DNA of 64,000 nt from an uncultured Gemmatimonadales bacterium (GCA_947259315.1 CAMYLR010000004.1:107406-171405); one strand, 5' to 3'. Numbered from the stretch's first letter, positions 1-64,000 are shown. Notes: generated from the sequence alone by a model not told the origin. Program-made: numbers and translations.

Positions 1-147
1 GTCGGCGACGAATACGACATCCGGTGAGAGCCAGTCTGGATGTTGCAATAACAGCGCAAACAACGACGCATCGTCTGACAGCGCCAGCGGTCCGATCGCC
101 GCGCTCTCGAACCGGCCGTTGAGGACTCGGTAGGGGCGTCCGGTCAT
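1..147 (-). CDS. Partial protein of unknown function (C-terminus outside window)
   Basis: An ATG-started reading frame runs off the left edge; 49 codons are visible (MTGRPYRVLNG... to ...VVFVAD). I do not recognise the family. It lies 31 bases downstream of apt on the same strand, so it is probably the last visible member of an M23-lipoprotein/apt transcript. It is missing from the ORF track because it is truncated. There is no signal peptide or membrane segment in the visible part. Confidence 0.5.
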   Translation of the reverse strand, partial: MTGRPYRVLNGRFESAAIGPLALSDDASLFALLLQHPDWLSPDVVFVAD

Positions 148-178
148 CGGTGCTCTCGATCGTCGGCGCGATTCAGGC

Positions 179-715
179 TCATTCGTAGGCCACCAGACTT
201 AGATAGTCGCAACCATCGAGCTTATCGCGACCCTGGAGAAACTCCAACTCGATCACAAAGCCCAGGCCACAGATGTTGCCCCCCGCCGCTCTAACGAGAC
301 TAATCGCCGCCTCGGTCGTTCCACCCGTCGCCAGTAGATCATCGATCACCACGACGTTCTCGCCCTCAGCGATCGCGTCGGTGTGGAGCTCGAGCGTGCT
401 GGTTCCGTACTCGAGGGCGTACGACTCGCGGTGAGTGTCATACGGGAGCTTGCCTTCTTTGCGAACGACCACGAGCCCGACCCCGAGTCGATTCGCCACC
501 GGCGCTGCAAACAGAAACCCGCGCGCATCGACGCCGATGATCTTATGCGCGTCTCGGGCTTTGGCGAACCGAGTGAACGCTTCGATCGATTCCTCGAACA
601 GCGCCGGATCGAGCAAAATCGGCGTAATGTCCTTGAACTGAATGCCCGTTTGTGGAAAATCGGGGATGTTCCGAATCGCGCTCTTTAGCCGCTTCTCCAG
701 ACTCTCGTCTCGCAC
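179..715 (-). CDS. apt: Adenine phosphoribosyltransferase
   Basis: Purine salvage enzyme that joins adenine and PRPP to give AMP and pyrophosphate in the cytoplasm. The 178-residue length is typical of the family. The PRPP-binding loop VVVIDDLLATGGTT is at residues 121-134, and the N-terminal IPDFPQTGIQFKDITP block and the GVDARGF block at 61-67 are characteristic. The start is a GTG preceded at 5 bases by GGAGGA. The M23 lipoprotein gene ends 18 bases upstream on the same strand, so the two are probably co-transcribed. No anomalies are seen. Confidence 0.97.
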   Translation of the reverse strand: MRDESLEKRLKSAIRNIPDFPQTGIQFKDITPILLDPALFEESIEAFTRFAKARDAHKIIGVDARGFLFAAPVANRLGVGLVVVRKEGKLPYDTHRESYALEYGTSTLELHTDAIAEGENVVVIDDLLATGGTTEAAISLVRAAGGNICGLGFVIELEFLQGRDKLDGCDYLSLVAYE

Positions 716-733
716 ATCTCCTCCGTTAGATCA

Positions 734-1285
734 CTACCGGTTCGAATGTCCGAGCGGTGGCAACACGGTTAGGGGATCGACCGTTCCGCCCCGCCAACGC
801 AACTCGAAGTGTAAGTGATCACCGGTCGCATTTCCTGTGTGCCCCACTCGCGCGATGACCTGGCCGCGTCGCACCCTATCGCCTTCCCGTACCAGGTTCC
901 GAACGTGGTGGGCGTAAAGTGAGTGAAGATCGGCCCCGTGATCTATGATGACCAGGTTCCCGTAAGAGCCTGATCGGCCGCTCGTCAACACTCGACCGCT
1001 GGCAACTGCGTGCACGGGCGTTCCCTGATCGGCGCGCAAGTCGAGTCCGGCATGAAACCGCCTCCCGTTTCCGTTTGGGTTGCGTCGAACACCGTATCTG
1101 GAGCTCAGCATCGCAAGCTGGTCCGATGCCAGTGGCCAAACTAGCGAACCCAGGATCCCGCTCAGCGAACCGACCGCAACCGGCGGACGAGCCCCTTCCC
1201 CGACCGGCGCACGCGTGTACACCGTCGAGCACCCGATCAGCAAGATCAGGGCCGGTAGCAGTCTAATAATGCCAAAAATGGTCAG
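734..1285 (-). CDS. M23 (LytM-type) peptidoglycan endopeptidase lipoprotein
   Basis: Probable zinc endopeptidase, or amidase activator, acting on peptidoglycan from the periplasm. The C-terminal half is an M23 domain with the metal-ligand motifs HAGLD and HLHFEL, so it looks catalytically competent. The ORF track starts at a TTG (1243), which cuts the signal peptide. Extending upstream, the frame opens only one codon before a CTG at 1283-1285 that sits 7 bases after GAGGTGG. That start gives a hydrophobic leader (IIRLLPALILLIGC) ending in a good lipobox, LIGC, so I prefer it. A CTG start is uncommon, and an ATT or TTG start inside the leader cannot be excluded. Confidence 0.82.
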   Translation of the reverse strand: MTIFGIIRLLPALILLIGCSTVYTRAPVGEGARPPVAVGSLSGILGSLVWPLASDQLAMLSSRYGVRRNPNGNGRRFHAGLDLRADQGTPVHAVASGRVLTSGRSGSYGNLVIIDHGADLHSLYAHHVRNLVREGDRVRRGQVIARVGHTGNATGDHLHFELRWRGGTVDPLTVLPPLGHSNR

Positions 1286-1322
1286 TTCTTACCCACCTCG
1301 ATAGGTTCTGGCCGTTGAGTTT

Positions 1323-1352
1323 TTGCACTTTCGTCTTTAACCTCCCTATATA
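1323..1352 (+). promoter_or_regulatory. Possible sigma-70-type promoter for the TonB receptor gene
   Basis: TTGCAC and TATATA are separated by 18 bases in the 119-base divergent gap between the M23 lipoprotein and the TonB-dependent receptor. The downstream gene's ATG is about 50 bases after the -10 element. This is read by eye only; the element is AT-rich against a GC-rich background. Confidence 0.4.
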
Positions 1353-1404
1353 CACACTAGTTCAAGCCGAGATTTCAAATGGCTCAACTCTACCGGGAGC
1401 CGCT

Positions 1405-3939
1405 ATGAGACACCTTGGTTGGAGCACCTCGATCCTTGCCGCACTTGCGATCTTCGTCGGCACGGCAGACTTGGCCCAGGGTCAGGGCACCGGTCGCATC
1501 ACCGGCGTGGTAACCGAAGCCGCGTCGGGTGAGGGCGTCGGAAACGTCCAGATCGCCGTTGAAGGAACCGGGCTCGGGACCGTGAGCGGTCAACGCGGCA
1601 CGTTCTCGATCGCCAACGTCCCCGCCGGCGAACAGACCCTCGTTTTCAACATCCTCGGCTACGAAACCCAGCGCGAGTCGGTTACCGTCGAAGCCGACGG
1701 CGTGGCGAATGCTGATGTAGCCCTCGCCAAGGGATATCTCGAAATGGGGACGATCACGGTCGTTGGCGCTTCACGTCGACCGACACGAATCGTCGAGGCA
1801 CCGGCCGCGGTGAGCGTCGTCTCGGGTGAAGAGCTCCAGCGGGAAGCGTCGCACGGTCAGCTCCCCAAGCTGTTCCAGAGTAAGCCCGGGATCGATGTCG
1901 TTCAGAGCGGCGTGCAAGACTTCAACATCAACGCGCGGGGCTACAACTCGTCGCTCAATCGCCGGGTACTCGTCCTGCAAGACGGCATCGACCGATCGCT
2001 CGGGTTCCTGCAGTCACAGGAGTGGACCGCGCTTTCGATGCCGCTCGAAGACCTGGGCCGGCTCGACTTCGTCCGTGGCCCGGGCTCGGCGCTCTACGGC
2101 GCAAATGCGTTTAGCGGCGTGCTCAACATCACCACGCCGGCCCCCGGAGACATCATCGGTAGCAAGCTGTCGGCCAGCGGTGGCCAGCGTGAGACGAGCC
2201 GCGTCGACTTCCGACACGCCGGTGAAACCGAGACCGGTAAGTGGGGCTACAAGGGGAACATCGGATTCTCAGCCGTGGGCAATTCGTTCTCCGAGTCCCG
2301 AACGTTTTCAGACGCGGTCGGCAACTGCGGAGGGCCGGGAACGGACTGCCAGTTCGAGTACGGTCCGTTGCCGACGGAGGTCGTACCCATCGACGAGGAC
2401 GCGATCAACATGCTTTACGGCAGCGCGCGCCTCGACTACAACCTCGACAACGGGTCGGTGTGGTCGGTCGAAGGCGGATCAACGCACGTCGAGAACGAGA
2501 TCTTCGTGACCGGTATCGGACGAGTTCAAGTCAATGGCGCCAACCGCCCGTGGTTCCGGAGTCAGTACGCTTCCGAGCGATTCACGGTGATGGGCTGGTA
2601 CAGCGGGCGGCGCAGCAACGACCGCGGCGAAGGCGGCAACAACCAGACCGCACTAGCGTCAGGGCGCGAACTGCGCGAGGTGTCGGACATCTTCCACCTC
2701 GAATTGCAGGGCAACGTCACCGCTGACGACGGAGCGTTTCAGCTGGTTGGTGGCGTCTCGAACCGCTGGTACTCGGTCGATACCGAGGAAACGTTGATGG
2801 ACGACAAACAGGACGACACGATCACCAGCGTGTTCGGCCAGGCCGAGTATCAATTCAACCCGATGTTCACCGGCCTGTTCGCGCTGCGGTACGATCACTT
2901 CTCGGTGATCGACACAGACAAGGTCGCCCCCAAGGCGGCGATCGTCCTGTCACCGGACGTGAACAACTCGATCCGGTTCACGTTCAACCAGGCATACCAG
3001 ATCCCGAACTATTCGGAGCTGTTCCTCAACGTGCCCGCCGGAGCACCGGTCGACTTGACGCCCCTCCAGGCGGGGATCGAAGCATCGGTCGCTCAAGCCA
3101 CTGGCTGCCCGGCGGCACCGACCTGTGTGCCCGCACTCCCTCTAAACTTCAGTTCCACAACGCCAGTACTTGCGCGCGGCAACGACGATTTGGATGTCGA
3201 AGAGCTGACCGGGTACGAGGTAGGCTACAAGGGGGCGTTTGGCGGGGGCCGGGCGTTCTTCACCGTGGACGTCTACTTCAACCAGATCGACGATTTCGTC
3301 ACCGATCTCTTGCCAGGCGTGAACCCTAACGACTTCGCCCCGTACCAGCTGCCAGCCGGTTTTGGCCCTGGTGAGCCGTTGGAACCGCTCGCACCGACCG
3401 TACTGGCGGGAATTCAACAGGCCCTCGGACCTCGAGGTGCCGCATTCACCAACTTGGCTGATGGCACTCCGGCGTTTGTGGTGTCGTACACCAATGCCGG
3501 CGAGGTCAGCGAACAAGGCGTTGAGTTCGGTCTCTCGTTTCTCGCAACCCCGAACCTCGAGGTCGACCTCAACTTCACTTACTTCGACTTCGAGATCGAC
3601 GATAACACGAGCACCGAAGGGGCCGAGATTCCGGAGGACGAGCTGCTCCCGAACACGCCCGAGACCAAGGGCAACATCAGCATTACGTACAGCCAACCGG
3701 ATCGGTTCCACGCTGGTGTCAAAGTCCACATGCAAGACGCGATGGATTGGGCGGCCGGCATCTTCGCGGGGCGCGTCCCCGGTTACGTCACGGCCGATCT
3801 GACCGGTGGATTCAACTTCACAGAGAACGCCCGGGTCAACTTGGTGTGGACAAACGTGCTCGACAAAGAGCACTACCAGATCTACGGTGGCTCGATCCTC
3901 GGATCCCGTGCCATCGGCGGGGTGACCTTCACGTTCTAG
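1405..3939 (+). CDS. TonB-dependent outer-membrane receptor with carboxypeptidase-regulatory-like N-domain
   Basis: Outer-membrane active transporter for an unknown ligand. I chose the ATG at 1405, after GGGAG, rather than the track's 1315 start. It gives a signal peptide ([16 protein letters not shown]) and an 844-residue protein. Residues about 28-110 form a CarboxypepD_reg-like beta-sandwich ([20 protein letters not shown]). The plug follows at about 130-245, with VVSGEEL, the RGYN motif and the plug end [19 protein letters not shown] beta-barrel fills the rest and ends in the C-terminal aromatic signature GGVTFTF. No surface lipoprotein partner (SusD-like) is adjacent. The plug is of the siderophore/cobalamin receptor type, but the substrate cannot be inferred. 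Confidence 0.93.
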
Positions 3940-3976
3940 CAAAAAGGAAGCGCGCGGCCATACGGCCGCGCGCTTC
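3940..3976 (-). terminator. Strong hairpin terminator shared by tRNA-Pro and the TonB receptor gene
   Basis: A 13-bp perfect stem (GAAGCGCGCGGCC / GGCCGCGCGCTTC) has a 4-base loop. On the minus strand it is followed by CCTTTTTGC, which makes it a good intrinsic terminator for the tRNA-Pro transcript. It also begins 7 bases after the stop codon of the TonB receptor on the plus strand, so the hairpin may serve both directions, although the plus side lacks a T-tract. Confidence 0.75.
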
Positions 3977-3982
3977 ACACCG

Positions 3983-4059
3983 TGGTCGGGGAGACAGGAT
4001 TTGAACCTGCGACCCCTACGTCCCGAACGTAGTGCTCTACCGGGCTGAGCTACTCCCCG
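3983..4059 (-). tRNA. tRNA-Pro (anticodon CGG), CCA encoded
   Basis: A full cloverleaf can be folded by eye: acceptor CGGGGAG/CTCCCCG, anticodon stem CTACG/CGTAG with loop TTCGGGA (anticodon CGG, reads CCG), T-loop GGTTCAAATCC, and discriminator A followed by an encoded CCA. A strong terminator lies directly downstream. Confidence 0.96.
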
Positions 4060-4083
4060 ACGGTAGGAACCGCAAAATACCCG

Positions 4084-5037
4084 CTACTCCTCTTCGCGGC
4101 CAAAACGTGAGATCATTAGGGTCACGGTACCGCCCGCCAGAATCAGTGCTATCGCCCCGGCGACCTGAGATGATACAGGTGAGAAGACCGTCGTCGGATA
4201 ATCTTCGGGATCGAGCTCGCCGATGTTTTCCGCGGTCACGACCTGCCCCTTGATGATCGTCTCTCCGAGCACCGGATCGACCGGTCGCTGGAACGGCCAC
4301 AAGCCCACCACCGCCCCGAGCAGCAATCCAAGCAGCACGCCGAGTGTCGGCTTTGCATGTTGCGCCAAGAGCCATCGCAGCAGATTGCTGACCACCACCA
4401 CGCCCATCACGACGCCGATCCCGACCGGGAGAAGCACGTGTAGCGCCGGTTCCAGGGCGGCAGCAACGTCACGCGCCTCGAGCGCGAGCTTGAAACCGTC
4501 GATCGCCGAGAGGATCGGGATGTACTGCCCCAAAACGAGCAGCAGGTAACCACCGCTCACGCCGGGAAGGATCATCGCGCTCGCACCCGCGACCCCAGCG
4601 AGAAGCAACATGAACGTGTTCCCCGCGGCCAGGCCCGCGGTCGGGGCGCCACCCTGCTGAAGAATCGCGAGAACGGTCATCGCTCCAAACCCGGCCACCA
4701 CCCCGATCCACATCGCCCGGGTCGGCGGACGAACCATCCGCCAGACGACGGGGACCCCGCCCAGCGTCAACCCGATAAAGAGGCTGTACATGATCCAGCG
4801 GTGGTGTACGACAAGTTCCTTGATCGCCCCGGCGAACAATAGCACGGCGATCAGCGCCGCCCCGACGACCGTCGCCAGCACGACCACCGAGGAGCGCACA
4901 AACCTCAGCGTCGAGACCTCGGCCACTGCACGCACGAAACGCGGGTACACGCCAGCCGCGAGCAACATCGTGCCGCCGCTGATCCCGGGCACCAGATTGG
5001 CCAGCCCCATCAGCACGCCGCCAACCGCACTCCGCAC
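4084..5037 (-). CDS. DUF368 family polytopic membrane protein
   Basis: Integral membrane protein with about eight hydrophobic segments. It carries the DUF368 repeat motif twice, GLANLVPGISGGTM near the N-terminus and ASAMILPGVSGGYLLL in the middle. The family belongs to the bacterial and archaeal transporters recently linked to undecaprenyl-phosphate/polyprenyl lipid translocation; that role here is inference. The track's 5448 start runs back through surE in another frame, so I use the GTG at 5037, giving 317 residues with the first motif about 10 residues in. TTG codons at 5043/5046 and a CTG overlapping the surE stop are alternatives. It is the last gene of the surE-containing transcript. 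Confidence 0.85.
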   Translation of the reverse strand: MRSAVGGVLMGLANLVPGISGGTMLLAAGVYPRFVRAVAEVSTLRFVRSSVVVLATVVGAALIAVLLFAGAIKELVVHHRWIMYSLFIGLTLGGVPVVWRMVRPPTRAMWIGVVAGFGAMTVLAILQQGGAPTAGLAAGNTFMLLLAGVAGASAMILPGVSGGYLLLVLGQYIPILSAIDGFKLALEARDVAAALEPALHVLLPVGIGVVMGVVVVSNLLRWLLAQHAKPTLGVLLGLLLGAVVGLWPFQRPVDPVLGETIIKGQVVTAENIGELDPEDYPTTVFSPVSSQVAGAIALILAGGTVTLMISRFGREEE

Positions 5038-5063
5038 CGCCAACAAAGGGAGCCGGACGGTGG

Positions 5064-5837
5064 TCAGTCTTTCCCCCGCAGTGATACGTCTTCCCAGCGC
5101 TTCAGACCAGGGATCGCCCGATGGTTGGTTAGATCGAGCTGGATTGGAGTAATCGAGATGTAGCCCGCCTGGACCGCCAAGAAGTCCGAGCCCTCTGGCC
5201 CCTCCCAAGTTGGAGCGCCACCGCCGATCCAGTAGTACGTCTTGCCACGGGGGTCGACATCCGTCACGATCGGGTCTTCGTACGTTCGCTTGCCGAGCGA
5301 GGTCACCCGGGTGCCCTGGACTTCCGTTGGGTCGCGATCGGGCAGATTGATGTTGAGCAACGTGTTTGAAGGGAACGTCGCATCCACTGGCCCGCTCACG
5401 ATTTCTTCGGCCAGCCGCCGTACCACCGACTCGTAGCCGTCGATCCATCGCTCGTTACCCTGCGAGAGCGAGATCGCGATCGACGGGATGCCGAGCAGCG
5501 TCCCCTCCATCGCTGCAGACACAGTGCCCGAGTACAGAACATCCTCGCCCATGTTTCCACCGTGATTGATGCCGCTAAAGACGAAATCGGGCTGCCGATC
5601 CAGGACAGCGCTGACGGCCAACATCACGCAATCGGTCGGCGTGCCATCGACGTGGTACTCGTTGTCGCCGGTCTGTCGAATCCTGAGCGGGTTGTGCAGG
5701 GTCAGCGAGTGGCTGGTCGCCGACTGCTCGCGGTCGGGGGCCACGATGACCACATCGCCGACGCGATCGAGCGCCCGAGCCAAGGCTTTGATGCCCGGAG
5801 CGAGGTAACCATCATCGTTGGTGACGAGAAACAGCAT
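5064..5837 (-). CDS. surE: 5'/3'-nucleotidase SurE
   Basis: Metal-dependent phosphatase that removes phosphate from nucleoside 5'- or 3'-monophosphates; it is associated with stationary-phase survival. At 257 residues it matches the family length. The metal ligands are recognisable: Asp8-Asp9 in TNDDG, Ser39 in APDREQSATSHS, and Asn95 in SGINHGGN. It lies 33 bases downstream of the small xdhC gene and just upstream of the DUF368 gene, all on the minus strand, so it may share the molybdenum hydroxylase transcript. Confidence 0.96.
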   Translation of the reverse strand: MLFLVTNDDGYLAPGIKALARALDRVGDVVIVAPDREQSATSHSLTLHNPLRIRQTGDNEYHVDGTPTDCVMLAVSAVLDRQPDFVFSGINHGGNMGEDVLYSGTVSAAMEGTLLGIPSIAISLSQGNERWIDGYESVVRRLAEEIVSGPVDATFPSNTLLNINLPDRDPTEVQGTRVTSLGKRTYEDPIVTDVDPRGKTYYWIGGGAPTWEGPEGSDFLAVQAGYISITPIQLDLTNHRAIPGLKRWEDVSLRGKD

Positions 5838-5870
5838 CTGCCCGAACGTAGGAACGACGGTCCCGCCGCG

Positions 5871-6197
5871 CTAGGTAGGACGGAGCGGCTCGATCAGTAC
5901 ATCGAATACGCCGCCACAGATCGCCGGGCTCCATGAAAAGAGATCCGCGGTCAGATCGACGCGCACCAGCCGGGGTCGACCGTCGGCCAACGCGGCAGAC
6001 GCCTCAGTGATGACCTCAGCCTCGCCACACCCCCCGCCGATCGTGCCGATCGCCCCCGACTCGGGGTCGATCACCATCTTGCTCCCTACCCCGCGAGGGG
6101 TCGATCCGCGCGCCCGGACGATCGTCGCCAGCGCCACCGAGCGTTTTTCGCGCGCGGCATCGTCCAGCGCAGCCAGGATCGTTCTCGACTCACTCAT
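5871..6197 (-). CDS. xdhC: XdhC/CoxI N-terminal domain protein (half of a split XdhC)
   Basis: A 108-residue protein equivalent to the N-terminal XdhC_CoxI domain (RGSTPRGVGSKMVI, then GTIGGGCGEAEV, then SPAICGGVFDVLIEPL). XdhC-type proteins bind molybdenum cofactor and help sulfurate and insert it into xanthine-dehydrogenase-family enzymes. Here the N-domain is a separate gene whose ATG overlaps the stop of the Rossmann-domain half by four bases (ATGA). The pair probably acts as one two-subunit chaperone for the molybdenum hydroxylase encoded upstream. Confidence 0.9.
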   Translation of the reverse strand: MSESRTILAALDDAAREKRSVALATIVRARGSTPRGVGSKMVIDPESGAIGTIGGGCGEAEVITEASAALADGRPRLVRVDLTADLFSWSPAICGGVFDVLIEPLRPT

Positions 6198-7015
6198 GAT
6201 CGCCTCGCATTAGAGTCCGACAACGCCTGAACATACTTGACGACGTCGGCGATGTCGCGCAGCGGTTTGCCAGTCCCGCCGTGAGCCCGAAGCACGATCT
6301 CGGCAGCCACCGCGACCGCGATCTCAGCCGGCGTCTCGGCACCCAGGTCGAGTCCCAACGGAGCGTGAACCCGACCCAGCCACTCAGCGTCGATGCCCTC
6401 GCCAGCGAGTTGCTCATACGTCGCTTTGACCCGCCGCCGGCTGCCGATCATCCCCACATACGCAGGCTGAACGTCACCTTTCGCCAAGATCAACATGCAA
6501 TCGTAATCGTACCGATGACCGCGGGTAACCATCACGATATGCGTTTGGTCGTTGATCGCTATTCCCGCAAAGGGATCGTCGAAGTCAGCGACGATCACCC
6601 GATCTGCCTCTGGAAAACGCTCATTCCTGGCGAAATCCGGTCGGTCGTCGAGCACCGTCACCCGGAACCCGAGCAGCGTGCCGAGCTTGGAAAGCGGAAT
6701 CGCGATGTGACCGGCGCCGATGATCACGAGCTCCGGCTCGGGCGCCAGCGTCTCGACGTACAACTCGACGTCTGAGCCCGGAATCGCGGCGCACGTTGGG
6801 CTCTCTGGGCCGCTCGCCAAGAGAGCCTGCGCGGCCGGCGTCAGTTTCGCGTCCCCGAGGTCGCCGTGGAGCTGCTCGCCATCCCAAACCAGCCGTTGAC
6901 CTACCAGCTCCTCGTGTCCCGGCGCCTCGACCACCACACCGTGCACGGTCACTCGACCGTCGTCGAGCGCCTGTGCCGCTAACCGCGCGACTTCGGCTAG
7001 CCCGATCGTCTTCAT
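6194..7015 (-). CDS. xdhC: XdhC Rossmann-domain protein (second half of a split XdhC)
   Basis: A 273-residue protein with the C-terminal XdhC Rossmann fold: ELVIIGAGHIAIPLSKL nucleotide loop at about 95-110, TRGHRYD, YVGMIGSRRRV, and the tail VHAPLGLDLGAETPAEIAVAVAAEI. It is likely to cooperate with the adjacent N-domain protein in maturing the molybdenum cofactor of the hydroxylase. It starts with ATG four bases inside the end of the M36-like peptidase gene, which implies translational coupling. The first 90 residues are poorly conserved. Confidence 0.92.
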   Translation of the reverse strand: MKTIGLAEVARLAAQALDDGRVTVHGVVVEAPGHEELVGQRLVWDGEQLHGDLGDAKLTPAAQALLASGPESPTCAAIPGSDVELYVETLAPEPELVIIGAGHIAIPLSKLGTLLGFRVTVLDDRPDFARNERFPEADRVIVADFDDPFAGIAINDQTHIVMVTRGHRYDYDCMLILAKGDVQPAYVGMIGSRRRVKATYEQLAGEGIDAEWLGRVHAPLGLDLGAETPAEIAVAVAAEIVLRAHGGTGKPLRDIADVVKYVQALSDSNARRS

Positions 7016-8538
7016 ACCGGTCCGATCTCGCGGTCCTTAAAGATTTTCCGCAACGCCGTGCGGTTAACGCCACCGTTGAGGTTCTGGTCTGCATCGATGA
7101 TAGCCCTCGCACCCCTGGCGAAGGTCGTGAACCCATCCAGCTGAAAGTGGCTCTCCACGATCAGACGATCCGCCTCTTCGCCGCCGAGCTCCTTTCGCAC
7201 CTGCCATAATGTCGCTGACCAGATCTCACCGTTGTTGTGCTCGCTGTCTTTCTTTCTGAAGTCGGCGTACGTCCAATCGTTGTCCACGCGACGTAGACAA
7301 GGCGGATCCAGACCGTCCGCCAACCCGATCAACAATCCGTCCCACGTGATGACACAAGGCTGATACCTCTCCGGCTTGGCATCAGCGAAGATGCTCGCCG
7401 CGAAGTAGTCACCGAAACCTTCACCCATCGCGGCCGCTTCCTCGGATTGCCCGAAATCCGGTGTGATCGCGTCCTGTAATGCGTGACCCAGCTCGTGCAC
7501 GATCGTCTCCCCGTCCTCGGCGTCATCGATGCTGCCGATCCCAAACGTCAACAGCTTGTACCAAGGGCTGTACCAGGAGTCGTCGTCGCGCGTACCATTG
7601 ACGTTTACGCGTACCGGTGCGCGAAAGATGGCGCGCCGCCCGCGAAAGCCCAGCCGTTCGAGGTAACGGATAGCGCTGTCGATATGATGGTAGACCATCA
7701 CCTCTTCAAATCCCTTGTCGGTCGAATCGAACAGGAACTGGTGACCAGTACGCCGGACACGACGCTTAGACCCCGTCGGTCGGGTCGTGACTCGTTTGCC
7801 CTCCAGGTACCCGTTCCCGGCGAGGCCCCAGAGAGTCACAGTCTTGTAGGCCGCACTCGGCGGTCGTCGCGGGCGGAGCTTCTCCGTCAGCAGCGTTTCA
7901 TGACCACCAATGGCGGTCACGGGACTGGGTTCAAAGACGCGAGCCCTACCGCGGGCAGCTGCAGCCAGATTGTCGCACTTGCTCAACATGCGACCTGTCT
8001 TGGCGTTGACGTAGACGATCCACTCCTCGACCGGTCGGCTGCGCTCCAACCGCACGCGGCAAGCCGGCATGAGCCGGGCCCCCTTGGGAAACCACATCTC
8101 TTCGACATCCTGGACTCGAACCCGACGTCGGTTGCGGCTCAAGCAACAACGCGCGCGGCGAATCAGGTCCTTCTCCCCGAGTCGAAACTCCGCTTTGAGC
8201 GGTAGAAGCTCCCGCGGCATAGCTCGGTTCTTGGTGAGATAGACACGGTCGTCGTTCCCGACGTGTACCGTGACGTAGGCTCGGTGCACGCGTCGGCCAA
8301 AGTGGATCTGTTGAAAGATGACGTGATGGGCGCCGAGACTCGGAATGACTTTTTGAAGCTCGAGGCCCGACATGTCGTCAGTCAATCCCAACAGCTCTGC
8401 GTTCGCGCGCAGAAATATCTCGGCGATGTCAGCTGGCCGGCCTGCGCCTCGCGGCGACCGAAACCCCCAAAGCTCTTTTGGAGTCCCGTAAAACTCTCCC
8501 GGAACCGTCTTGTAGGATCTCTTCTTCAGTTTTCGCAT
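7012..8538 (-). CDS. M36/M4-like zinc metallopeptidase (HELGH), no visible signal peptide
   Basis: A 508-residue probable zinc endopeptidase of the gluzincin type. The motif IVHELGHALQD is at about 347-357 (His348, Glu349, His352) and the third-ligand helix GEGFGDYFAAS at about 372-382. YHHIDSAIRYLERLGF before the active site and GEIWSATLWQ after it are typical of the fungalysin/thermolysin families. An N-terminal FTP/PepSY-like propeptide region (about 35-190) precedes them. The N-terminus is very basic (MRKLKKRSYK) with no hydrophobic leader, so export is unclear. The ATG lies within the last 13 bases of mocA and the stop overlaps xdhC, which places an unexpected peptidase inside a molybdenum-enzyme operon. 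Confidence 0.85.
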   Translation of the reverse strand: MRKLKKRSYKTVPGEFYGTPKELWGFRSPRGAGRPADIAEIFLRANAELLGLTDDMSGLELQKVIPSLGAHHVIFQQIHFGRRVHRAYVTVHVGNDDRVYLTKNRAMPRELLPLKAEFRLGEKDLIRRARCCLSRNRRRVRVQDVEEMWFPKGARLMPACRVRLERSRPVEEWIVYVNAKTGRMLSKCDNLAAAARGRARVFEPSPVTAIGGHETLLTEKLRPRRPPSAAYKTVTLWGLAGNGYLEGKRVTTRPTGSKRRVRRTGHQFLFDSTDKGFEEVMVYHHIDSAIRYLERLGFRGRRAIFRAPVRVNVNGTRDDDSWYSPWYKLLTFGIGSIDDAEDGETIVHELGHALQDAITPDFGQSEEAAAMGEGFGDYFAASIFADAKPERYQPCVITWDGLLIGLADGLDPPCLRRVDNDWTYADFRKKDSEHNNGEIWSATLWQVRKELGGEEADRLIVESHFQLDGFTTFARGARAIIDADQNLNGGVNRTALRKIFKDREIGPV

Positions 8539-9146
8539 CGTCGCTTCTCTAGCTCTCGCGCGTAATCGTCCGGGGTGTCGATGTTCGTCCGCACACCCGG
8601 ATCGTCGACGACCACATCATCGATCTCGGTCAGATGCCGGCGGACCACCGTGCGCGTTCCTTCCGGCAGATCGGGCTCGGCCAACTCGCCCCACACCGAG
8701 CGCTCCAGCACGATCGGATGGCCCGGCCGATCCTCGAATACCGGCCGCACAATGATCGAACCACGTGATTCAAAGGCGTCTAGCAAGGCCGCTACCGTCG
8801 ACTCTCGAACCACGGGATGGTCTACCGGTAGCACGGCTGCCGCATGAACTTCCGTCGGCGCACCATCCAAACCGATCCGCAGCGAGTCGATCGGCTCGGA
8901 GTCCGGGTTGGGGTTCTCGACGAGGCGAGCGCCGGTCGATCCCGCGATCTCCCACATCGTCTGCGTAGAATCGGGTGGCGGGAGGACGACGATAACCGAA
9001 GTGCAGCCTCCGCTCAGCAACGTCGTGATCGCACGCTCGAGAAACGTCAGGCCATCGATCTCGAGAAGCGCCTTGGGCCTACCCATTCGCTGTGAGCGCC
9101 CGGCGGACAGAACGATCCCCACCACCGACCGTGACCGGCTGGTCAT
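8526..9146 (-). CDS. mocA: MocA-type molybdenum cofactor nucleotidyltransferase
   Basis: A 206-residue NTP-transferase-like protein with the N-terminal nucleotide motif GIVLSAGRSQRMGRPKALL and the metal-binding VLPVDHPVV segment. MocA attaches CMP to molybdopterin, giving the dinucleotide cofactor used by the xanthine-dehydrogenase/CO-dehydrogenase superfamily; related proteins can be specific for GMP. The track's start at 9476 runs into the upstream gene. I use the ATG at 9146, which overlaps the FAD-subunit stop by four bases (ATGA). Its position directly behind the hydroxylase subunits supports a cofactor role for that enzyme. Confidence 0.88.
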   Translation of the reverse strand: MTSRSRSVVGIVLSAGRSQRMGRPKALLEIDGLTFLERAITTLLSGGCTSVIVVLPPPDSTQTMWEIAGSTGARLVENPNPDSEPIDSLRIGLDGAPTEVHAAAVLPVDHPVVRESTVAALLDAFESRGSIIVRPVFEDRPGHPIVLERSVWGELAEPDLPEGTRTVVRRHLTEIDDVVVDDPGVRTNIDTPDDYARELEKRRCEN

Positions 9147-10132
9147 CGGTGGCTCGCGAGGTCCTCGAGTGCGCGCCGGACGGTGGGGCGGATCATCTCC
9201 TTCCGCCAATACAACGTGAAGTCGGTGTTGTCGAGCGGCCTCCCTGTCTTCCACGCTAGTTGAGCGGCTTCGTCGATCGCTTCCGTCGATAACGATGAGC
9301 CTACCAGCGCCTGCGCCGCGGTCTGGACCACCACCGGCGACGACGCGACCCCACCGAGAACGATTCGCGCGCCCTGGACGACACCGTGCGCATCGAGCTG
9401 AGCCCACGCACCGACTCCTAGAACCGGGAAGTCGAACGCGCCGCGCCGGCGCACCTTTCGGTAGCTCGATCGCCAACCGTTCGGGCTCGGCAAGTGGATC
9501 CGCGTCAACAGCTCGTCCTGTTGCTTGGATAGATAGAGGATTCCGTCATCCTGGTAGAGACCCTCGATCGGGATCGAGCGCTCGCCATCCGGCCCGACGA
9601 GATCGACGGTCGCTCCCATCGCCACCAACAGTGGCACAGAGTCGGCCGACTGCACGGCCCAACACCGGGGCGATTGCGGCGCGACCCAGCACACCTCGCC
9701 GTCTTTCTTCATGCAGAAGTCGATCGACTTCCGCCACTCGTAGTTCTGATCGTAGTAGTTGCACCGCGTGTCGAGCAGCACATTGCCACCGATCGTTCCC
9801 ATGTTCTGGAGGATCGGTGTCGAAATGAGGTGCATCGTCTCGGCCAATGCCGGATACGCAACTCGCACGTCCGGGTGCGTCGCGACCTCGGTCAACGTGG
9901 CGGTGGCACCGATCGAAACCGCCCCGTCCGCGCCGGTCACGATGCGCTGCAGCTCGTCGATCGCGTGGAGCGCAATCACGACGGACGGCTCTTGGTGGCG
10001 ACGCTTCATGTTTGGGTAGAGATCCGTGCCGCCAGCCACGTACGCGGCATCGGGTGGCGCTTCCCGCTTTTGAGCGACCGCCTCATCGACCGTCGCCGGC
10101 ACTTGGAACCGGAATCTCGGCAGCCGCATCAT
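9143..10132 (-). CDS. hcrB: FAD-binding subunit with extra [4Fe-4S] motif, 4-hydroxybenzoyl-CoA reductase beta type
   Basis: FAD subunit of a three-part molybdenum hydroxylase/reductase. The FAD-binding core is clear (YVAGGTDLYPNMK near residue 37, then TIGGNVLLDTRCNYYDQ). A Cys-rich insertion follows with the spacing C-x15-C-x7-C-x8-C (RC..., DFC, EVC, PRC). This insert and spacing are what I know from the beta subunit of 4-hydroxybenzoyl-CoA reductase, where it carries an extra [4Fe-4S] cluster; ordinary xanthine dehydrogenase and CO dehydrogenase FAD subunits lack it. I use the ATG at 10132 (329 residues), overlapping the molybdenum subunit's stop. The substrate is not proven, since related aryl-CoA or aromatic hydroxylases share the insert. 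Confidence 0.85.
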   Translation of the reverse strand: MMRLPRFRFQVPATVDEAVAQKREAPPDAAYVAGGTDLYPNMKRRHQEPSVVIALHAIDELQRIVTGADGAVSIGATATLTEVATHPDVRVAYPALAETMHLISTPILQNMGTIGGNVLLDTRCNYYDQNYEWRKSIDFCMKKDGEVCWVAPQSPRCWAVQSADSVPLLVAMGATVDLVGPDGERSIPIEGLYQDDGILYLSKQQDELLTRIHLPSPNGWRSSYRKVRRRGAFDFPVLGVGAWAQLDAHGVVQGARIVLGGVASSPVVVQTAAQALVGSSLSTEAIDEAAQLAWKTGRPLDNTDFTLYWRKEMIRPTVRRALEDLASHR

Positions 10133-12425
10133 TTGCGCACCCCTCCCCCACCGATTTGGCGTCGCTCGTCGAGCGCACGGCCATCGCCACCGGCCCACGG
10201 GGGTGGCACTTGAATCGCCTCCGGCCAATCGAAGTCGGGCGCTTTCTTCGGACCCTCTCGCGGCTCCTCCTGCTTCGCCCTTCGCTTCAGAGCAGCCAAA
10301 ACCTTTTGCGGCGTCACTGGGACCTCATCGACTCGGGCGCCGACCGCATCGTAGACACCGTTCACGATCGCCGGTGGGATCGGCAGCAACGGGCCCTGGC
10401 CCACTTCTTTGGCGCCAAACGGTCCGTTGGGATCGGGATCCTCGATCAAGTACGTGTGCACCCGACACATCTCGTGGGTGGTCGGACTCTTGTACTCGAG
10501 CATCGACGGGTGGTGGTGAACGATGTTGCGATTCCCGCGGTACGTCATCTCCTCCATCAGCGCCTCGCCGAGCCCCATGTAGACCGATCCCTCGACCTGG
10601 CCGATCGCGACCACCGGGTTGATCGCCTGTCCGATGTCGTGCGCGATCCAGACATCGTCGACTTTGGTCTCACCGGTATCGACATCGACGGACACCTCGG
10701 CCACCGTCGCCGAATACGAGTAGGCCGGGCTCGGCCCGACGCCGGCGCCGCGATAACGCCCAGGCGAGCGTGGCGGCGTGTACGAGCCGACGGTGCCGAT
10801 CGTCCCGAACTGCGACTCCGCCAGCACGACCGCTTCAGCGAAAGTCATCGTGCAGTCGGGATCTTGAACGTCGAACACTTGACCGTCGGCCATCGCGACC
10901 CGGACTCCTGGCACGTCCCACTTCTCGGCGACCGACCGGACGAGGAGCTCGCGCGCTCGTTCGGCCGCTTGCAGCGCCGCGTTGCCCGTCATCAACGTGA
11001 CCCGGCTCGAATACGAACCGAGGTCGACCGGGGTCAACGAAGTGTCGGCGGTGACGATATCGATCTCGAACGGATTTATGCCGAGGACCTCGGCGACGAC
11101 GTAGGCGAGCACCGAGTCCGACCCTTGACCGATCTCGGTCGAGCCGCAGAAAACGGTCACCCCGCCGCCACGATCGAGCTTTAGCTGCACGCCAGAGTGC
11201 GGCATGTTGTTCCAATAGATCGGCAACCCGGCGCCCGAGATGTATGACCCACAGGCGAGCCCCAATCCCTTCCCTTCGGGCAGCTTGCCGTAGCGATCGT
11301 TCCACCCCGACTCGGCGACGACCTTCTCGATACAGGCGCCGAGTCCCATCGATCCGATCTTCAGGTAGTTGGCGGTCACCGAATCGGGCTCGACCAAGTG
11401 ATCGAGCCGCATCCGAGCCGGGTCGAGACCCAGCTTCTCGGCCGCCTTGTCGATGTGGACCTCGAGTGCGAACCGGGGCTGTGGCGTCCCGTGTCCGCGT
11501 TTGGGACCGCAGGGTGGCTTGTTGGTAAACACCCGCAAGCCTTCGAACTTGTAGGCCGCCACCGGGTAGGTGACGGTTTGCAGCGCACCGGTACCGGCCG
11601 ACCGGTGCGGCGAGAGAGCTCGGCCACAACGATCTCATGATTGAAAGGGTCCGACTTGCCACCGAATCCACCGCCGTTGGGTGTGGCGATCACACGGATC
11701 CGGCTGGGCGCCATTTCGAGCACCGTGGCCAATGCTCGGTGGACGTAGTGCGGCGTCTGGCTCGACGACCAAAGCGTCAGCCGATCATCTGGCCGGTAGT
11801 CGGCCAACGCGGCGTGCTGCTCCATCGGCAGATGGGTGTTCCCCTCGTAGAACAACAGGTCTTCTTGGACGAGGTCGGCCTCGGCCAACTCGGCCTCAAC
11901 ATCGCCGAACTCGAGCGCGATCGCCTTGTGAACATTGTGCGCGTCACCGTACGGGTGGATCGCTGGATCGTCGCCATCGAGTGCGTCTGCGATGTCGACC
12001 ACCGAATCGAGCGGTGCGTACTCCACCTCGATCAGCTCGCACGCTTCGAACGCGGTCTCCTCGTCGATCGCGGCCACCGCCGCCACCGGATCGCCGATAA
12101 ACCGCACCTTGTCGATACACAGCGCGTGCTCATCCTGGCTGACCGGCAGGATGCCATACGGGGTCGGCAGGTCGCGTCCTAGCAGCACCGCCACCACACC
12201 GGGATACTCCTCCGCTCGCTGAGTGTCGATCGACACGATCTCGGCGTGCGGAGTCGTCGAGCGCAACATCCGGCAGTGTAGCATTCGCGGCAGAAAGAGA
12301 TCGTCGGCGAACCTGGTGCGACCGGTGACCTTGGCGACCGCGTCCACCTTGGGCAGCGAGGTGCCGACGACGCGCAATCGGGCCTCGGTCTCTGCCTTTC
12401 GCGGCGGGGTCTTAACCGGCGCCAT
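10129..12425 (-). pseudogene. hcrA: Molybdenum-binding subunit (4-hydroxybenzoyl-CoA reductase alpha-like), broken by internal deletion and frameshift
   Basis: Two reading frames together spell one aldehyde-oxidase/xanthine-dehydrogenase-type large subunit. The N-terminal part (from ATG 12425, MAPVKTPP...) runs through the cofactor-binding GGGFGGK and stops matching after RRTGRPV. The rest continues in another frame from GALQTVTYPVAAYKFEG, through CGPKRGHGTPQ and GAKEVGQGPLLPIPPA, to the stop at 10129. Aligned by eye with the intact paralogue at 15.3 kb, about 57 residues are missing at the junction, which lies in a 9-bp inverted repeat. The protein as read would be truncated and inactive. 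All flanking subunit genes are intact, so a recent lesion or an assembly error is equally possible. Confidence 0.85.
11584..11609. repeat. Inverted repeat at the deletion junction in the hcrA-like gene
   Basis: CGCACCGGT and ACCGGTGCG are perfect 9-bp inverted arms with an 8-base spacer. The point where the molybdenum-subunit frame is lost lies inside this palindrome. ACCGGT/CCGGT also recurs directly here, so short-repeat deletion, hairpin-stimulated deletion or assembly collapse could each explain the lesion. Confidence 0.7.
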
Positions 12426-12957
12426 AGAGCATCTCTCTGGTCGGTTCGCCGGGCTCACCGCGCATGCGGGCAGCGGCCAGCTCGACCGCTTCGTAGATCT
12501 TCAGATAACCGGTGCAGCGACACAGGTTGCCGCCAAGAGCGGTTTCGATATCGGCCCGTGAAGGTTGTGGGTTGTCATCCAACAGGGCCTTCGCCGCCAA
12601 CACGAACCCGGGTGTGCAATAGCCACACTGGGCGGCGCCCAACTCGACAAACGTCTGCTGGAGCGGGTGTAGGCCGTCGGCCGACTCGAGGCCTTCGACG
12701 GTCGTCACGTCATGGCCTTCCAACGTCGCCGGCAAAGCGAGGCACGACAGAACTGGTTGGCCGTCAACAAGCACCGTACATGTACCGCACTCACCGAGCT
12801 CGCAGCCATGCTTAGTACCGGTCAATCCAATGTCTTCACGCAGCACTTCGAGCAGTGTCTTGTGGACGGGCACGGAGACCGCATGTGGCTCGCCATTGAC
12901 GCGCAGCTCCAGTGAGACACTGGCGCCTGCTTCGATCGCTTTGCTGGGTGGTGCCAT
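12412..12957 (-). CDS. hcrC: [2Fe-2S] subunit of a molybdenum hydroxylase (4-hydroxybenzoyl-CoA reductase gamma-like)
   Basis: A 181-residue small subunit that carries electrons between the molybdenum centre and the FAD subunit. The plant-ferredoxin-type cluster is CELGECGTCTVLVDG...LSC at about 50-75. The second cluster domain shows AQCGYCTPG and GGNLCRCTGY. I use the ATG at 12957 rather than the track's 13011. It is the first gene of the operon and overlaps the molybdenum subunit by 14 bases. The subunit type is certain. The HcrC name rests on the neighbouring HcrB-like protein, not on this sequence alone. Confidence 0.88.
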   Translation of the reverse strand: MAPPSKAIEAGASVSLELRVNGEPHAVSVPVHKTLLEVLREDIGLTGTKHGCELGECGTCTVLVDGQPVLSCLALPATLEGHDVTTVEGLESADGLHPLQQTFVELGAAQCGYCTPGFVLAAKALLDDNPQPSRADIETALGGNLCRCTGYLKIYEAVELAAARMRGEPGEPTREMLYGAG

Positions 12958-13051
12958 GAAGCCCAATCTACCGACCGGATAGAGGTGTCGCATCCGGGAT
13001 ACGAGTGGCACACGGTTTGCTAAACGCCAGCCGCATCACGAACTTGGCGCT

Positions 13052-13483
13052 ATGCCTGATTCCAGTGAGCCCATCGATCGGCGCCTGATCGTCGTTGGCG
13101 ATCGCGTCCTTATCGAGCCCGACGAAGGCGAACACCGAACGGAAGTCGGCCTCTACCTGCCACGGTGGGCGGTCGAAAAGGAGTCGGTCCAGGCTGGCCG
13201 GATCGTCGCCTGCGGACCCGGCATTCCGCTGCCAGATCCAGGCGACGTCGAGGACGAGCCGTGGAAGGTCGCCGAGGGCTCGGTCCGGCACGTTCCGATG
13301 CAAGCCCACGTCGGTGACTACGCGATCTTTCTGCGCAAGGCATCCGTCGAAGTCAAGTTCGAGGGGCGCACGTATCTGATCGTCCCCCAAGGCGCGATCT
13401 TGATGCTCGAGCGCAACCCCGAAGAGAGCCCGATCGACGAGCTGCTCGACAGCGAGCCCGACGACTTCGACGACCTCTCGTGA
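13052..13483 (+). CDS. GroES/Cpn10-like protein with acidic C-terminal extension
   Basis: A 143-residue protein whose core resembles co-chaperonin 10: VVGDRVLIEPDEGEHRTEVGLYLP (core strand and mobile-loop-like region), GRIVACGPG, VGDYAIFLRKASVEVKFEGRTYLIVPQGAILMLE. It is about 45 residues longer than GroES, with an insert between the two halves (about 55-85) and an acidic tail ending in SEPDDFDDLS. No groEL is adjacent. It may be a divergent co-chaperonin-fold protein rather than the main GroES. It is transcribed divergently from the molybdenum hydroxylase operon and is followed 24 bases later by a methyltransferase. Confidence 0.75.
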   Translation: MPDSSEPIDRRLIVVGDRVLIEPDEGEHRTEVGLYLPRWAVEKESVQAGRIVACGPGIPLPDPGDVEDEPWKVAEGSVRHVPMQAHVGDYAIFLRKASVEVKFEGRTYLIVPQGAILMLERNPEESPIDELLDSEPDDFDDLS

Positions 13484-13506
13484 ACCGAAGCTCCTAGGTC
13501 GGTCTC

Positions 13507-14124
13507 GTGGGCCTGTACGCGGAACGGATCTTTCCCTGGCTCATGGAGCGATCCGACCCCGATGAGCTCAAAGCCGAGCGGTATGCGGCGGTAAGCGACG
13601 CCACCGGCGAAGCGCTCGAGATCGGTGTCGGCACCGGTGCCAACTTCGCCCACTACCCATCGACGGTTACCGCTGTTACGGCGATCGAACCCTCGCGCGG
13701 TATGAACACCCGGGCCCGACGAGCGCGAGCCCAGGCAGCGATGCCCGTCCGGTTGGTCGCCGGTAATGGCCAGTCGCTTCCCTTCGCGAGCGGATCGTTC
13801 GACACCGTGCTCGCGCTCTTCGTTCTGTGCACGATTCCCGATCCGGAGCAAACACTGAGCGAGACCCGACGGGTTCTGAAGCCTGACGGGAGCCTGCTGT
13901 TCTTGGAGCACGTCTCAGCCCCGGAGCCCGGGGTCCGACGCTGGCAGCGGCGGATCGAACCGGTTTGGAAGCGCATCGGGTGCGGCTGTCACCTGACGCG
14001 CGACACGGAGTCAAAAATCGCCGACGCCGGCTTCGAGGTCACTTCGATCGATCGCTACTGGCTCACAAAAGCGCCGCGCATCGTCGGCTGGGTTATCCGC
14101 GGCTCGGCCCGCGTCGCGACGTAG
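13507..14124 (+). CDS. Class I SAM-dependent methyltransferase
   Basis: A 205-residue Methyltransf_11-type enzyme. Motif I is ALEIGVGTGANFAHY at about 37-51, the acidic residue after strand 2 is in TAIEPSRGM, and LPFASGSFDTVLALFVLCTI and RRVLKPDGSLLFLEH follow. The overall pattern resembles METTL7/phospholipid-type methyltransferases acting on small or lipid substrates, but the substrate is unknown. The start is GTG (GTGGGCCTG), placed 24 bases after the GroES-like gene, so the two are likely co-transcribed. The stop abuts the convergent ferritin stop. Confidence 0.88.
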   Translation: MGLYAERIFPWLMERSDPDELKAERYAAVSDATGEALEIGVGTGANFAHYPSTVTAVTAIEPSRGMNTRARRARAQAAMPVRLVAGNGQSLPFASGSFDTVLALFVLCTIPDPEQTLSETRRVLKPDGSLLFLEHVSAPEPGVRRWQRRIEPVWKRIGCGCHLTRDTESKIADAGFEVTSIDRYWLTKAPRIVGWVIRGSARVAT

Positions 14125-14622
14125 CTACTCGGCGGTCGTCCGCACCCCCAACTCACGATCCAGCATCAACAGTGCGGCGCTGTTGTCGCCGACGAGCTTG
14201 AGCTGATCGACCAGTTGCTTGGCGGTCGCTTCTTCCTCCACCTGCTCGGTCACAAACCACTGCAGCAAGGTCTGGGTCGGGTAGTCCTTGTGTTTGACCG
14301 CCAGCTCGTACAGCTCGTTGATGCGCTGGGTCACTTTCTGCTCGTGACCCAGCGCCGCTTCCATGACCGCTAGCGGGGACTCAAAATCGGATTGCGGCTT
14401 GTCGAGCGCCTGTAAGTCGATCCGCCCATCTCGGTCTTGCACGAAATCGAAGATCTTCATCGCATGAGCGATCTCCTCTTCGCGCTGCATTCGCATCCAG
14501 TGCGCGAACCCTTCCAGATTCTCGGCCGTGAAGTACGCCGACATCGATAGATAGAGATAGGCGGCATACAGCTCGTTCTTGATCTGATCATTTAGCGCCT
14601 TCTCAAGCTCTTTGTTCAACAT
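14125..14622 (-). CDS. ftnA: Non-haem ferritin
   Basis: Iron-storage protein of 165 residues forming the four-helix ferritin subunit. Ferroxidase ligands are visible: Glu17 in IKNELYAAYLYL, Glu/His in REEEIAHAMKIFDFV, and Glu residues in TEQVEEEATAKQL. The track begins at 14910. I chose the ATG at 14622 because GAGGAG sits 8 bases upstream and the protein then starts with the typical MLNKELEKALNDQIKNE. The gene ends one base from the methyltransferase stop, in convergent orientation. Confidence 0.95.
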   Translation of the reverse strand: MLNKELEKALNDQIKNELYAAYLYLSMSAYFTAENLEGFAHWMRMQREEEIAHAMKIFDFVQDRDGRIDLQALDKPQSDFESPLAVMEAALGHEQKVTQRINELYELAVKHKDYPTQTLLQWFVTEQVEEEATAKQLVDQLKLVGDNSAALLMLDRELGVRTTAE

Positions 14623-14805
14623 CAAATCGCTCCTCGCTAGGCCCATCAGAGGGCAGGTGGCATGGGTCTTCCATGGGTACGGATGAACGGTCTGCCGGAC
14701 CCGAATGGTGCATCGGACTGGCCGCCCGCGCAACCCGCGGAAACAATCCGCGCCTGTCGTCCGTAATAAACGATAGACGACCCCCGAACGAGAGGTTAGA
14801 GGGAG

Positions 14806-14913
14806 ATGTGGGAGATTATCGCGATCCTGATCGGCACGTCGATTCTGGCTGGGCTCAAGCCCAGTCGGGAGCAGGCACAGAAAGCGCGGGCGGAAGCCCG
14901 CCAGCGGCACTAG
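14806..14913 (+). CDS. Possible 35-residue single-span membrane peptide
   Basis: An ATG preceded by GAGGTTAGAGGGAG opens a 35-codon frame: a hydrophobic stretch (IIAILIGTSILAGL) at residues 4-17, then a basic, Ala/Gln/Arg-rich helix-like tail (REQAQKARAEARQRH). This is the architecture of small bacterial membrane proteins. It is too short for the ORF track. Nothing else explains this stretch, but a single sequence cannot show that it is translated. Confidence 0.35.
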   Translation: MWEIIAILIGTSILAGLKPSREQAQKARAEARQRH

Positions 14914-15273
14914 CGACTGATCCTACCGGGGCGCAAATCACGTTCAATCACAGGTTGACGTGAGCGCCGCCTATTCATTCTACTGCAAGTATTTACGTGC
15001 TTTGAGGTACACCCCCACCGGGGTGCGATCACAGGCTAGAACGGGGCCCAGCTGAGGGCCTGCAGAAACGTGAGAATAACGGCGGTGCGGGTCATCATGT
15101 CCCCCGTCTCGACGGGTCATTGATAGCGGTCGCAGGCTGTCTCCCGGTTGCACGATGCGGGCCGATGCCCAACGGGACTGGGCCGCACGGGTTGCTTCCT
15201 CAACCCAACGAACGGCAACTTGGTCACCCGATCGGCGCCGGGACGCCCAGCGCCGACTCTCGCATTCTGCGGT
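14914..15273 (+). other. Unassigned 360-base stretch upstream of the xanthine dehydrogenase operon, several hairpins
   Basis: No convincing gene is seen here. By eye there are short GC-rich hairpins: CACCCC/GGGGTG near 15009-15025, GGCCC/GGGCC near 15045-15060 and CCCGT/ACGGG near 15104-15117. It could be a long structured leader, a small RNA or a decayed region. I cannot match it to a named riboswitch. The 183 bases between the ferritin start and the small ORF (14623-14805) also show nothing I can name. Confidence 0.3.
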
Positions 15274-17448
15274 ATGTCGTTTTGCCTTAGGGGGCCGGTG
15301 GATCGCATCGAGGGACTCGCCAAGCTGACCGGCGCCGAGCGCTACGTGGATGATCTGCCGCTCGACGGGATGCTGTGGGGAATGACCGTCCGTAGCCCCG
15401 CGCCGCGTGGACGCGTTACCGGCGTCCATTTTGGCTCCGGCGTCGACTGGAGTGAGTTTGTGGTCGTCGATCACCACGACATCCCGGGCGACAACACGGT
15501 GCTCCTGATCGAAACCGACCAGCCGCTGCTGGCTGGCGAGTACGTTCGCCACGCCGAAGAACCGATCGCGCTCGTCGCGCATCGTTCGCGAGAGATGGTC
15601 CGGCGGGCGATTCGCGAGATCGAGGTCACGATCGATCCCGACCCGCCGATCTTCGACTTCACCGCCGAACCGACCCAGGACCAGATCCAGCACGGCTCTG
15701 ACAACGCCCTCAAACGAATCGATATCACAAAAGGCGATGTCGACGCTGCCCTGGTGCGGGCGGCCCGCGTTGTCGAAGGCGAGTACCGGACCGGATCACA
15801 AGAGCACGTCTACCTGGAGAACCAAGGCATGATCGCCTGGGAAGAGGACGGCGTGCTCGTCATCAAGGGCAGCCTGCAGTGCCCGTTTTACGTTCTCAAA
15901 GCAGCCGTCCGCGCGCTGGGCAGGGACAGCGACCACGTGCGGATCGTTCAGACCCCGACCGGTGGTGGCTTCGGCGGCAAAGAAGAGTACCCGTCGATGA
16001 TCGCGCTCCACGCGGCGTTGCTCGCACTCAAGGCCGAGCAGCCGGTCAGGATCATCTACGATCGAGGCGAAGACATGCGCGCCACGACCAAGCGCCATCC
16101 GTCGCTGGTCCGGCACCGCACCGGCGTCGACGGTGATGGTCGGCTGGTGGCCCAGGACATCGACGTCGCGCTCGACGGTGGTGCCTACGTCACGCTGTCC
16201 CCGGTCGTCCTGAGCCGAGGCGTGATCCACGCCGCGGGACCATACGCTTGCGACAACGTCCGAATTCGTGGTCGCGCGATGCTGACCAACTCCCCGCCCC
16301 ACGGTGCGTTTCGAGGTTTTGGCGCGCCCCAGACCCACTTCGCCAACGAGCGCCACATGGACGTCATCGCGGCAACAATCGGTATCGACCCCGACGAGTT
16401 TCGACGTCGCAACTTGATCGTTGACGGCCAGACCACCGCCACCGGGCAACGGATCACCGATGGCACCGACCGGGTGGCGTTGCTCGACCACGCGCTCGAG
16501 CTATCGAGTTATCACGAGCGGCAAGACAAGCATCGCTCGCTCAACGCGTCCCACCCCTACCTGCGGCGCGGAATCGGGCTAGCGGCCTTTCATCACGGCG
16601 CCGGGTTCACCGGCAGTGGTGAGGTCATGCTCGCGTCCGAGCTCCACTTGGCGGGTTTGCCGGATGGGCGGATCGAAGTCTTGAGTGCCAACATCGAGAT
16701 GGGTCAAGGCACGTTGACGGTGTTCACCAAGCTGGTCTGTGACCGACTCGGCTTACGACCCGAACACGTCGTTATCGCCGATGCCGATACCGGTCGGGTT
16801 CCCGATAGCGGTCCGACCGTTGCTTCGCGAACGACCATGGTCGTCGGCCGATTGGTCGACGATTCCGATACCGGCGATCGAGTGACGCAGGCGATCATCG
16901 ACTGGCATGTCGAGCGCGACGAGCCGCTCGTCGGTCACGCCAAGTACGAACCACCACCGGGGATCGAGTGGGATGAGACGACGTACACGGGCGACGCCTA
17001 CGCGACCTACGGCTGGGCGACGTACGTCGCCGAGGTCGAGGTCGATCTGCGCACTTACACCGCGCGTGTGACTGATTTCGTCGCTGTCCAGGACGTCGGC
17101 ACCGTTCTGCACGAGACACTCGCCCGGGGTCAGATACAGGGCGGTGTCGTTCAAGCGATCGGCTGGGCGTTGACCGAGGAGTGCGCCTGGAGCAACGGTG
17201 TCATGCAGAACAACCAACTCACGAACTACATCATCCCGACCAGCGACGACGTGCCGCCGATCCGGGTGAGCTTCGTCGAGAACCCGTTCGCTCATGGTCC
17301 GCACGGCGCTAAGGGACTCGGTGAACTACCGATGGATGGTCCCGCTCCGGCGATCGCTAACGCCGTCGCGCGCGCCATCGACGCCGATCCGCGCGCGATC
17401 CCGTTGACACCCGAGCACCTGATGGATCTCCTCTCCAATGGACGCTGA
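15274..17448 (+). CDS. Molybdenum-binding subunit of a xanthine dehydrogenase-type hydroxylase
   Basis: Catalytic subunit of a three-part molybdenum hydroxylase, probably hydroxylating hypoxanthine/xanthine to urate given the ureide genes alongside. Recognisable features are LAKLTGAERYVDDL at the N-terminus, QEHVYLENQG, the cofactor loop TPTGGGFGGKEEYPS, GAFRGFGAPQ and the catalytic glutamate in KGLGELPMDGPAPAIANA near the C-terminus. I use the ATG at 15274 (724 residues). A GTG at 15298, with a G-rich stretch (AGGGGG) before it, would give a start beginning (V)DRIEGLAK and is equally plausible. The next gene starts 11 bases inside its 3' end. It is the intact counterpart of the broken subunit at 10-12 kb. 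Confidence 0.93.
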   Translation: MSFCLRGPVDRIEGLAKLTGAERYVDDLPLDGMLWGMTVRSPAPRGRVTGVHFGSGVDWSEFVVVDHHDIPGDNTVLLIETDQPLLAGEYVRHAEEPIALVAHRSREMVRRAIREIEVTIDPDPPIFDFTAEPTQDQIQHGSDNALKRIDITKGDVDAALVRAARVVEGEYRTGSQEHVYLENQGMIAWEEDGVLVIKGSLQCPFYVLKAAVRALGRDSDHVRIVQTPTGGGFGGKEEYPSMIALHAALLALKAEQPVRIIYDRGEDMRATTKRHPSLVRHRTGVDGDGRLVAQDIDVALDGGAYVTLSPVVLSRGVIHAAGPYACDNVRIRGRAMLTNSPPHGAFRGFGAPQTHFANERHMDVIAATIGIDPDEFRRRNLIVDGQTTATGQRITDGTDRVALLDHALELSSYHERQDKHRSLNASHPYLRRGIGLAAFHHGAGFTGSGEVMLASELHLAGLPDGRIEVLSANIEMGQGTLTVFTKLVCDRLGLRPEHVVIADADTGRVPDSGPTVASRTTMVVGRLVDDSDTGDRVTQAIIDWHVERDEPLVGHAKYEPPPGIEWDETTYTGDAYATYGWATYVAEVEVDLRTYTARVTDFVAVQDVGTVLHETLARGQIQGGVVQAIGWALTEECAWSNGVMQNNQLTNYIIPTSDDVPPIRVSFVENPFAHGPHGAKGLGELPMDGPAPAIANAVARAIDADPRAIPLTPEHLMDLLSNGR

Positions 17449-17929
17449 CGCGAACATGCCACCGATGAGCCGGCCACCGATCGAAGTGCCATTCACGCTC
17501 AACGGGATGGAGGTTACGGTGTCGATCGATCCCGCCGAGCGGTTGCTCGACACGTTGCGCTATCGATTGGGCATGACCGGCAGCAAGGAAGGGTGCGGTG
17601 AGGGCGAGTGCGGAGCGTGCACCGTGCACGTCGACGACATACCGGTGAACTCGTGTTTGATCCCGACCTATCAGGTGCGCAACGCGCAGGTGCGGACGAT
17701 CGAGTCGATCGACCCGAGCGACGTCGGTGCCCTGCTCAGCTCTGGCGCCACCCAATGCGGAGCGTGCACGCCGGGCGTCGTCATGACCGCGGTGTGGGTA
17801 CGGGAGCACCCGGAGCTGCTCGAGACGCATACGCTGCGTGAGCTGATGGCCGGCAATCTGTGCCGGTGCACTGGCTACGACGGAATCATCGATGGTGTGC
17901 GTCGATCGCTCGACGAGGGTCAACCGTGA
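17438..17929 (+). CDS. [2Fe-2S] subunit of xanthine dehydrogenase-type hydroxylase
   Basis: A 163-residue electron-transfer subunit with both cluster motifs: CGEGECGACTVHVDD...NSC in the ferredoxin-like half and TQCGACTPG with GNLCRCTGY in the helical half. It overlaps the upstream molybdenum subunit by 11 bases and the downstream FAD subunit by four (GTGA), consistent with stoichiometric translation of the complex. In-frame ATGs at codons 7 and 10 are alternative starts. Confidence 0.94.
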   Translation: MDADANMPPMSRPPIEVPFTLNGMEVTVSIDPAERLLDTLRYRLGMTGSKEGCGEGECGACTVHVDDIPVNSCLIPTYQVRNAQVRTIESIDPSDVGALLSSGATQCGACTPGVVMTAVWVREHPELLETHTLRELMAGNLCRCTGYDGIIDGVRRSLDEGQP

Positions 17930-18747
17930 GCGTCTTCATGCCGACGACGCTCGCCGAGGCGCTCGAGATACAACGCGACGAAGACGCAACCCCGATGGCC
18001 GGTGGGACCGACTTGCTCGTTCACTGGCCCGAGCAGCTCGAGCTTCACGATCGCGACTACTTGGACTTATGGGGCATCGACGAGCTGCGTCGCATCGAAT
18101 GGTCGGACGACACGCTCGAGCTCGGCGCGCTCACCACGTACTGGGACGTCATCACCGACGCCAAGATCGGTGCCGCCTTTCCGTTGCTAGTCGACGCCGC
18201 GCGCCAGATCGGCGCCGTACAGATCCAGTCTCGCGGCACATGGGCTGGCAACATCGCCAACGGTTCTCCGGCCGCTGATGGCGTCCCGGTCTTGATGGCG
18301 TACGGCGCATCGGTGGTGATCGCTTCACACGACAAGCACCGGCAGGTACCACTGGAGCGATTCTACGCCGGCTACAAGGAGATGGACTTGGCGCCAGACG
18401 AGCTGATCGTGGCGATCCGGATACCGAACCGGACGTATCGGCACGAACGGTTTATAAAAGTCGGGTCACGCCGCGCTCAGGCGATCGCCAAAGTGGGCGC
18501 GGCGCTCGTATCGAACGGCTCGGGGTGGCGTGTAGTCGCCAGCAGCGTCGCACCAACGATTCGGCGGTGCCCGACGATCGAAGCCCAGATCTCAGATGGC
18601 GAGCCGCTCAGCTCTCCTGACGATCTGTTGCCGGCCATTCGGGCCGATGTCTCACCGATCGATGATCTGCGATCGACCGCGGCGTACCGCGAACGGGTGA
18701 TGAGCCGCGTGCTTTATTATGCGATTGAGGAAATGAGCCACCGATGA
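17926..18747 (+). CDS. FAD-binding subunit of xanthine dehydrogenase-type hydroxylase
   Basis: A 273-residue FAD subunit passing electrons to the final acceptor. The FAD motifs are TPMAGGTDLLVHW near residue 22, IGAVQIQSRGTWAGNIANGSPAADG in the middle and FIKVGSRRAQAIAKVGAAL. It lacks the four-Cys insert present in the HcrB-like paralogue at 9.1 kb, so the two complexes differ in cofactor content. The track's 17860 start lies inside the preceding gene. The GTG at 17926 overlaps the previous stop and fits translational coupling. The stop overlaps the next gene by four bases. Confidence 0.93.
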   Translation: MSVFMPTTLAEALEIQRDEDATPMAGGTDLLVHWPEQLELHDRDYLDLWGIDELRRIEWSDDTLELGALTTYWDVITDAKIGAAFPLLVDAARQIGAVQIQSRGTWAGNIANGSPAADGVPVLMAYGASVVIASHDKHRQVPLERFYAGYKEMDLAPDELIVAIRIPNRTYRHERFIKVGSRRAQAIAKVGAALVSNGSGWRVVASSVAPTIRRCPTIEAQISDGEPLSSPDDLLPAIRADVSPIDDLRSTAAYRERVMSRVLYYAIEEMSHR

Positions 18748-20108
18748 ACGACACGCCACGAACGCTCAAAGATGCGGCTATCGCTGCGGCTCTCGACGGG
18801 CTGGCGTCCGCCAACCGGAACTTCGCCGCCGCCTATCCCGGGCCACGTCCAGGCCGGCAGCCGGTCCATACCGTCTATGGCGGGGCCGACCTCTTTCGTG
18901 CCGACTCAGCGGCCAAGCTGGGGGCCCTCGCGCGCCAGGCGTTGAACCGATATGCACCAGACTTCGAGACGTTCGCCGAGGTGGTTGGAATCCCGAGCGA
19001 GCCGGCCGAGCTAGCTGAGCGCGTCTACCTGAAAGTCGCCGACAAGCTCGAACAGGAGCCGGTCGAGGACTTCCGTATCGATTTCGAGGACGGCTACGGC
19101 CACCGTCCCGACGACGAGGAAGACGGTTGCGCCGCCAGCGCCGCCCGCGAAGTGGCCGCTGGTCTGGAGCGTGGATCGTTACCGCCGTTCGTCGGTATTC
19201 GGATAAAACCGCTCACCGATGCGCTCGCCGGTCGCGCGATCAGCACACTCGACATCTTCGTCACTACGCTGCTGGATGCCACCGGTGGCACACTCCCGCC
19301 CGGCTTCGTGGTCACCAACCCCAAGGTGGTCGTGCCCGGGCAGGTGGCCGCACTGGCCGACCTCTTCGACCAACTCGAGGCGGGACTCTCGCTACCGTCT
19401 GGGTCACTCAAGATGGAAATCATGGTCGAGACACCGCAGTCGATCATCGGCCCGGATGGCCGTTGCGCTGTGCCGAGTCTGGTGGCAGCCGGTCGCGGGC
19501 GCTGTATCGCGGCCCACTTCGGCGTCTACGACTACACCGCCAGCATCGAGATTACGGCTCACCACCAGGATCTCGATCACCCCGCTTGTGACTTCGCACG
19601 ACACATGATGCAAGTAGCCCTAAGCGACGCTGGTGTATGGATTTCCGATGGTGCTACGAATGTCTTGCCGGCGCGGGTCCATCGCCCCTCTCCCGGATCG
19701 ACCCTGACACTCCAGCAAGAGCACGAGAACCGGTCCGCGGTCCACCGTGCGTGGCGACTCCATTTCCGTCACGTCATGCACAGCCTGCGGCACGCCTATT
19801 TCCAGGGGTGGGACTTGCATCCGGCTCAGCTGCCGACCCGTTATGCCGCCCTCTACTCGTTCTTTCTTCAGGAGCGCGACGCTGGGATCGAGCGGTTGAG
19901 TCAATTCGTCGGGCAGGCCGCCCGGGCCACCTTGACCGGCGACGTCTTTGATGACGCCGCCACCGGTCAAGCGTTGCTCAACTTCTTCTTGCGGGGCGTT
20001 AACTGCGGCGCGTTCGATGCTGGCGACATCGAACGAACTGGCCTCACGCTAGCCGAGATCGAAGCCCGCTCGTTTGGGGAAATCGTCGCCGCCCGTCAAT
20101 CGAGCTGA
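18744..20108 (+). CDS. Aldolase/citrate lyase/malate synthase-like TIM-barrel protein (DUF6986-type)
   Basis: A 454-residue protein of the CitE/HpcH/malate synthase superfamily. Metal- and substrate-site motifs are visible: DFEDGYG at 113-119, KMEIMVETPQSI with Glu at about 225/229, and AAHFGVYDYTASIE with Asp at about 263. It overlaps the FAD subunit by four bases (ATGA) and faces the ureide genes. I infer that it condenses glyoxylate from allantoin breakdown with acetyl-CoA, or performs a related C-C bond reaction. It is not a canonical malate synthase A or G by length or sequence, so the reaction is unproven. Confidence 0.75.
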   Translation: MNDTPRTLKDAAIAAALDGLASANRNFAAAYPGPRPGRQPVHTVYGGADLFRADSAAKLGALARQALNRYAPDFETFAEVVGIPSEPAELAERVYLKVADKLEQEPVEDFRIDFEDGYGHRPDDEEDGCAASAAREVAAGLERGSLPPFVGIRIKPLTDALAGRAISTLDIFVTTLLDATGGTLPPGFVVTNPKVVVPGQVAALADLFDQLEAGLSLPSGSLKMEIMVETPQSIIGPDGRCAVPSLVAAGRGRCIAAHFGVYDYTASIEITAHHQDLDHPACDFARHMMQVALSDAGVWISDGATNVLPARVHRPSPGSTLTLQQEHENRSAVHRAWRLHFRHVMHSLRHAYFQGWDLHPAQLPTRYAALYSFFLQERDAGIERLSQFVGQAARATLTGDVFDDAATGQALLNFFLRGVNCGAFDAGDIERTGLTLAEIEARSFGEIVAARQSS

Positions 20109-20112
20109 CGAA

Positions 20113-20454
20113 TCAACTCCCGCGATAGGTCGAATAGCCGAACGGATTGATCAAGATCGGCACGTGGTAGTGCTCGGTTGGGTGAGCAACGGAAAAGGTG
20201 ACGTCAACGTACGGATAAAAGGCGGTCATGCCCAACCGCTCGAAGTAGGCGCCGGTTGCGAACCGCAGCCGGTACTCCCCCGACTCGAGCGTGGTTGCGA
20301 GCAGACCGACCGAGCGACCCTCGACATCCGTGGTATCGCTCCCGACCTCAAGCCACGCTCCGCTCGCGTCGCGGCTCGAAAGCCGAACTTCGACGCCCAC
20401 AGCCGGGCGACCTCTCGTTGTATCAAGTACGTGCGTCGTGATCGGGCTCGTCAA
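20113..20454 (-). CDS. uraH: 5-hydroxyisourate hydrolase (transthyretin-like)
   Basis: Hydrolyses 5-hydroxyisourate, the product of urate oxidation, to OHCU. It is a 113-residue transthyretin-fold protein with the N-terminal ITTHVLDTTRGRPA signature, the EHYHVPIL motif and the diagnostic C-terminal tetrapeptide YRGS. The start is a TTG 32 bases inside the end of uraD. The start choice is supported by the conserved N-terminal block falling immediately after it. It is the last gene of the allantoinase-allantoicase-uraD-uraH transcript. Confidence 0.96.
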   Translation of the reverse strand: MTSPITTHVLDTTRGRPAVGVEVRLSSRDASGAWLEVGSDTTDVEGRSVGLLATTLESGEYRLRFATGAYFERLGMTAFYPYVDVTFSVAHPTEHYHVPILINPFGYSTYRGS

Positions 20455-20929
20455 CGAGCAGCTTCTCCAATCGCAGGATCGTGATCTTCCGAAGTTCTTC
20501 GGCCGCCACCGACAACTCCATCTCTGGGCTGTTGCCCAACCGGTTCTCGAGCTCGGTCGCCATCTCGTCGCCGCTCTTACCGGTAGCGCTGATCAGAAAG
20601 ATATAGCCGAACTTCTGCTCGTACGCCCGCTGCCCTACCGCCAACCGATCGCGCGCCTCATCGTTCGCCGTAGCCACGCCCGATTGCTCCTCACGCGACC
20701 AACCGTGGGTACGTTCCCCGATGCGTGGGTGGTGTTCGATCGCATCGCGCCAGTCGTCTTCATCCAGCACGCGCCACGCCTCCTCGGCTTCCTGTCGCAG
20801 TTCCTCCACGGTGACGTACGGTCGACCGCTAGCGACCCGTTTCACCCATCGCTCGGCAGCGCAGCAACGGCGAAGCTCGGCGCAAGTCTGAGCGAGCGAG
20901 AGCTTGTTGAACCGTTCCAGGCCGGTCAT
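20423..20929 (-). CDS. uraD: OHCU decarboxylase
   Basis: Decarboxylates 2-oxo-4-hydroxy-4-carboxy-5-ureidoimidazoline to (S)-allantoin, the step after UraH. It has 168 residues. The catalytic-site motif HPRIGE is at 67-72 and the family signature KFGYIFLISATGKS is at about 125-138. The ATG overlaps the allantoicase stop by four bases, and its own 3' end overlaps uraH by 32 bases, so the UraD and UraH steps are tightly coupled. Confidence 0.96.
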   Translation of the reverse strand: MTGLERFNKLSLAQTCAELRRCCAAERWVKRVASGRPYVTVEELRQEAEEAWRVLDEDDWRDAIEHHPRIGERTHGWSREEQSGVATANDEARDRLAVGQRAYEQKFGYIFLISATGKSGDEMATELENRLGNSPEMELSVAAEELRKITILRLEKLLVDEPDHDART

Positions 20930-21933
20930 GAGAGTTCGGCTTTGGCCGGCGTCCCGAAGGCCCGGAAGCGGGCCACGCCCCCGTCTGGATAGATGTTCAG
21001 TCGCAAGTGAGTCGCCACGCGGAGTGTGCTCTCTGGCACGTCGAATCGATGCTCGCTATCGGCCTGCAGTTCGGTGCGTGGCAACAGCTCGGCCCACTCG
21101 CCGTCCGGTGCGTCGAACTCATCCGCGTCGGAGTCAACGTCCAGCAGCTCGACCGAGCAAGCTGCCGGATAGTTCCCCTTGAAGTGGTGGGTATCGACCT
21201 GGAGTGCGGAGATCACGCCGCGTCGCCCCAGTCGAACGACAACCCAGTCGTGTCCCGGGCCGCGGCGGCGGCGGGTCTCCCAACCGTCGAACATGCCGAT
21301 CGACTTTCCGGGCAGCAGTAGATTTCTGGGCTGACTGAAGAACGCATCCGAGCAGCCGATAGCACGGCCCCCGTGATGGGCGGCGAGCAGATCGATCTCG
21401 CCGCTGATGTGCCGCCAATCGGGTCGCACGAGCCCGTGCACGCGCAGCCGCGCCACCCCGCCGTCGGGGTAGATGTTGAGCCGTACGTGCGTATACGCCT
21501 CGGTCGCGTCGAGTTCGAACGGGTTGGAGGTGTCAGGCTCGAGCTCGACTTCGCCCAGCAACGTCGCCCAATCGGTGTCCTCGAGCGAATCTGTTTCCGA
21601 AACACACGCGTCGAGCGAAGCGCGGGCTGGGTGGTTGCCGCGAAAGTGGCTCGTGTCGATCACCACGCCGCGTGGTTCGCCCGGAGCGCCGAACCGCACT
21701 ACACACCAGTCGTGACCCGGATCGCGGCGGCGGCGAGTCTCCCACCCATCCATCCACTTGCCACGATCGGTATAACGGTCGGGATCGAATATCGGCGCGG
21801 CGGGTTTGAGCAGGTTCTCCGCCGGCGCAAAAAACTCGTCGTTGAATGCCACCACCTGACCGCCGAACCGCTCAGCTGCGAGATCGCAGTACCGCTCGAA
21901 CGCAAAGTGTTGTGACTCGTGGTCCATAATCAT
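20926..21933 (-). CDS. alc: Allantoicase
   Basis: Splits allantoate into ureidoglycolate and urea. The protein is an internal duplication of the allantoicase jelly-roll domain. Each half carries FF.P..LL, then GWETRRRR..GHDW, then HVRLNIYPDGGVARLR or a close copy (first half about 25-170, second about 185-330). This two-domain form is standard for the family. The track start (ATG 21933) overlaps the allantoinase stop. The ATG at 21927 is better spaced from GAGGG and may be the true start. Urea release implies urease or export elsewhere, as none is in the window. Confidence 0.95.
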   Translation of the reverse strand: MIMDHESQHFAFERYCDLAAERFGGQVVAFNDEFFAPAENLLKPAAPIFDPDRYTDRGKWMDGWETRRRRDPGHDWCVVRFGAPGEPRGVVIDTSHFRGNHPARASLDACVSETDSLEDTDWATLLGEVELEPDTSNPFELDATEAYTHVRLNIYPDGGVARLRVHGLVRPDWRHISGEIDLLAAHHGGRAIGCSDAFFSQPRNLLLPGKSIGMFDGWETRRRRGPGHDWVVVRLGRRGVISALQVDTHHFKGNYPAACSVELLDVDSDADEFDAPDGEWAELLPRTELQADSEHRFDVPESTLRVATHLRLNIYPDGGVARFRAFGTPAKAELS

Positions 21934-23273
21934 TCCCTCGGCTCGAGCAAGACTCCCGACGGCGCGGCGAAATCGCCGTTATCGTAGACGCACCGACCAC
22001 GCACGTATGTCTGTTCGACGACGCCGTGCAGCGTTCGGCCCTGATACGGCGTCAGCCCGTGGCGCTGGTGCAGCTTCTCACCATCAACCTTGAACGTCCG
22101 GTCGGGATCCCATATCACCAGATCAGCGTCCCGGCCAACCGCGATCGCTCCCTTCCTATCGTCGAGGCTGGCCAACCGTGCCGGCTGATCGCACATCCAC
22201 TGAGCGATCGCAGCAACGTCGAAACCCCGACTGTGAGCGGCCGTCCATACCACCGCCAGGCTCAGCTCGAGCGATGCGATTCCGCCCCACGCGGTCACGA
22301 AGTTACCGTCCGCGCTCTGCTTCAGGTCAGGCGGGCACGGTGAGTGATCGGAAGCCACGAGGTCGATCGTCCCATCGGCCAGACCACCCCAGAGCGCTTC
22401 CCGATGTACAATTTCGCGGATCGGCGGTGCGCATTTCCACGCCGTATCTCCGTCCTCGATCTCGTCAGCAGCAACCATCAAGTAGTGGGGACACGTTTCC
22501 ACGGTGAGCGGGATCCCTTCCTGTTTTGCAGCCCTTATTGCGTCGATCGCGGTTCCGCTGGCCAAGTGCACGATGTGGACCCGGCACGCGGTCGCACGGC
22601 TCAGATCGATCATCCGCTCGATCGCGCGTTCCTCGCACACCGGCGGTCGCGATGCCAGGTACTCGTCGTACGGTTGGCGTGAGCGGCCTTCAATTGCGGT
22701 TAACGCGGGCTCGTGTTCAGCGTGAACTAGAAGTACCGCGCGACGAGCCAACCTCTCCATCGCACGGCCCAGCTCCGCGTCGCCGATAGCCTCGAACTCG
22801 GCCACACCCGACGGAACAAGGAACGCCTTGAACCCGAGCGCACCCGCCTCGAGTAGCGGCTCGAGCTGGTCTTCGTTCCCCGGCACGACACCACCCCAGA
22901 ACCCAACGTCCACAACGCACTTTCCACGCGCTGCCGCGATTTTCTCGCGCAACGCAGCAATCGTGGTTGTCGCCGGAATCGAATTGAGCGGCATGTCGAC
23001 GATCGTCGTCACGCCCCCGGCCGCGGCGGCGCGCGTCGCGCTCTCGAACCCTTCCCAATCGGCTCGCCCCGGCTCGTTCACGTGAACGTGCGTGTCGACG
23101 ATTCCCGACATGACGACACAATCACCCGCATCGATGACTTTTGTCTCCCCCAATTCGGCGTCGTAATTGTCGACCGACTCGATCGCACCTGCATCGATTC
23201 TCACCGTCGCCGCGCGAATCCCATCTGGAAGGGCGACCCGTCGACCGCGGATGACAAGCTTCGGCTCGTTCAC
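21930..23273 (-). CDS. allB: Allantoinase
   Basis: Amidohydrolase that opens the allantoin ring to allantoate. It has 447 residues from the GTG at 23273, chosen because AAAGGTAG lies upstream and the conserved N-terminus (KLVIRGRRV) follows. The binuclear metal site is visible: His62/His64 in DTHVHVNEPGR, the carboxylated lysine in LGFKAFLVPSG at about 149, HAEHEPA, VHIVHLAS and ASDHSPCPP. It is the first gene of the ureide operon and is divergent from hslR with a 56-base gap. Confidence 0.96.
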   Translation of the reverse strand: MNEPKLVIRGRRVALPDGIRAATVRIDAGAIESVDNYDAELGETKVIDAGDCVVMSGIVDTHVHVNEPGRADWEGFESATRAAAAGGVTTIVDMPLNSIPATTTIAALREKIAAARGKCVVDVGFWGGVVPGNEDQLEPLLEAGALGFKAFLVPSGVAEFEAIGDAELGRAMERLARRAVLLVHAEHEPALTAIEGRSRQPYDEYLASRPPVCEERAIERMIDLSRATACRVHIVHLASGTAIDAIRAAKQEGIPLTVETCPHYLMVAADEIEDGDTAWKCAPPIREIVHREALWGGLADGTIDLVASDHSPCPPDLKQSADGNFVTAWGGIASLELSLAVVWTAAHSRGFDVAAIAQWMCDQPARLASLDDRKGAIAVGRDADLVIWDPDRTFKVDGEKLHQRHGLTPYQGRTLHGVVEQTYVRGRCVYDNGDFAAPSGVLLEPRE

Positions 23274-23329
23274 GTCACTACCTTTTTCGTGATACGGCTC
23301 ATAGCGCGAATCTAGAATGAGGATCGATC

Positions 23330-23764
23330 TTGCACGCGCCAATACAAGAAGAAGCGCCCGACAAACGTATCCGACTCGATCGCTGGCTCTGGGCGGCTCG
23401 GCAATACAAGACCCGCTCGATGGCCTCAAAAGCGGTCGGCGGCGGCAAGGTCCGGCTCAACGATCAGCGCACAAAGCCCGGTGCGGCGGTACACGTCGGC
23501 GACCGAGTGACGGTTCGCAAGGGTCCATACGAATATCGACTCATCGTAGACGCACTCTCCGAACAGCGCGGTCCCGCGCGCGAAGCGGTCAAGCTCTACA
23601 CGGAAACCGCTGATAGCGTCGCCGAGCGTGATGCCCGCCGCGCGCAGATGAAGCAGTCCCTTGTACAGGGGTATGAAGGCAAGGGACGGCCGACCAAGAA
23701 GGAGCGACGGGAGCTCGAGCGGCTACGCCGACGCTCGCTCCACGGCCCGCATGAAGGCGAGTAA
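23330..23764 (+). CDS. hslR: Hsp15-like S4-domain RNA-binding protein
   Basis: Small ribosome-associated heat-shock protein that, in Escherichia coli, binds stalled 50S subunits carrying nascent chains. The S4 domain occupies residues about 13-75 (RIRLDRWLWAARQYKTRSMA, GGKVRLN, VHVGDRVTVRKG) and is followed by a basic helical tail (GRPTKKERRELERLRRR). The start is TTG, nine bases after GAGG. Its last 42 bases overlap the 3' end of the convergent trpF-like gene, so antisense interference between the two transcripts is possible. Confidence 0.9.
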   Translation: MHAPIQEEAPDKRIRLDRWLWAARQYKTRSMASKAVGGGKVRLNDQRTKPGAAVHVGDRVTVRKGPYEYRLIVDALSEQRGPAREAVKLYTETADSVAERDARRAQMKQSLVQGYEGKGRPTKKERRELERLRRRSLHGPHEGE

Positions 23765-24379
23765 TCTGGCTTCGTCGAGCTGACCGTGGATTCGGACGCC
23801 CGTGCATAGATCGACCGCGTAGGGTTGGACCGCGGCGATCGCCTCGCCGACGTTCTCTGGGTTCAATCCACCCGCCAAGAACACCGGTACCGGTGCCGCA
23901 TCACGGATCGCTCGACTGATGGCCCAATCGTGAACCCGGCCGGTCCCCCCCAACTCCTTGACCGACGCGTCGGGGCGACCGGAGTCGAGCAACAATGCAT
24001 CGACCTCGGACGCTACCGATAACGCCTCGTCGATCGACTCCCGACCCAGAACGTGAACTACTTGTACTAACTGAATCGTGGGTAGCACCCGACGGAGCTC
24101 GTGACGGGCGGCCGACTCGAGCCGGTCGACGAGCTGGATCCCGGTGACTCCACATCGTCGCTGTTGGTCGATGATCGCCGCCGGATCGGTAAGGGCGGTC
24201 AGCAATAGCGTCGTCACTCCGGATGGCACGTGCGGTGTGATGGCGGCGATCTCGGCCTCGTCGATCGGGCCTGGGCCGCTCGGCATGGCCGACACGAGCC
24301 CGAGCGCGGCGGCGCCATGCCGGACAGCGAGCTCGGCCTCGGCTACGCTGGCGATGCAGCACACCTTGACTCGCGTCAT
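23723..24379 (-). CDS. TrpF-like phosphoribosylanthranilate isomerase homologue, not in a trp operon
   Basis: A 218-residue (beta/alpha)8-barrel of the PRA isomerase family. The catalytic pair is kept: Cys7 in MTRVKVCC and Asp132 in LLLDSG. The phosphate-binding ends FLAGGLNPENV and VDLCTGVR are also kept. The substrate-loop motif of true TrpF (an Arg in the KRYI block) is replaced by MPSGPGPID, and VQLHG is altered to IQLVD. The ATG overlaps the psuG stop by four bases. No other tryptophan gene is near. I infer an Amadori-type isomerase acting on another phosphoribosyl amine, or a role tied to PsuG. A true TrpF displaced from its operon remains possible. Confidence 0.75.
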   Translation of the reverse strand: MTRVKVCCIASVAEAELAVRHGAAALGLVSAMPSGPGPIDEAEIAAITPHVPSGVTTLLLTALTDPAAIIDQQRRCGVTGIQLVDRLESAARHELRRVLPTIQLVQVVHVLGRESIDEALSVASEVDALLLDSGRPDASVKELGGTGRVHDWAISRAIRDAAPVPVFLAGGLNPENVGEAIAAVQPYAVDLCTGVRIHGQLDEARLLAFMRAVERASA

Positions 24380-25245
24380 CGGGCTGGGTCGTCGATCGCG
24401 CGTGCGATCAACGCCGCCACGCGTGCGTTGTTGACCAGCAGCGCCTGGTTGGCAGCTAACGATCGACCCTCGGTGTGCGCCACCATCCGGTCGAGCAGAA
24501 AGGGCGTCAAACTCGGGCCCGCGACGCCTTGGGTCTGCGCCTCGGCCAGAGCCCGTTCGATGGCGTGCGCCGATTCGCGCTCGGTCAACGCTTGGTCGGC
24601 CGGTGGCGGGACGCAAACCAACAGCGCTCCCGGCTGCGACAATCGAGAATGCTCACGCCAAACCGCTGCCACCTGACCCGCCGCGTCAACCGATTGTCCC
24701 AACCCAAGACCGCTAGCCGCGGTCCAGAAAGCGGGCCACTCGTCGGTTCCGAAACCGATGCACGCCACGCCCAGGGTCTCCAGCTTCTCGACCGTCGCCG
24801 GTAGGTCGAGAATCGCTTTCGCACCCGAGCACACGACGAGCATAGGCGTTCGGGACAGCTCGAGTAAATCGGTCGAAATGTCGCGTGGTCCCGTGTTCCG
24901 GTGAACCCCACCGATTCCCCCCGTCGCCATCACGGCGATTCCGGCGCGGTGCGCGAGGAAGAGTGTCGCCGCCACCGTCGTGCCCCCGCTGTCGCCGGTG
25001 GCGATCGCAAACGACAACTCTCGCGTGCTGAGCTTGGTACCCGAGTCGGCGAGCGATGCCAGCTGCTCGAATTCGAGCCCCACGACCGGCTCGCCCCCGA
25101 GGACGCCGATGAACGCTGGACTAGCGCCCGCTTCGCGAACAGCGGTCGCCATCGTCTCGGCCACCCCGAGTCGCACATCGGCTGGCAAACCACTCGTCAA
25201 GAATGCCGTTTCAAGCGCGACCGGAGCCTGCTCGCTCAATGTCAA
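24376..25245 (-). CDS. psuG: Pseudouridine-5'-phosphate glycosidase homologue
   Basis: PsuG reversibly cleaves the C-glycosidic bond of pseudouridine 5'-phosphate to uracil and ribose 5-phosphate. The 289-residue protein shows VALETAFLTSG (catalytic Glu12), GTKLSTREL (Lys71), MATGGIGGVHR, VVCSGAKAILDLP (Schiff-base Lys, about 143) and TPFLL near the end. The track start at 25404 runs into the oxidoreductase; I chose the TTG at 25245, which overlaps its stop (TTGA). No pseudouridine kinase is present. Homologues also form C-C bonds in C-nucleoside biosynthesis, so direction and substrate here are open. Confidence 0.92.
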   Translation of the reverse strand: MTLSEQAPVALETAFLTSGLPADVRLGVAETMATAVREAGASPAFIGVLGGEPVVGLEFEQLASLADSGTKLSTRELSFAIATGDSGGTTVAATLFLAHRAGIAVMATGGIGGVHRNTGPRDISTDLLELSRTPMLVVCSGAKAILDLPATVEKLETLGVACIGFGTDEWPAFWTAASGLGLGQSVDAAGQVAAVWREHSRLSQPGALLVCVPPPADQALTERESAHAIERALAEAQTQGVAGPSLTPFLLDRMVAHTEGRSLAANQALLVNNARVAALIARAIDDPAR

Positions 25246-26330
25246 ATCACCGCCGTGCTCGAAGGCGCGTCGGCGACCCGCACGAGCCGACCCGATTCCG
25301 CCGACGCGATACAAGCCAACGCCGCCTGCACGGCGAGCTTCCCATCCTCGAGGGTGCACATCGTTGGTTCTCCGCACCGTACACACTCGGCGAAGTGGCG
25401 CCATTGATCGCGATACGACTCGGCGAACCCGCCACCCCGGCTCGCGCTGGCGACTCCCCGCGGTAACTCCTTGATCGTACGTAAAAGGCCTTGCAACCGG
25501 TCACCAGGGGACCCCGGAAACTGTGCGATCGGTGCGAACTCGACACCGTCAAACCGGCAGAGCGAGAGTCGAAGCCGGCCCTTCCGCCCAAATACTTCCA
25601 TGTCATGAGCGGTCGCGGCGTACTGCGAGAAGGCTAACGAGACGAGCACCCCGTCAGCCATGCGGGCGATCACGGTCGCGGTCAGGTCATCCGCCTCGCC
25701 GGACCGACTCGACGCGAAAATATCTTCGATCTCGCTGCCGCTCACGTAACGCCACAAGTCCAGATAGTGAACCGCCAACTCGAATAACGCGCTGCCACCT
25801 GTCGCGCGCCGTCGGCGCCAATCGGGAAAATCGCGATCGATCCGGTAGCGGCTGCTCCAAACAGCGTGTACGAACTCGATCGATCCGAGATCGCCACGTT
25901 GAACCCTCTTTCGAGCCGCCACCGCATGATGGTGGTGCCGCAAATTATGACCGACCAGCACCGCGCGGTCGGATCGATCCGCTCGAGCGATCAGACGCTG
26001 CGCATCGTCCAGATCAAGCGTCAGCGGCTTCTCGACAAACAGATGCTTATCGGCGTCCAAAGCCGCCATCGCAAGTGGCACGTGATGCTCGGGCGGGACG
26101 CAGATGGCAACCGCGTCGACGCTTGGATCGGCGATCAATGCCTCGGGGTCGGCGTACCGCCCTGGGATCGAAAACTCGTCTGCCACCTGTTCCAGCCGTG
26201 CAGCATCGGTATCTGCCAGCGCGATGACTTCGATATCAGTATGCGGCCTGATAGCTGGAAGGTGCAGTCCGCTGGTGGCGTGTCCACAGCCCACGATCCC
26301 CAGCCGAATCGGCTCAACCTGATGAAGCAT
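25242..26330 (-). CDS. Gfo/Idh/MocA family NAD(P)-dependent oxidoreductase
   Basis: A 362-residue sugar-type dehydrogenase: N-terminal Rossmann fold RLGIVGCGHATSGLHLPAI, the catalytic-lysine motif HLFVEKPLTLD at about 113-123, and a C-terminal alpha/beta substrate domain with ELAVHYLDLWRYV. Family members oxidise, reduce or epimerise sugar or inositol carbons and often act on nucleotide sugars. It sits between three glycosyltransferases and psuG; its ATG is 17 bases inside the preceding glycosyltransferase gene. I infer that it modifies a sugar used by the same pathway. The exact substrate is unknown. Confidence 0.88.
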   Translation of the reverse strand: MLHQVEPIRLGIVGCGHATSGLHLPAIRPHTDIEVIALADTDAARLEQVADEFSIPGRYADPEALIADPSVDAVAICVPPEHHVPLAMAALDADKHLFVEKPLTLDLDDAQRLIARADRSDRAVLVGHNLRHHHHAVAARKRVQRGDLGSIEFVHAVWSSRYRIDRDFPDWRRRRATGGSALFELAVHYLDLWRYVSGSEIEDIFASSRSGEADDLTATVIARMADGVLVSLAFSQYAATAHDMEVFGRKGRLRLSLCRFDGVEFAPIAQFPGSPGDRLQGLLRTIKELPRGVASASRGGGFAESYRDQWRHFAECVRCGEPTMCTLEDGKLAVQAALACIASAESGRLVRVADAPSSTAVI

Positions 26331-27315
26331 CAGAACCCATTGTGTCGGTCATAGGCCGATCGCGTTCCGCAACGTGATTGAACCGGTTTAACTCGATGCT
26401 GCGCCGAGACTCGGCCGCTCGTCCCTCACCAAGCAGGTAGCCAGTCATCTCACCGATGGTATGCGACACCAGCCCGAGCAAAAGCGGGGGCAGAACCTTC
26501 GGTATCAGCTCGCGTTGCCGCCCGCAGCGCCAGATCTGCGCCACCACACGCTGCAATCGTACCAACAAGATCGCTGGTGCCGCGATAGCGTATGCCACGC
26601 GACGCGTGTGCCACTTATGCGAGCGCGCTCGCCCCGAGCCGAACAGACGACCGCCGTGGAACTCGCTTTTCGCGTACGACTTCGCTTTCGACACGTTCAC
26701 GTGGCGGGACACCGCTCCGGGTTCGAGATAAAGCCCGCTGCCCTCCTTGTTTAAGTTGGTGATCAAAATCGTCTCCGCCTCGAGCAACGGAGCCAGCCGC
26801 GACCCGTACTCTTCCAGAACTAACTTCTTGTACGAAGTGTGATGCGGCGGCAGACGATCGACCTCTCCACCGCTGACCGGCGCGATCCACGGCGCGAAAT
26901 CGGTCAGCATGCTGGCCCAGCTCACCATGCTGTCCGGATTGGCGTTCAGGATAGCCCCACCGACGGCGTCCCACGGACCGTCATGCGCCTTAATCAACGC
27001 CTTCGCCCACCCCGGCTCGGGATAGGAGTGCTCCTCGACGTACACAACGGCCGGCGCACTTGCCGCGCGCACCCCCGCGGCATGCGCCTCGCCAGTATAG
27101 TTGATCGACCCAGTTTCGATGATCCGCACACTGTGGAACCCGGCGACGTCTTCGGGATCGTACTCCAGGCCATTCGAGGACGGCGTCACGATCAACAGCT
27201 CGATCTGATCGCGCGCTGTCTGCGCGTGAAGGTGCCGAACGGTGCGCCGGATCACATCGAACCCGCCAAGCGTGATGACGATGACGGAGAGCGCCGGCGT
27301 TGCGAGCTGAGTCAT
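26314..27315 (-). CDS. Glycosyltransferase family 2-like protein (tandem paralogue 2)
   Basis: A 333-residue GT-A fold protein with the N-terminal LSVIVITLGGFDVIRRTVRHL and a metal-site-like VYVEEHSYPEPGW in place of a standard DxD. The acceptor-side block is WIAPVSGGEVDRLPPHHTSYKK. The C-terminal region has two hydrophobic stretches (AIAAPAILLVRL; PPLLLGLVSHTIGEMTGYLLG), which suggests membrane association. It is clearly paralogous to the adjacent 27312-28298 gene, sharing SGGEVD.LP.H.TSYK and the helical tail, so the pair arose by tandem duplication. It overlaps both neighbours in one operon. Confidence 0.82.
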   Translation of the reverse strand: MTQLATPALSVIVITLGGFDVIRRTVRHLHAQTARDQIELLIVTPSSNGLEYDPEDVAGFHSVRIIETGSINYTGEAHAAGVRAASAPAVVYVEEHSYPEPGWAKALIKAHDGPWDAVGGAILNANPDSMVSWASMLTDFAPWIAPVSGGEVDRLPPHHTSYKKLVLEEYGSRLAPLLEAETILITNLNKEGSGLYLEPGAVSRHVNVSKAKSYAKSEFHGGRLFGSGRARSHKWHTRRVAYAIAAPAILLVRLQRVVAQIWRCGRQRELIPKVLPPLLLGLVSHTIGEMTGYLLGEGRAAESRRSIELNRFNHVAERDRPMTDTMGSDASSG

Positions 27316-28298
27316 CGGATCTCCATCGGGGTTGGGATGTCGTTCGACGGTATAGAAGCCGCATCCCAGTCTGGCTCGACATACCGCACGCGATCAAACT
27401 CGTATTGGCTGAGCCTCGCACGCGCGTCACCGGCGCCAAGGAGACAGCCAAAACACTGTCCGACCGCGTCCACCATCAACCCGTAGACGAGGTTCGGCAA
27501 GACTGCGAGCGACGCGCGCGGGTGGCTGCGCACGATGCGCCAAAGACGAACCAACGGTACCAACGGCGTGCCAACCGCAAACAACCACCGGTCAAGTCCA
27601 GACCAATTCTGGTAGCGAGCGCGGGTCGCAGCAAAGACTCTGCCACCGTTGAATTGGACGTGTGTGAAGGGCATGAATTGCGCGAAGTTCAGATGCGCGA
27701 TTCTCGCCCGCGGCTCGAGCAGCAAACGATGTCCAGCGGCTCGCAGGCTCCAGTGCAGGATCGTCTCGGCTTCCATTATGGCGTCAAGATCCTCCCCATA
27801 ATCCAGCAACATCGATCGCTTGTAGCTGGTGTTGTGCCCAGGCAGAAAGTCGACCTCGCCACCGCTCACCGGTTCGATCCACGGTCCGTAGCCGATAAGC
27901 ATATCGGCGCGACTGATCCGCGTGCGCGGGTTGCCGTTCCGCACCGCGGGTCCGACCGCCGCCCACCCACGCTCGTGCGCCTCGATCAACTTTTCGGCCC
28001 AGTCGGGATCAGGAAAGGCGTGGTCCTCCGCCAGCGCGACAACCGGTGCATGGGCCGCGCGCACACCGGCGGCGTTGGCACTGCCGCAAGAGTCGAACGA
28101 GCCGAGCGAGACGATCTCGACGTTGGAGAACCTCTCGAGCTCATCCCGATCGAGAGTGATTGACGACGGAACCACGACCACGAGCTCCAACCGATCGACG
28201 ACAGTCTGGGCACGCAGGAAACCGATCGTGCGGCGAATCATCTCGTAATCGCCAGGTGTCGCCAACACTACCGATAGCGCGGCTTTCAAAACCGTCAC
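27312..28298 (-). CDS. Glycosyltransferase family 2-like protein (tandem paralogue 1)
   Basis: A 328-residue GT-A-type protein. It has LSVVLATPGDYEMIRRTIGFL at the N-terminus, ALAEDHAFPDPDW as the probable metal/nucleotide site, and WIEPVSGGEVDFLPGHNTSYKRS as the acceptor block. Hydrophobic C-terminal segments (FAVGTPLVPLVRLW; LPNLVYGLMVDAVGQCFGCLLGAGDARAR) mirror those of its neighbour. It overlaps the upstream glycosyltransferase and the downstream paralogue by four bases each. The donor and acceptor are unknown; the EDH-type motif differs from the DDD in the third glycosyltransferase, which suggests distinct specificities. Confidence 0.82.
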   Translation of the reverse strand: MTVLKAALSVVLATPGDYEMIRRTIGFLRAQTVVDRLELVVVVPSSITLDRDELERFSNVEIVSLGSFDSCGSANAAGVRAAHAPVVALAEDHAFPDPDWAEKLIEAHERGWAAVGPAVRNGNPRTRISRADMLIGYGPWIEPVSGGEVDFLPGHNTSYKRSMLLDYGEDLDAIMEAETILHWSLRAAGHRLLLEPRARIAHLNFAQFMPFTHVQFNGGRVFAATRARYQNWSGLDRWLFAVGTPLVPLVRLWRIVRSHPRASLAVLPNLVYGLMVDAVGQCFGCLLGAGDARARLSQYEFDRVRYVEPDWDAASIPSNDIPTPMEIR

Positions 28299-29212
28299 TC
28301 TGACGCGCTCCCGGCGGCGTCGGCCTTACGACGAGATCTACGCTCCCAGAAAAACCCAACCGCGTTCGCGAGCTGAGCGATCCCTAGGAGCGGCGCAACC
28401 TTGAGCGCTGTCCGAACGGGTAGTTGCATGAAGGGGTACCGAAAGAGATCCACATAGAACGCGGGCGGCTCGATTCTGACGGAGGTCTCTCCACGTTGCG
28501 CGCGAGTCAAATGAAAGTAATACGCGCCCCGGCCATAACCGAATTGTTGGCGCCAGAATCTGCGTGGGGTCAGATCATGATAGTGATAGACGATCGCCTC
28601 GGGCGCGTAAAGCATCGGCAACCCGTTATACAACCAGCGATCGCATAGCTCCCGATCCTCGGCCGCCGGACGGGGAATGCTCGTGTCGAAACCGCCGACC
28701 TCATCGAACCGCCGGCGTGAAAACGCCATGTTGTTCGAAGTGAGGAAGCTCGCCTGTTCGGCGGGCGCGTTGTAGTAAGAGTAGAGGTACCCGATCAACG
28801 TCTGACTGGCCGTCGCGTACATATTTCGGGCCAGTGCGTTGATCGTCAAACCACCGATTAGCAGATCCGGATTCTCGGTGAGGCGTGCCGCCAACGTGGC
28901 CAACCAATCTGGTGCGGGCGTGCAGTCGTCATCGGTAAAGGCAACGTATGTTCCCTTCGATCTGGCCACGCCCGTGTTGCGCGCGGTTGCCGGCCCCGAT
29001 GGAGTTTGGGTGACCAGCTTGACGTCAAGCCCGTCCGACACGCCATCGACGATCGAGTCGAGCGGTGTGTCACTACCGTCGTCGACGACGATCACCTCCA
29101 GCGCGTCGTGCGGATAATCGAGCTGCGCCAACGAGCGCAAACACCGTTCCAGCGAGGCTGGCCGGTTGTGCGTCGCAACAACGACCGAAAACGAAACCGC
29201 AGTGCCTGTCAA
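28295..29212 (-). CDS. Glycosyltransferase family 2
   Basis: A 305-residue GT2 enzyme with the standard signatures SVVVATHNRPASLERCL, EVIVVDDGSDTPLDS and the metal-binding AFTDDDCTPAPDW, then GGFDTSIPRPAAEDRELCDRW as the acceptor/ED-type motif. A C-terminal amphipathic/hydrophobic region (LFRYPFMQLPVRTALKVAPLLGIAQLANAVGFF) suggests membrane attachment. The start is a TTG 10 bases after GAGG; no ATG lies upstream of the first strand. It is the first gene of the six-gene overlapping operon running down to the trpF-like gene, just beyond a terminator that separates it from the M24 peptidase. Confidence 0.88.
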   Translation of the reverse strand: MTGTAVSFSVVVATHNRPASLERCLRSLAQLDYPHDALEVIVVDDGSDTPLDSIVDGVSDGLDVKLVTQTPSGPATARNTGVARSKGTYVAFTDDDCTPAPDWLATLAARLTENPDLLIGGLTINALARNMYATASQTLIGYLYSYYNAPAEQASFLTSNNMAFSRRRFDEVGGFDTSIPRPAAEDRELCDRWLYNGLPMLYAPEAIVYHYHDLTPRRFWRQQFGYGRGAYYFHLTRAQRGETSVRIEPPAFYVDLFRYPFMQLPVRTALKVAPLLGIAQLANAVGFFWERRSRRKADAAGSASE

Positions 29213-29227
29213 TCGATTCGATCCTCG

Positions 29228-29266
29228 ATAAGAAACAGCGCCCCGCAGCCAGATGGCCCGGGGCGC
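29228..29266 (-). terminator. Intrinsic terminator downstream of the M24 peptidase gene
   Basis: An 8-bp stem GCGCCCCG/CGGGGCGC with a 13-base loop is followed on the minus strand by TGTTTCTTAT. It lies between the M24 stop (29342) and the first glycosyltransferase start (29212), so the glycosyltransferase-psuG operon probably has its own promoter in the short remaining gap or relies on readthrough. Confidence 0.6.
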
Positions 29267-29341
29267 GTTGAACTCACCGTCGGTACCCTTTCAGAATCTT
29301 ACTCGCTGATCACCTCGCTTCAAGCAGTCTCAACGCTCTAC

Positions 29342-30775
29342 CTAATGGCTCCCTCCGCCAACTGCCTCCGGGACTACGCTGGGAATCCCGCGACCGGTCA
29401 TGAGTGCCTCGATGTCCGCGATCTCGCGCGGCGCACCGGTCGAGAGAATCTCGTATCCGCTTTCGGTAACTACCACGTCGTCCTCGATTCGGACCCCGAT
29501 GTTCCACCACTTGGGGTCAACGCCTTCACTGCCCTCGGCGATGTAGACCCCGGGCTCGATCGTCAGCACCATCCCGGGCTCGAATGTCCTTGGCTGCACC
29601 GAGTCCGACTCTGTCGACACCATGTAGGCACCAACATCGTGGACGTCGAGCCCCAGCCAATGACCAGGTCCGTGCATGAAGAACCGCCGGTAAGCGCGCG
29701 ACTCGATATTCTCCTCGACCGTCCCTTCCAACAGTCCCGCATCCACCAGCCCCGCGGTTACTACCTCCACGGCGCGGCGATTGATCTCAGCCACGCTGGC
29801 GCCCGGTCGAATAACGTCCATAGCCGCATTCTGGGCATCGAGAACGATCTGATAGATGGTCGCCTGCTCGACATCAAAGTGGCCATCGACTGGGACAGTA
29901 CGTGTGACATCCGCAGTGTAATAGCGCCATTCCGCCCCTATGTCGATCACCATCATGTCGTCGGCCTCGAGCTGTCGGTCCCCACCCACGTAATGAAGGA
30001 TCGTCGAGTTGGGACCGGCACCCACGATCGAGCCGAACCCCAACCGGGGGCTACCCGAAACCTTGAACACGTACTCGATCAGTGCTTTGACCTCGTACTC
30101 GTACATCCCCGGTTTGATCGCCGCCATGGCTGCTCGATGCGCGTCGGCCGTGATGTCGATCGCGCGCTCCAGCAGCGCGACTTCCGCTGGCGACTTAATG
30201 AGTCGCATCTCATCCAAGATGCCAGCGGTCGGTATGACCTCGGTGCCATTGGTGAGAGCCCACTCATGCAGCGTCGCCGCCGTCTTGGTCTGCGCCCACG
30301 GATGGTCGTTTGAGATATCGAAGAAGACGCGTGTCGCATCCGACAGGTAGCGCGAAAGAACGGCTGGCAGCGAGTCGATCGGGTACGCGACATCGGCGCC
30401 ATACTGTTCGCGTGCACCCGCCACCCCCGCACGGTGACCGTCCCATGTTTCACGCAGTGGGTCGCGTGGCCGCACAAAGAGAATGAACTGTGCTCCGTCG
30501 GTAGCGTGCGGCGCGAGGATCGCAGCCGAACCCGGCTCTTCAAAACCGGTCAGATAGTAAAAGTCCGAATCCTGACGATACGGATAGCCCGCGTCGTCAT
30601 TGCGCGGAATTTCTGGCTGGCCGGTGAAGATGGCGATCCCACCATCCATTTCTTCCATAAACGCCGCGCGATGCTCGGCGAACATATCCGTACTGACGAG
30701 CTCGACTTCCTGGGCCGGTAACAAACCCGTCCATCCGATCGAGATCAACAACATGGTGATCAGCGTCTTCATCAT
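29342..30775 (-). CDS. Secreted Xaa-Pro aminopeptidase (M24B)
   Basis: Aminopeptidase that releases N-terminal residues next to proline. I chose the ATG at 30775 after GAGGACGA, which gives a signal peptide (MMKTLITMLLISIGWTGLLPAQ) and 477 residues. The N-terminal creatinase-like domain is followed by the pita-bread metal site: VIDIGAEWRYYTADVTRT (two Asp), MHGPGHWLGLDVHDVG (His), TIEPGVY (Glu) and GVRIEDDVVV (Glu). The leader implies a periplasmic or external enzyme, fitting the many other exported peptidases nearby. Confidence 0.94.
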   Translation of the reverse strand: MMKTLITMLLISIGWTGLLPAQEVELVSTDMFAEHRAAFMEEMDGGIAIFTGQPEIPRNDDAGYPYRQDSDFYYLTGFEEPGSAAILAPHATDGAQFILFVRPRDPLRETWDGHRAGVAGAREQYGADVAYPIDSLPAVLSRYLSDATRVFFDISNDHPWAQTKTAATLHEWALTNGTEVIPTAGILDEMRLIKSPAEVALLERAIDITADAHRAAMAAIKPGMYEYEVKALIEYVFKVSGSPRLGFGSIVGAGPNSTILHYVGGDRQLEADDMMVIDIGAEWRYYTADVTRTVPVDGHFDVEQATIYQIVLDAQNAAMDVIRPGASVAEINRRAVEVVTAGLVDAGLLEGTVEENIESRAYRRFFMHGPGHWLGLDVHDVGAYMVSTESDSVQPRTFEPGMVLTIEPGVYIAEGSEGVDPKWWNIGVRIEDDVVVTESGYEILSTGAPREIADIEALMTGRGIPSVVPEAVGGGSH

Positions 30776-30896
30776 TCTCGTCCTCGAATCGTAGTCACGC
30801 GAGGTTTGAAGTGTTCTCTCGTATTCTGTACCATAGGTCAGCGCCGACACATGCGTCTGTCGGGAAGAGGTTACATCTCGTGTGGGGCGACTCCCC

Positions 30897-31706
30897 TTAT
30901 GACGGTGATTCCTGACCATCACTTTGCCGAGCTTGTTTGACCATGTCGACCAGGGCCTTGCGGCAATCGTCCGGTGAGCGGACTTCGGACGGAAAGCCGA
31001 TTCGAACGCTACGGACACGCTCGGCGGTCGTCAGCCGTACGTGAAAACCGAGTCGGTCGACCGCGGTCATTTTCGCTTCCTCGGCTTCGATACCTTTGAC
31101 GTCACGCGCGATCAGCACCAACGCATCCGCGTGGTCACCGTTCATGTGATCCAGTATCCCGGCCGCGGTCTCAGCCAGCGGATCTGGCTGGGCGCGGCCG
31201 AATTCATCCTTTCCTACCCAACCCATCACCGCAAACCCGCCCACAAAATAGAGTTCCACGACGTTCATCAGGTAAAACGTGAAGTCCTCGAAATCGACCC
31301 AGTAGCGCGCATTCTCGTGACGGCCCAGGTAGGCCTGCCGCACAGCGCCCAGATCCGCCTGCGCCACCGCGGTGACGTTACCGATCACCGTTAATCGTTC
31401 GGCTCCCAGGGGGTCATGCGCAGCCTCGGGCGCGGTCACGAGCAAGCTGGCCCGTGGGTCGCGCACCAGGTTCTGGGTGTGCATCGCCATGCTGCTGATA
31501 AGGAACAGCGGGTTCCCGCCCGCATCGAGTGCATACGGCATGACCGAGCCAAACGGGAACCCCTCGTGCCTGTGTGAGTGTGTCGACAGCACCCCGACCT
31601 TGGTGACGTGCAAAAGGGTGCGTGACCGCTCCGCGTAGGTCGTCTCGGGCGCCGGGTTGGGGTCGGGCTCGGCGGTTGTGTCGGAGTGTTGTCGGGTGTT
31701 GGTCAC
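30897..31706 (-). CDS. HugZ/PPOX-type split-barrel flavin or haem-binding protein with DUF2470 domain
   Basis: A 269-residue protein: pyridoxamine-phosphate-oxidase-like split barrel (GVLSTHSHRHEGFPFGSVMPYALD to VTAVAQADL), then a C-terminal DUF2470 domain (AAGILDHMNGDHADALVLIARD). Proteins of this architecture include haem-degrading HugZ and PPOX-fold flavoproteins, as well as plant homologues of glutamyl-tRNA reductase-binding protein. The HMNGDHADA motif supplies the histidines expected for haem or metal binding. The start is a GTG overlapping the stop of the 75-residue upstream ORF (GTGA). Confidence 0.85.
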   Translation of the reverse strand: MTNTRQHSDTTAEPDPNPAPETTYAERSRTLLHVTKVGVLSTHSHRHEGFPFGSVMPYALDAGGNPLFLISSMAMHTQNLVRDPRASLLVTAPEAAHDPLGAERLTVIGNVTAVAQADLGAVRQAYLGRHENARYWVDFEDFTFYLMNVVELYFVGGFAVMGWVGKDEFGRAQPDPLAETAAGILDHMNGDHADALVLIARDVKGIEAEEAKMTAVDRLGFHVRLTTAERVRSVRIGFPSEVRSPDDCRKALVDMVKQARQSDGQESPS

Positions 31707-31930
31707 GGCTCTGCTCGCGTAACACTCATCACGTTGCCGACGAGATACTCTAGGCGAATTCGGTCGCCCGGCTCCAGACCTCGAACTACAGAATCTGGAT
31801 CCACACGTGCTTTGTGTATCGGCCCGTTCGGATCATCTGCGTCGCTGAAATACACATCCCACGACACCTGACCGTGAATGCTGACCGATTCCACGTGCCG
31901 GAAGATCGCCTCTCGAAATCCCTTTAGCAC
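31703..31930 (-). CDS. Hypothetical 75-residue protein
   Basis: A small acidic, probably beta-rich protein with GTG start (VLKGFREAIFRHVE), then VSWDVYFSDADDPNGPIHKARV and PGDRIRLEYLVGNVMSV. I do not recognise the family. The pattern suggests a small beta-barrel, OB- or TRAM-like. It is translationally coupled to the HugZ-like gene by a four-base overlap and follows the ABM-like gene by nine bases, so it is likely expressed. Confidence 0.55.
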   Translation of the reverse strand: MLKGFREAIFRHVESVSIHGQVSWDVYFSDADDPNGPIHKARVDPDSVVRGLEPGDRIRLEYLVGNVMSVTRAEP

Positions 31931-31939
31931 GGCGTCAAC

Positions 31940-32296
31940 CTAGCGGCGAAACCCGTACTCGAGAACGAAGTACTCCGGGTTCAACTCGGCGAGAGGCTCC
32001 CGGAGCTGCGCAAGCTCAGGCTCCGGGCCGTGCACCTCCAACCGTGTGAGGTCGGAGACCGTTAGCGCTTCTTGAAGCAGCTCGCCGACGTTTTCGAGGT
32101 GCGCCAAGATGCCGGCGGCGTCTTCATACCCTTCGCGGCAGTGCGCCTGGTTCCCATTGAACGAGAAGCCGTAGAACAGACACTTCGGCTCAGCGCTCGT
32201 TTTCTCCACGAACCGATCGCAGAGCGCTCTGAACGCCTCCATGTCGTTTACCTCGAAGTACGGAACGAGCGTGCAGCAGTTATCTGTCGTGGCCAT
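31940..32296 (-). CDS. ABM-superfamily (dimeric alpha/beta barrel) protein
   Basis: A 118-residue protein resembling antibiotic-biosynthesis-monooxygenase/quinol-monooxygenase-like barrels: LVPYFEVNDMEAFRALCDRFVEKT, CLFYGFSFNGNQAHCREGYEDAAGILAHLENVG, LTRLEVHGPEPELAQL. Such proteins bind small aromatics or haem, or protect against them, and the HugZ-like gene downstream would fit a haem link. That link is inference. It starts three bases after the M49 peptidase stop. Confidence 0.7.
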   Translation of the reverse strand: MATTDNCCTLVPYFEVNDMEAFRALCDRFVEKTSAEPKCLFYGFSFNGNQAHCREGYEDAAGILAHLENVGELLQEALTVSDLTRLEVHGPEPELAQLREPLAELNPEYFVLEYGFRR

Positions 32297-32299
32297 ACT

Positions 32300-34000
32300 C
32301 TACCCTTCGCTCTGAAGATCCAACATGTGAGCGCCCTGTTCGAACAAAAGATCCACGGGTACTTCGAGCTCGGCGAGGCGATCGAGATCTGACTGCAGCT
32401 CGTCGCTGATCGTACCCATCTCGTCGAGGATCTCGCCCGCCCGGGCGTGATCACCGTCACCCTGCACGGTGAGTATCAGCTCGGTGAGCTCGTTCATCGC
32501 CTCCTGCATCCGATCGATGTCCACGCGGTACGTGCCAGAAGCCGGATCACGCGTGAACGCGTCGCGTTCCTTGAAAAAGTTGAACCGCATCATGTTTGCT
32601 CTGCCGTGTGCGCTCGATGCGCCAAACCGGATCGATCGGAAGATGCTCGCCAGAAACGTCACGTAGTGCTCCTCCAGCGTGCCGTCCATCGGTTCCCCTT
32701 GATTGTACAGCTCGGTCACGAAAAAGAGACCGAGGACGTCGGCCTTGCCTTCTTCCAGCGGTGAGTAGTGCGCTTGGAGCGCTTCTCTGACGGTGCCCTT
32801 TCCGGTGATTGTGTTCTTGATTCCGAGCCCGTGGGCGACCTCGTGGAACATGGTGTTGTCAAAGAACGCGTCGAACGTCACTAGTGATCGCTGATCCTCG
32901 GCGATCAAGACGTCCGCGAGCGGGCGAAGGATCTGGTCGAACTTGGCTCGCATGACGTTTTTCATCTGGACCCGCCGCGTACCCTTCTTGAGTTGCACCT
33001 CCTCGTCATTCGGAAGGGCGAAGGCGATCGTCTTAGCGCCCTCTATCGACTGCCCAGTTGCGTACACTAGGTCGTAAGCGCCGAGATCGGCATCCGATCC
33101 CGGTGTTTCTTTCTTGTAGGTGTCTGGAACCGGCATGTTGCGTTGCATCGCGGGCAGCATCGTCGCGTAGCGGGCCAGTCGTTCGCTCCACGCGAGGTCC
33201 TTGATCAGCACGTAGCCTTCGTGTGCCGCCTTGAAACCGAACAGCTGATCTTCGTACGTCTCGATCGGGCCCAGGACGACGTCGAGCGCACCCGACTTCA
33301 TATCCATCCAAGCGAGATCGCTGGCTTGATAGTCGTCGGTGAGCAGCGCTTCTGCGCGCGCCTCCAGATAAGCCTTGACGTCCGGCTCCTCCGCGAGCGC
33401 CGCGGCTGCTCGCAGCTTCTCGGCCGCCACCGCATGCTCAGCGGCGAACACGACATGGTAAGGGATCGCTTCGAGTTCCCCCGCGTCATTACGCCGAACC
33501 ATTGTGTACAAGCTGCGCAACGCAGCTCCCCCGTCCGGGGCCGCTTCGGCTGCGGCTTCGAACTCCTCGCGGGTCATGTCTGTCGGATAGAAATTCGCTC
33601 CGGCCGGCTTCTCACCCACGCCAGGCAGGAAAGGGGCATCCCCTCCCAACCGATCCCAGGGTCCGAAGTTGGCCTCCAGCGCCAGCTTGGTGTTCGGATC
33701 CTCCGTACCGCCCAAGATGTCGCCTGGGTCACCGTAGGCTTCCATCCAAAAAGCCGAATTCATCGGCTCGATCGCCTCGATGAGGAGCGGGAGCATCTGT
33801 CGCTCATGCTCGCGCAGTCCACTCAGGTCGGCCGTGATTGGAACCGTGACATACTTATCGAGCACGCTTGTGACGGACGGTGGCGTTGCGGATTCGACCA
33901 TCGTCGCATCGTCGTCACGGGCGGATTCACCACAAGAGCTGACCAAAACCGACAGCAATGCCGCCGTGGTCAGCGACCAGACTATCGAATAGCGAGTCAT
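32300..34000 (-). CDS. M49-like zinc dipeptidyl-peptidase lipoprotein
   Basis: Probable periplasm- or outer-membrane-anchored dipeptidyl peptidase III relative. From the ATG at 34000 (GGGAGG upstream) the 566-residue protein has a lipoprotein leader ending LLSVLVSSC. The zinc site is MFHEVAHGLGIKN, an HExxH variant of the family's HExxxH motif, with the third ligand in EEGKADVLGLF, the equivalent of EECRAE. The rest is helical, with a well-conserved central region (LPGVGEKPAGANFYP). The track's 34054 start precedes the leader and has no good ribosome binding site. It is the first gene of the M49-ABM-75aa-HugZ run. Confidence 0.85.
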   Translation of the reverse strand: MTRYSIVWSLTTAALLSVLVSSCGESARDDDATMVESATPPSVTSVLDKYVTVPITADLSGLREHERQMLPLLIEAIEPMNSAFWMEAYGDPGDILGGTEDPNTKLALEANFGPWDRLGGDAPFLPGVGEKPAGANFYPTDMTREEFEAAAEAAPDGGAALRSLYTMVRRNDAGELEAIPYHVVFAAEHAVAAEKLRAAAALAEEPDVKAYLEARAEALLTDDYQASDLAWMDMKSGALDVVLGPIETYEDQLFGFKAAHEGYVLIKDLAWSERLARYATMLPAMQRNMPVPDTYKKETPGSDADLGAYDLVYATGQSIEGAKTIAFALPNDEEVQLKKGTRRVQMKNVMRAKFDQILRPLADVLIAEDQRSLVTFDAFFDNTMFHEVAHGLGIKNTITGKGTVREALQAHYSPLEEGKADVLGLFFVTELYNQGEPMDGTLEEHYVTFLASIFRSIRFGASSAHGRANMMRFNFFKERDAFTRDPASGTYRVDIDRMQEAMNELTELILTVQGDGDHARAGEILDEMGTISDELQSDLDRLAELEVPVDLLFEQGAHMLDLQSEG

Positions 34001-34182
34001 CTTCAGCCTCCCGTTTCGATCAATCGAAAGTACATGAAAAACCCTAGTCCCCAAGGGTCGCGATGGCCAGCCAGCGCTACGCGCACGTGCCGGCTGTCTT
34101 TGCGGCTATGCCACCGGAGGAATACGTTGAAATCGGTTGATTGACAGACATCTCTCAGACTCATCGGGCCAAGGAGCGTGTT

Positions 34183-34593
34183 ATGAGGACACCGTTGAAG
34201 TCGCCGTTCCGGTTCTTCGGCCTAGTCGTGTTCTCTCTCGCGGCCGTTGTGGCCACAAGCGACGTCCTGCTCGCGCAGCAGCAAACGGAGCCGGAGATAG
34301 ACACGGAAGAGGTCGCCCCTTGTATCGTGGGTCAGGCGGACTGCCCCTGGAGGTCCGTGTTCGCCGCGGATCAGGCGCTGTGGGAACGAGGGCGTCTCTA
34401 CGAGCTCAGGGGTGAGAGCTGGCGCCAGGCTAAGAAGGCCCCGTCAAAGGCGCGGTTGTGTGGAGGGCTCGAGAACCTGCAGGAATCACTCGATCTGTGC
34501 ACAAACAGTGGTTGTGTACAAACCCATTGCGTGCAGGCGTCGGCGCCCAACCGCAAGACGATTTGGCTCTGCAAGTGTCTGAAGGTGAAGTAG
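34183..34593 (+). CDS. Secreted cysteine-rich hypothetical protein
   Basis: A 136-residue protein of unknown function. I chose the ATG at 34183 because AAGGAG lies 7 bases upstream; it gives a signal peptide (FFGLVVFSLAAVVATSDVLLAQ). The mature part holds eight cysteines in clusters (CIVGQADC, LCGG, LCTNSGC, THC, LCKC), compatible with several disulfides in an exported protein. No family was recognised. It is divergent from the M49 lipoprotein gene and 44 bases ahead of a GNAT gene. Confidence 0.6.
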   Translation: MRTPLKSPFRFFGLVVFSLAAVVATSDVLLAQQQTEPEIDTEEVAPCIVGQADCPWRSVFAADQALWERGRLYELRGESWRQAKKAPSKARLCGGLENLQESLDLCTNSGCVQTHCVQASAPNRKTIWLCKCLKVK

Positions 34594-34637
34594 AGGTTGC
34601 CCGATCCGGGCCCCTGTTGGGGTGGTTGACGGACTGC

Positions 34638-35411
34638 ATGGTTCAGCCTGCTTCCGTACAGATCCATCAGCGCGCAGGCTACATCTTGCTCGAGACTCTG
34701 GATTATCCTGGTTATTGGGATGGCAACTGCCTGTTCTTGCTGGCCCCTCCCTCTCCCGATTCGTTGCAGCATTGGTTTTGTGTCTGGGAGCGAGAGTTTG
34801 TTAACCGGCCCAGTGTTAATACCGGGGTTCTCCAATGGGAGGTCGACAGCAGCGCGTCAACTTGGGGCGGTGCAAAGCAGCCTCTCACGGTGGAGGGCTG
34901 GCCAAAACCACTGGAGGTCACCAGCGCTTCTGCTCGCGTGTTGAGAACACCGCAGCCGCCAGCATACGAAGCACCAGTGGACGTACGTCCGGTCGAGACG
35001 GATGAAGAGTGGAAACAGGTACGCGCCCTCGTGCTAACGGAAACCGATCCCGCGGATGAGAAACGCCGTCGGTTCCATCGCTGGCGCCTTGACGAGTACC
35101 AGCATCAAATCAAAGCGGGTGATGGTTGCTGGTGGGGTGGATTCAGCGGGGCTGAGCTTTGGGGAGCGGCCGGCTTCTTCCGGCGGAATGGACTGGCTCG
35201 ATTCCAGGAGGTCATTACCGCGAGACCGATGCGCGGCCGAGGTGTCTGTTCTCACCTTGTCTATGCGATCGCGACTGACCATCTCGACCGCTATCCGAAT
35301 GGCACAGTCGTGATCGCTTCAAAGCACAGCTCACTGGCCGATTCGATCTATGCTCGCCTAGGCTTTCGTGAAGTCAGCAGGCAGTGGTCGGTGATCGCAA
35401 AGCGGGCTTGA
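34638..35411 (+). CDS. GNAT-family N-acetyltransferase
   Basis: A 257-residue protein whose C-terminal half is a GNAT domain (PVDVRPVETDEEWKQVRALV; GLARFQEVITARPMRGRGVCSHLVYAIA, the acetyl-CoA loop; SLADSIYARLGFREV). The N-terminal half (GYWDGNCLFLLAPPSPDSLQHWFCVWEREF) is a conserved but functionally unknown domain in this subgroup. The track's 34458 start overlaps the Cys-rich gene in another frame; ATG 34638 comes just after it. The acyl acceptor is unknown. Confidence 0.8.
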   Translation: MVQPASVQIHQRAGYILLETLDYPGYWDGNCLFLLAPPSPDSLQHWFCVWEREFVNRPSVNTGVLQWEVDSSASTWGGAKQPLTVEGWPKPLEVTSASARVLRTPQPPAYEAPVDVRPVETDEEWKQVRALVLTETDPADEKRRRFHRWRLDEYQHQIKAGDGCWWGGFSGAELWGAAGFFRRNGLARFQEVITARPMRGRGVCSHLVYAIATDHLDRYPNGTVVIASKHSSLADSIYARLGFREVSRQWSVIAKRA

Positions 35412-35427
35412 GAAAGGCTGAACCGCT

Positions 35428-37167
35428 TTACCTACGACTTTCAATCCACCCGTTGACAATATCTTCGAGCACGGCGATCGGCAGCGAGCCGTTCCCTAGC
35501 ACCGTGTCGTGGAACTCCCGGATATCGAATTCGTTACCGAGCGTTTGCTCGGCTTTCTTACGTAGCTCCTTGATCTTGAGCTCACCGATCTTGTAGCTGA
35601 GCGCCTGTGCCGGCCAGGTGATGTAGCGGTCGATCTCGCTCGTGACTCCGCGTTCGCTCAACGCCGTATTCGCGAGCATGTAGTCGATCGCTTCCTGCCT
35701 CGACCAACCAAAGGCGTGCATCCCCGTATCGACCACGAGACGACAGGCGCGCCAGGCTTCAAACGTCAGCCGGCCAAAGTCGCTATAGGGATCCTCGTAC
35801 AACCCCATCTCCTTGCCCAAGAACTCGGAGTACAAGCCCCACCCCTCGCCGTAGGCTGAGTGGTACAGCTGGCGCCGGAACTTCGGCACGTCGAGCTCCA
35901 TCGCCAGCGCGATCTGTAAGTGGTGGCCCGGCACCGCCTCGTGCAGACTGAGCGCATCCAACGTGTACAACGGTCGGCTGTCAAGGTTGGTGACGCCGAG
36001 GAAATACGTGCCCGACGTCGTTCCATCACCGGTCGAAGGCTGATAAAAGGCGCCGCGACCCGGGTTGGCCTTGATGCTGTACGTGTTTCTCGGGAGCAAC
36101 CCGAAGTACTTCGGCAACAGTCCCTCAGCGGTTTTGCTGATCAATGCCGCCCTGCCCAGAAACTCCGAGGCGCTCGTCGCATAAAACCTGGGCTCGGTTC
36201 TCAGGTAATCGAGGAATTCCGGGAAGTCACCCTCGAAACGGACCTGCTGGATGATCGCATCCATCTCGCCACGGATGCGCTCTACCTCGGCCAGACCCAA
36301 CTGGTGAATCTCATCTGGAGTCATGTCTGTCGTGGTGTAGTAGCGGATCAGGAACTCGTAGTACTCAGCTCCGCCGTCGAGGGTCATGATGCCAACCGTC
36401 TGTCGACATGCCGGCAGATACTCGGAGAGATAGAAGTCGAGCAGCTCCTGATAGCCGGGGATTACGTTCGACTCGATCAGCTCTACTCCGCGGGCGGTGA
36501 AGTCCGCTCGCTGCTCCTCCGACACCTGTGACGGAAAGTTGGCGAACGGAAAGTACAGGCTACTCTCTGTCGCATCGTCGACGATGTGTTTGCTGATCGT
36601 TTCTTCGTATCCGGCGATACTCTCGCAGTAATGCGTATACCCTGCTGAGATCGCTTCTCGCAGGAGCGCGATGTGCTCGCGGTTGTAGCGCGGAAAGTCA
36701 GCCAGGCTGACCAGGTACTTTTCGTAGTCGGCTACCGACAGGAACGACATCGCCGCCGGCGCTTCGGCGAAGTAAGTGTGATAGCCGGTCAGACTCGAGA
36801 ACGGGAAAAAGTGATCCTTCTGATCGTACCAGTCGCGCTCCGTCAATCGCTCATAGAGAAACAGTCGATACGAAACCTGATCGTCCGGATCGAGGTCTTC
36901 CGTGTCGATCGTCTCGAGGCGCGCGAGGATCGTCTCGTTGAATTCCCTTCTCCTCTCTCGCGCCTCTGGCGTGAACTCCGCGAGCTCGCCGTTCATCCGC
37001 CAGGCGTCCGGATCCCGGCGAAAGAACACCTGCTCGGCCTCGGTGTTCTCCCAGTGCTCGTCGAGGATGGCGTGCAGTTCGTTACCAGGTGACGAGCGAC
37101 CGCACGCTGTCATCACTGATGTCAGCACTACAGAACAGATGACCGCCCTTGTGTTCGAAAACCTCAT
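35428..37167 (-). CDS. DUF885 family zinc metallopeptidase-like lipoprotein
   Basis: A 579-residue lipoprotein (leader VVLTSVMTAC) of the DUF885 family, all-helical gluzincin-like proteins that are probably exported carboxy- or oligopeptidases. The motif SLHEAVPGHHLQIAL supplies HExxxGHH-type ligands, and AYGEGWGLYSEFLG with the downstream Glu completes the site. It is followed on the other strand by the GNAT gene and preceded by the APC permease in the same direction with only 2 bases between, so peptide cleavage and amino-acid uptake appear to be co-expressed. Confidence 0.9.
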   Translation of the reverse strand: MRFSNTRAVICSVVLTSVMTACGRSSPGNELHAILDEHWENTEAEQVFFRRDPDAWRMNGELAEFTPEARERRREFNETILARLETIDTEDLDPDDQVSYRLFLYERLTERDWYDQKDHFFPFSSLTGYHTYFAEAPAAMSFLSVADYEKYLVSLADFPRYNREHIALLREAISAGYTHYCESIAGYEETISKHIVDDATESSLYFPFANFPSQVSEEQRADFTARGVELIESNVIPGYQELLDFYLSEYLPACRQTVGIMTLDGGAEYYEFLIRYYTTTDMTPDEIHQLGLAEVERIRGEMDAIIQQVRFEGDFPEFLDYLRTEPRFYATSASEFLGRAALISKTAEGLLPKYFGLLPRNTYSIKANPGRGAFYQPSTGDGTTSGTYFLGVTNLDSRPLYTLDALSLHEAVPGHHLQIALAMELDVPKFRRQLYHSAYGEGWGLYSEFLGKEMGLYEDPYSDFGRLTFEAWRACRLVVDTGMHAFGWSRQEAIDYMLANTALSERGVTSEIDRYITWPAQALSYKIGELKIKELRKKAEQTLGNEFDIREFHDTVLGNGSLPIAVLEDIVNGWIESRR

Positions 37168-37169
37168 CT

Positions 37170-38567
37170 TTAGCGCGCGGCACGCTTACCGCGGAAATAG
37201 AACACGAGCCCCGCGAGAACGATCGCCAGCGAGCCACCCACGACTTTGAGGACGAAGAGGCCCGGGTTCTCGGAGCCTTCGGGCGGCAGAGTGGCGAGCG
37301 CGAGCGACAGAATCGTCGCCAGCAGTCCCAGACCGCCGGCCAACCAGGTGACTCCCTCACCGCCGGGAACGCGCACGACGTTCTCTTCGTCCCCCACGCG
37401 GCGTCGCCTCAGAAGCGGCAGCGCCCCAAAGAGATACAGAAATGGGATGAAGTAAAGGATGATCGTCATGTCGACGAGCACGATGTACGCCTCCTCGACC
37501 GTCGAGCCAGCGACCGCCATCAACAGGAGCGCACTCGCCAACACCCCTTGCACGAGGAGCGAGATGTGGGGCGTACCCCACTTCGGGTGGACCCGACCCA
37601 GCGCCTCGGGCAAGTAACGGTCAACGCCCACGGCGTACGGGATCCGGGCCGCACCCGTGAACCACGCACCGACGCCACCCAGGCCGCCGAGGACGATCAA
37701 GATCGCGCCCAATCGCGCCAACCCGTTCACTCCCGCGCGGTCAGCGACCGCGGCGAGCGCCTGCGGAACCCCGCTGATCACGTCCACCGTCTCTGTCGGC
37801 AGCGCTACGAGCAGCACCGCTGTGCCGAGGATGTACACCGCGGCGATAACGAGACCCGAGACGAAGATCGCGCGAGGAATCGTCCGGGCGGGGTTTTTGA
37901 TCTCGTCGCCCATGATCGGCGCCAACTCGAGACCGGCAAACCCGAACGTCATCGTGGCAAAGAACGCCAACGTGCCAAACTGCCTGAAGTTGGGAACCAA
38001 CGACGCACCCTCGAACGACGTTACGCTACCGAAACGCAACCAGACGTAAAACCCGAAACCGATCAACAACACGGCTGTCACCCACGTCCCGATGGCGCCA
38101 ATGTTCTGAACCCACTTGCCGCGCTCCAGACCGATCAAGTTGAGGCCCAGCGCCAGCCACAGGATCGCCAGCGTAAAGAGCGCGTTGTAGAGCACGCTGT
38201 CGCCCAGCCCTAGCCAGGCGTTTCCACCGACGAACAGAAAGACCCCCGACACGAACAGCAACAGCGACGGGAAGTAGACCAGATTGCTGATCCAGTATGA
38301 CCAGCCGGCGATGAAACCATGAACATCGCCAAACGCGTGCTTGGCCCATTGGTAGACGCCTCCCTGACCGGGAAGGCGTGTGCTAAGCTCCATGACCGCC
38401 AACCCTGACGGCACGAAAAAGACGACCAGCGCCAAGACCCACAGGACGAGACTCGACGGCCCCATCTGGGCCGACGTCGAGAGCCATCGGAGCCCGACGA
38501 TCGCCACAACGTTGAACAAGACGACGTCGCGAAGACTCAACGCCCGATGGAATTGACCCTGGCTCAC
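37170..38567 (-). CDS. APC-superfamily amino-acid permease
   Basis: A 465-residue inner-membrane permease with about 12 hydrophobic helices. Typical family features are GLRWLSTSAQMGPSSL at helix 1, LSTRLPGQGGVYQWAKHAFG at helix 2, GFAGLELAPIMGDEIKNPARTIPRAI in the middle, and AARIPYAVGVDRYLPEALGRVHPKWGTP. It resembles glutamate/GABA-type or general amino-acid transporters; the exact substrate is not readable. The GTG start overlaps the GFA-gene stop (GTGA), and the DUF885 peptidase gene follows directly. Confidence 0.92.
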   Translation of the reverse strand: MSQGQFHRALSLRDVVLFNVVAIVGLRWLSTSAQMGPSSLVLWVLALVVFFVPSGLAVMELSTRLPGQGGVYQWAKHAFGDVHGFIAGWSYWISNLVYFPSLLLFVSGVFLFVGGNAWLGLGDSVLYNALFTLAILWLALGLNLIGLERGKWVQNIGAIGTWVTAVLLIGFGFYVWLRFGSVTSFEGASLVPNFRQFGTLAFFATMTFGFAGLELAPIMGDEIKNPARTIPRAIFVSGLVIAAVYILGTAVLLVALPTETVDVISGVPQALAAVADRAGVNGLARLGAILIVLGGLGGVGAWFTGAARIPYAVGVDRYLPEALGRVHPKWGTPHISLLVQGVLASALLLMAVAGSTVEEAYIVLVDMTIILYFIPFLYLFGALPLLRRRRVGDEENVVRVPGGEGVTWLAGGLGLLATILSLALATLPPEGSENPGLFVLKVVGGSLAIVLAGLVFYFRGKRAAR

Positions 38568-38977
38568 TCCTTCTTCTCGAATCCCGTTTCACCTCCGTAC
38601 TGCGGTAGCGAATCGTTGATCGTCCACCACTCGGCGCCGTGGTCGACAAAGAAGTGTGCCTCGGGCACGCGGTCGATCGGCTCGTCGATGTTGGCCAAAA
38701 CCACGTGGAGTTCCCCCTCGTATGCAGGACCCTCGAAAAAGAGTGTGCTGCCACAACGATCGCAGAAAGTGCGGGTCGAACCCGAGACGGTGAGATAACG
38801 AGTCAACCGTTCGCGACCGGCCTGGATATCAACCTTGTCGGCGGGAAACCCTGCCCAGGTTACAAACGGCGCGCCGTGCGCCCGGCGACACAGCGAGCAA
38901 TGACAATGCCCGCAGTACCGGCTAGGCGGTGTGACTTCGAATTGGACCGCACCACAGAGACATGAGCCCTTGGCCAT
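38564..38977 (-). CDS. GFA (CENP-V/glutathione-dependent formaldehyde-activating) family zinc protein
   Basis: A 137-residue zinc-binding protein with the complete GFA cysteine set: GSCLCGAVQFEV, CGHCHCSLCRRAHGAPFVTWAGF and FCDRCGSTLFFEG. The family includes a protein reported to speed S-hydroxymethylglutathione formation, but most members lack a proven function. The ATG lies 5 bases after GGAGG. It heads the GFA-permease-DUF885 run. Confidence 0.92.
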   Translation of the reverse strand: MAKGSCLCGAVQFEVTPPSRYCGHCHCSLCRRAHGAPFVTWAGFPADKVDIQAGRERLTRYLTVSGSTRTFCDRCGSTLFFEGPAYEGELHVVLANIDEPIDRVPEAHFFVDHGAEWWTINDSLPQYGGETGFEKKE

Positions 38978-38992
38978 GTGAACCTCCGTCCA

Positions 38993-39022
38993 TAAAGAAG
39001 GGCGGCTTCAGGGAAGCCGCCC
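38993..39022 (-). terminator. Intrinsic terminator after the secreted-protein gene
   Basis: A perfect 9-bp stem GGGCGGCTT/AAGCCGCCC with a 5-base loop is followed on the minus strand by TTCTTTATGG. A second palindrome just upstream (GGCTGCGCAGCC near 39042-39053) is followed by CTCGTCTTTTTG on the plus strand, so the pair insulates this gap in both directions. Confidence 0.7.
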
Positions 39023-39071
39023 TCTTTCCAACCACCGAGAGGGCTGCGCAGCCCCTCGTCTTTTTGAATGC

Positions 39072-39512
39072 TTACTCCCCGTTCCCACCTGCGTTGGGTC
39101 CCATGGTGTAGAAGCCGTCTTTGTGGGGTCCACAAGCGTCACTGAAAGCGTCGGGGGCGTCCTCCCCGTACCGCTCTTCCATCCGGTCAGCCGCTTCGTC
39201 CACGGCGGCGATGATCGCCTCGATGCTATCGCCGATCGTGTAGATCCCGAGGTTCCACTCATCGGCCCACCAGTGATAGATGTAGCCGTGATTCTGAACG
39301 CCCATCCCCTCTGCGATCATCTCTTTCCAGATCGGCATGATCTGCGTCTCGGCCTGCTCCTCGACCGCAGCACCGGCCCCATCCGTGAAGTCACACATGA
39401 ACCACGACAGGCGGAGGACGGGTGCTTCCTCCTCCTCCATTTCTTGGGCCCAGGCGGTGCTCGTAACACCGACCACCATCAAGGCCGCCAGCAACAACAA
39501 CGTCTTGCGCAT
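39072..39512 (-). CDS. Secreted hypothetical protein, 146 residues
   Basis: From the ATG at 39512 (GGAGG 8 bases upstream) the protein has a clear signal peptide (LLLLAALMVVGVTSTAWAQ) and an acidic mature start (EMEEEEAP). The mature part is rich in aromatic residues (VLRLSWFMCDF, GYIYHWWADEWNLGIY) and has two cysteines. The stretch from WFMC through AIIAAVDEAADRMEERYGED suggests a small alpha/beta fold, perhaps barrel-like. I do not recognise a family. It has its own terminator and probably its own promoter. Confidence 0.65.
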   Translation of the reverse strand: MRKTLLLLAALMVVGVTSTAWAQEMEEEEAPVLRLSWFMCDFTDGAGAAVEEQAETQIMPIWKEMIAEGMGVQNHGYIYHWWADEWNLGIYTIGDSIEAIIAAVDEAADRMEERYGEDAPDAFSDACGPHKDGFYTMGPNAGGNGE

Positions 39513-39606
39513 TAACCAACCTCCGACTTTGCACGGGTGCGTTCCCCTAGCTGGGAAAATCGAGGGGAGGTTAACACCTTTGTAGTCAAGAACACAGACT
39601 GCCCCA

Positions 39607-40104
39607 TCAGGGCAGATTCCACTCGCCCTTCCAGTACGAAATCCCCTGCGGCGTGTTCCCAATGAACCGGCCCTCAAACGTCATCTCGCCGCTGATGCCC
39701 TCGTACTTTCCGGTCCCGGCTACCCAGCTCTGCGGGCCCGGGCATACACCATCGGCTTGCATCTCGCAGTTCCAGATGAGCATGGCTTGATCGCCATCCG
39801 CATCGGTCACGGTGCAACTACCCTGAAAGAACTGCCTGCCCCCGACGGTTCCTCCCGCTGCCGGACAGGTGATCCCCGCCTCGTGAAGAAACCCCGAGCC
39901 GTCGCTGTGGACGAACCCCCCATTGAACCCACCGTGCCAGTAGGAACTGTCATTCACGCTCTCCGTGGTCTCGCCGTAGCTACTCCATGGGAATACGCCC
40001 TCGAAGCTGCCGCTCTTCGCCATCTGCGCCTGAGCAGAGTTGGCAACCACCACGAGCGCCAGCCCAGAGGCAAACGCCGCTGCAAACATCATCCGCTTTT
40101 TCAT
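39607..40104 (-). CDS. Secreted beta-barrel-like hypothetical protein
   Basis: A 165-residue exported protein (signal peptide MKKRMMFAAAFASGLALVVVANSAQAQ). The mature sequence has four cysteines and a C-terminal pattern GTGKYEGISGEMTFEGRFIGNTP...SYWKGEW. That resembles the GTGKYxGxxG repeats of allene-oxide-cyclase-barrel-like or lipocalin-like proteins, so a small ligand-binding barrel is likely. No function can be assigned. It lies between another secreted protein and tRNA-Pro. Confidence 0.65.
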   Translation of the reverse strand: MKKRMMFAAAFASGLALVVVANSAQAQMAKSGSFEGVFPWSSYGETTESVNDSSYWHGGFNGGFVHSDGSGFLHEAGITCPAAGGTVGGRQFFQGSCTVTDADGDQAMLIWNCEMQADGVCPGPQSWVAGTGKYEGISGEMTFEGRFIGNTPQGISYWKGEWNLP

Positions 40105-40157
40105 GTGCTTCTCCTGAGGAAGGAAGGAAACAAAACCTTGACCCGTAATTGATTAGC

Positions 40158-40234
40158 TGGTCGGGGCGACAGGATTTGAACCTGCGACCACCTGAACCCC
40201 ATTCAGGTGCGCTACCGGACTGCGCCACGCCCCG
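40158..40234 (-). tRNA. tRNA-Pro (anticodon GGG), CCA encoded
   Basis: Cloverleaf read by eye: acceptor CGGGGCG/CGCCCCG, anticodon stem CCTGA/TCAGG with loop ATGGGGT (anticodon GGG, reading CCC/CCU), T-loop GGTTCAAATCC, and discriminator A plus encoded CCA. Its T-arm is identical to that of the tRNA-Pro(CGG) at 4 kb, consistent with duplication and anticodon change. Confidence 0.95.
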
Positions 40235-40348
40235 ACCCAAGTGGTACGGAAAGCTGAGCTCATCCAAATTAGCGCGCTGGCGGTCGAGCGGCATCGGCTC
40301 GACCATACGGCTCCACACCAGAAACGATCTTACACCGGAGGTAACCCC

Positions 40349-41986
40349 GTGATCGCTCGCCCCGCGCTACTCGTCACATCGATGATTCTCGCGTTATCCG
40401 GTTTGGCGACCGCGCAGGAAGCCCAACCGAAGAGCGATATCCACCCCGCCGCTTTCCGCGCTCACGTGGAGTTCCTCGGATCGGATCTGCTCGAGGGTCG
40501 TGAGGCTGGCACTCGGGGCTACGCGCTGGCGGCCGCGTACGTAGCGGCGCAGTTCAAGGCGTACGGTCTCGAGCCGGCCGGTGACGGGGATTCCTTCTTT
40601 CAGTCGGTCCCGCTACGAAGCGCAAGGATCGACCCGGACGGTGCCGCTCTTACGATCGTGCGACGCGATCAACGGACTGAGTTGACGTTCGGTGACGACT
40701 TCGTACCTACCGCCGATTTCTCGCGGACGAGTAGCTCGGTGGAGGCGGACGCGGTGTTCGTCGGGTACGGGATCTCGGCACCCGCCTTCGGCCACGATGA
40801 CTACGCGAAAGCGGACGTTGACGGTAGGATCGTCGTCGTCCTGGCCGGCGGACCGGAGACGCTGCCGACTAACGCCCGCGCGCACTACTCATCGGGGTCC
40901 GAGAAAGCGACCGCTGCAGCTGCCAACGGAGCCGTCGGCGTGTTGGTCGTTTTCACACCCGAGCTTGCCCAGCGATTCCCGTGGGAGGCGTTCGTCCGTT
41001 CGCGACAGGGGACGCGCATGCAGTGGCTCGACCCCCAGGGCACACCTCACAACGCCTTCCCGGGGCTTCAGTTCGGAGCGGCAGTCAATATGGTCGGAGC
41101 GAACAAGGTGTTCGCGAGCGCGCCGATGAGCCCGGAAGAGGCGATCGAGGCCGCACAAACGGGTAGGCCGATATTTTTCGATCTCGGCATTACGCTAGCG
41201 GCACAGGTCGAGACGCATCACGAAGACATTGTGAGCCCGAACATCGTCGCCCGCTTGAACGGGTCCGATCCGACACTGGCAGACGAGTTTGTCGCCTACA
41301 CCGCGCACGTCGATCACATCGGGATCAGCACACCGGTTGACGCCGACTCGATCAATAACGGGGTGTTCGACAACGCGGCTGGCGTCGCTGCCCTCCTCGA
41401 GGTCGCTCGCGCGTTCTCGGACCGTCCCCAGAAGCCCAAGCGATCGATCCTGTTTATCGGAACCGCGGCCGAGGAGAAGGGGCTGCTTGGCGCCGACTAC
41501 TTCGTTCACCACCCAACCGTCCCGATCGACCGCGTCGTCGCCAACATCAACATGGACGGGAACATTATGGCGTTTCCGTCGAAAGACTTTCACGCCATTG
41601 GAAGCCCGCACTCTTCACTCGGGGACTTGGTGATCGACGTGGCGCGGGAGATGGACGCCGAGGTGCTCCCCGATCCGATGCCCGAGCAGAACTTCTTTGT
41701 CCGCAGCGATCAGTACGCCTTCGTCAAGAAGGGCGTGCCAGCCTTAGCGATCGTCAACGCGTTCGAGAGCACCGACCCGTCGATCGACGGACGACAGGCG
41801 GTTCTCGAGTGGATCGGCACTCGGTACCACCGGCCGAGTGACGATCTCAGCCAGCCTATCCACTGGAACGTAGGAGTCGCATTCACCGAGCTGTCGTATC
41901 GGACTGGGGTTCGAATCGCGAATGAACCACAACAGCCGACGTGGAATGAAGGGGACTTCTTCGGGGAGCAGTTTGGACGCCGCTAG
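40349..41986 (+). CDS. Secreted M28 aminopeptidase with PA domain
   Basis: A 545-residue zinc exopeptidase. I chose the GTG at 40349 (GGAGG 7 bases upstream) because it starts a signal peptide ([17 protein letters not shown]); the track's earlier start lies inside the antisense of a tRNA. A PA-type insert ([31 protein letters not shown]) precedes the M28 core. Zinc ligands are seen in [29 protein letters not shown] and TRYHRPSDD. The paired-zinc site looks complete, so this is a likely active exported aminopeptidase. Confidence 0.94.
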
Positions 41987-42000
41987 GGTGCGACGACCGT

Positions 42001-44001
42001 TCAGACCGAGGCCGACCGATCCCCTCGCGAGATGCCCTGCATCACGCGCTCGTAGTGCAGCCCCTTGATGGCGAGCTCGAACGCCTTAACGAGGTAAGCG
42101 CCCGGGAAGCGGTGGACACGGCGGTGATGGAGGGCGTGTTCGCGACCCCACCGGTATAGCGACCGCACGTCATCCGCGCTCGGTGACCGGGCCTCGACCT
42201 TCTCCTTCAGCCGCACCACCCATTCGCTGACCTCGTCCAACCTGCGGCTCGGATCCGAGCGAACGATCGCATCGTGCGCGCGGTCGACCAACACCGACAG
42301 CGACTCGACGTCGTTATCGGTCAGCGACGCGTGGGCTCTGTCGCCGAGCGCACGCAAGCGACGATTCATGTCCGAAGTTGCCCGCCGGGCCTCCCGGAAG
42401 TGAGCGAAATCGAGCCGTATCGCTTTCAATAGCAAACCGAAGTATCGCGCGCGCCGGTTGCTCACGATGCCCTGTCGCCAAACCGAGTGGAACGCCGCTT
42501 TGAGGTCGGAACGCCTCACGAATCCGCCACGGAAGATGTGCGGGTCGATGCGCTCCAATAGCAGCGCCGCCCGATGGTACATCTCCCCCGGGCTGAACAG
42601 CTTCTCGAGCATCTGGTAGTACCCGGTCCGCATCTCCTCGCGAGTCATCTTCATCGGGATGAACTGCACCTCATCGTCGGTGTTGTTCCCCGAATACTCG
42701 GCTTCGCGCAACCGCCCCTCGCTGCGCAGCCGTTCGGCCAGCGGCGTGTGCGGGATGGGCGTCAACATTCCGGCCATGGCGGTCGGGATCGCGGCGTCCT
42801 TGGCGAACGACGCGATCGCCTCGCCGGTTTCGATCGTGTCCTCGTCTCCGCCAAAGATGAAACCCGCCATGACTTCGATCCCGGCGCGCTGGATCTTGGC
42901 CACGGTCCGAGCGATGTCGACCTTGACGTTCTGCTTCTTGTTCATCCCCTTGAGCGCGGCCGGATCGGGGTTCTCGATCCCCAGGAACACTTCCCCAAAT
43001 CCGGCCTGCTGCATCAGCGGCAGCAAGTGCGCCAGCTTGGGTGCGCCCAGATCGAGGCTCGCCTGCGTGTAGAACGAGAACGGATAGTCGTGCTCGCGTT
43101 GAAACTCGATCATCTCGCGCAGGATCACTTCGATCGCTTTGGGGTTGCCGACGAAGTTGTCGTCGACGGTAAAGATTCCGCCGCGATACCCGAGGCCGAA
43201 CAAGACCTCCAGCTCCTCGCGCACGGACTCGAGCGTCTTGGGCCGGGTGAACCCACCGTTGAACTGAATGATGTCGCAGAAGTCGCACCGAAAACGGCAC
43301 CCAACGGTCGTCTGCATCATGAGCGCGCGATAATCCCTGATGTCGAGCAGATCCCACCTGGGCGGTGGCGTGTAATCGAGCTCCTTGAAGATCGCCCGAT
43401 CGTTCAGGACCTTGCGCGAACCCGGAGGCTCAGCGGCGATCGCCTCCGGAATGAGCAGCGTGGGTCGGCCGTCCGAATGGTGGCGCCCTTCGGGATGGTG
43501 CAGGATGCGGTTGATCGCGTCGACCCACTGGCCGCCCTCCCCCCACACCAGCACATCGAGACCCCGGTGCAGGATCTCGTCGGATGGGGTTTGCGGCTCA
43601 AGCAAATGATCCCGAAAACTCGACGGGTACGGTCCGCCGATCACCCATGGAGTATCCAGACCCTTGGCCGGCCCATCCATGACCTCGACGAGTGACGGTT
43701 TCTGTACCGACATCGCACTCGTGAAAACCGCATCGGCGCCGTCGATCCGCTCGCGCAGCTCTTCATCTCGCACGCGCTCGACGTTGAGATCGATCAACTC
43801 GAACGTCCAGTTCTCGGGCATCATCGCAGCAAACGTGATCAGACCCAACGGCGGGAAGGCGGCCTTCCGACCGACCATCGGCATGATGTGCCGGTAGCTC
43901 CAGAAGCTGGCCGGGAACTCGGGGGCAACGAGGAGTCCCCTCTTCGGCTCGTTGCATTCGGTTTCGGGCACGCCCGCGATCTGGACCAACGGTTCGCTCA
44001 C
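42001..44001 (-). CDS. B12-binding-domain radical SAM protein with DUF4070 C-terminus
   Basis: A 666-residue radical SAM enzyme. The N-terminal cobalamin-binding-like fold (LLVAPEFPASFWSYRHIMPMVGRKAAFPPLGLITFAAMMP) is followed by the cluster motif TVGCRFRCDFC (CxxxCxxC) at about 232-242. The SAM-site elements FTVDDNFVGN and FLGIENPD and a long DUF4070-type helical C-terminus come next. The layout is that of the HpnP-like class, which includes hopanoid methylases and uncharacterised relatives. Specific assignment to HpnP is not justified. The GTG start overlaps the M61 gene stop, so the two are co-transcribed, an odd pairing. Confidence 0.88.
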   Translation of the reverse strand: MSEPLVQIAGVPETECNEPKRGLLVAPEFPASFWSYRHIMPMVGRKAAFPPLGLITFAAMMPENWTFELIDLNVERVRDEELRERIDGADAVFTSAMSVQKPSLVEVMDGPAKGLDTPWVIGGPYPSSFRDHLLEPQTPSDEILHRGLDVLVWGEGGQWVDAINRILHHPEGRHHSDGRPTLLIPEAIAAEPPGSRKVLNDRAIFKELDYTPPPRWDLLDIRDYRALMMQTTVGCRFRCDFCDIIQFNGGFTRPKTLESVREELEVLFGLGYRGGIFTVDDNFVGNPKAIEVILREMIEFQREHDYPFSFYTQASLDLGAPKLAHLLPLMQQAGFGEVFLGIENPDPAALKGMNKKQNVKVDIARTVAKIQRAGIEVMAGFIFGGDEDTIETGEAIASFAKDAAIPTAMAGMLTPIPHTPLAERLRSEGRLREAEYSGNNTDDEVQFIPMKMTREEMRTGYYQMLEKLFSPGEMYHRAALLLERIDPHIFRGGFVRRSDLKAAFHSVWRQGIVSNRRARYFGLLLKAIRLDFAHFREARRATSDMNRRLRALGDRAHASLTDNDVESLSVLVDRAHDAIVRSDPSRRLDEVSEWVVRLKEKVEARSPSADDVRSLYRWGREHALHHRRVHRFPGAYLVKAFELAIKGLHYERVMQGISRGDRSASV

Positions 44002-45536
44002 TCGTTCTCACTCCAGGCCTGGCGAAGCATCAGCTGGCGCTCGTCGGCGTCGGCTTGAATCTCGAATCTGACGACTTGTCCCCGAGCATCGGTAACCGCG
44101 TCGATCCCCAACGTGCCGAAATACTCACCGATCGGCAGCGGTTCGGCGTGCCGCACGTAACGCTCGAAGAACTCAAAAATCTCGGGATAGGTCATCGCCG
44201 CCACCACGTCGTAGAACCCGCAATCGGGAAACGCCCGACCCTTACCGTAGTACCGCATCAGCTTCTGAAGCAAATCTTGCAGTCCGCTCTCACCGTCGGA
44301 GAGATCGAGCAACAGGATGTCGAGTAGCTCCCCGACCAGCGCCCCCCGCTGGTAGACGTTCGGAAACTGGCGCTGGCCTTCCTCGCTATACGACGTCAGC
44401 GACAGCTGTTCGAGGCTGTAGTCAGCCCGGAACTGGCGATCCGCCTGGATCTTGCCGGCGATCGTTTCGAGGTGCTCTTCGATCGTCGTGAGTCCCGATC
44501 GCAGCTGCATCGCGTGAGCACCCCACTCGGTCACGCCTTCGTACAGCCACAGGTGCGCAGATGGAACGGGCTGCTCAAAGTTAAAGCTCTCGATGATCTC
44601 GCTGTGAATGTTGAGCGGCGTGATAATGTGCAGGAACTCGTGCGCCGCGATGTCGGTGATGAACGCACCCGCTCGTTCCGAGAACGGGATATCCGGCAAC
44701 ACGTACTCGGAGCTGTACGAATGCTCCCACGCCCCGGCGGTTTGACCGGCCCATTCGAAATGAAAGAGGAAGACGTAACGATCGACCGGCAGCTCGCCGA
44801 GAAACTCGCCCGCCGACTTCAACATCTCGCTCATCGACCCGAGTAGCTGTTCGGATCGCACACCGCCGCTCTTCGAGTACGTGTAGATCTCGACCTGCGC
44901 GCCACCGACCTCCGTGCTGGCGAACGTCAACTCGCCGAGTAGGATCGGCGAATCGACCAGATGGTCGTAATCGTCGGCGGCAAAGCCGCCATCGTCCGCG
45001 CGTTCCAACGCCGTTCCGACCTGCCACTCGTCCGGGTACTCCAGATGAACGTGGACGGGCGCGTCCTGGAGTCCGGCCGGAAAACCCACCACCGCGTGCG
45101 GGTTGAAAAGCAAGTGGTTCGACTCGATCGAGGTGCCCGCCATCGGGTAGATCGGATGCTCCTCGACCGGATTGTCCCACGTCTCGGCGATCGAATACTC
45201 GATCGAGCGCACTTGCGAGGGGTCTGCGATGCGCCACTGATTGGTCGCTACGCGTTCCGTCTCTAGCGGCGCCCCATCCGCGTCGAAAGCCTCGAACGAT
45301 CGCACAAAACGGCCCACATCCATCACCTGATAGGTTCCCGGTGCGGTGGACGCGAATTGGTACACATCGTTGTCGGTTCCGAGACCCTCGACCGCTAGAC
45401 GAACGTGGAATAAGTCTTCCGCGGGGTCGCCGAGATCGATGTGGTACTCGAGCGGCGTGGTCTGGCCCAACGCCGGGACGGCGATCGCAAGTAGAACGAG
45501 CGTTGTGGATAGCGCTCCGGCGAGCCTGTTTCTCAT
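43998..45536 (-). CDS. M61 glycyl-aminopeptidase-like exported peptidase
   Basis: A 512-residue secreted zinc peptidase (leader LVLLAIAVPALGQ). An N-terminal beta-sandwich (LEYHIDLGDPAEDLFHVRLAV; FASTAPGTYQVMDVGRFVRSF) precedes the M61 catalytic domain with AAHEFLHIITPLNIHSE (HExxH) and LYEGVTEW, whose Glu is the third ligand. The C-terminal PDZ domain seen in many M61 members is not evident. It is coupled to the downstream radical SAM gene by a four-base overlap. Confidence 0.9.
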   Translation of the reverse strand: MRNRLAGALSTTLVLLAIAVPALGQTTPLEYHIDLGDPAEDLFHVRLAVEGLGTDNDVYQFASTAPGTYQVMDVGRFVRSFEAFDADGAPLETERVATNQWRIADPSQVRSIEYSIAETWDNPVEEHPIYPMAGTSIESNHLLFNPHAVVGFPAGLQDAPVHVHLEYPDEWQVGTALERADDGGFAADDYDHLVDSPILLGELTFASTEVGGAQVEIYTYSKSGGVRSEQLLGSMSEMLKSAGEFLGELPVDRYVFLFHFEWAGQTAGAWEHSYSSEYVLPDIPFSERAGAFITDIAAHEFLHIITPLNIHSEIIESFNFEQPVPSAHLWLYEGVTEWGAHAMQLRSGLTTIEEHLETIAGKIQADRQFRADYSLEQLSLTSYSEEGQRQFPNVYQRGALVGELLDILLLDLSDGESGLQDLLQKLMRYYGKGRAFPDCGFYDVVAAMTYPEIFEFFERYVRHAEPLPIGEYFGTLGIDAVTDARGQVVRFEIQADADERQLMLRQAWSENE

Positions 45537-45560
45537 CTCTTCAACCCTCCTGTACTTACG

Positions 45561-46775
45561 TCATGTCACATGAGAGACTACTTCAATTGGTCGACCGTGG
45601 CGCTTTAGCGCCGGGTGGATCGCCAGCAGGGTCGCGATAAACATGATCGGGGTGATCGCCAGCGCCGACTCGCGGGCGCCGATCGCGTCGCCGAGCACGC
45701 CAGCACCGATGACCGCCACCGATCCCACGGCCCACGCCAGACCCATCACGATACCCGAGTACAGCGCGGCGCGGTCGGGCCGAATCTCCTGCGCGATCAC
45801 GACGATCGGCGGCAGGACCGACATGTTGGCGAAACCTGCAAACGCCATGGCGATGAGCGCTGGCGCGGTGCCGGGAGTAAACCAAAACGCGAGAAAATGG
45901 GTTGGCAACGCGATCAGCGTGAGCCCCGCCAGCAACCAACGGCGATCGATGCGATCGGTCAGGTAACCGCCCGTCAACGAGCCGACGGCTTGTGCGGCCA
46001 GGTACAAAGATAGGGCGTAAGCCCCAGACATCTCAGAACGGCCAGCCTCAGCGTTGGCGATCGGCGCCATCGTCAGGAACACGCGCTGGAAAAAGGCAGC
46101 GATCGCACTCACGCCGAACAGGAGCCCGAGCGGTCCGCGCAACGACCGAGCCAGCCGGCCCACCGTCAACGAGGGGCCGGCGGGGACGAGGTTCTCGCCG
46201 GTCGGAATCGCTGGATACAAGGCGATCGCCAGGATCACGACCGGAATCGCCGCCACCCAAAGCCCGCGGAAACCGAGCCAAGCCACGATCCAGACCGCGA
46301 TCAAGGGACCCACGGCATAACCGACAGTGCCGCCCGACGAGAAGACGGCGTGGCGCATGCCGCTCCCCCGTCCGCCAGTCACGTTCGCGGCGACTGCGAC
46401 CGCCGGCGGGTGAAACGCTGCGCCCCCGAGTCCACCCGCGATCAGCAACAACAGCAACACAGTGAACGTCGGCGCCCAACCGATCATCGACAGGAACACC
46501 CCGCTCACGATTGGACCTGCCACGATCATCAGCCGCCGGCCACGCCGATCGGCGACGTGGCCCAGCACCGGCTGCGCCAGCGACGCGGCGATCGACAGCG
46601 CCATCGTCGCCCCCGCCGCGGCCGCTATCGACATGTCGAGCTTGGCCATGAGGCGCGGCAGGAGCGGGTGGACGAACGCCGTATATGCGTCGTTCGCGCC
46701 GTGGAGAACGGCGATCGCGAGCGCGACCTTCATCGCGCCCATGCGCTTTGTCCCAGGTGGGGTCGGATGCGTCAT
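45561..46775 (-). CDS. MFS transporter (fosmidomycin-resistance-like)
   Basis: A 404-residue 12-helix major facilitator protein. The motif GHVADRRGRRLMIVAGP after helix 2 is the MFS loop 2-3 signature. HGANDAYTAFVHPLLPRLMAKL near the start and GLGGAAFHPPAVAVAANVTG are characteristic of the Fsr-like drug-efflux subgroup. I use the ATG at 46775; the track's TTG is 15 bases upstream, and an ATG further in (MGAMKVALAIAV) is also possible. It ends 24 bases before the M61 start on the same strand. The substrate is unknown. Confidence 0.9.
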   Translation of the reverse strand: MTHPTPPGTKRMGAMKVALAIAVLHGANDAYTAFVHPLLPRLMAKLDMSIAAAAGATMALSIAASLAQPVLGHVADRRGRRLMIVAGPIVSGVFLSMIGWAPTFTVLLLLLIAGGLGGAAFHPPAVAVAANVTGGRGSGMRHAVFSSGGTVGYAVGPLIAVWIVAWLGFRGLWVAAIPVVILAIALYPAIPTGENLVPAGPSLTVGRLARSLRGPLGLLFGVSAIAAFFQRVFLTMAPIANAEAGRSEMSGAYALSLYLAAQAVGSLTGGYLTDRIDRRWLLAGLTLIALPTHFLAFWFTPGTAPALIAMAFAGFANMSVLPPIVVIAQEIRPDRAALYSGIVMGLAWAVGSVAVIGAGVLGDAIGARESALAITPIMFIATLLAIHPALKRHGRPIEVVSHVT

Positions 46776-46875
46776 CTCGTCCCGTCTCAATCGAACGCTG
46801 GAGAAGTCGGCAAGCTATCGTCCACCCGTCAGCCGGTCGACAAGAATCACGCCAGTCTGTTATCGTCCCTATGCG

Positions 46876-47994
46876 ATGGAGTTCTTAGGGTTCGACCTCG
46901 GACAGTTCGACTTTCAAGGCTGGCTCGATACGGCATGGGCGTTCGCCGCCCCGCGACTCGTCGTCTCGGTCGGTCAGCTCCTCCTCGTACTCGTCGTTTG
47001 GCTGGCGGCGCGGTGGATACTGAGGCGGGTTGAGCGCCGCCTGACGTCCCGCACCAAGACCGACGTCGACGACTTGGTGGTGCAGCTCATCCGCCGGTTG
47101 GTCCTGATATCGATCGTCTTCTGGGGCGCATGGCGGTTGGCTGAAATCTGGGAGCTGGGTCACATGTCGCGCACGATCGGCGCGGTCTGGATCGTGATGC
47201 TCTCGCTGCCGATCAGCGCCTTTGTATCGAGCGCACTGCGGGTCATCGAAGAGAAGGTGGCGCCAAAAACCGAGAGTCGCCTCGATGACACCGCGCTGCC
47301 GCTGCTCAACCGGATCGTGCGGGGACTCGTGATCGGCCTCGGTATCCTGATCGCGCTGACGTTTCTCGGCATCAACATCACCCCGATCCTGGCTGGCGCC
47401 GGCGTGATGGGGCTCGGTGTTTCGCTGGCCGCCAAGGACACGCTGTCCAACCTGATCGCCGGGTTGCTGCTGATCGTCGACCGCCCGTTCCAGGTCGGCG
47501 ACCGGATCGAGCTGTGGAACGCGCCGACCGAAACCGGAAGCTGGGGCGACGTGATCGAGATCGGACTCCGGGCGACCAAGATCCGAAACCCCGACAACTT
47601 GATCATCGTGGTGCCAAACAACGAGATCATGCGCCGCGACATCATCAACTACACCGCATCCGGACCGCACATTCGGTTGCGCCTCCCGATCGGGATCGCC
47701 TACAACGCCGATGCGGAGAAGGCCAAAGCGCTAATCATCGAAGTCGCCAAATCGACCGATGGTGTCAAAGCGACTCCCGAGCCGGTCGTAATCACCCGCA
47801 AATTCGGCGAGTCATCGATCGATCTGGAGCTGCGGGTTTGGATCCGCGAGGCGCGTGACCGCCGGGCGATCGGCGATGCGATCGGCGACCAGGTAAAGAC
47901 AAAGTTCGATGAACACGGGATCGAGATCCCGTTCCCGCGGCGCGACATCGTGGTCCGCACCGAAGGCGGCGAGCCTACCCTCCCAACAGAGTAG
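46876..47994 (+). CDS. MscS-family mechanosensitive channel
   Basis: A 372-residue small-conductance mechanosensitive channel. Three to four N-terminal helices precede the pore-lining TM3 and beta domain: GAGVMGLGVSLAAKDTLSNLIAGLLLIVDRPFQVGDRI, then VPNNEIMRRDIINYT. The C-terminal alpha/beta cage is present (GIAYNADAEKAKALI to HGIEIPFPRRDIVV). It protects against hypo-osmotic shock. I use the ATG at 46876 instead of the track's 46462, which runs antisense through the MFS gene. It is divergent from that gene with a 100-base gap. Confidence 0.94.
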   Translation: MEFLGFDLGQFDFQGWLDTAWAFAAPRLVVSVGQLLLVLVVWLAARWILRRVERRLTSRTKTDVDDLVVQLIRRLVLISIVFWGAWRLAEIWELGHMSRTIGAVWIVMLSLPISAFVSSALRVIEEKVAPKTESRLDDTALPLLNRIVRGLVIGLGILIALTFLGINITPILAGAGVMGLGVSLAAKDTLSNLIAGLLLIVDRPFQVGDRIELWNAPTETGSWGDVIEIGLRATKIRNPDNLIIVVPNNEIMRRDIINYTASGPHIRLRLPIGIAYNADAEKAKALIIEVAKSTDGVKATPEPVVITRKFGESSIDLELRVWIREARDRRAIGDAIGDQVKTKFDEHGIEIPFPRRDIVVRTEGGEPTLPTE

Positions 47995-48020
47995 GCCCGC
48001 GTGTGTCCAAACTACGCCAA

Positions 48021-48680
48021 CTAGAGGGGCTGTTTTACCACTCGGATATAGGGAAGCGGCTGCTCCCAACCTTCCGGAAAGCGTGCCTTGGCGTCCTCGT
48101 CCGACACCGCTGGCGAGATGATGACATCACCGCCCATCTCCCAGTTAGCTGGGGTCGCGAGCTGTTGCTCCGCCGTTAGCTGGCACGAATCGACCAACCT
48201 CAGGATCTCGGCAAAGTTGCGACCGGTGCTCATCGGGTACGTGAGGGTCGCCTTGATCTTCTTGTCCGGCCCGATCACGAAAACCGAACGCGCTGTGGCG
48301 TTGTCCATCGGCGTGCGTCCCTCCGACGTGTCGCCCGAGTCGGCCGGCAACATGTCGTACGCCTTGACGACCTTGAGCTCCGGATCGCCGATCAGCGGGT
48401 AGTTGACCGCGTGTCCCTGTGACGCCTCGATGTCCTTCGACCACGCTTCGTGATCGCTGACGCCGTCGATGCTGATGCCGATGATCTTGCAGTTACGCCT
48501 GTCGAACTCGCTCTTGAGGCCGGCGACAGCGCCGAGCTCGGTCGTGCAGACGGGCGTGAAGTCCTTCGGATGCGAGAAGAGGATCGCCCAACTATCGCCG
48601 ATCCACTCATGGAAGTTGATCCTTCCTTCGGTCGTATCGGCCGTGAAGTCGGGCGCCGTGTCGTTGATTCTAAGTGCCAT
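48021..48680 (-). CDS. 1-Cys peroxiredoxin (Prx6 type)
   Basis: A 219-residue peroxide-reducing enzyme. The peroxidatic Cys45 sits in SHPKDFTPVCTTELGA, Arg is in TARSVFVIGPDKKI, and the long C-terminal arm (RFPEGWEQPLPYIRVV) is typical of Prx6. I use the ATG at 48680, preceded by GGAGG. It follows the NHL-propeller gene on the same strand with a 51-base gap. Convergent MscS ends 26 bases away. Confidence 0.94.
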   Translation of the reverse strand: MALRINDTAPDFTADTTEGRINFHEWIGDSWAILFSHPKDFTPVCTTELGAVAGLKSEFDRRNCKIIGISIDGVSDHEAWSKDIEASQGHAVNYPLIGDPELKVVKAYDMLPADSGDTSEGRTPMDNATARSVFVIGPDKKIKATLTYPMSTGRNFAEILRLVDSCQLTAEQQLATPANWEMGGDVIISPAVSDEDAKARFPEGWEQPLPYIRVVKQPL

Positions 48681-48731
48681 ACCGTCCTCCGTTGAAGTCC
48701 CCACAACAGGTCGATTTTACCGCTCGTCGAG

Positions 48732-49682
48732 TCAGTCGCCCAACCCGATGGGCTCCAACTCGACCACTCGTTTGTCGATCTGGTCGACGCGCAGAATCCG
48801 GTGCTGGTTCGTGTCGGCCACGTACACCATGTGCCCGGCCGAGGCCAACCCCATCGGCTCGTCGAGCTCGGCCTCGAACGGCTCCACCGTCTCGACCGCC
48901 CTGGTGTCAGGCTCCAACATCTTGAGCTTGTGGTTGTACGTGTCGGCGATCCACAACCGGTGGACGCCCTGACCCCACGCCAGACCGGCGAACGAGCCCG
49001 CCGCGACCAGGGTCGTCACTTCGGAGCCGGGCTCGAACCCGACCGTTCGCACGCCAGACGACTCGGCGTCGGCAAAGAACAGTCGCTCACCGTCGGTCGC
49101 CAGCGCCATCGGTTGGGCTAGTGCCGCCGTCTCGGATGGACCATCGGTGATAAGCTCGGTCCCCGATCCGGCATGCGGTGCCAACTCGCCCGACTTGAGA
49201 TCGAGCCGCCAGATCTGGTGCGATCCGGCCATGGCGATAAAGAGATCGTAATCCCAGAGCAGCACGTCCCAAGGCGAGCGCAGCGATGTATCGAGCGCAT
49301 TGCCGGGTGCGATCGTGTCACCTGCCAGCTCCCCGGTGCCGGCCATCGTCGCCACCTCATCCGACGCCAGATCGACCATTCGTACGGCGTGGTTCGCCCG
49401 ATCGGCGACGATCAACATGTCGCCCGAAAGCGCCAACCCCTGGGGTTCGTTAAACGCCGCCTCACCGATCGAGCCATCGGCGAACCCGGCTTCTTTGCCA
49501 CCGATCACCTTTTGGACCTCGAACGAATCGCCCACAACGTGCCCGAATACGATGCGATGATTGCCGGTGTCTGAGATCGCCAACCGACCTTCGATGTCGG
49601 CCGCCAAGCTGCCCGGGAACCGGAGTCCGCTCAAGGGTCCTGCTTCCCGGCGCTCGCCTACAGATGTCGCTTCTTGATTCAA
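48732..49682 (-). CDS. NHL-repeat beta-propeller protein (NHLRC2-like)
   Basis: A 316-residue six-bladed propeller with repeated NHL blades: LAISDTGNHRIVFGHV, LIVADRANHAVRMVDL, LWIADTYNHKLKMLEP, VYVADTNQHRILRVDQ. The blade pattern is like the C-terminal part of NHLRC2 proteins, but the thioredoxin-like domain usually in front is absent here. No signal peptide is seen, so it is probably cytoplasmic. The TTG start lies 12 bases downstream of the MerR stop. The adjacent thiol peroxidase gene makes a redox link conceivable but unproven. Confidence 0.82.
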   Translation of the reverse strand: MNQEATSVGERREAGPLSGLRFPGSLAADIEGRLAISDTGNHRIVFGHVVGDSFEVQKVIGGKEAGFADGSIGEAAFNEPQGLALSGDMLIVADRANHAVRMVDLASDEVATMAGTGELAGDTIAPGNALDTSLRSPWDVLLWDYDLFIAMAGSHQIWRLDLKSGELAPHAGSGTELITDGPSETAALAQPMALATDGERLFFADAESSGVRTVGFEPGSEVTTLVAAGSFAGLAWGQGVHRLWIADTYNHKLKMLEPDTRAVETVEPFEAELDEPMGLASAGHMVYVADTNQHRILRVDQIDKRVVELEPIGLGD

Positions 49683-49694
49683 GGCGTGCCTCCT

Positions 49695-50093
49695 TTACTC
49701 GCCGTTGCCCTCGCCCGGCTCGGCGTCGCCACGATGAAACGCATCAACGTAATCGACGAGCTCTCCGAGGTCGCGGGCCAGCGTCTCGAAGGTGTCCTTG
49801 ACACGCGCCTCCTCGAGCTCGACCGACAGCTGACCGCTGCCCTTGCGCATCTCCGCCAACCGCTGGCGCGCCCCTTCGATGGTGTACTTCTTGTCGTAGA
49901 GCAGCTCCTTGACGAGCTGCACCATTTCGATCTCACGCTTGCGGTAGGCGCGGTTGCCGGCACGGTTCTTGACCGGCGCCAACCCCTTGAACTGGGTCTC
50001 CCAGTACCGCAGGACGTGTGGTTTTAGACCGGTGATCTCGCATACCTCGCCGATCGAGTAGTACTCCTTCTTCGCAATCGGGTTTAACGCCAT
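49695..50093 (-). CDS. MerR-family transcriptional regulator
   Basis: A 132-residue DNA-binding protein. The winged-helix domain (YYSIGEVCEITGLKPHVLRYWETQFKGLAPVKNRAGNRAYRKREI) is followed by a short coiled region. There is no cysteine effector site, so it belongs to the simple MlrA/MerR-like group often found next to housekeeping genes. The ATG at 50093 follows GGAGGT by 5 bases. It ends 12 bases before the NHL gene and starts 2 bases after gpsA stops, implying a single transcript. Confidence 0.93.
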   Translation of the reverse strand: MALNPIAKKEYYSIGEVCEITGLKPHVLRYWETQFKGLAPVKNRAGNRAYRKREIEMVQLVKELLYDKKYTIEGARQRLAEMRKGSGQLSVELEEARVKDTFETLARDLGELVDYVDAFHRGDAEPGEGNGE

Positions 50094-50095
50094 GT

Positions 50096-51115
50096 TCACC
50101 TCCGTTCGAACTCGGGCTTCAGCTCCCGAGCCATGAGTTCCTCCAAAACGACTCGTGGGCTCTTGGCTTGGTACAACATCTCGTAGACGTGATTCGCGAT
50201 CGGCATCTGAACCTCGGCGCTCAGAGCCAGATCGTGCACCGACCGCGCGGTGCGCACCCCTTCGGCCACCATCCGCATGTCGGCCAGGATCTCCTCCAGC
50301 GTCTCGCCCCGGCCGAGCCGGACGCCGACGGTTCGGTTGCGTGACAGCTCGCCGGTGCAGGTCAGCACCAGGTCGCCGAGACCGGCCAACCCCATAAACG
50401 TCAGCCGCTCCCCGCCGAACGCCATTCCAAGCCGTGAGATCTCCGCGAGACCGCGCGTGATCAATGCCGCGCGAGCGTTGTGACCGTACTCGAGACCGTC
50501 GGCGATGCCAGTTGCGATGGCGATGATGTTCTTGACCGCTCCACCCAACTCGACACCGACGACGTCACTCGACGTGTAGACCCGGAATCGTGGACCGGCG
50601 AACGGCTCGCGTGCGGTTTCCGCCACCACCGGATCTTCGGCCGCCAGCGTCACCGCGGTCGGGTACCCTCGACACACCTCTTCGGAGAATGACGGACCCG
50701 ACAGGACCGATACGCGTGCGGCGTGTCCCGACCCCAGAACCTCGCTCAACACCTCGGTCATTCGTTTCAGCGTCTCGTTCTCGATCCCCTTCGAAGTCGA
50801 GACGACGATCGCATCGCCGCCGATGTGCGGAGCCGCTACGGTCATGACCTCGCGCACGGCGTGGCTCGGCGTCGCCGACACGACCAACTCGGCGCCGCCA
50901 ACCGCGTGATCGAGATCACTCGTCGGCTCGATGTCGGCGCTCAACTCGTGCTGCGATAAGTACCTCGGGTTGCGACCGGTATCGCGGATCGCGGCCACCA
51001 GATCCGGATCGCGCGCCCAGAGCCGAACGGCGTGACCGTTCCGCGCCAACAGATCCGCCAGCGCCGTTCCCCACGAGCCAGCACCAACCACACCGATCGT
51101 CCGCTGATCGCTCAC
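50096..51115 (-). CDS. gpsA: Glycerol-3-phosphate dehydrogenase [NAD(P)+]
   Basis: Reduces dihydroxyacetone phosphate to sn-glycerol 3-phosphate for phospholipid synthesis. It has 339 residues with the dinucleotide loop VVGAGSWGTALADLLA, VSTSKGIE, and the catalytic/substrate block VELGGAVKNIIAIATGIADGL with GHNARAALITRGLAEI. The GTG start overlaps the plsY stop (GTGA). PlsY uses the product, so the two coupled genes encode consecutive lipid steps. Confidence 0.97.
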   Translation of the reverse strand: MSDQRTIGVVGAGSWGTALADLLARNGHAVRLWARDPDLVAAIRDTGRNPRYLSQHELSADIEPTSDLDHAVGGAELVVSATPSHAVREVMTVAAPHIGGDAIVVSTSKGIENETLKRMTEVLSEVLGSGHAARVSVLSGPSFSEEVCRGYPTAVTLAAEDPVVAETAREPFAGPRFRVYTSSDVVGVELGGAVKNIIAIATGIADGLEYGHNARAALITRGLAEISRLGMAFGGERLTFMGLAGLGDLVLTCTGELSRNRTVGVRLGRGETLEEILADMRMVAEGVRTARSVHDLALSAEVQMPIANHVYEMLYQAKSPRVVLEELMARELKPEFERR

Positions 51116-51747
51116 GCCGCCCCCGCCCCGGTCGGACCACTGGGCCGGATCTGTTTCTCATCTCCGCGTTTCAATCGTCCGATGTTCTCGCGATGGGTCC
51201 AGAAAACGAACACCGCCAACAACGTGGTCAGGGTCAGTAGCGGCCAGCTCGCCGGTAACCCTCCCGCGTACAGGATCCAGACGGCGATCAACAACACCAA
51301 TGTCGCACACAGCGACGCCAACGAGACGATTCGGCGCCACCCGACCACCGTGATCCAAGCCACCGCGGCTAACCCGGCCGCCAACGGAGCTAGCGCCAAG
51401 AACACACCCGCCGCGGTGCCGATCCCCTTGCCACCCTTGAACGCCAGAAAGATCGAGAACACATGCCCGGCCACCGCTGCTACACCCACCAGCACGGCAA
51501 ACGTGTTGGGCTCGATCCCACCGGCGAACCATCGCGGTAAGAACCAAACCGGCAAAAACCCTTTGGCCACATCGACCACCAGCACGACGACCGCCGGTCC
51601 CGCGCCGAGATTGCGATAGACGTTGGTCGCACCGTAGTTGCCGCTACCGACCTTCGATAGATCGACGCCACGCACCCGGCCCGCCAGAAACGCGGTCGGA
51701 AACGAGCCCGCCAGGTACGCCAATACGATCCCCCCGATCGCGCTCAT
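51112..51747 (-). CDS. plsY: Acyl-phosphate:glycerol-3-phosphate acyltransferase PlsY
   Basis: Membrane enzyme making lysophosphatidate from acyl phosphate and glycerol 3-phosphate. The 211-residue protein shows the three PlsY motifs: GSFPTAFLAGR near the start, VGSGNYGATNVYRNLG, and FKGGKGIGTAAGVFLAL. About five hydrophobic segments are present. It overlaps der and gpsA by four bases on either side. It is slightly longer than many homologues because of a hydrophilic C-terminal tail ending GPTGAGAA. Confidence 0.97.
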   Translation of the reverse strand: MSAIGGIVLAYLAGSFPTAFLAGRVRGVDLSKVGSGNYGATNVYRNLGAGPAVVVLVVDVAKGFLPVWFLPRWFAGGIEPNTFAVLVGVAAVAGHVFSIFLAFKGGKGIGTAAGVFLALAPLAAGLAAVAWITVVGWRRIVSLASLCATLVLLIAVWILYAGGLPASWPLLTLTTLLAVFVFWTHRENIGRLKRGDEKQIRPSGPTGAGAA

Positions 51748-53120
51748 CGTGCCCCGTCGTCAGCGGTGGCACCGACCCTGGCTCGGGATTTCGATGTCGC
51801 CTTCCGGAAGAAGATCTTTAGCGGCACACCCGTAAACCCGAATGCGTCTCGGACCTGGTGCTCGATGTAGCGCCGATAGTGTTCTGGAATCGCCGCCGGG
51901 TCGTTCGAGTAGAACAAGATCAGCGGCGGCCCAGTCTCGACCTGATGACCGTACAGGATTCGAACCACGCGGCCCGGGCGACGGCCCTTGGACTGCGGCG
52001 GTTGCACCTTCGACGTCGCCGCATGCAGCACGCGATTGAGGTCCGGCGTGGGGATCTTCTTGTGCCATTCGTCGGCCACGCGGATCGCTTCATCGAGGGT
52101 TCGGCGGACCCGCTGCCCTGTCAGCGCGCTCAACGTCACGACCGGTGCGTACGCCAGCCGGGGCGCCTGCTCGCAGAACGCCTTCTCGTACTCGCTCGCG
52201 GTGCGCTCATCCTTCTCTACCAGATCCCACTTGTTCGCGCACACGACGATGCCTCGGCGCCGCTCCTCGACCAGGTTCAAGATGCGCATGTCCTGGCGCG
52301 ACAGTGTGTCGGTGGCGTCGAGCATGACGATCGCCACCTGCACCCGGTTCAGGCTCCGCACGGCGCGCAAGTACGTGTAGTACTCGAGGCCCACCTCGAG
52401 CGCGGCGTGGCGACGGATGCCGGCGGTGTCGACCAACCGGATCTGTCGTCCGTCGTACTTCATCGTCGTGTCGATCGCGTCGCGGGTAGTACCCGCCATC
52501 GGCGAGACGATGAACCGTTCTTCACCGAGCAATCGATTCAGAAACGACGACTTGCCGACGTTGGGCTTTCCCAAAACGGCGATCGCGATCTCGTCGGGGT
52601 CGAGCCCTTCTTCACTGGACTTTGGCGGCAACGCATCGACGATCGCATCCAACAAATCACCCGACCCCATCCCCGATAGCGCTGAGACTGCTCGAGGATC
52701 ACCCAAGCCGAGCTCGAAAAACTCGTACACGAGGTCGTGCTGACGCGTGCCGTCGATTTTGTTGACGGCCAGAATTGCCGGCCGGCCGCTCTCGCGGAGC
52801 ATGATCGCCGCGTCCCGATCTGTCGCCGCGATGCCGGCCTGCGCGTCGACCACCAGCAAACACACGTCGGCCTCTTCGATCGCGGCCTGAATCTGAGCGT
52901 TGACTTCGCGCTCCATCCCCTCCTGGCTCTCGGGGACCAAGCCACCGGTGTCGACCAGCGTGAACTTGCGACCGTTCCAGTCGGCGGTCGCCGTGTGACG
53001 GTCTCGCGTAACGCCCGGTTGATCGTCGACGATCGCCATCTTCCCTCCGAGGAAGCGATTGAAGAGCGTCGACTTACCGACGTTCGGGCGACCGACGATG
53101 GCGACTACCGGGAGACTCAT
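51744..53120 (-). CDS. der: Ribosome biogenesis GTPase Der (EngA)
   Basis: Essential 50S assembly factor with two GTPase domains and a KH-like C-terminus, 458 residues. Domain 1 has GRPNVGKST, DTGG and NKID; domain 2 has GKPNVGKSS, DTAG and NKWD. The KH-like domain ends before a basic tail (FFRKATSKSRARV). I use the ATG at 53120, which overlaps the AI-2E permease stop; the track's start is within that gene in another frame. Confidence 0.97.
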   Translation of the reverse strand: MSLPVVAIVGRPNVGKSTLFNRFLGGKMAIVDDQPGVTRDRHTATADWNGRKFTLVDTGGLVPESQEGMEREVNAQIQAAIEEADVCLLVVDAQAGIAATDRDAAIMLRESGRPAILAVNKIDGTRQHDLVYEFFELGLGDPRAVSALSGMGSGDLLDAIVDALPPKSSEEGLDPDEIAIAVLGKPNVGKSSFLNRLLGEERFIVSPMAGTTRDAIDTTMKYDGRQIRLVDTAGIRRHAALEVGLEYYTYLRAVRSLNRVQVAIVMLDATDTLSRQDMRILNLVEERRRGIVVCANKWDLVEKDERTASEYEKAFCEQAPRLAYAPVVTLSALTGQRVRRTLDEAIRVADEWHKKIPTPDLNRVLHAATSKVQPPQSKGRRPGRVVRILYGHQVETGPPLILFYSNDPAAIPEHYRRYIEHQVRDAFGFTGVPLKIFFRKATSKSRARVGATADDGAR

Positions 53121-54364
53121 GCCGTCTCCTCGTCGTGGACCGAATCGGCCTTGCGGTAGTAGACCGACTTCTGGTAGGCGGAGAACGTGTTTTCGATCAG
53201 CAGCTTGATCAGCACCGCGAGCGGAATCGCCAGCAACAACCCGGTCAGACCGAAGAACGAACCGAACGCGATGATCGCCAGCATCACCCACACCGGGTGC
53301 AGACCGACGCGGTCACCGACGATCTTGGGCGACAGGAAGTAACCGTCGAACGCCTGCACCACCAGGAATACCCCTGCCACCTTGAGTAGCGAGATCCAGA
53401 CCGGGACCGTTACCAAAGCGATAAAGAGCGCCGGGATCAAGCTCACCACGAGCCCCAAGTACGGTACGATGTTGAACACTCCGGCGATCACGCCCAGCAG
53501 AACGGCGTTCGGAAAACCGACGATCCAAAACCCAATGCCGGTCGCCAAACCGACAAACAGCGCGACCATCAATTGACCCCGCAGGTACTCACCGAGCAGC
53601 TCGTCGTAGGTCTCAAGAAACGACATCGTTCGCTTGCGGTGGTCCCGCGGCACCAGCCGTCCAACCCAGCGCTCGATGCTGTGGAAGTCGCGCAGCAAGT
53701 AAAACGTCAGCACCGGCGTCAACACGATGTAGCCCAAGATCGTGAACGCCGTCTGGACGCCGCGGCCGAGACCGATCGCCGCACCCCACGACGGCTGCAA
53801 CGAGCGGATCTGCTCGCTGATGAACACCATCACGTCGCGACTCTCGATCTCTAGGGCACGCTCGAACTGGATGTCGCGGATAAGCGGCAGTGGGCTGTCG
53901 GCGAATGCCTGGATCTGTGCTTCGTACCAGCGCTGCAACCCGGCCAGCATCTCCGGGAGGTCCTCCAGGAACTGACGCCCCTGTTCGAAGACCATCGGGA
54001 TGACCAGCACCAGCGACAGCGCGACCACGAGGCCCGCCAAGCCGACCACCATCACCGCCCCCCACGTTCGGCTCACGTTCTGGCGCTCCAAACGGTCGAC
54101 CAGCGGATCGGCTACGTAGGCTAGGATCAGGCCGAGCACAAATGGCGCCAGGAACGAGCCCGCGACGTGAACCAGCCACAGGGCCGTGAGCGTCCCGAGC
54201 GCGATCACCAATCGTCGGTACGCTTCGGTCCCGAACAGCGGCGTCAGCAGGTAGACCAGCACCAGGAACAGGACGATCGGCGACAGCACCGGGCGGATCG
54301 ACCACACGAAGAAGGCCAACAGCAGGGCCCACGCGATGATCATCGTCGGGCGTCGTTGTTCCAT
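53117..54364 (-). CDS. AI-2E family transporter (TqsA/PerM-like)
   Basis: A 415-residue polytopic membrane protein. Features are the N-terminal helical hairpin (ALLLAFFVWSIRPVLSPIVLFLVLVYLL), the central soluble segment (GRQFLEDLPEMLAGLQRW) and the conserved C-terminal region LGVIAGVFNIVPYLGLVVSLIPALFIAL with FDGYFLSPKIVGDRVGLHPVWVM. Members export AI-2 or act as Na+/H+ antiporters; which applies here is unknown. It heads the der-plsY-gpsA-merR run, with GGAGG upstream. Confidence 0.92.
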   Translation of the reverse strand: MEQRRPTMIIAWALLLAFFVWSIRPVLSPIVLFLVLVYLLTPLFGTEAYRRLVIALGTLTALWLVHVAGSFLAPFVLGLILAYVADPLVDRLERQNVSRTWGAVMVVGLAGLVVALSLVLVIPMVFEQGRQFLEDLPEMLAGLQRWYEAQIQAFADSPLPLIRDIQFERALEIESRDVMVFISEQIRSLQPSWGAAIGLGRGVQTAFTILGYIVLTPVLTFYLLRDFHSIERWVGRLVPRDHRKRTMSFLETYDELLGEYLRGQLMVALFVGLATGIGFWIVGFPNAVLLGVIAGVFNIVPYLGLVVSLIPALFIALVTVPVWISLLKVAGVFLVVQAFDGYFLSPKIVGDRVGLHPVWVMLAIIAFGSFFGLTGLLLAIPLAVLIKLLIENTFSAYQKSVYYRKADSVHDEETA

Positions 54365-54421
54365 AGAAACCGCCTCCGGAGAACCCGGCTAACCGCCTTT
54401 AGTCACAACAGATAGGAAGGC

Positions 54422-54440
54422 CAAGCTCAGATTGAGCTTG
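54422..54440 (-). terminator. Weak candidate hairpin terminator after the phosphodiesterase gene
   Basis: The 8-bp stem CAAGCTCA/TGAGCTTG with a 3-base loop is followed on the minus strand by GCCTTCCTATC. The T-tract is poor, so this may be a pause site. It lies between the phosphodiesterase stop and the AI-2E permease start. Confidence 0.35.
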
Positions 54441-54495
54441 AAGGCAGGAGTTTAGAGGCGAGAAAGGCCGAGCGTCAAGCGCGACTCAGCATCCG

Positions 54496-56433
54496 TCACT
54501 GCTTCCAGATATCGAGCGCCTGACCATCGATATCGGTTCGCATCTCAGCTTCGCCGCGGTAGGATCCCAACAACCCGCCCAGCCGGGGTATCTCCCACGT
54601 AATCCGGTCGGGTGGTTCCATACCATAGAGCTCCAGGATCGTGGGATAGATGTCGACCGTGCGTGGCATTCGACCGCTCTCGAACAACCGCTCCGCTTTC
54701 TCAACGTCCAGCTTGGGGCCATGGATCAAGAGCGGGACGACGATGTGCTCTCGTCGGAGGCCACCGTGAAGCCCCGCTTGCATCTGGTCCCATGGTTCAT
54801 ACCCTGGCGCGGCATCAACGATGATGTCGCCCGAGTTGGGTCCGTCCAGCAACTGCACGATCTGAACAATCCCGTCCGGGTACTCGGAATCACGCGTCGC
54901 CGCGGCCCACGCGTCACCATCGTAATAGAGTTCTCCGCCTACCATCGCCCGCGTACCCTCGAACGACGCATAGCCGAGCGGGTCCACTCCGAGCACCGCG
55001 CGGTACGAGTATTCCCGTTTTCCACGATCGTCACGCCGAGCGCGAATCACCGCCTCCCCCGAACGTGAGAAGACGTGGTACTCCACCCGGCTCCGATCCT
55101 GCGCATAAACGTGTGAGACCTGGGGGTACGCCAGAAGCGCTCGGACAAGATCTGCCACCTTGCGGTCACCATCTGCCAGCCCCTTTACCCCGTAGGCGCG
55201 AAGCTCTTCATATGACGGCCGCGTCGTCCAATCGTCGAGTGACGCGTCAGGCCGTCGGAAATACAGTTGCACGTTTCCATTCCCAGAGACGGCTCCGATC
55301 CCTGCCCACTGTCGATGAGAACCGCACCGCCAACGTTCGATCTCACGCCCCGAACTCCCCATCATGTTCAAGTGCGAATCGTGAATCGGAATAGCAGTGT
55401 CTTGCGACAGTTGTCGAATAACGTTGAAGTGTGCATCCGGTGTGTCGCGCACCGTGCTCGTGCCGTGATCGGCGGTTACGATAATCGTGAGATCATCGAG
55501 CACACCGCGTTGTTGAAACACATAGCCGATTGCGCCCAGGATCTCGTCCGTCTGGCGTAGCGCTAAAGCGTACTCGTTCCCCACGCCGTATTGGTGCGAG
55601 GTGTCGTCGGGCAACCGGAGTGAGATCATAGAGAATTTCGGCGTGTGGCCTAGCTTTCGTGCCGACCATCGCTTTTCGCGAACCACTCGTTCGAGGCTTG
55701 CCAGGCTAAAGAACTCTTCGACCAGTAGTCGCCCCCGGCCGCGACGACCCCACGGGAACAGTTCGCCTTCAAACTCGGCGATATCGGCGTACCGCCTGAT
55801 GCTGAAGTCGGGGCTCAAGTAGTTCAAGAACGACAGCAAATTCTGAAGATCGTTATCGGCCACGCGCCCGAGGCCATACATGCCGATCGCCCCCGGCAAG
55901 CTGAAGTAGTTCTCGTGAAGAGGCCGGAGCACAGACCCATCATCCCGCCACCCGCGCCGGGTCACGAACCCTGCCTGGTTGAACGTCTCTTCGCGTCCCA
56001 AGACCTCGAAGATCGTCGGGAACTCCGTCGTGAGATCCTGGCTGATCTCCTTCGTGTGTTGACCGATGTACGCCCGGAACGACTTCTCGCTCCGCAGATA
56101 CTGACGGATCCCTGAAAGGTGCGACCTCTCAGGGAAAAGCCCCATCAGGAACGGTGCGTAGGCTGGGCCCGTAGTGCTCGGCCACACGGACGTTGCCGCT
56201 GTGTACACGCCCCGCTTGACACCGCTCGAGTCTGGCGCCAACAGCCGTCCCAAGTACGGGAGCTCACCGGACTCAAGCATCGACCTGAAAACCGTCTCAC
56301 TCGTTCCGTCGAGAATAACGAGTACGACCGGGTCTTTTACGGGCTGTCGTTCAGGATCTGACGACGTCGCGAAGATGAAGAGGAGAATGGCGAGAAATGG
56401 CGCTGCGAGCCAAATGACATTTCTGCGCTTCAA
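54496..56433 (-). CDS. Membrane-anchored type I phosphodiesterase/nucleotide pyrophosphatase-like protein
   Basis: A 645-residue alkaline-phosphatase-superfamily protein with an N-terminal membrane anchor (IWLAAPFLAILLFIFATS). Metal and nucleophile residues are visible: VVLVILDGTSETVF (Asp), the nucleophile region SVWPSTTGPAYAPFLMGLFP (Thr), LRLPDDTSHQYG (Asp/His), VTADHGTS (Asp-His) and a late GLHGGLRREHIVVPLLIHGP (His). It likely hydrolyses a phosphoester outside the cytoplasmic membrane. The TTG start overlaps the ion-channel stop (TTGA). Sequence alone cannot distinguish a phosphodiesterase from a phosphoglycerol-transferase role. Confidence 0.85.
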   Translation of the reverse strand: MKRRNVIWLAAPFLAILLFIFATSSDPERQPVKDPVVLVILDGTSETVFRSMLESGELPYLGRLLAPDSSGVKRGVYTAATSVWPSTTGPAYAPFLMGLFPERSHLSGIRQYLRSEKSFRAYIGQHTKEISQDLTTEFPTIFEVLGREETFNQAGFVTRRGWRDDGSVLRPLHENYFSLPGAIGMYGLGRVADNDLQNLLSFLNYLSPDFSIRRYADIAEFEGELFPWGRRGRGRLLVEEFFSLASLERVVREKRWSARKLGHTPKFSMISLRLPDDTSHQYGVGNEYALALRQTDEILGAIGYVFQQRGVLDDLTIIVTADHGTSTVRDTPDAHFNVIRQLSQDTAIPIHDSHLNMMGSSGREIERWRCGSHRQWAGIGAVSGNGNVQLYFRRPDASLDDWTTRPSYEELRAYGVKGLADGDRKVADLVRALLAYPQVSHVYAQDRSRVEYHVFSRSGEAVIRARRDDRGKREYSYRAVLGVDPLGYASFEGTRAMVGGELYYDGDAWAAATRDSEYPDGIVQIVQLLDGPNSGDIIVDAAPGYEPWDQMQAGLHGGLRREHIVVPLLIHGPKLDVEKAERLFESGRMPRTVDIYPTILELYGMEPPDRITWEIPRLGGLLGSYRGEAEMRTDIDGQALDIWKQ

Positions 56434-56977
56434 TCTCTAGCGCCGGTTACCGTGCGACCAACCAAATACGCCACCAACCCGACAAGAAAAAGTTGTCCAG
56501 TGATCGCCTCGACTGTGGCCATCGTCTGTGCCAACGGTCGCACCGGTGTAACGTCACCGTATCCGAGTGTCGTCAGTGTCACGTAACTGAAGTAGACGAA
56601 CTGCCGTCCTAGGTCACTGCCGTGATCGAGCCCGGCGAACGAACCTGCAGCCATTCGCTCCACCATACCGTATGCAATCGCCCAGACCATTCCGACAATG
56701 ATGTAGACGCACAACGATGCGCTGACCGCAGCCGCAGTGATTCTGCGGTAGGTCAGAACGCGGAGCAAGAAGACCACCGCCACAACACAAACAGCGCTTT
56801 CTGGGTTCGAACGGTGAACAGTGAGCCAACGAAGATCGCGCCCCACAGTAGCGCGATGGGCCTCACACCCAAGACCGTCTGGCTAATCACGGGTTGAGCA
56901 AGCAACATGAGCAGAAGAACAGCCAGGATGGCGTGGTAGATCTGGCTCGGAGCGTCGGCGTCTCGTGTAACAGTCAT
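56430..56977 (-). pseudogene. Two-pore-type potassium channel gene with a single-base frameshift
   Basis: Two frames together make one small potassium channel. The N-terminal half (ATG 56977, MTVTRDADAP...) reads to TQKALFVL, and the rest continues in the next frame as AVVFLLRVLTYRRI..., with the selectivity filter TLTTLGYGDVTP and a final helix LFLVGLVAYLVG. One missing base near 56778-56785 restores a channel of about 182 residues with five or six hydrophobic segments. The region after the shift, including coupling to the phosphodiesterase, is intact. This may be a sequencing error or a recent inactivation. Confidence 0.75.
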
Positions 56978-57092
56978 CACATGTCGAGTGTGGTCTCAGC
57001 AGCGGATCGAACCGAGTTGACAACGACGTTAGCCATAAGTACTCTGGCCGCCCATCTGAGCCACGACTGACCTCATCCCACGGTGCGATGGC

Positions 57093-59474
57093 ATGAATTT
57101 CTTGACCCTTGCATTCACGGCTGCTGTCTTCTTTCACTCATCCGCCGCGCTTGCCCAGGTACCGGATCTCCGCGTCGGCGTCGTCATCGATGGGCCGTGG
57201 GAACTGAACGACGATATCCGCCAGATGATCCATCGCGAGACTGCGACGCTTACAGCTAGTGAGTTTGACGTCCGATTTCCGGCCGACAAGGATATCACCG
57301 CCGACTGGACGACCGAGGGCGTGCGCGCAGCACTAGACGTTCTGCTTGCTGATCCGCAGGTCGATCTGGTGATCGCATCCGGGGTTCTCGCTTCAATCGA
57401 CGTCGTCCAGCGAGGACCGCTGCCCAAGCCAGTGATCGCCCCATTCACGATCTTCCCGGAGATACTAGGTCTGCCCCCAACCGGCGGGAGTGGCGTTGAG
57501 AATCTGAGCTATGTGACGCTTCCATCGACGTTCGAGAGAGATCTCCAAGCCTTCCGGGATATCGTCCCCATCACGCACCTGGCACTGCTGATGAACGCCG
57601 GGATCGCGACTGGAGTCCGCCACGGTCTGGCTACTATGGCGCAGCGCGCCGAGGCGTGGGGCATAGACGTGACCGTGGTTCCGGTTTCATCGTCGATTGA
57701 CGACGCCATCGCCGCGATCCCGACTACCGTTGACGCCGTCTATTTGGCTCCCCTGCTGCACATCCCGATTAGCGAGCATGATCGATTGCTGGACACGCTG
57801 ATCGAGCGGCGCCTGCCGAGCTTCTCCGTGCTCGGACGTGAAGAGGTCGAGCGCGGAGCGTTGGTGGGGTTGCAGATGGACACGTGGTTTCCACGTATAA
57901 CGCGTCGCATTGCGCTCAATATTCAGCGCATCCTGCTGAGCGAGCCCCCAGAACAGATCCCGGTCGAATTCCGCACTCAGGAACGGTTGGTAATAAACAT
58001 GGCCACCGCTCGCGCGATCAATCGCTTTCCGCCCTACTGGGTATTGATCGAAGCCGAAGCCCTGAACGAAGCTCCTTCAGCCCCGAGTTTGGAACTCGAT
58101 CTCCACTCCGCAGTCCATGAAGCGATTCGAGAGAACCTCGACCTGGCGGCCAATGAGCGGGCGGTCGCAGCCGGTGCGCAGGAGATCCCGCTCGCCAGGT
58201 CCCGTCTGCTCCCTCAAGTGGACGCCTCCACGCTTTCGACGGCGATCGACGAAGACCGTGCGGAGGCCAGCCTCGGAGTCCAACCCGAACGCCGTTCAAC
58301 CGGCACGCTGGCGCTGAACCAACTCCTATTCTCGGAATCGGCTTGGGCCAACCTGTCGATTCAGCGCCGCTTGCAGAATGCTCGTGAGCACGATCGGGAG
58401 GCACTCCGTTTCGACATCGCCCAAGCAACGGCCACGGCCTACCTGAATGTACTCCAGGCCAAGACCGCGGAGTCCGTTGAGCGCGACAACCTCGCACTAA
58501 CCCGCACAAACCTTGAGATGGCGCAATCAAGAAAGGAGATAGGGATCGCTAACCCATCAGAGGTCTATCGCTGGGAAAGCGAGGTGGCGCTCAGTCGCCG
58601 GCGAGTCATCGACGCGGTTGCGGCAACTCGCCAGGCGGAGATCGCTCTCGCGCGTCTTCTTAACCGTCCTCTGAACGAAACATTCGAGCTGGCCGATGTA
58701 GCGATCGAGGATCCTTCGCTCGTTACTGGGCAACGTGGCTTTTTTGGCTATGTCGAGGACCAGCTAGTCTTTGATGCTTTCTCCGACTTTCTAGTCAAGG
58801 AGGGGTTGGCAGCCTCACCCGAGATCCATCAGCTAGACGAGCTGATCGCCGCAAGCGAGCGCTCGCTTCGCTCGGCAACGAGCGCGTTCTTCTCGCCCAC
58901 CGTCTCGCTGCAGGCTCGAGTCGATCGTCAGTTCAACGAGAGTGGTGCCGGCACGGGAGGGCTCGGAGTTCAACTCCCGACCGAGCTTCCAACCGCCGAC
59001 GACACCGACTGGAGCGTCGGCGTCAATCTCAGCATTCCGGTGTGGACGAGCGGTTCACGGCTAGCCGATCGCGTGCAGGCCAGCGAAGAGCTTTTTGACC
59101 TGCGCCTCCAGCGGGCTGCTGCCGCCGAGAAGGTCGAGCAACGCATCCGCACCGCCCTCGAGCGGATCAGTGCCTCGTTCCTGGGGATCCAGCTCGCCGA
59201 AGATGCGGCTACCGCTGCTAACCAATCGCTCGAACTCGTATCTGATGGGTATTCCCGCGGTGTCGTTTCGATCCTCGACGTGCTCGACGCGCAGAACGCG
59301 GCGCTGACTGCTGACCTCGCTGCGGCCGCCAGCGTCTACCAGTTCTTGATCGATCTAATGGAGGTCGAGAGAGCGACCAGCCAGCTCGATTTCTTCATGT
59401 CACCGGAAGCGTACGCAGCGTGGTTTCAGCGCCTCGATACTCACTTCGAGTCGGTTGGGGTTTCTCCTCGGTAA
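57093..59474 (+). CDS. TolC-family outer-membrane efflux protein fused to an N-terminal ABC-type substrate-binding domain
   Basis: A 793-residue exported protein (leader LAFTAAVFFHSSAALAQ). Residues about 25-310 form a two-lobe periplasmic-binding fold of the ABC_sub_bind kind (VDLVIASGVLASID; VDAVYLAPLLHI; the closing motif LVINMATARAINRFPPYWVL). Residues about 335-790 are a TolC/OEP helical barrel with duplicated coiled-coil halves (NLDLAANERAVAAGAQEI; LLFSESAWANLSIQRRL; VSILDVLDAQNAALTADLAAA). Its stop overlaps the adaptor gene's start (TAATG). It forms the outer-membrane exit for the RND pump encoded next. The binding domain could sense or gate the substrate. Confidence 0.9.
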   Translation: MNFLTLAFTAAVFFHSSAALAQVPDLRVGVVIDGPWELNDDIRQMIHRETATLTASEFDVRFPADKDITADWTTEGVRAALDVLLADPQVDLVIASGVLASIDVVQRGPLPKPVIAPFTIFPEILGLPPTGGSGVENLSYVTLPSTFERDLQAFRDIVPITHLALLMNAGIATGVRHGLATMAQRAEAWGIDVTVVPVSSSIDDAIAAIPTTVDAVYLAPLLHIPISEHDRLLDTLIERRLPSFSVLGREEVERGALVGLQMDTWFPRITRRIALNIQRILLSEPPEQIPVEFRTQERLVINMATARAINRFPPYWVLIEAEALNEAPSAPSLELDLHSAVHEAIRENLDLAANERAVAAGAQEIPLARSRLLPQVDASTLSTAIDEDRAEASLGVQPERRSTGTLALNQLLFSESAWANLSIQRRLQNAREHDREALRFDIAQATATAYLNVLQAKTAESVERDNLALTRTNLEMAQSRKEIGIANPSEVYRWESEVALSRRRVIDAVAATRQAEIALARLLNRPLNETFELADVAIEDPSLVTGQRGFFGYVEDQLVFDAFSDFLVKEGLAASPEIHQLDELIAASERSLRSATSAFFSPTVSLQARVDRQFNESGAGTGGLGVQLPTELPTADDTDWSVGVNLSIPVWTSGSRLADRVQASEELFDLRLQRAAAAEKVEQRIRTALERISASFLGIQLAEDAATAANQSLELVSDGYSRGVVSILDVLDAQNAALTADLAAAASVYQFLIDLMEVERATSQLDFFMSPEAYAAWFQRLDTHFESVGVSPR

Positions 59475-60589
59475 TGAGCACATTCTCGTCACACCGTGCT
59501 GTCCTGGTCACAACGGTGTTGCTTTGTATCCAATTCATGGCTTGCGGCGCCGAATCGGAGGAAACCTCTCCCCTCAGGCCGGTTCGGACAATGGAGATCC
59601 TCACCGGGGCCGGGGCTCGACAGCGCACGTTCTCTGGCGTGACGCGTGCCGGGATCGAGGCGGTGCTGAGCTTCCGCGTTCCAGGCACAATCGTTCAACT
59701 TCCGATCGCAGTTGGTCAATCCGTCGATGAAGGCCAGGTGATCGCAGCTCTCGATCCAGCGGATTACAGGTTGCAGGTACAAGAAGCAGCCGCAGCGCTC
59801 GCCCAGTCGCAAGCCAGTGCTCGTAACACCCAAGCCAACTACGATCGCGTACGAGAGCTATATGAAAACGAAAACGCCTCGCTAAGCGAGCTCGACGCGG
59901 CTCGAGCGGCAGCGGAATCTGGCCAAGCATCGGTTTCGGCGGCCCGGACTCGCCTAGCATTGACGCGATCCCAACTCAGCTACACAACCCTCCGGGCACC
60001 GGTCGCGGGCGACATCGCCTCGGTCACGACCGAAGTCAACGAGAACGTCAATACCGGCCAGGCGATCGCCGTGCTCAACGCCGGAGAAATTCCAGAAGTT
60101 GAGGTCGCGATCCCGGAGAACCTGATCTCGGGGATCCAGGTCGGAGATGACGTGACCGTCACGCTGGACGCGATTCCGGATCGACGATTCCCCGCCACGA
60201 TCACAGAGGTGGGCGCCGCCGCGACCGCCGCGGGCGCGACGTTCCCGGTCACCGTCCGGTTTGACGACGCAGACACGGCGATCCGACCGGGCATGGCCGC
60301 ATCGGCGACGTTCTCCTTCGCCGCCACGTCTGCTGGAAATGTGGTTCAAGTTCCCCCAGCCGCTGTCACCGAGGACCGTCAAGGACGATACGTCTACGTC
60401 GTGGAGCGCTCCGATGAGGGCACAGGTGCAGTCCGGCGTCGCTCGGTTCGCGTCGGCGAGCTCACCGCTTCGGGTTTGACTGTCCTCGGCGGGCTCGACG
60501 ATGGTGATCTGCTCGTAACCGCCGGCGTCAGTCGCATCCAGGACGGTCAGCGAGTGCGCCTGCTGAACGGCTCAGGGATCGCTGAGTGA
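59474..60589 (+). CDS. RND efflux periplasmic adaptor lipoprotein (membrane fusion protein)
   Basis: A 371-residue AcrA/HlyD-type adaptor. The ATG at 59474 overlaps the TolC stop and gives a lipoprotein leader ending CIQFMAC. A split lipoyl domain (FRVPGTIVQLPIAVGQSVDEGQVIAALDPADY and LRAPVAGDIASVTTEVNENVNTGQAIAVL) flanks a long coiled-coil hairpin (about 90-165). Beta-barrel and membrane-proximal domains follow. It links the RND pump to the TolC fusion. Confidence 0.95.
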   Translation: MSTFSSHRAVLVTTVLLCIQFMACGAESEETSPLRPVRTMEILTGAGARQRTFSGVTRAGIEAVLSFRVPGTIVQLPIAVGQSVDEGQVIAALDPADYRLQVQEAAAALAQSQASARNTQANYDRVRELYENENASLSELDAARAAAESGQASVSAARTRLALTRSQLSYTTLRAPVAGDIASVTTEVNENVNTGQAIAVLNAGEIPEVEVAIPENLISGIQVGDDVTVTLDAIPDRRFPATITEVGAAATAAGATFPVTVRFDDADTAIRPGMAASATFSFAATSAGNVVQVPPAAVTEDRQGRYVYVVERSDEGTGAVRRRSVRVGELTASGLTVLGGLDDGDLLVTAGVSRIQDGQRVRLLNGSGIAE

Positions 60590-63500
60590 GCCTTACCAGC
60601 CAAGCACTAGCCAAGAACCGCATTACGTTCACCGCCCTGGCGATCATTCTGGTCGGGGGGGTGTCAGCCTATCGCACCCTGCCGCGTGCCGAAGATCCGG
60701 GCTTCATAATTCGGACCGCTGTTGTAATCACGAACTTCCCCGGTGCGAGTCCTGAACGAGTCGAGCTGCTTGTCACCGACAAGATTGAGAAGGCGATCCA
60801 GGAGATCCCCGAGCTCGACATCATCAGAAGCCAGTCGAAAACCGGGAGCTCGATCATATGGGTCGACATCAAGGAAGAGTACACCGAGATGCGACCGATC
60901 TGGGACAGCCTTCGGCGTAAAGTCGATCGGGTTCGGGGTGACCTGCCAGAGGGTGTCAGTAGTCCGTTTGTCAACGACGAGTTTGGCGATGTCTTTGGTA
61001 TCGTAATCGCTTTAACCGGCGACGGGTTCACATATGCGGAGCTCAAAGACGTGGCCGACGAAGTCCGTGACGAGCTCCTGCTCATCCCCGACGCCGCCAA
61101 GGTCGACATCTACGGTGCACAAGACGAACGGATTTTTGTCGAGTACAACAACGCCCGTTTGGCCGAGTACGGGATCTCGCCGATTCAGCTCGAGCAGATA
61201 CTCGCGAGCCGCAACATCGTAATCCCGGGCGGCAACATTACCACCGGAGACGAACGCATCGTTCTCGAACCCACCGGGAACTTCGAGTCCGTCGACGAGC
61301 TGAAACAGACGATCATAAAGCTCCCCGGCCGCGATGCGTTGATCTACCTCCAAGACCTGGCCGAGATCTCCCGAGGCTACGTCGACCCACCAAAGACGAT
61401 GATGCGAGCGAACGGAATCCCATCGCTCGGTCTCGCGGTCTCGATGCGGGAAGGCGGCAACATCATCGTGCTGGGGGAGGCGGTGAGGGCCACGATCGAT
61501 CGAGTCAAAGCTACGTACCCGATCGGAATCGAATTCGATTACATCCAGTTCCAGCCTGACCCGGTACAGAAAAAGGTCGATGATTTCGCCGGAAGTCTCC
61601 TGCAGGCGATCGCCATCGTCGGGCTCGTAATGCTGCTCACGTTGGGCCTCCGGACCGGGTTCGTCGTCGCCAGCCTAATCCCGATGGCGATGATCATGGC
61701 GCTTCTGGTCATGTCGTTTCTGGGGATCGGCCTAGATCAGATGTCGCTGGCTTCCCTCATTATCGCGCTGGGCATGCTGGTCGATAACGCGATCGTGATG
61801 TCAGAATCGATCATGGTCATGATGCAATCTGGAAAGTCCGCTGTGCAATCGGCCGTGGATTCGGCGCACGAGCTCATGTTACCGCTACTTACCTCTTCGT
61901 TGACGACCGCGGCCGCTTTTCTTCCGATCTACTTAGCGGAGTCAACAGTTGGTGAATACACAGCTCCGATCTTCCTAGTCGTCACGATCACGTTGCTGTG
62001 CTCGTGGCTCTTGGCGCTGACGATGATCCCACTTCTAGCGGTGCGCTATCTGCGCGTGAAGCCCACGGCCGGAGAGGCCAGTTTCGACACACCGTTCTAC
62101 CAACGGTATCGCAGTCTCCTTCTCGCCGGGCTTCGGCGTCCTTGGCACACCCTTGCAGCCGTATTTGTGATATTGGTATTGGCGTTGGGTGTTTTCCGCT
62201 TTGTTCCGGTCATCTTCTTTCCACCGAACGATCGACCGACTTTCTCTGCCGATCTCGAATTGCCAGTCGGGACCCCGATCGAAAAGACCGCTGCCATGGT
62301 AAGCGCGTTCGATCGTTTTCTGATAGACAGCCTCGCGACCAATGACAACCGCGAGACGGGTGTAACCAACTGGGCGGCCTTTATCGGCGAGGGCGCACCT
62401 CGATATCTGTTGCCGTACGCTCCCGAGATGGCCGCACCGGAGTACTCGTACATGATCCTCAACGCAACATCGCGCAACGCCGTGGAGGATCTTGTCGCAT
62501 CGATCGAGGCATTTGCGAATCGCAAGTTCCCAGACCTTAAGGCGACGATCCGCCCGCTCGACCTGGGTCCACCAGCATGGCCGCCAATCGAGGTTCGAAT
62601 CTCGGGGCGGAATCCCGATGTGCTGTTCAACCTGGTCGACCAAGTAAAAACGCAACTGCGACAGATCCCGGGAACAAAGCTGATCGACGACAATTGGGGA
62701 CCGCGATCAAAGAAACTCGAGGTGCGGGTGAATCAACCTCGGGCCCGCCGGGCTGGCGTCACGAGCCAGGACATCGCCGTCTCGTTGCAGACCTACTTGA
62801 GCGGCATCGAGATCAGCGAGTACCGCGAAGAAGACGAGGTCATACCGATTACGATGCGATCGGTGGCAGCTGAAAGGCAGGACATCGATCAACTGGAAAG
62901 TCTGAACGTCTACGCCCAGGCGACGGGCCGATCGGTACCGTTGCGACAAGTCGCGGATGTCGAGGTCGTTTGGCAGCCGGCCAAGATCCTGCGCTATGAC
63001 CGGCTCAAGACGGTCACCGTCGAGGCTGCCACGGAGCCGGGCGTGACAGCCAACGAGGTGACCACTCAACTTCGACCTTGGCTCGAAGAGCAGAGCCAGG
63101 AGTGGGGTCTCGGCTACTCATGGGCGTTCGGGGGCGAGCAGGAAACCTCTGTCGAAGCAAACCAGTCGATCATGGCAAAGCTCCCGATCGCCGGGCTGAT
63201 CATCCTCTTGCTGTTGGTAGGTCAGTTCAACTCGTTCCGCCGACCGGCGATCATCTTGCTGACGATCCCATTGGGTGTGATCGGTGTCATCTTTGGGCTC
63301 TTCATGGCGCGTTCGTACTTCGGATTTATGACGCTGCTGGGAATCATCTCGTTGTCGGGAATCGTGATCAACAACGCGATCGTGTTGCTCGATCGGATCA
63401 AGATCGAGATCGAGGAGAACGGTCTCGAGCCATCAAAGGCGGTGGTCGAAGCCGCACAGAAACGGCTGCGGCCGATCCTCCTGACGACCGCGACGACGAT

Positions 63501-63651
63501 CGGTGGGTTGCTTCCGCTATGGTTCGGCGGCGGGCCGATGTGGGAGCCGATGGCGATCGCCATCATCTTCGGACTCCTCTTCGCCACCATGCTGACGCTG
63601 GGTGTCGTGCCGGTGCTCTACTCGCTGTTCTTTGGGGTCAAGTACTCGTAG
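60586..63651 (+). CDS. RND-family inner-membrane efflux pump
   Basis: A 1021-residue, 12-helix proton-driven pump with two large periplasmic loops. The TM4 proton-relay region is SLASLIIALGMLVDNAIVMSESI, with a single Asp where AcrB-type pumps carry two. The C-terminal half has ISLSGIVINNAIVLLDRIKIE and TTATTIGGLLPLWFGGGPMWEPMAIAIIFGL. The GTG start overlaps the adaptor stop (GTGA). With the two preceding genes it forms a complete tripartite exporter. The substrate is unknown; the sequence is HAE-like rather than a heavy-metal CzcA type. Confidence 0.95.
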   Translation: MSLTSQALAKNRITFTALAIILVGGVSAYRTLPRAEDPGFIIRTAVVITNFPGASPERVELLVTDKIEKAIQEIPELDIIRSQSKTGSSIIWVDIKEEYTEMRPIWDSLRRKVDRVRGDLPEGVSSPFVNDEFGDVFGIVIALTGDGFTYAELKDVADEVRDELLLIPDAAKVDIYGAQDERIFVEYNNARLAEYGISPIQLEQILASRNIVIPGGNITTGDERIVLEPTGNFESVDELKQTIIKLPGRDALIYLQDLAEISRGYVDPPKTMMRANGIPSLGLAVSMREGGNIIVLGEAVRATIDRVKATYPIGIEFDYIQFQPDPVQKKVDDFAGSLLQAIAIVGLVMLLTLGLRTGFVVASLIPMAMIMALLVMSFLGIGLDQMSLASLIIALGMLVDNAIVMSESIMVMMQSGKSAVQSAVDSAHELMLPLLTSSLTTAAAFLPIYLAESTVGEYTAPIFLVVTITLLCSWLLALTMIPLLAVRYLRVKPTAGEASFDTPFYQRYRSLLLAGLRRPWHTLAAVFVILVLALGVFRFVPVIFFPPNDRPTFSADLELPVGTPIEKTAAMVSAFDRFLIDSLATNDNRETGVTNWAAFIGEGAPRYLLPYAPEMAAPEYSYMILNATSRNAVEDLVASIEAFANRKFPDLKATIRPLDLGPPAWPPIEVRISGRNPDVLFNLVDQVKTQLRQIPGTKLIDDNWGPRSKKLEVRVNQPRARRAGVTSQDIAVSLQTYLSGIEISEYREEDEVIPITMRSVAAERQDIDQLESLNVYAQATGRSVPLRQVADVEVVWQPAKILRYDRLKTVTVEAATEPGVTANEVTTQLRPWLEEQSQEWGLGYSWAFGGEQETSVEANQSIMAKLPIAGLIILLLLVGQFNSFRRPAIILLTIPLGVIGVIFGLFMARSYFGFMTLLGIISLSGIVINNAIVLLDRIKIEIEENGLEPSKAVVEAAQKRLRPILLTTATTIGGLLPLWFGGGPMWEPMAIAIIFGLLFATMLTLGVVPVLYSLFFGVKYS

Positions 63652-63664
63652 CGTCGGCAGTTTG

Positions 63665-63739
<75 letters not shown>

Positions 63740-63763
63740 TCGCGGCGTGCGGACCCAAGATAT

Positions 63764-63801
63764 TGAAGAAATGGGCGACGGCCCAACCGAGCCATCGCCC
63801 A
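63764..63801 (-). terminator. Terminator of the partial gene at the right edge
   Basis: Stem GGGCGATGGC/GCCGTCGCCC, with one T-G pair opposed, is followed on the minus strand by ATTTCTTC. It lies 27 bases after the stop of the partial gene and separates it from the tRNA-Gly gene. Confidence 0.6.
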
Positions 63802-63827
63802 CCTCGTCTCGCTACCTGAACCCTCAG

Positions 63828-64000
63828 CTACAGAATATCGTACCGAACGCGCGGATTCTCGGCCGGCGTCGAGAACTGGACCGTCACGTTCTCGGCCTCG
63901 CCGGCAGGCAGCGGCTCCCCCGCCACCGACATCTCTTTCGCCTCGATCACGTCGCCATCTGCAGAGATGAGCATGAACTTGACCATTATGTCCTGAACCG
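63828..64000 (-). CDS. Partial protein of unknown function (N-terminus outside window)
   Basis: A frame entering from the right edge gives the last 57 residues, ending VTVQFSTPAENPRVRYDIL. The visible part (LISADGDVIEAKEMSVAGEPLPAGEAENV) looks like a single beta-sandwich or FxLYD/DUF3426-like C-terminal domain found in exported or membrane-anchored proteins. I cannot name the family. A terminator hairpin follows the stop codon. Confidence 0.5.
   Translation of the reverse strand, partial: VQDIMVKFMLISADGDVIEAKEMSVAGEPLPAGEAENVTVQFSTPAENPRVRYDIL

Follow-up and report, generated by a model that had tools for sequence, protein, structure and literature searches.

The window, the whole 64,000-nucleotide stretch of DNA that was analysed, belongs to G000, a 2.4-Mb Gemmatimonadota MAG that consists of 33 contigs and is 96% complete. 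Its minus strand carries six genes, which encode three glycosyltransferases (GT1, GT2 and GT3), a Gfo/Idh/MocA oxidoreductase, a PsuG protein and a PRAI/TrpF-like protein (Table 1). An earlier note on this DNA had described the six genes as overlapping by 4 to 17 bases and as almost certainly forming a single transcript. The overlaps are indeed 4, 4, 17, 4 and 4 nt in gene order from GT1 to the TrpF-like gene, TTGA and ATGA motifs are found at the junctions, and co-transcription of all six genes is likely, as judged from these overlapping junctions. The product of the GT2 gene is 43% identical to GT3 (blastp). At the other end of the operon, the TrpF-like gene shares 42 nt with the 3′ end of a convergent S4-domain gene. 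Just past the S4 gene lie genes of ureide breakdown, which we regard as context outside the operon, and the plus strand past the S4 gene carries xanthine-dehydrogenase genes and a DUF6986 gene.

Table 1 Genes of the operon and of its surroundings, in window coordinates
Feature	Position	Strand	Start codon	Profile match
GT1, family-2 glycosyltransferase, 305 aa	28295-29212	-	TTG	PF00535 1.5e-29
GT2, family-2 glycosyltransferase, 328 aa	27312-28298	-	GTG	PF00535 4.5e-10
GT3, family-2 glycosyltransferase, 333 aa	26314-27315	-	ATG	PF00535 9.4e-07
Gfo/Idh/MocA oxidoreductase, 362 aa	25242-26330	-	ATG	PF01408 2.8e-29, PF22725 1.3e-22
psuG, pseudouridine-5'-phosphate glycosidase family, 289 aa	24376-25245	-	TTG	PF04227 5.7e-95
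TrpF/PRAI paralogue, 218 aa	23723-24379	-	ATG	PF00697 7e-17
S4-domain RNA-binding gene, convergent	23330-23764	+		PF01479 2e-09
MFS transporter	45561-46790	-		PF07690 1.4e-34
Ureide (purine) breakdown genes uraH, uraD, alc, allB	20113-23429	-		TIGR02962, TIGR03180, TIGR02961, TIGR03178 above cut-off

The earlier note had also joined the six genes into one pathway, which the gene order of related genomes does not support. G011, a genome of the same genus, retains the full order together with the ureide genes; most of its genes are 77–88% identical to those of the window (81% for GT1; uraD, 71%), and the 4-nt overlaps between Gfo and PsuG and between PsuG and PRAI are also present. The six-gene order is confined to this genus. 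The sister genus (G003 and G015) has a tightly packed unit of psuG, an MFS transporter gene and the TrpF-like gene, with no adjoining GT/Gfo genes. The convergent S4 gene again follows this unit in G003, and a partial S4 match is found at the contig edge in G015; the S4 gene is a syntenic boundary in both genera and occupies the same relative place in loci L036 and L037. The MFS transporter of the window, encoded ~21 kb away from the operon, is 50.6% identical over 389 aa (blastp) to that of G003, which sits between psuG and the TrpF-like gene. Four genomes of the family have psuG as well as the TrpF-like gene, and in all four the two are either adjacent with 4-nt coupling or separated by one gene, a linkage that spans genera ~62% identical in which the other surrounding synteny is lost.

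The GT/Gfo homologues, for their part, cluster without psuG in G015, G159, G193 and G093. GT1 homologues lie beside Gfo/GT2 genes, again without psuG, in G159, G015 and G193, and the Gfo-GT2-GT1 trio of G159 displays a 4-nt overlap and 41–48% identity to the window genes. The upstream part of the operon is therefore like the GT2/Gfo polysaccharide-type clusters of Gemmatimonadota, with their overlapping trio (G159) and similar sets (G015, G193, G093), but these clusters lack psuG and the TrpF-like gene and have another gene order. We infer that the GT/Gfo genes are a set of the surface- or secreted-glycan type. Considering that (i) the sister-genus unit is psuG-MFS-TrpF-like and (ii) GT/Gfo clusters elsewhere in the class contain no psuG, the conserved core comprises psuG and the TrpF-like gene, within one family only, and the six genes are not one conserved pathway. 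Of the gene-order conservation that the note had looked to, the psuG-trpF pair holds within the family and the six-gene order is lost beyond the genus.

Membership of the window PsuG in its family is clear, as the PF04227 profile is matched over its full length (positions 10–290 of 291). Its best PDB matches are PsiMP glycosidases, with a full-length match to E. coli PsuG (4gij, 6.4e-56), and AlnA (4ex8) is matched more weakly (2e-41). The equivalents of E31, K93, T130, H137, S147, D149, K166 and N289 (YeiN numbering) are conserved, Asp149 presumably having a role in PsuG as well, and the catalytic residues are kept in all four family members and in all class sequences compared. In YeiN, Lys166 forms an iminium with open-chain ribose 5-phosphate and is assisted by Glu31, a role for Asn289 has also been described, and the equilibrium lies far toward PsiMP with a hydrolysis constant of 8.9e-5 M (PMC7722734). 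The window protein thus shares with PsuG/YeiN (4gij) the full-length match and the catalytic and pocket residues, but differs in its shorter N-terminus, in a changed loop near Glu31 (SHGMPxPQN to T-S/T-GLPxDVR), in a subclade that the window-family PsuG forms with the PsuG of family f9 (support 100/100), and in having neither a PsuK nor a nucleoside transporter as a partner. Because this subclade is distinct and its loop is changed, substrate drift is possible, and the substrate of the window PsuG could differ from PsiMP. Sequence alone fits a C-glycosidase and a C-glycosynthase alike; an active PsiMP C-glycosidase is the most likely function.

The earlier note was right that psuK is missing: a psuK orthologue was not found in G000 (96% complete), where no PfkB gene is adjacent to psuG and all four PfkB proteins match psuG-linked kinases only at the level of general PfkB similarity. 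The kinases linked to psuG in G027 and G030 likewise have no orthologue in the window's family. Among the 32 psuG genomes of the class, a PfkB gene adjoins psuG only in G027 and G030, with G113 as a further case; since psuG genes of the class as a rule have no kinase next to them, the missing psuK is not diagnostic and PsuG activity is not excluded. RNA decay yields 5′-nucleotides directly, so that PsuG can act on 5′-PsiMP from this source without PsuK. Several lone psuG genes are tightly linked to a gene for 5-formyltetrahydrofolate cyclo-ligase, some of them in an operon.

The TrpF-like protein had been called a TrpF-like isomerase, which is correct at the level of the PRAI/TrpF-like family but overlooks a separate, non-tryptophan clade. 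In the tree, 107 paralogues split from 20 canonical TrpF sequences with support of 100/99; L168 (from G012), an intermediate PRAI counted here as canonical, has a very long branch and an unsure placement, and the Thermotoga row is also long. Median identity is 58% within the paralogue clade, 40% among the sampled canonical TrpF and 30% between the groups, and the window protein reaches the cut-off of no NCBIfam TrpF equivalog (its best score is 121.5 bits, where 215 would be required). Its AlphaFold2 model (pLDDT 92.5) has the (βα)8 fold of TrpF, with TM scores of 0.80–0.85 and 27% identity to TrpF structures, and a fold search returned TrpF first, followed by ribulose-phosphate epimerases and thiamin-phosphate synthases.

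In the window protein, C7 and D132 are the equivalents of Cys7 and Asp126, which we take to be the catalytic pair by analogy with Thermotoga TrpF, and these are kept in 105 and 107 of the 107 clade members, respectively. The phosphate-binding GGTG and AGGL motifs are also kept. The position of Arg36, which presumably binds the anthranilate carboxylate, as in the Thermotoga enzyme, is Gly in 106/107 clade members versus Arg in 18/20 canonical TrpF. The clade further replaces Gly8 with Cys, Ser180 with Cys, Glu184 with Arg and Lys190 with Leu, and carries two invariant His residues; its signature reads C8/G37/H109/H150/C192/R196/L201. Compared with TrpF (PF00697; PDB 1nsj/1lbm), the window protein thus has the same fold (TM ~0.85), catalytic pair and phosphate-binding motifs, but its substrate-side residues, its invariant His residues and its place in a separate clade set it apart. 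It is most likely a phosphosugar isomerase, of which the fold and the catalytic pair are observed and the reaction and substrate are predicted.

Tryptophan synthesis provides the genome-level counterpart. The TrpF-like protein is the sole PRAI domain found in G000, in which trpC is not detectable at 96% completeness. As the same-genus G011 has trpC and a separate canonical TrpF, the trp genes of G000 may have been lost or may lie within the missing 4% of the genome. A check of 28 genomes found trpC together with two PRAI genes in 25, where the canonical PRAI gene mostly adjoins trpC; the other three (G000, G027 and G030) retain the paralogue but have neither trpC nor a canonical TrpF. Because it occurs alongside both of these in the former and is kept without either in the latter, the TrpF-like protein is, by its genomic distribution, apparently a non-tryptophan isomerase that is independent of tryptophan synthesis at the genome level. 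The same counts led us to reject it as a substitute for TrpF.

Relatives of the TrpF-like protein were collected by a contig scan with two short peptide patterns, which gave 271 confirmed sequences. The best 80 of the 271 were read; they are 53–83% identical to the window protein, and the closest named relative among them (83%) comes from a Gemmatimonadota MAG. Within the class, 46 of 198 genomes carry the TrpF-like gene, with a clear score gap to canonical TrpF, and the clade as a whole spans ~12 phyla in a patchy manner, with Aidingimonas, Archangium and Fibrella among its hosts. Neighbourhood clustering of the 80 loci, with antisense shadow ORFs of the TrpF-like gene itself set aside, found no shared partner family beyond 5 loci. 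Outside the window's family, psuG is present in 13 of 50 TrpF-like host genomes from many phyla, close to the 3/14 of the control. The TrpF-like gene is not tied to psuG there, and a general co-occurrence of the two genes was rejected outside the class.

Combining these findings, we consider it probable that the locus is the junction of two independent modules, with a PsuG that is a PsiMP glycosidase and a distinct, non-tryptophan TrpF-like isomerase. The first module, the three GT2 glycosyltransferases and the Gfo/Idh/MocA enzyme, would have been joined upstream only in the window's genus; the second would consist of psuG and the TrpF paralogue, which in the sister genus flank an MFS transporter gene; and the two are probably read as one transcript. 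PsuG would most likely cleave the 5′-pseudouridylate that RNA turnover supplies, yielding uracil and ribose 5-phosphate by way of a Lys166-type Schiff base, with neither PsuK nor import. The TrpF-like enzyme would most likely carry out an aldose-to-ketose (Amadori-like) isomerisation by Cys/Asp general acid-base catalysis, on a ribosyl-5-phosphate compound that lacks the carboxylate of anthranilate. The pairing of the two would be a family-specific association rather than an obligate pathway. Against this explanation stand (i) the lack of a UPRTase above cut-off in the window's family, a weak point for a PsuG that releases uracil, (ii) the changed Glu31 loop and separate subclade of the family PsuG, and (iii) the linkage of psuG to the TrpF-like gene across genera, which hints at a functional link that we treat as optional.

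TrpF is a textbook enzyme on which models of enzyme evolution have been built. A literature search returned no relevant report on a TrpF paralogue that is linked to pseudouridine or lacks a known function, and the paralogue family is apparently undescribed in the literature searched; this family, rather than a new operon, is the main result. As a second orthologous group with invariantly changed substrate-side residues is found beside canonical TrpF in many genomes, many annotations as ‘phosphoribosylanthranilate isomerase’ are probably wrong, and a common metabolic reaction behind the clade may await assignment. The psuG linkage provides a first genomic hint of a substrate class, namely ribosyl 5-phosphate compounds derived from C-nucleotides. 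We offer only tentatively, as a rather doubtful extension, that the ~12-phylum clade, at present annotated as TrpF, consists of non-tryptophan phosphoribosyl isomerases that act on a substrate of their own, and that in this family translational coupling joins the enzyme to PsuG within a C-nucleotide or ribosyl-phosphate pathway yet to be described.

Unlikely, but live because the pairing persists across two genera despite lost synteny, is a two-step route within the family. PsuG would cleave a C-nucleotide, and the TrpF-like enzyme would isomerise the open-chain ribose 5-phosphate or an amine adduct of it, thereby pulling an equilibrium that favours the C-nucleotide, while the MFS transporter of the sister genus would move the substrate or product. 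The hydrolysis constant of YeiN implies that product would have to be removed (PMC7722734). The tight spacing of the two genes in all four family genomes and the rank of ribulose-phosphate epimerases in the fold search agree with such a route, as does their co-occurrence in the class (27 observed versus ~14 expected, Fisher p 1.8e-5), although phylogeny confounds this last figure. Of the TrpF-like genomes outside the class sample, only the 13 of 50 noted above have psuG, the two genes are linked in no other genome examined, and ribose-5-phosphate isomerases exist anyway.

It is improbable that psuG-MFS-TrpF-like is a detoxification or resistance cassette against a C-nucleotide or phosphoribosyl compound, which it would inactivate and export, with the TrpF-like clade being a horizontally spread detoxification enzyme often found near exporters. 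The patchy spread of the clade extends to plasmids of Acaryochloris, Sphingomonas and Sphingobium, the TrpF-like gene lies less than 5 kb from an efflux operon on two sphingomonad plasmids, and EamA, MFS and GNAT genes are direct upstream neighbours in some loci; most copies, however, stand alone with no recurrent partner, and the EamA neighbours stem from few related lineages.

The proposal of the earlier note, in which PsuG acts as a C-glycosynthase in C-glycoside or C-nucleoside biosynthesis and the glycosyltransferases and Gfo enzyme decorate its product, is not supported and is very improbable. Of its precedents, alnumycin (AlnA) and minimycin stand, and showdomycin can be added, as PsuG homologues form C–C bonds in all of these, but the enzyme employed for pseudouridimycin, PumJ, is TruD-like and not homologous to PsuG (PMC8724604). 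In favour of the proposal, the equilibrium of YeiN lies on the side of synthesis (PMC7722734), and the missing psuK and probable co-transcription would suit such a pathway. The GT/Gfo and psuG modules, however, each recur without the other, and the glycosyltransferases resemble polysaccharide and mycofactocin-type GT2s rather than nucleoside-tailoring enzymes. The window PsuG belongs to the same superfamily as the C-glycosynthases of these pathways, but their usual partners, a HAD phosphatase and a base-building NRPS, PKS or cyclase, were not found among the six genes and their annotated neighbours. Finally, that the TrpF-like gene is the organism's own TrpF for tryptophan synthesis, displaced from a trp operon, is barely credible, for although it encodes the only PRAI domain found in G000, that genome has no detectable trpC, G011 and 24 other genomes carry trpC and a separate canonical TrpF, and the protein has lost Arg36 on the substrate side along with other invariant residues.

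Three copies of the TrpF-like gene, a paralogue of the phosphoribosylanthranilate isomerase (PRAI) gene trpF, are each interrupted by a single in-frame stop codon, which suggests that this gene is decaying in some lineages. Other PRAI homologues were also encountered. One genome, G012, carries a normal TrpF plus a second, very divergent homologue (L168) in which the position of the canonical Arg36 is occupied by Glu and further residues are changed, and which perhaps represents another group of TrpF paralogues. On small (25–29 kb) Corynebacterium plasmids (NZ_CP021253.1, NC_010813.1 and NZ_CP068164.1) there is a PRAI homologue that shares about 32% identity with the TrpF-like protein of the window.

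Features and their locations
Feature	Location	Detail
TrpF-like copy L197	G147	one in-frame TGA
TrpF-like copy	G089:C1:3831083-3831721	one in-frame TAG
TrpF-like copy L204	G103	one in-frame TAA
Divergent PRAI homologue L168	G012:C87:104150-105000	
psuG locus L006	G147:C4:994206-998075	
Cluster of xanthine dehydrogenase subunits, DUF6986, uraH, uraD, alc and allB	window 15148-23429	
DUF6986 gene	window 18744-20108	
Molybdenum subunit	window 10129-12458 (-)	two overlapping frames

At locus L006, a HAD phosphatase gene lies about 50 bp upstream of psuG on the same strand, a pairing like that of C-nucleoside pathways, and in the tree this psuG clusters with that of E. coli. The psuG genes at loci L011, L025 and L028, from three family f8 genomes, either overlap a gene for 5-formyltetrahydrofolate cyclo-ligase or lie just upstream of one.

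Within the window's cluster of xanthine dehydrogenase and ureide-breakdown genes, the DUF6986 gene immediately follows that of the xanthine dehydrogenase FAD subunit. As it also accompanies that gene in the same-genus genome G011 (88% identity), DUF6986 may participate in purine breakdown. Two frames share one molybdenum subunit of the 4-hydroxybenzoyl-CoA reductase/xanthine dehydrogenase type, with profile positions 1–257 in one and 324–746 in the other; the split is a frameshift, either genuine or introduced by the assembly.
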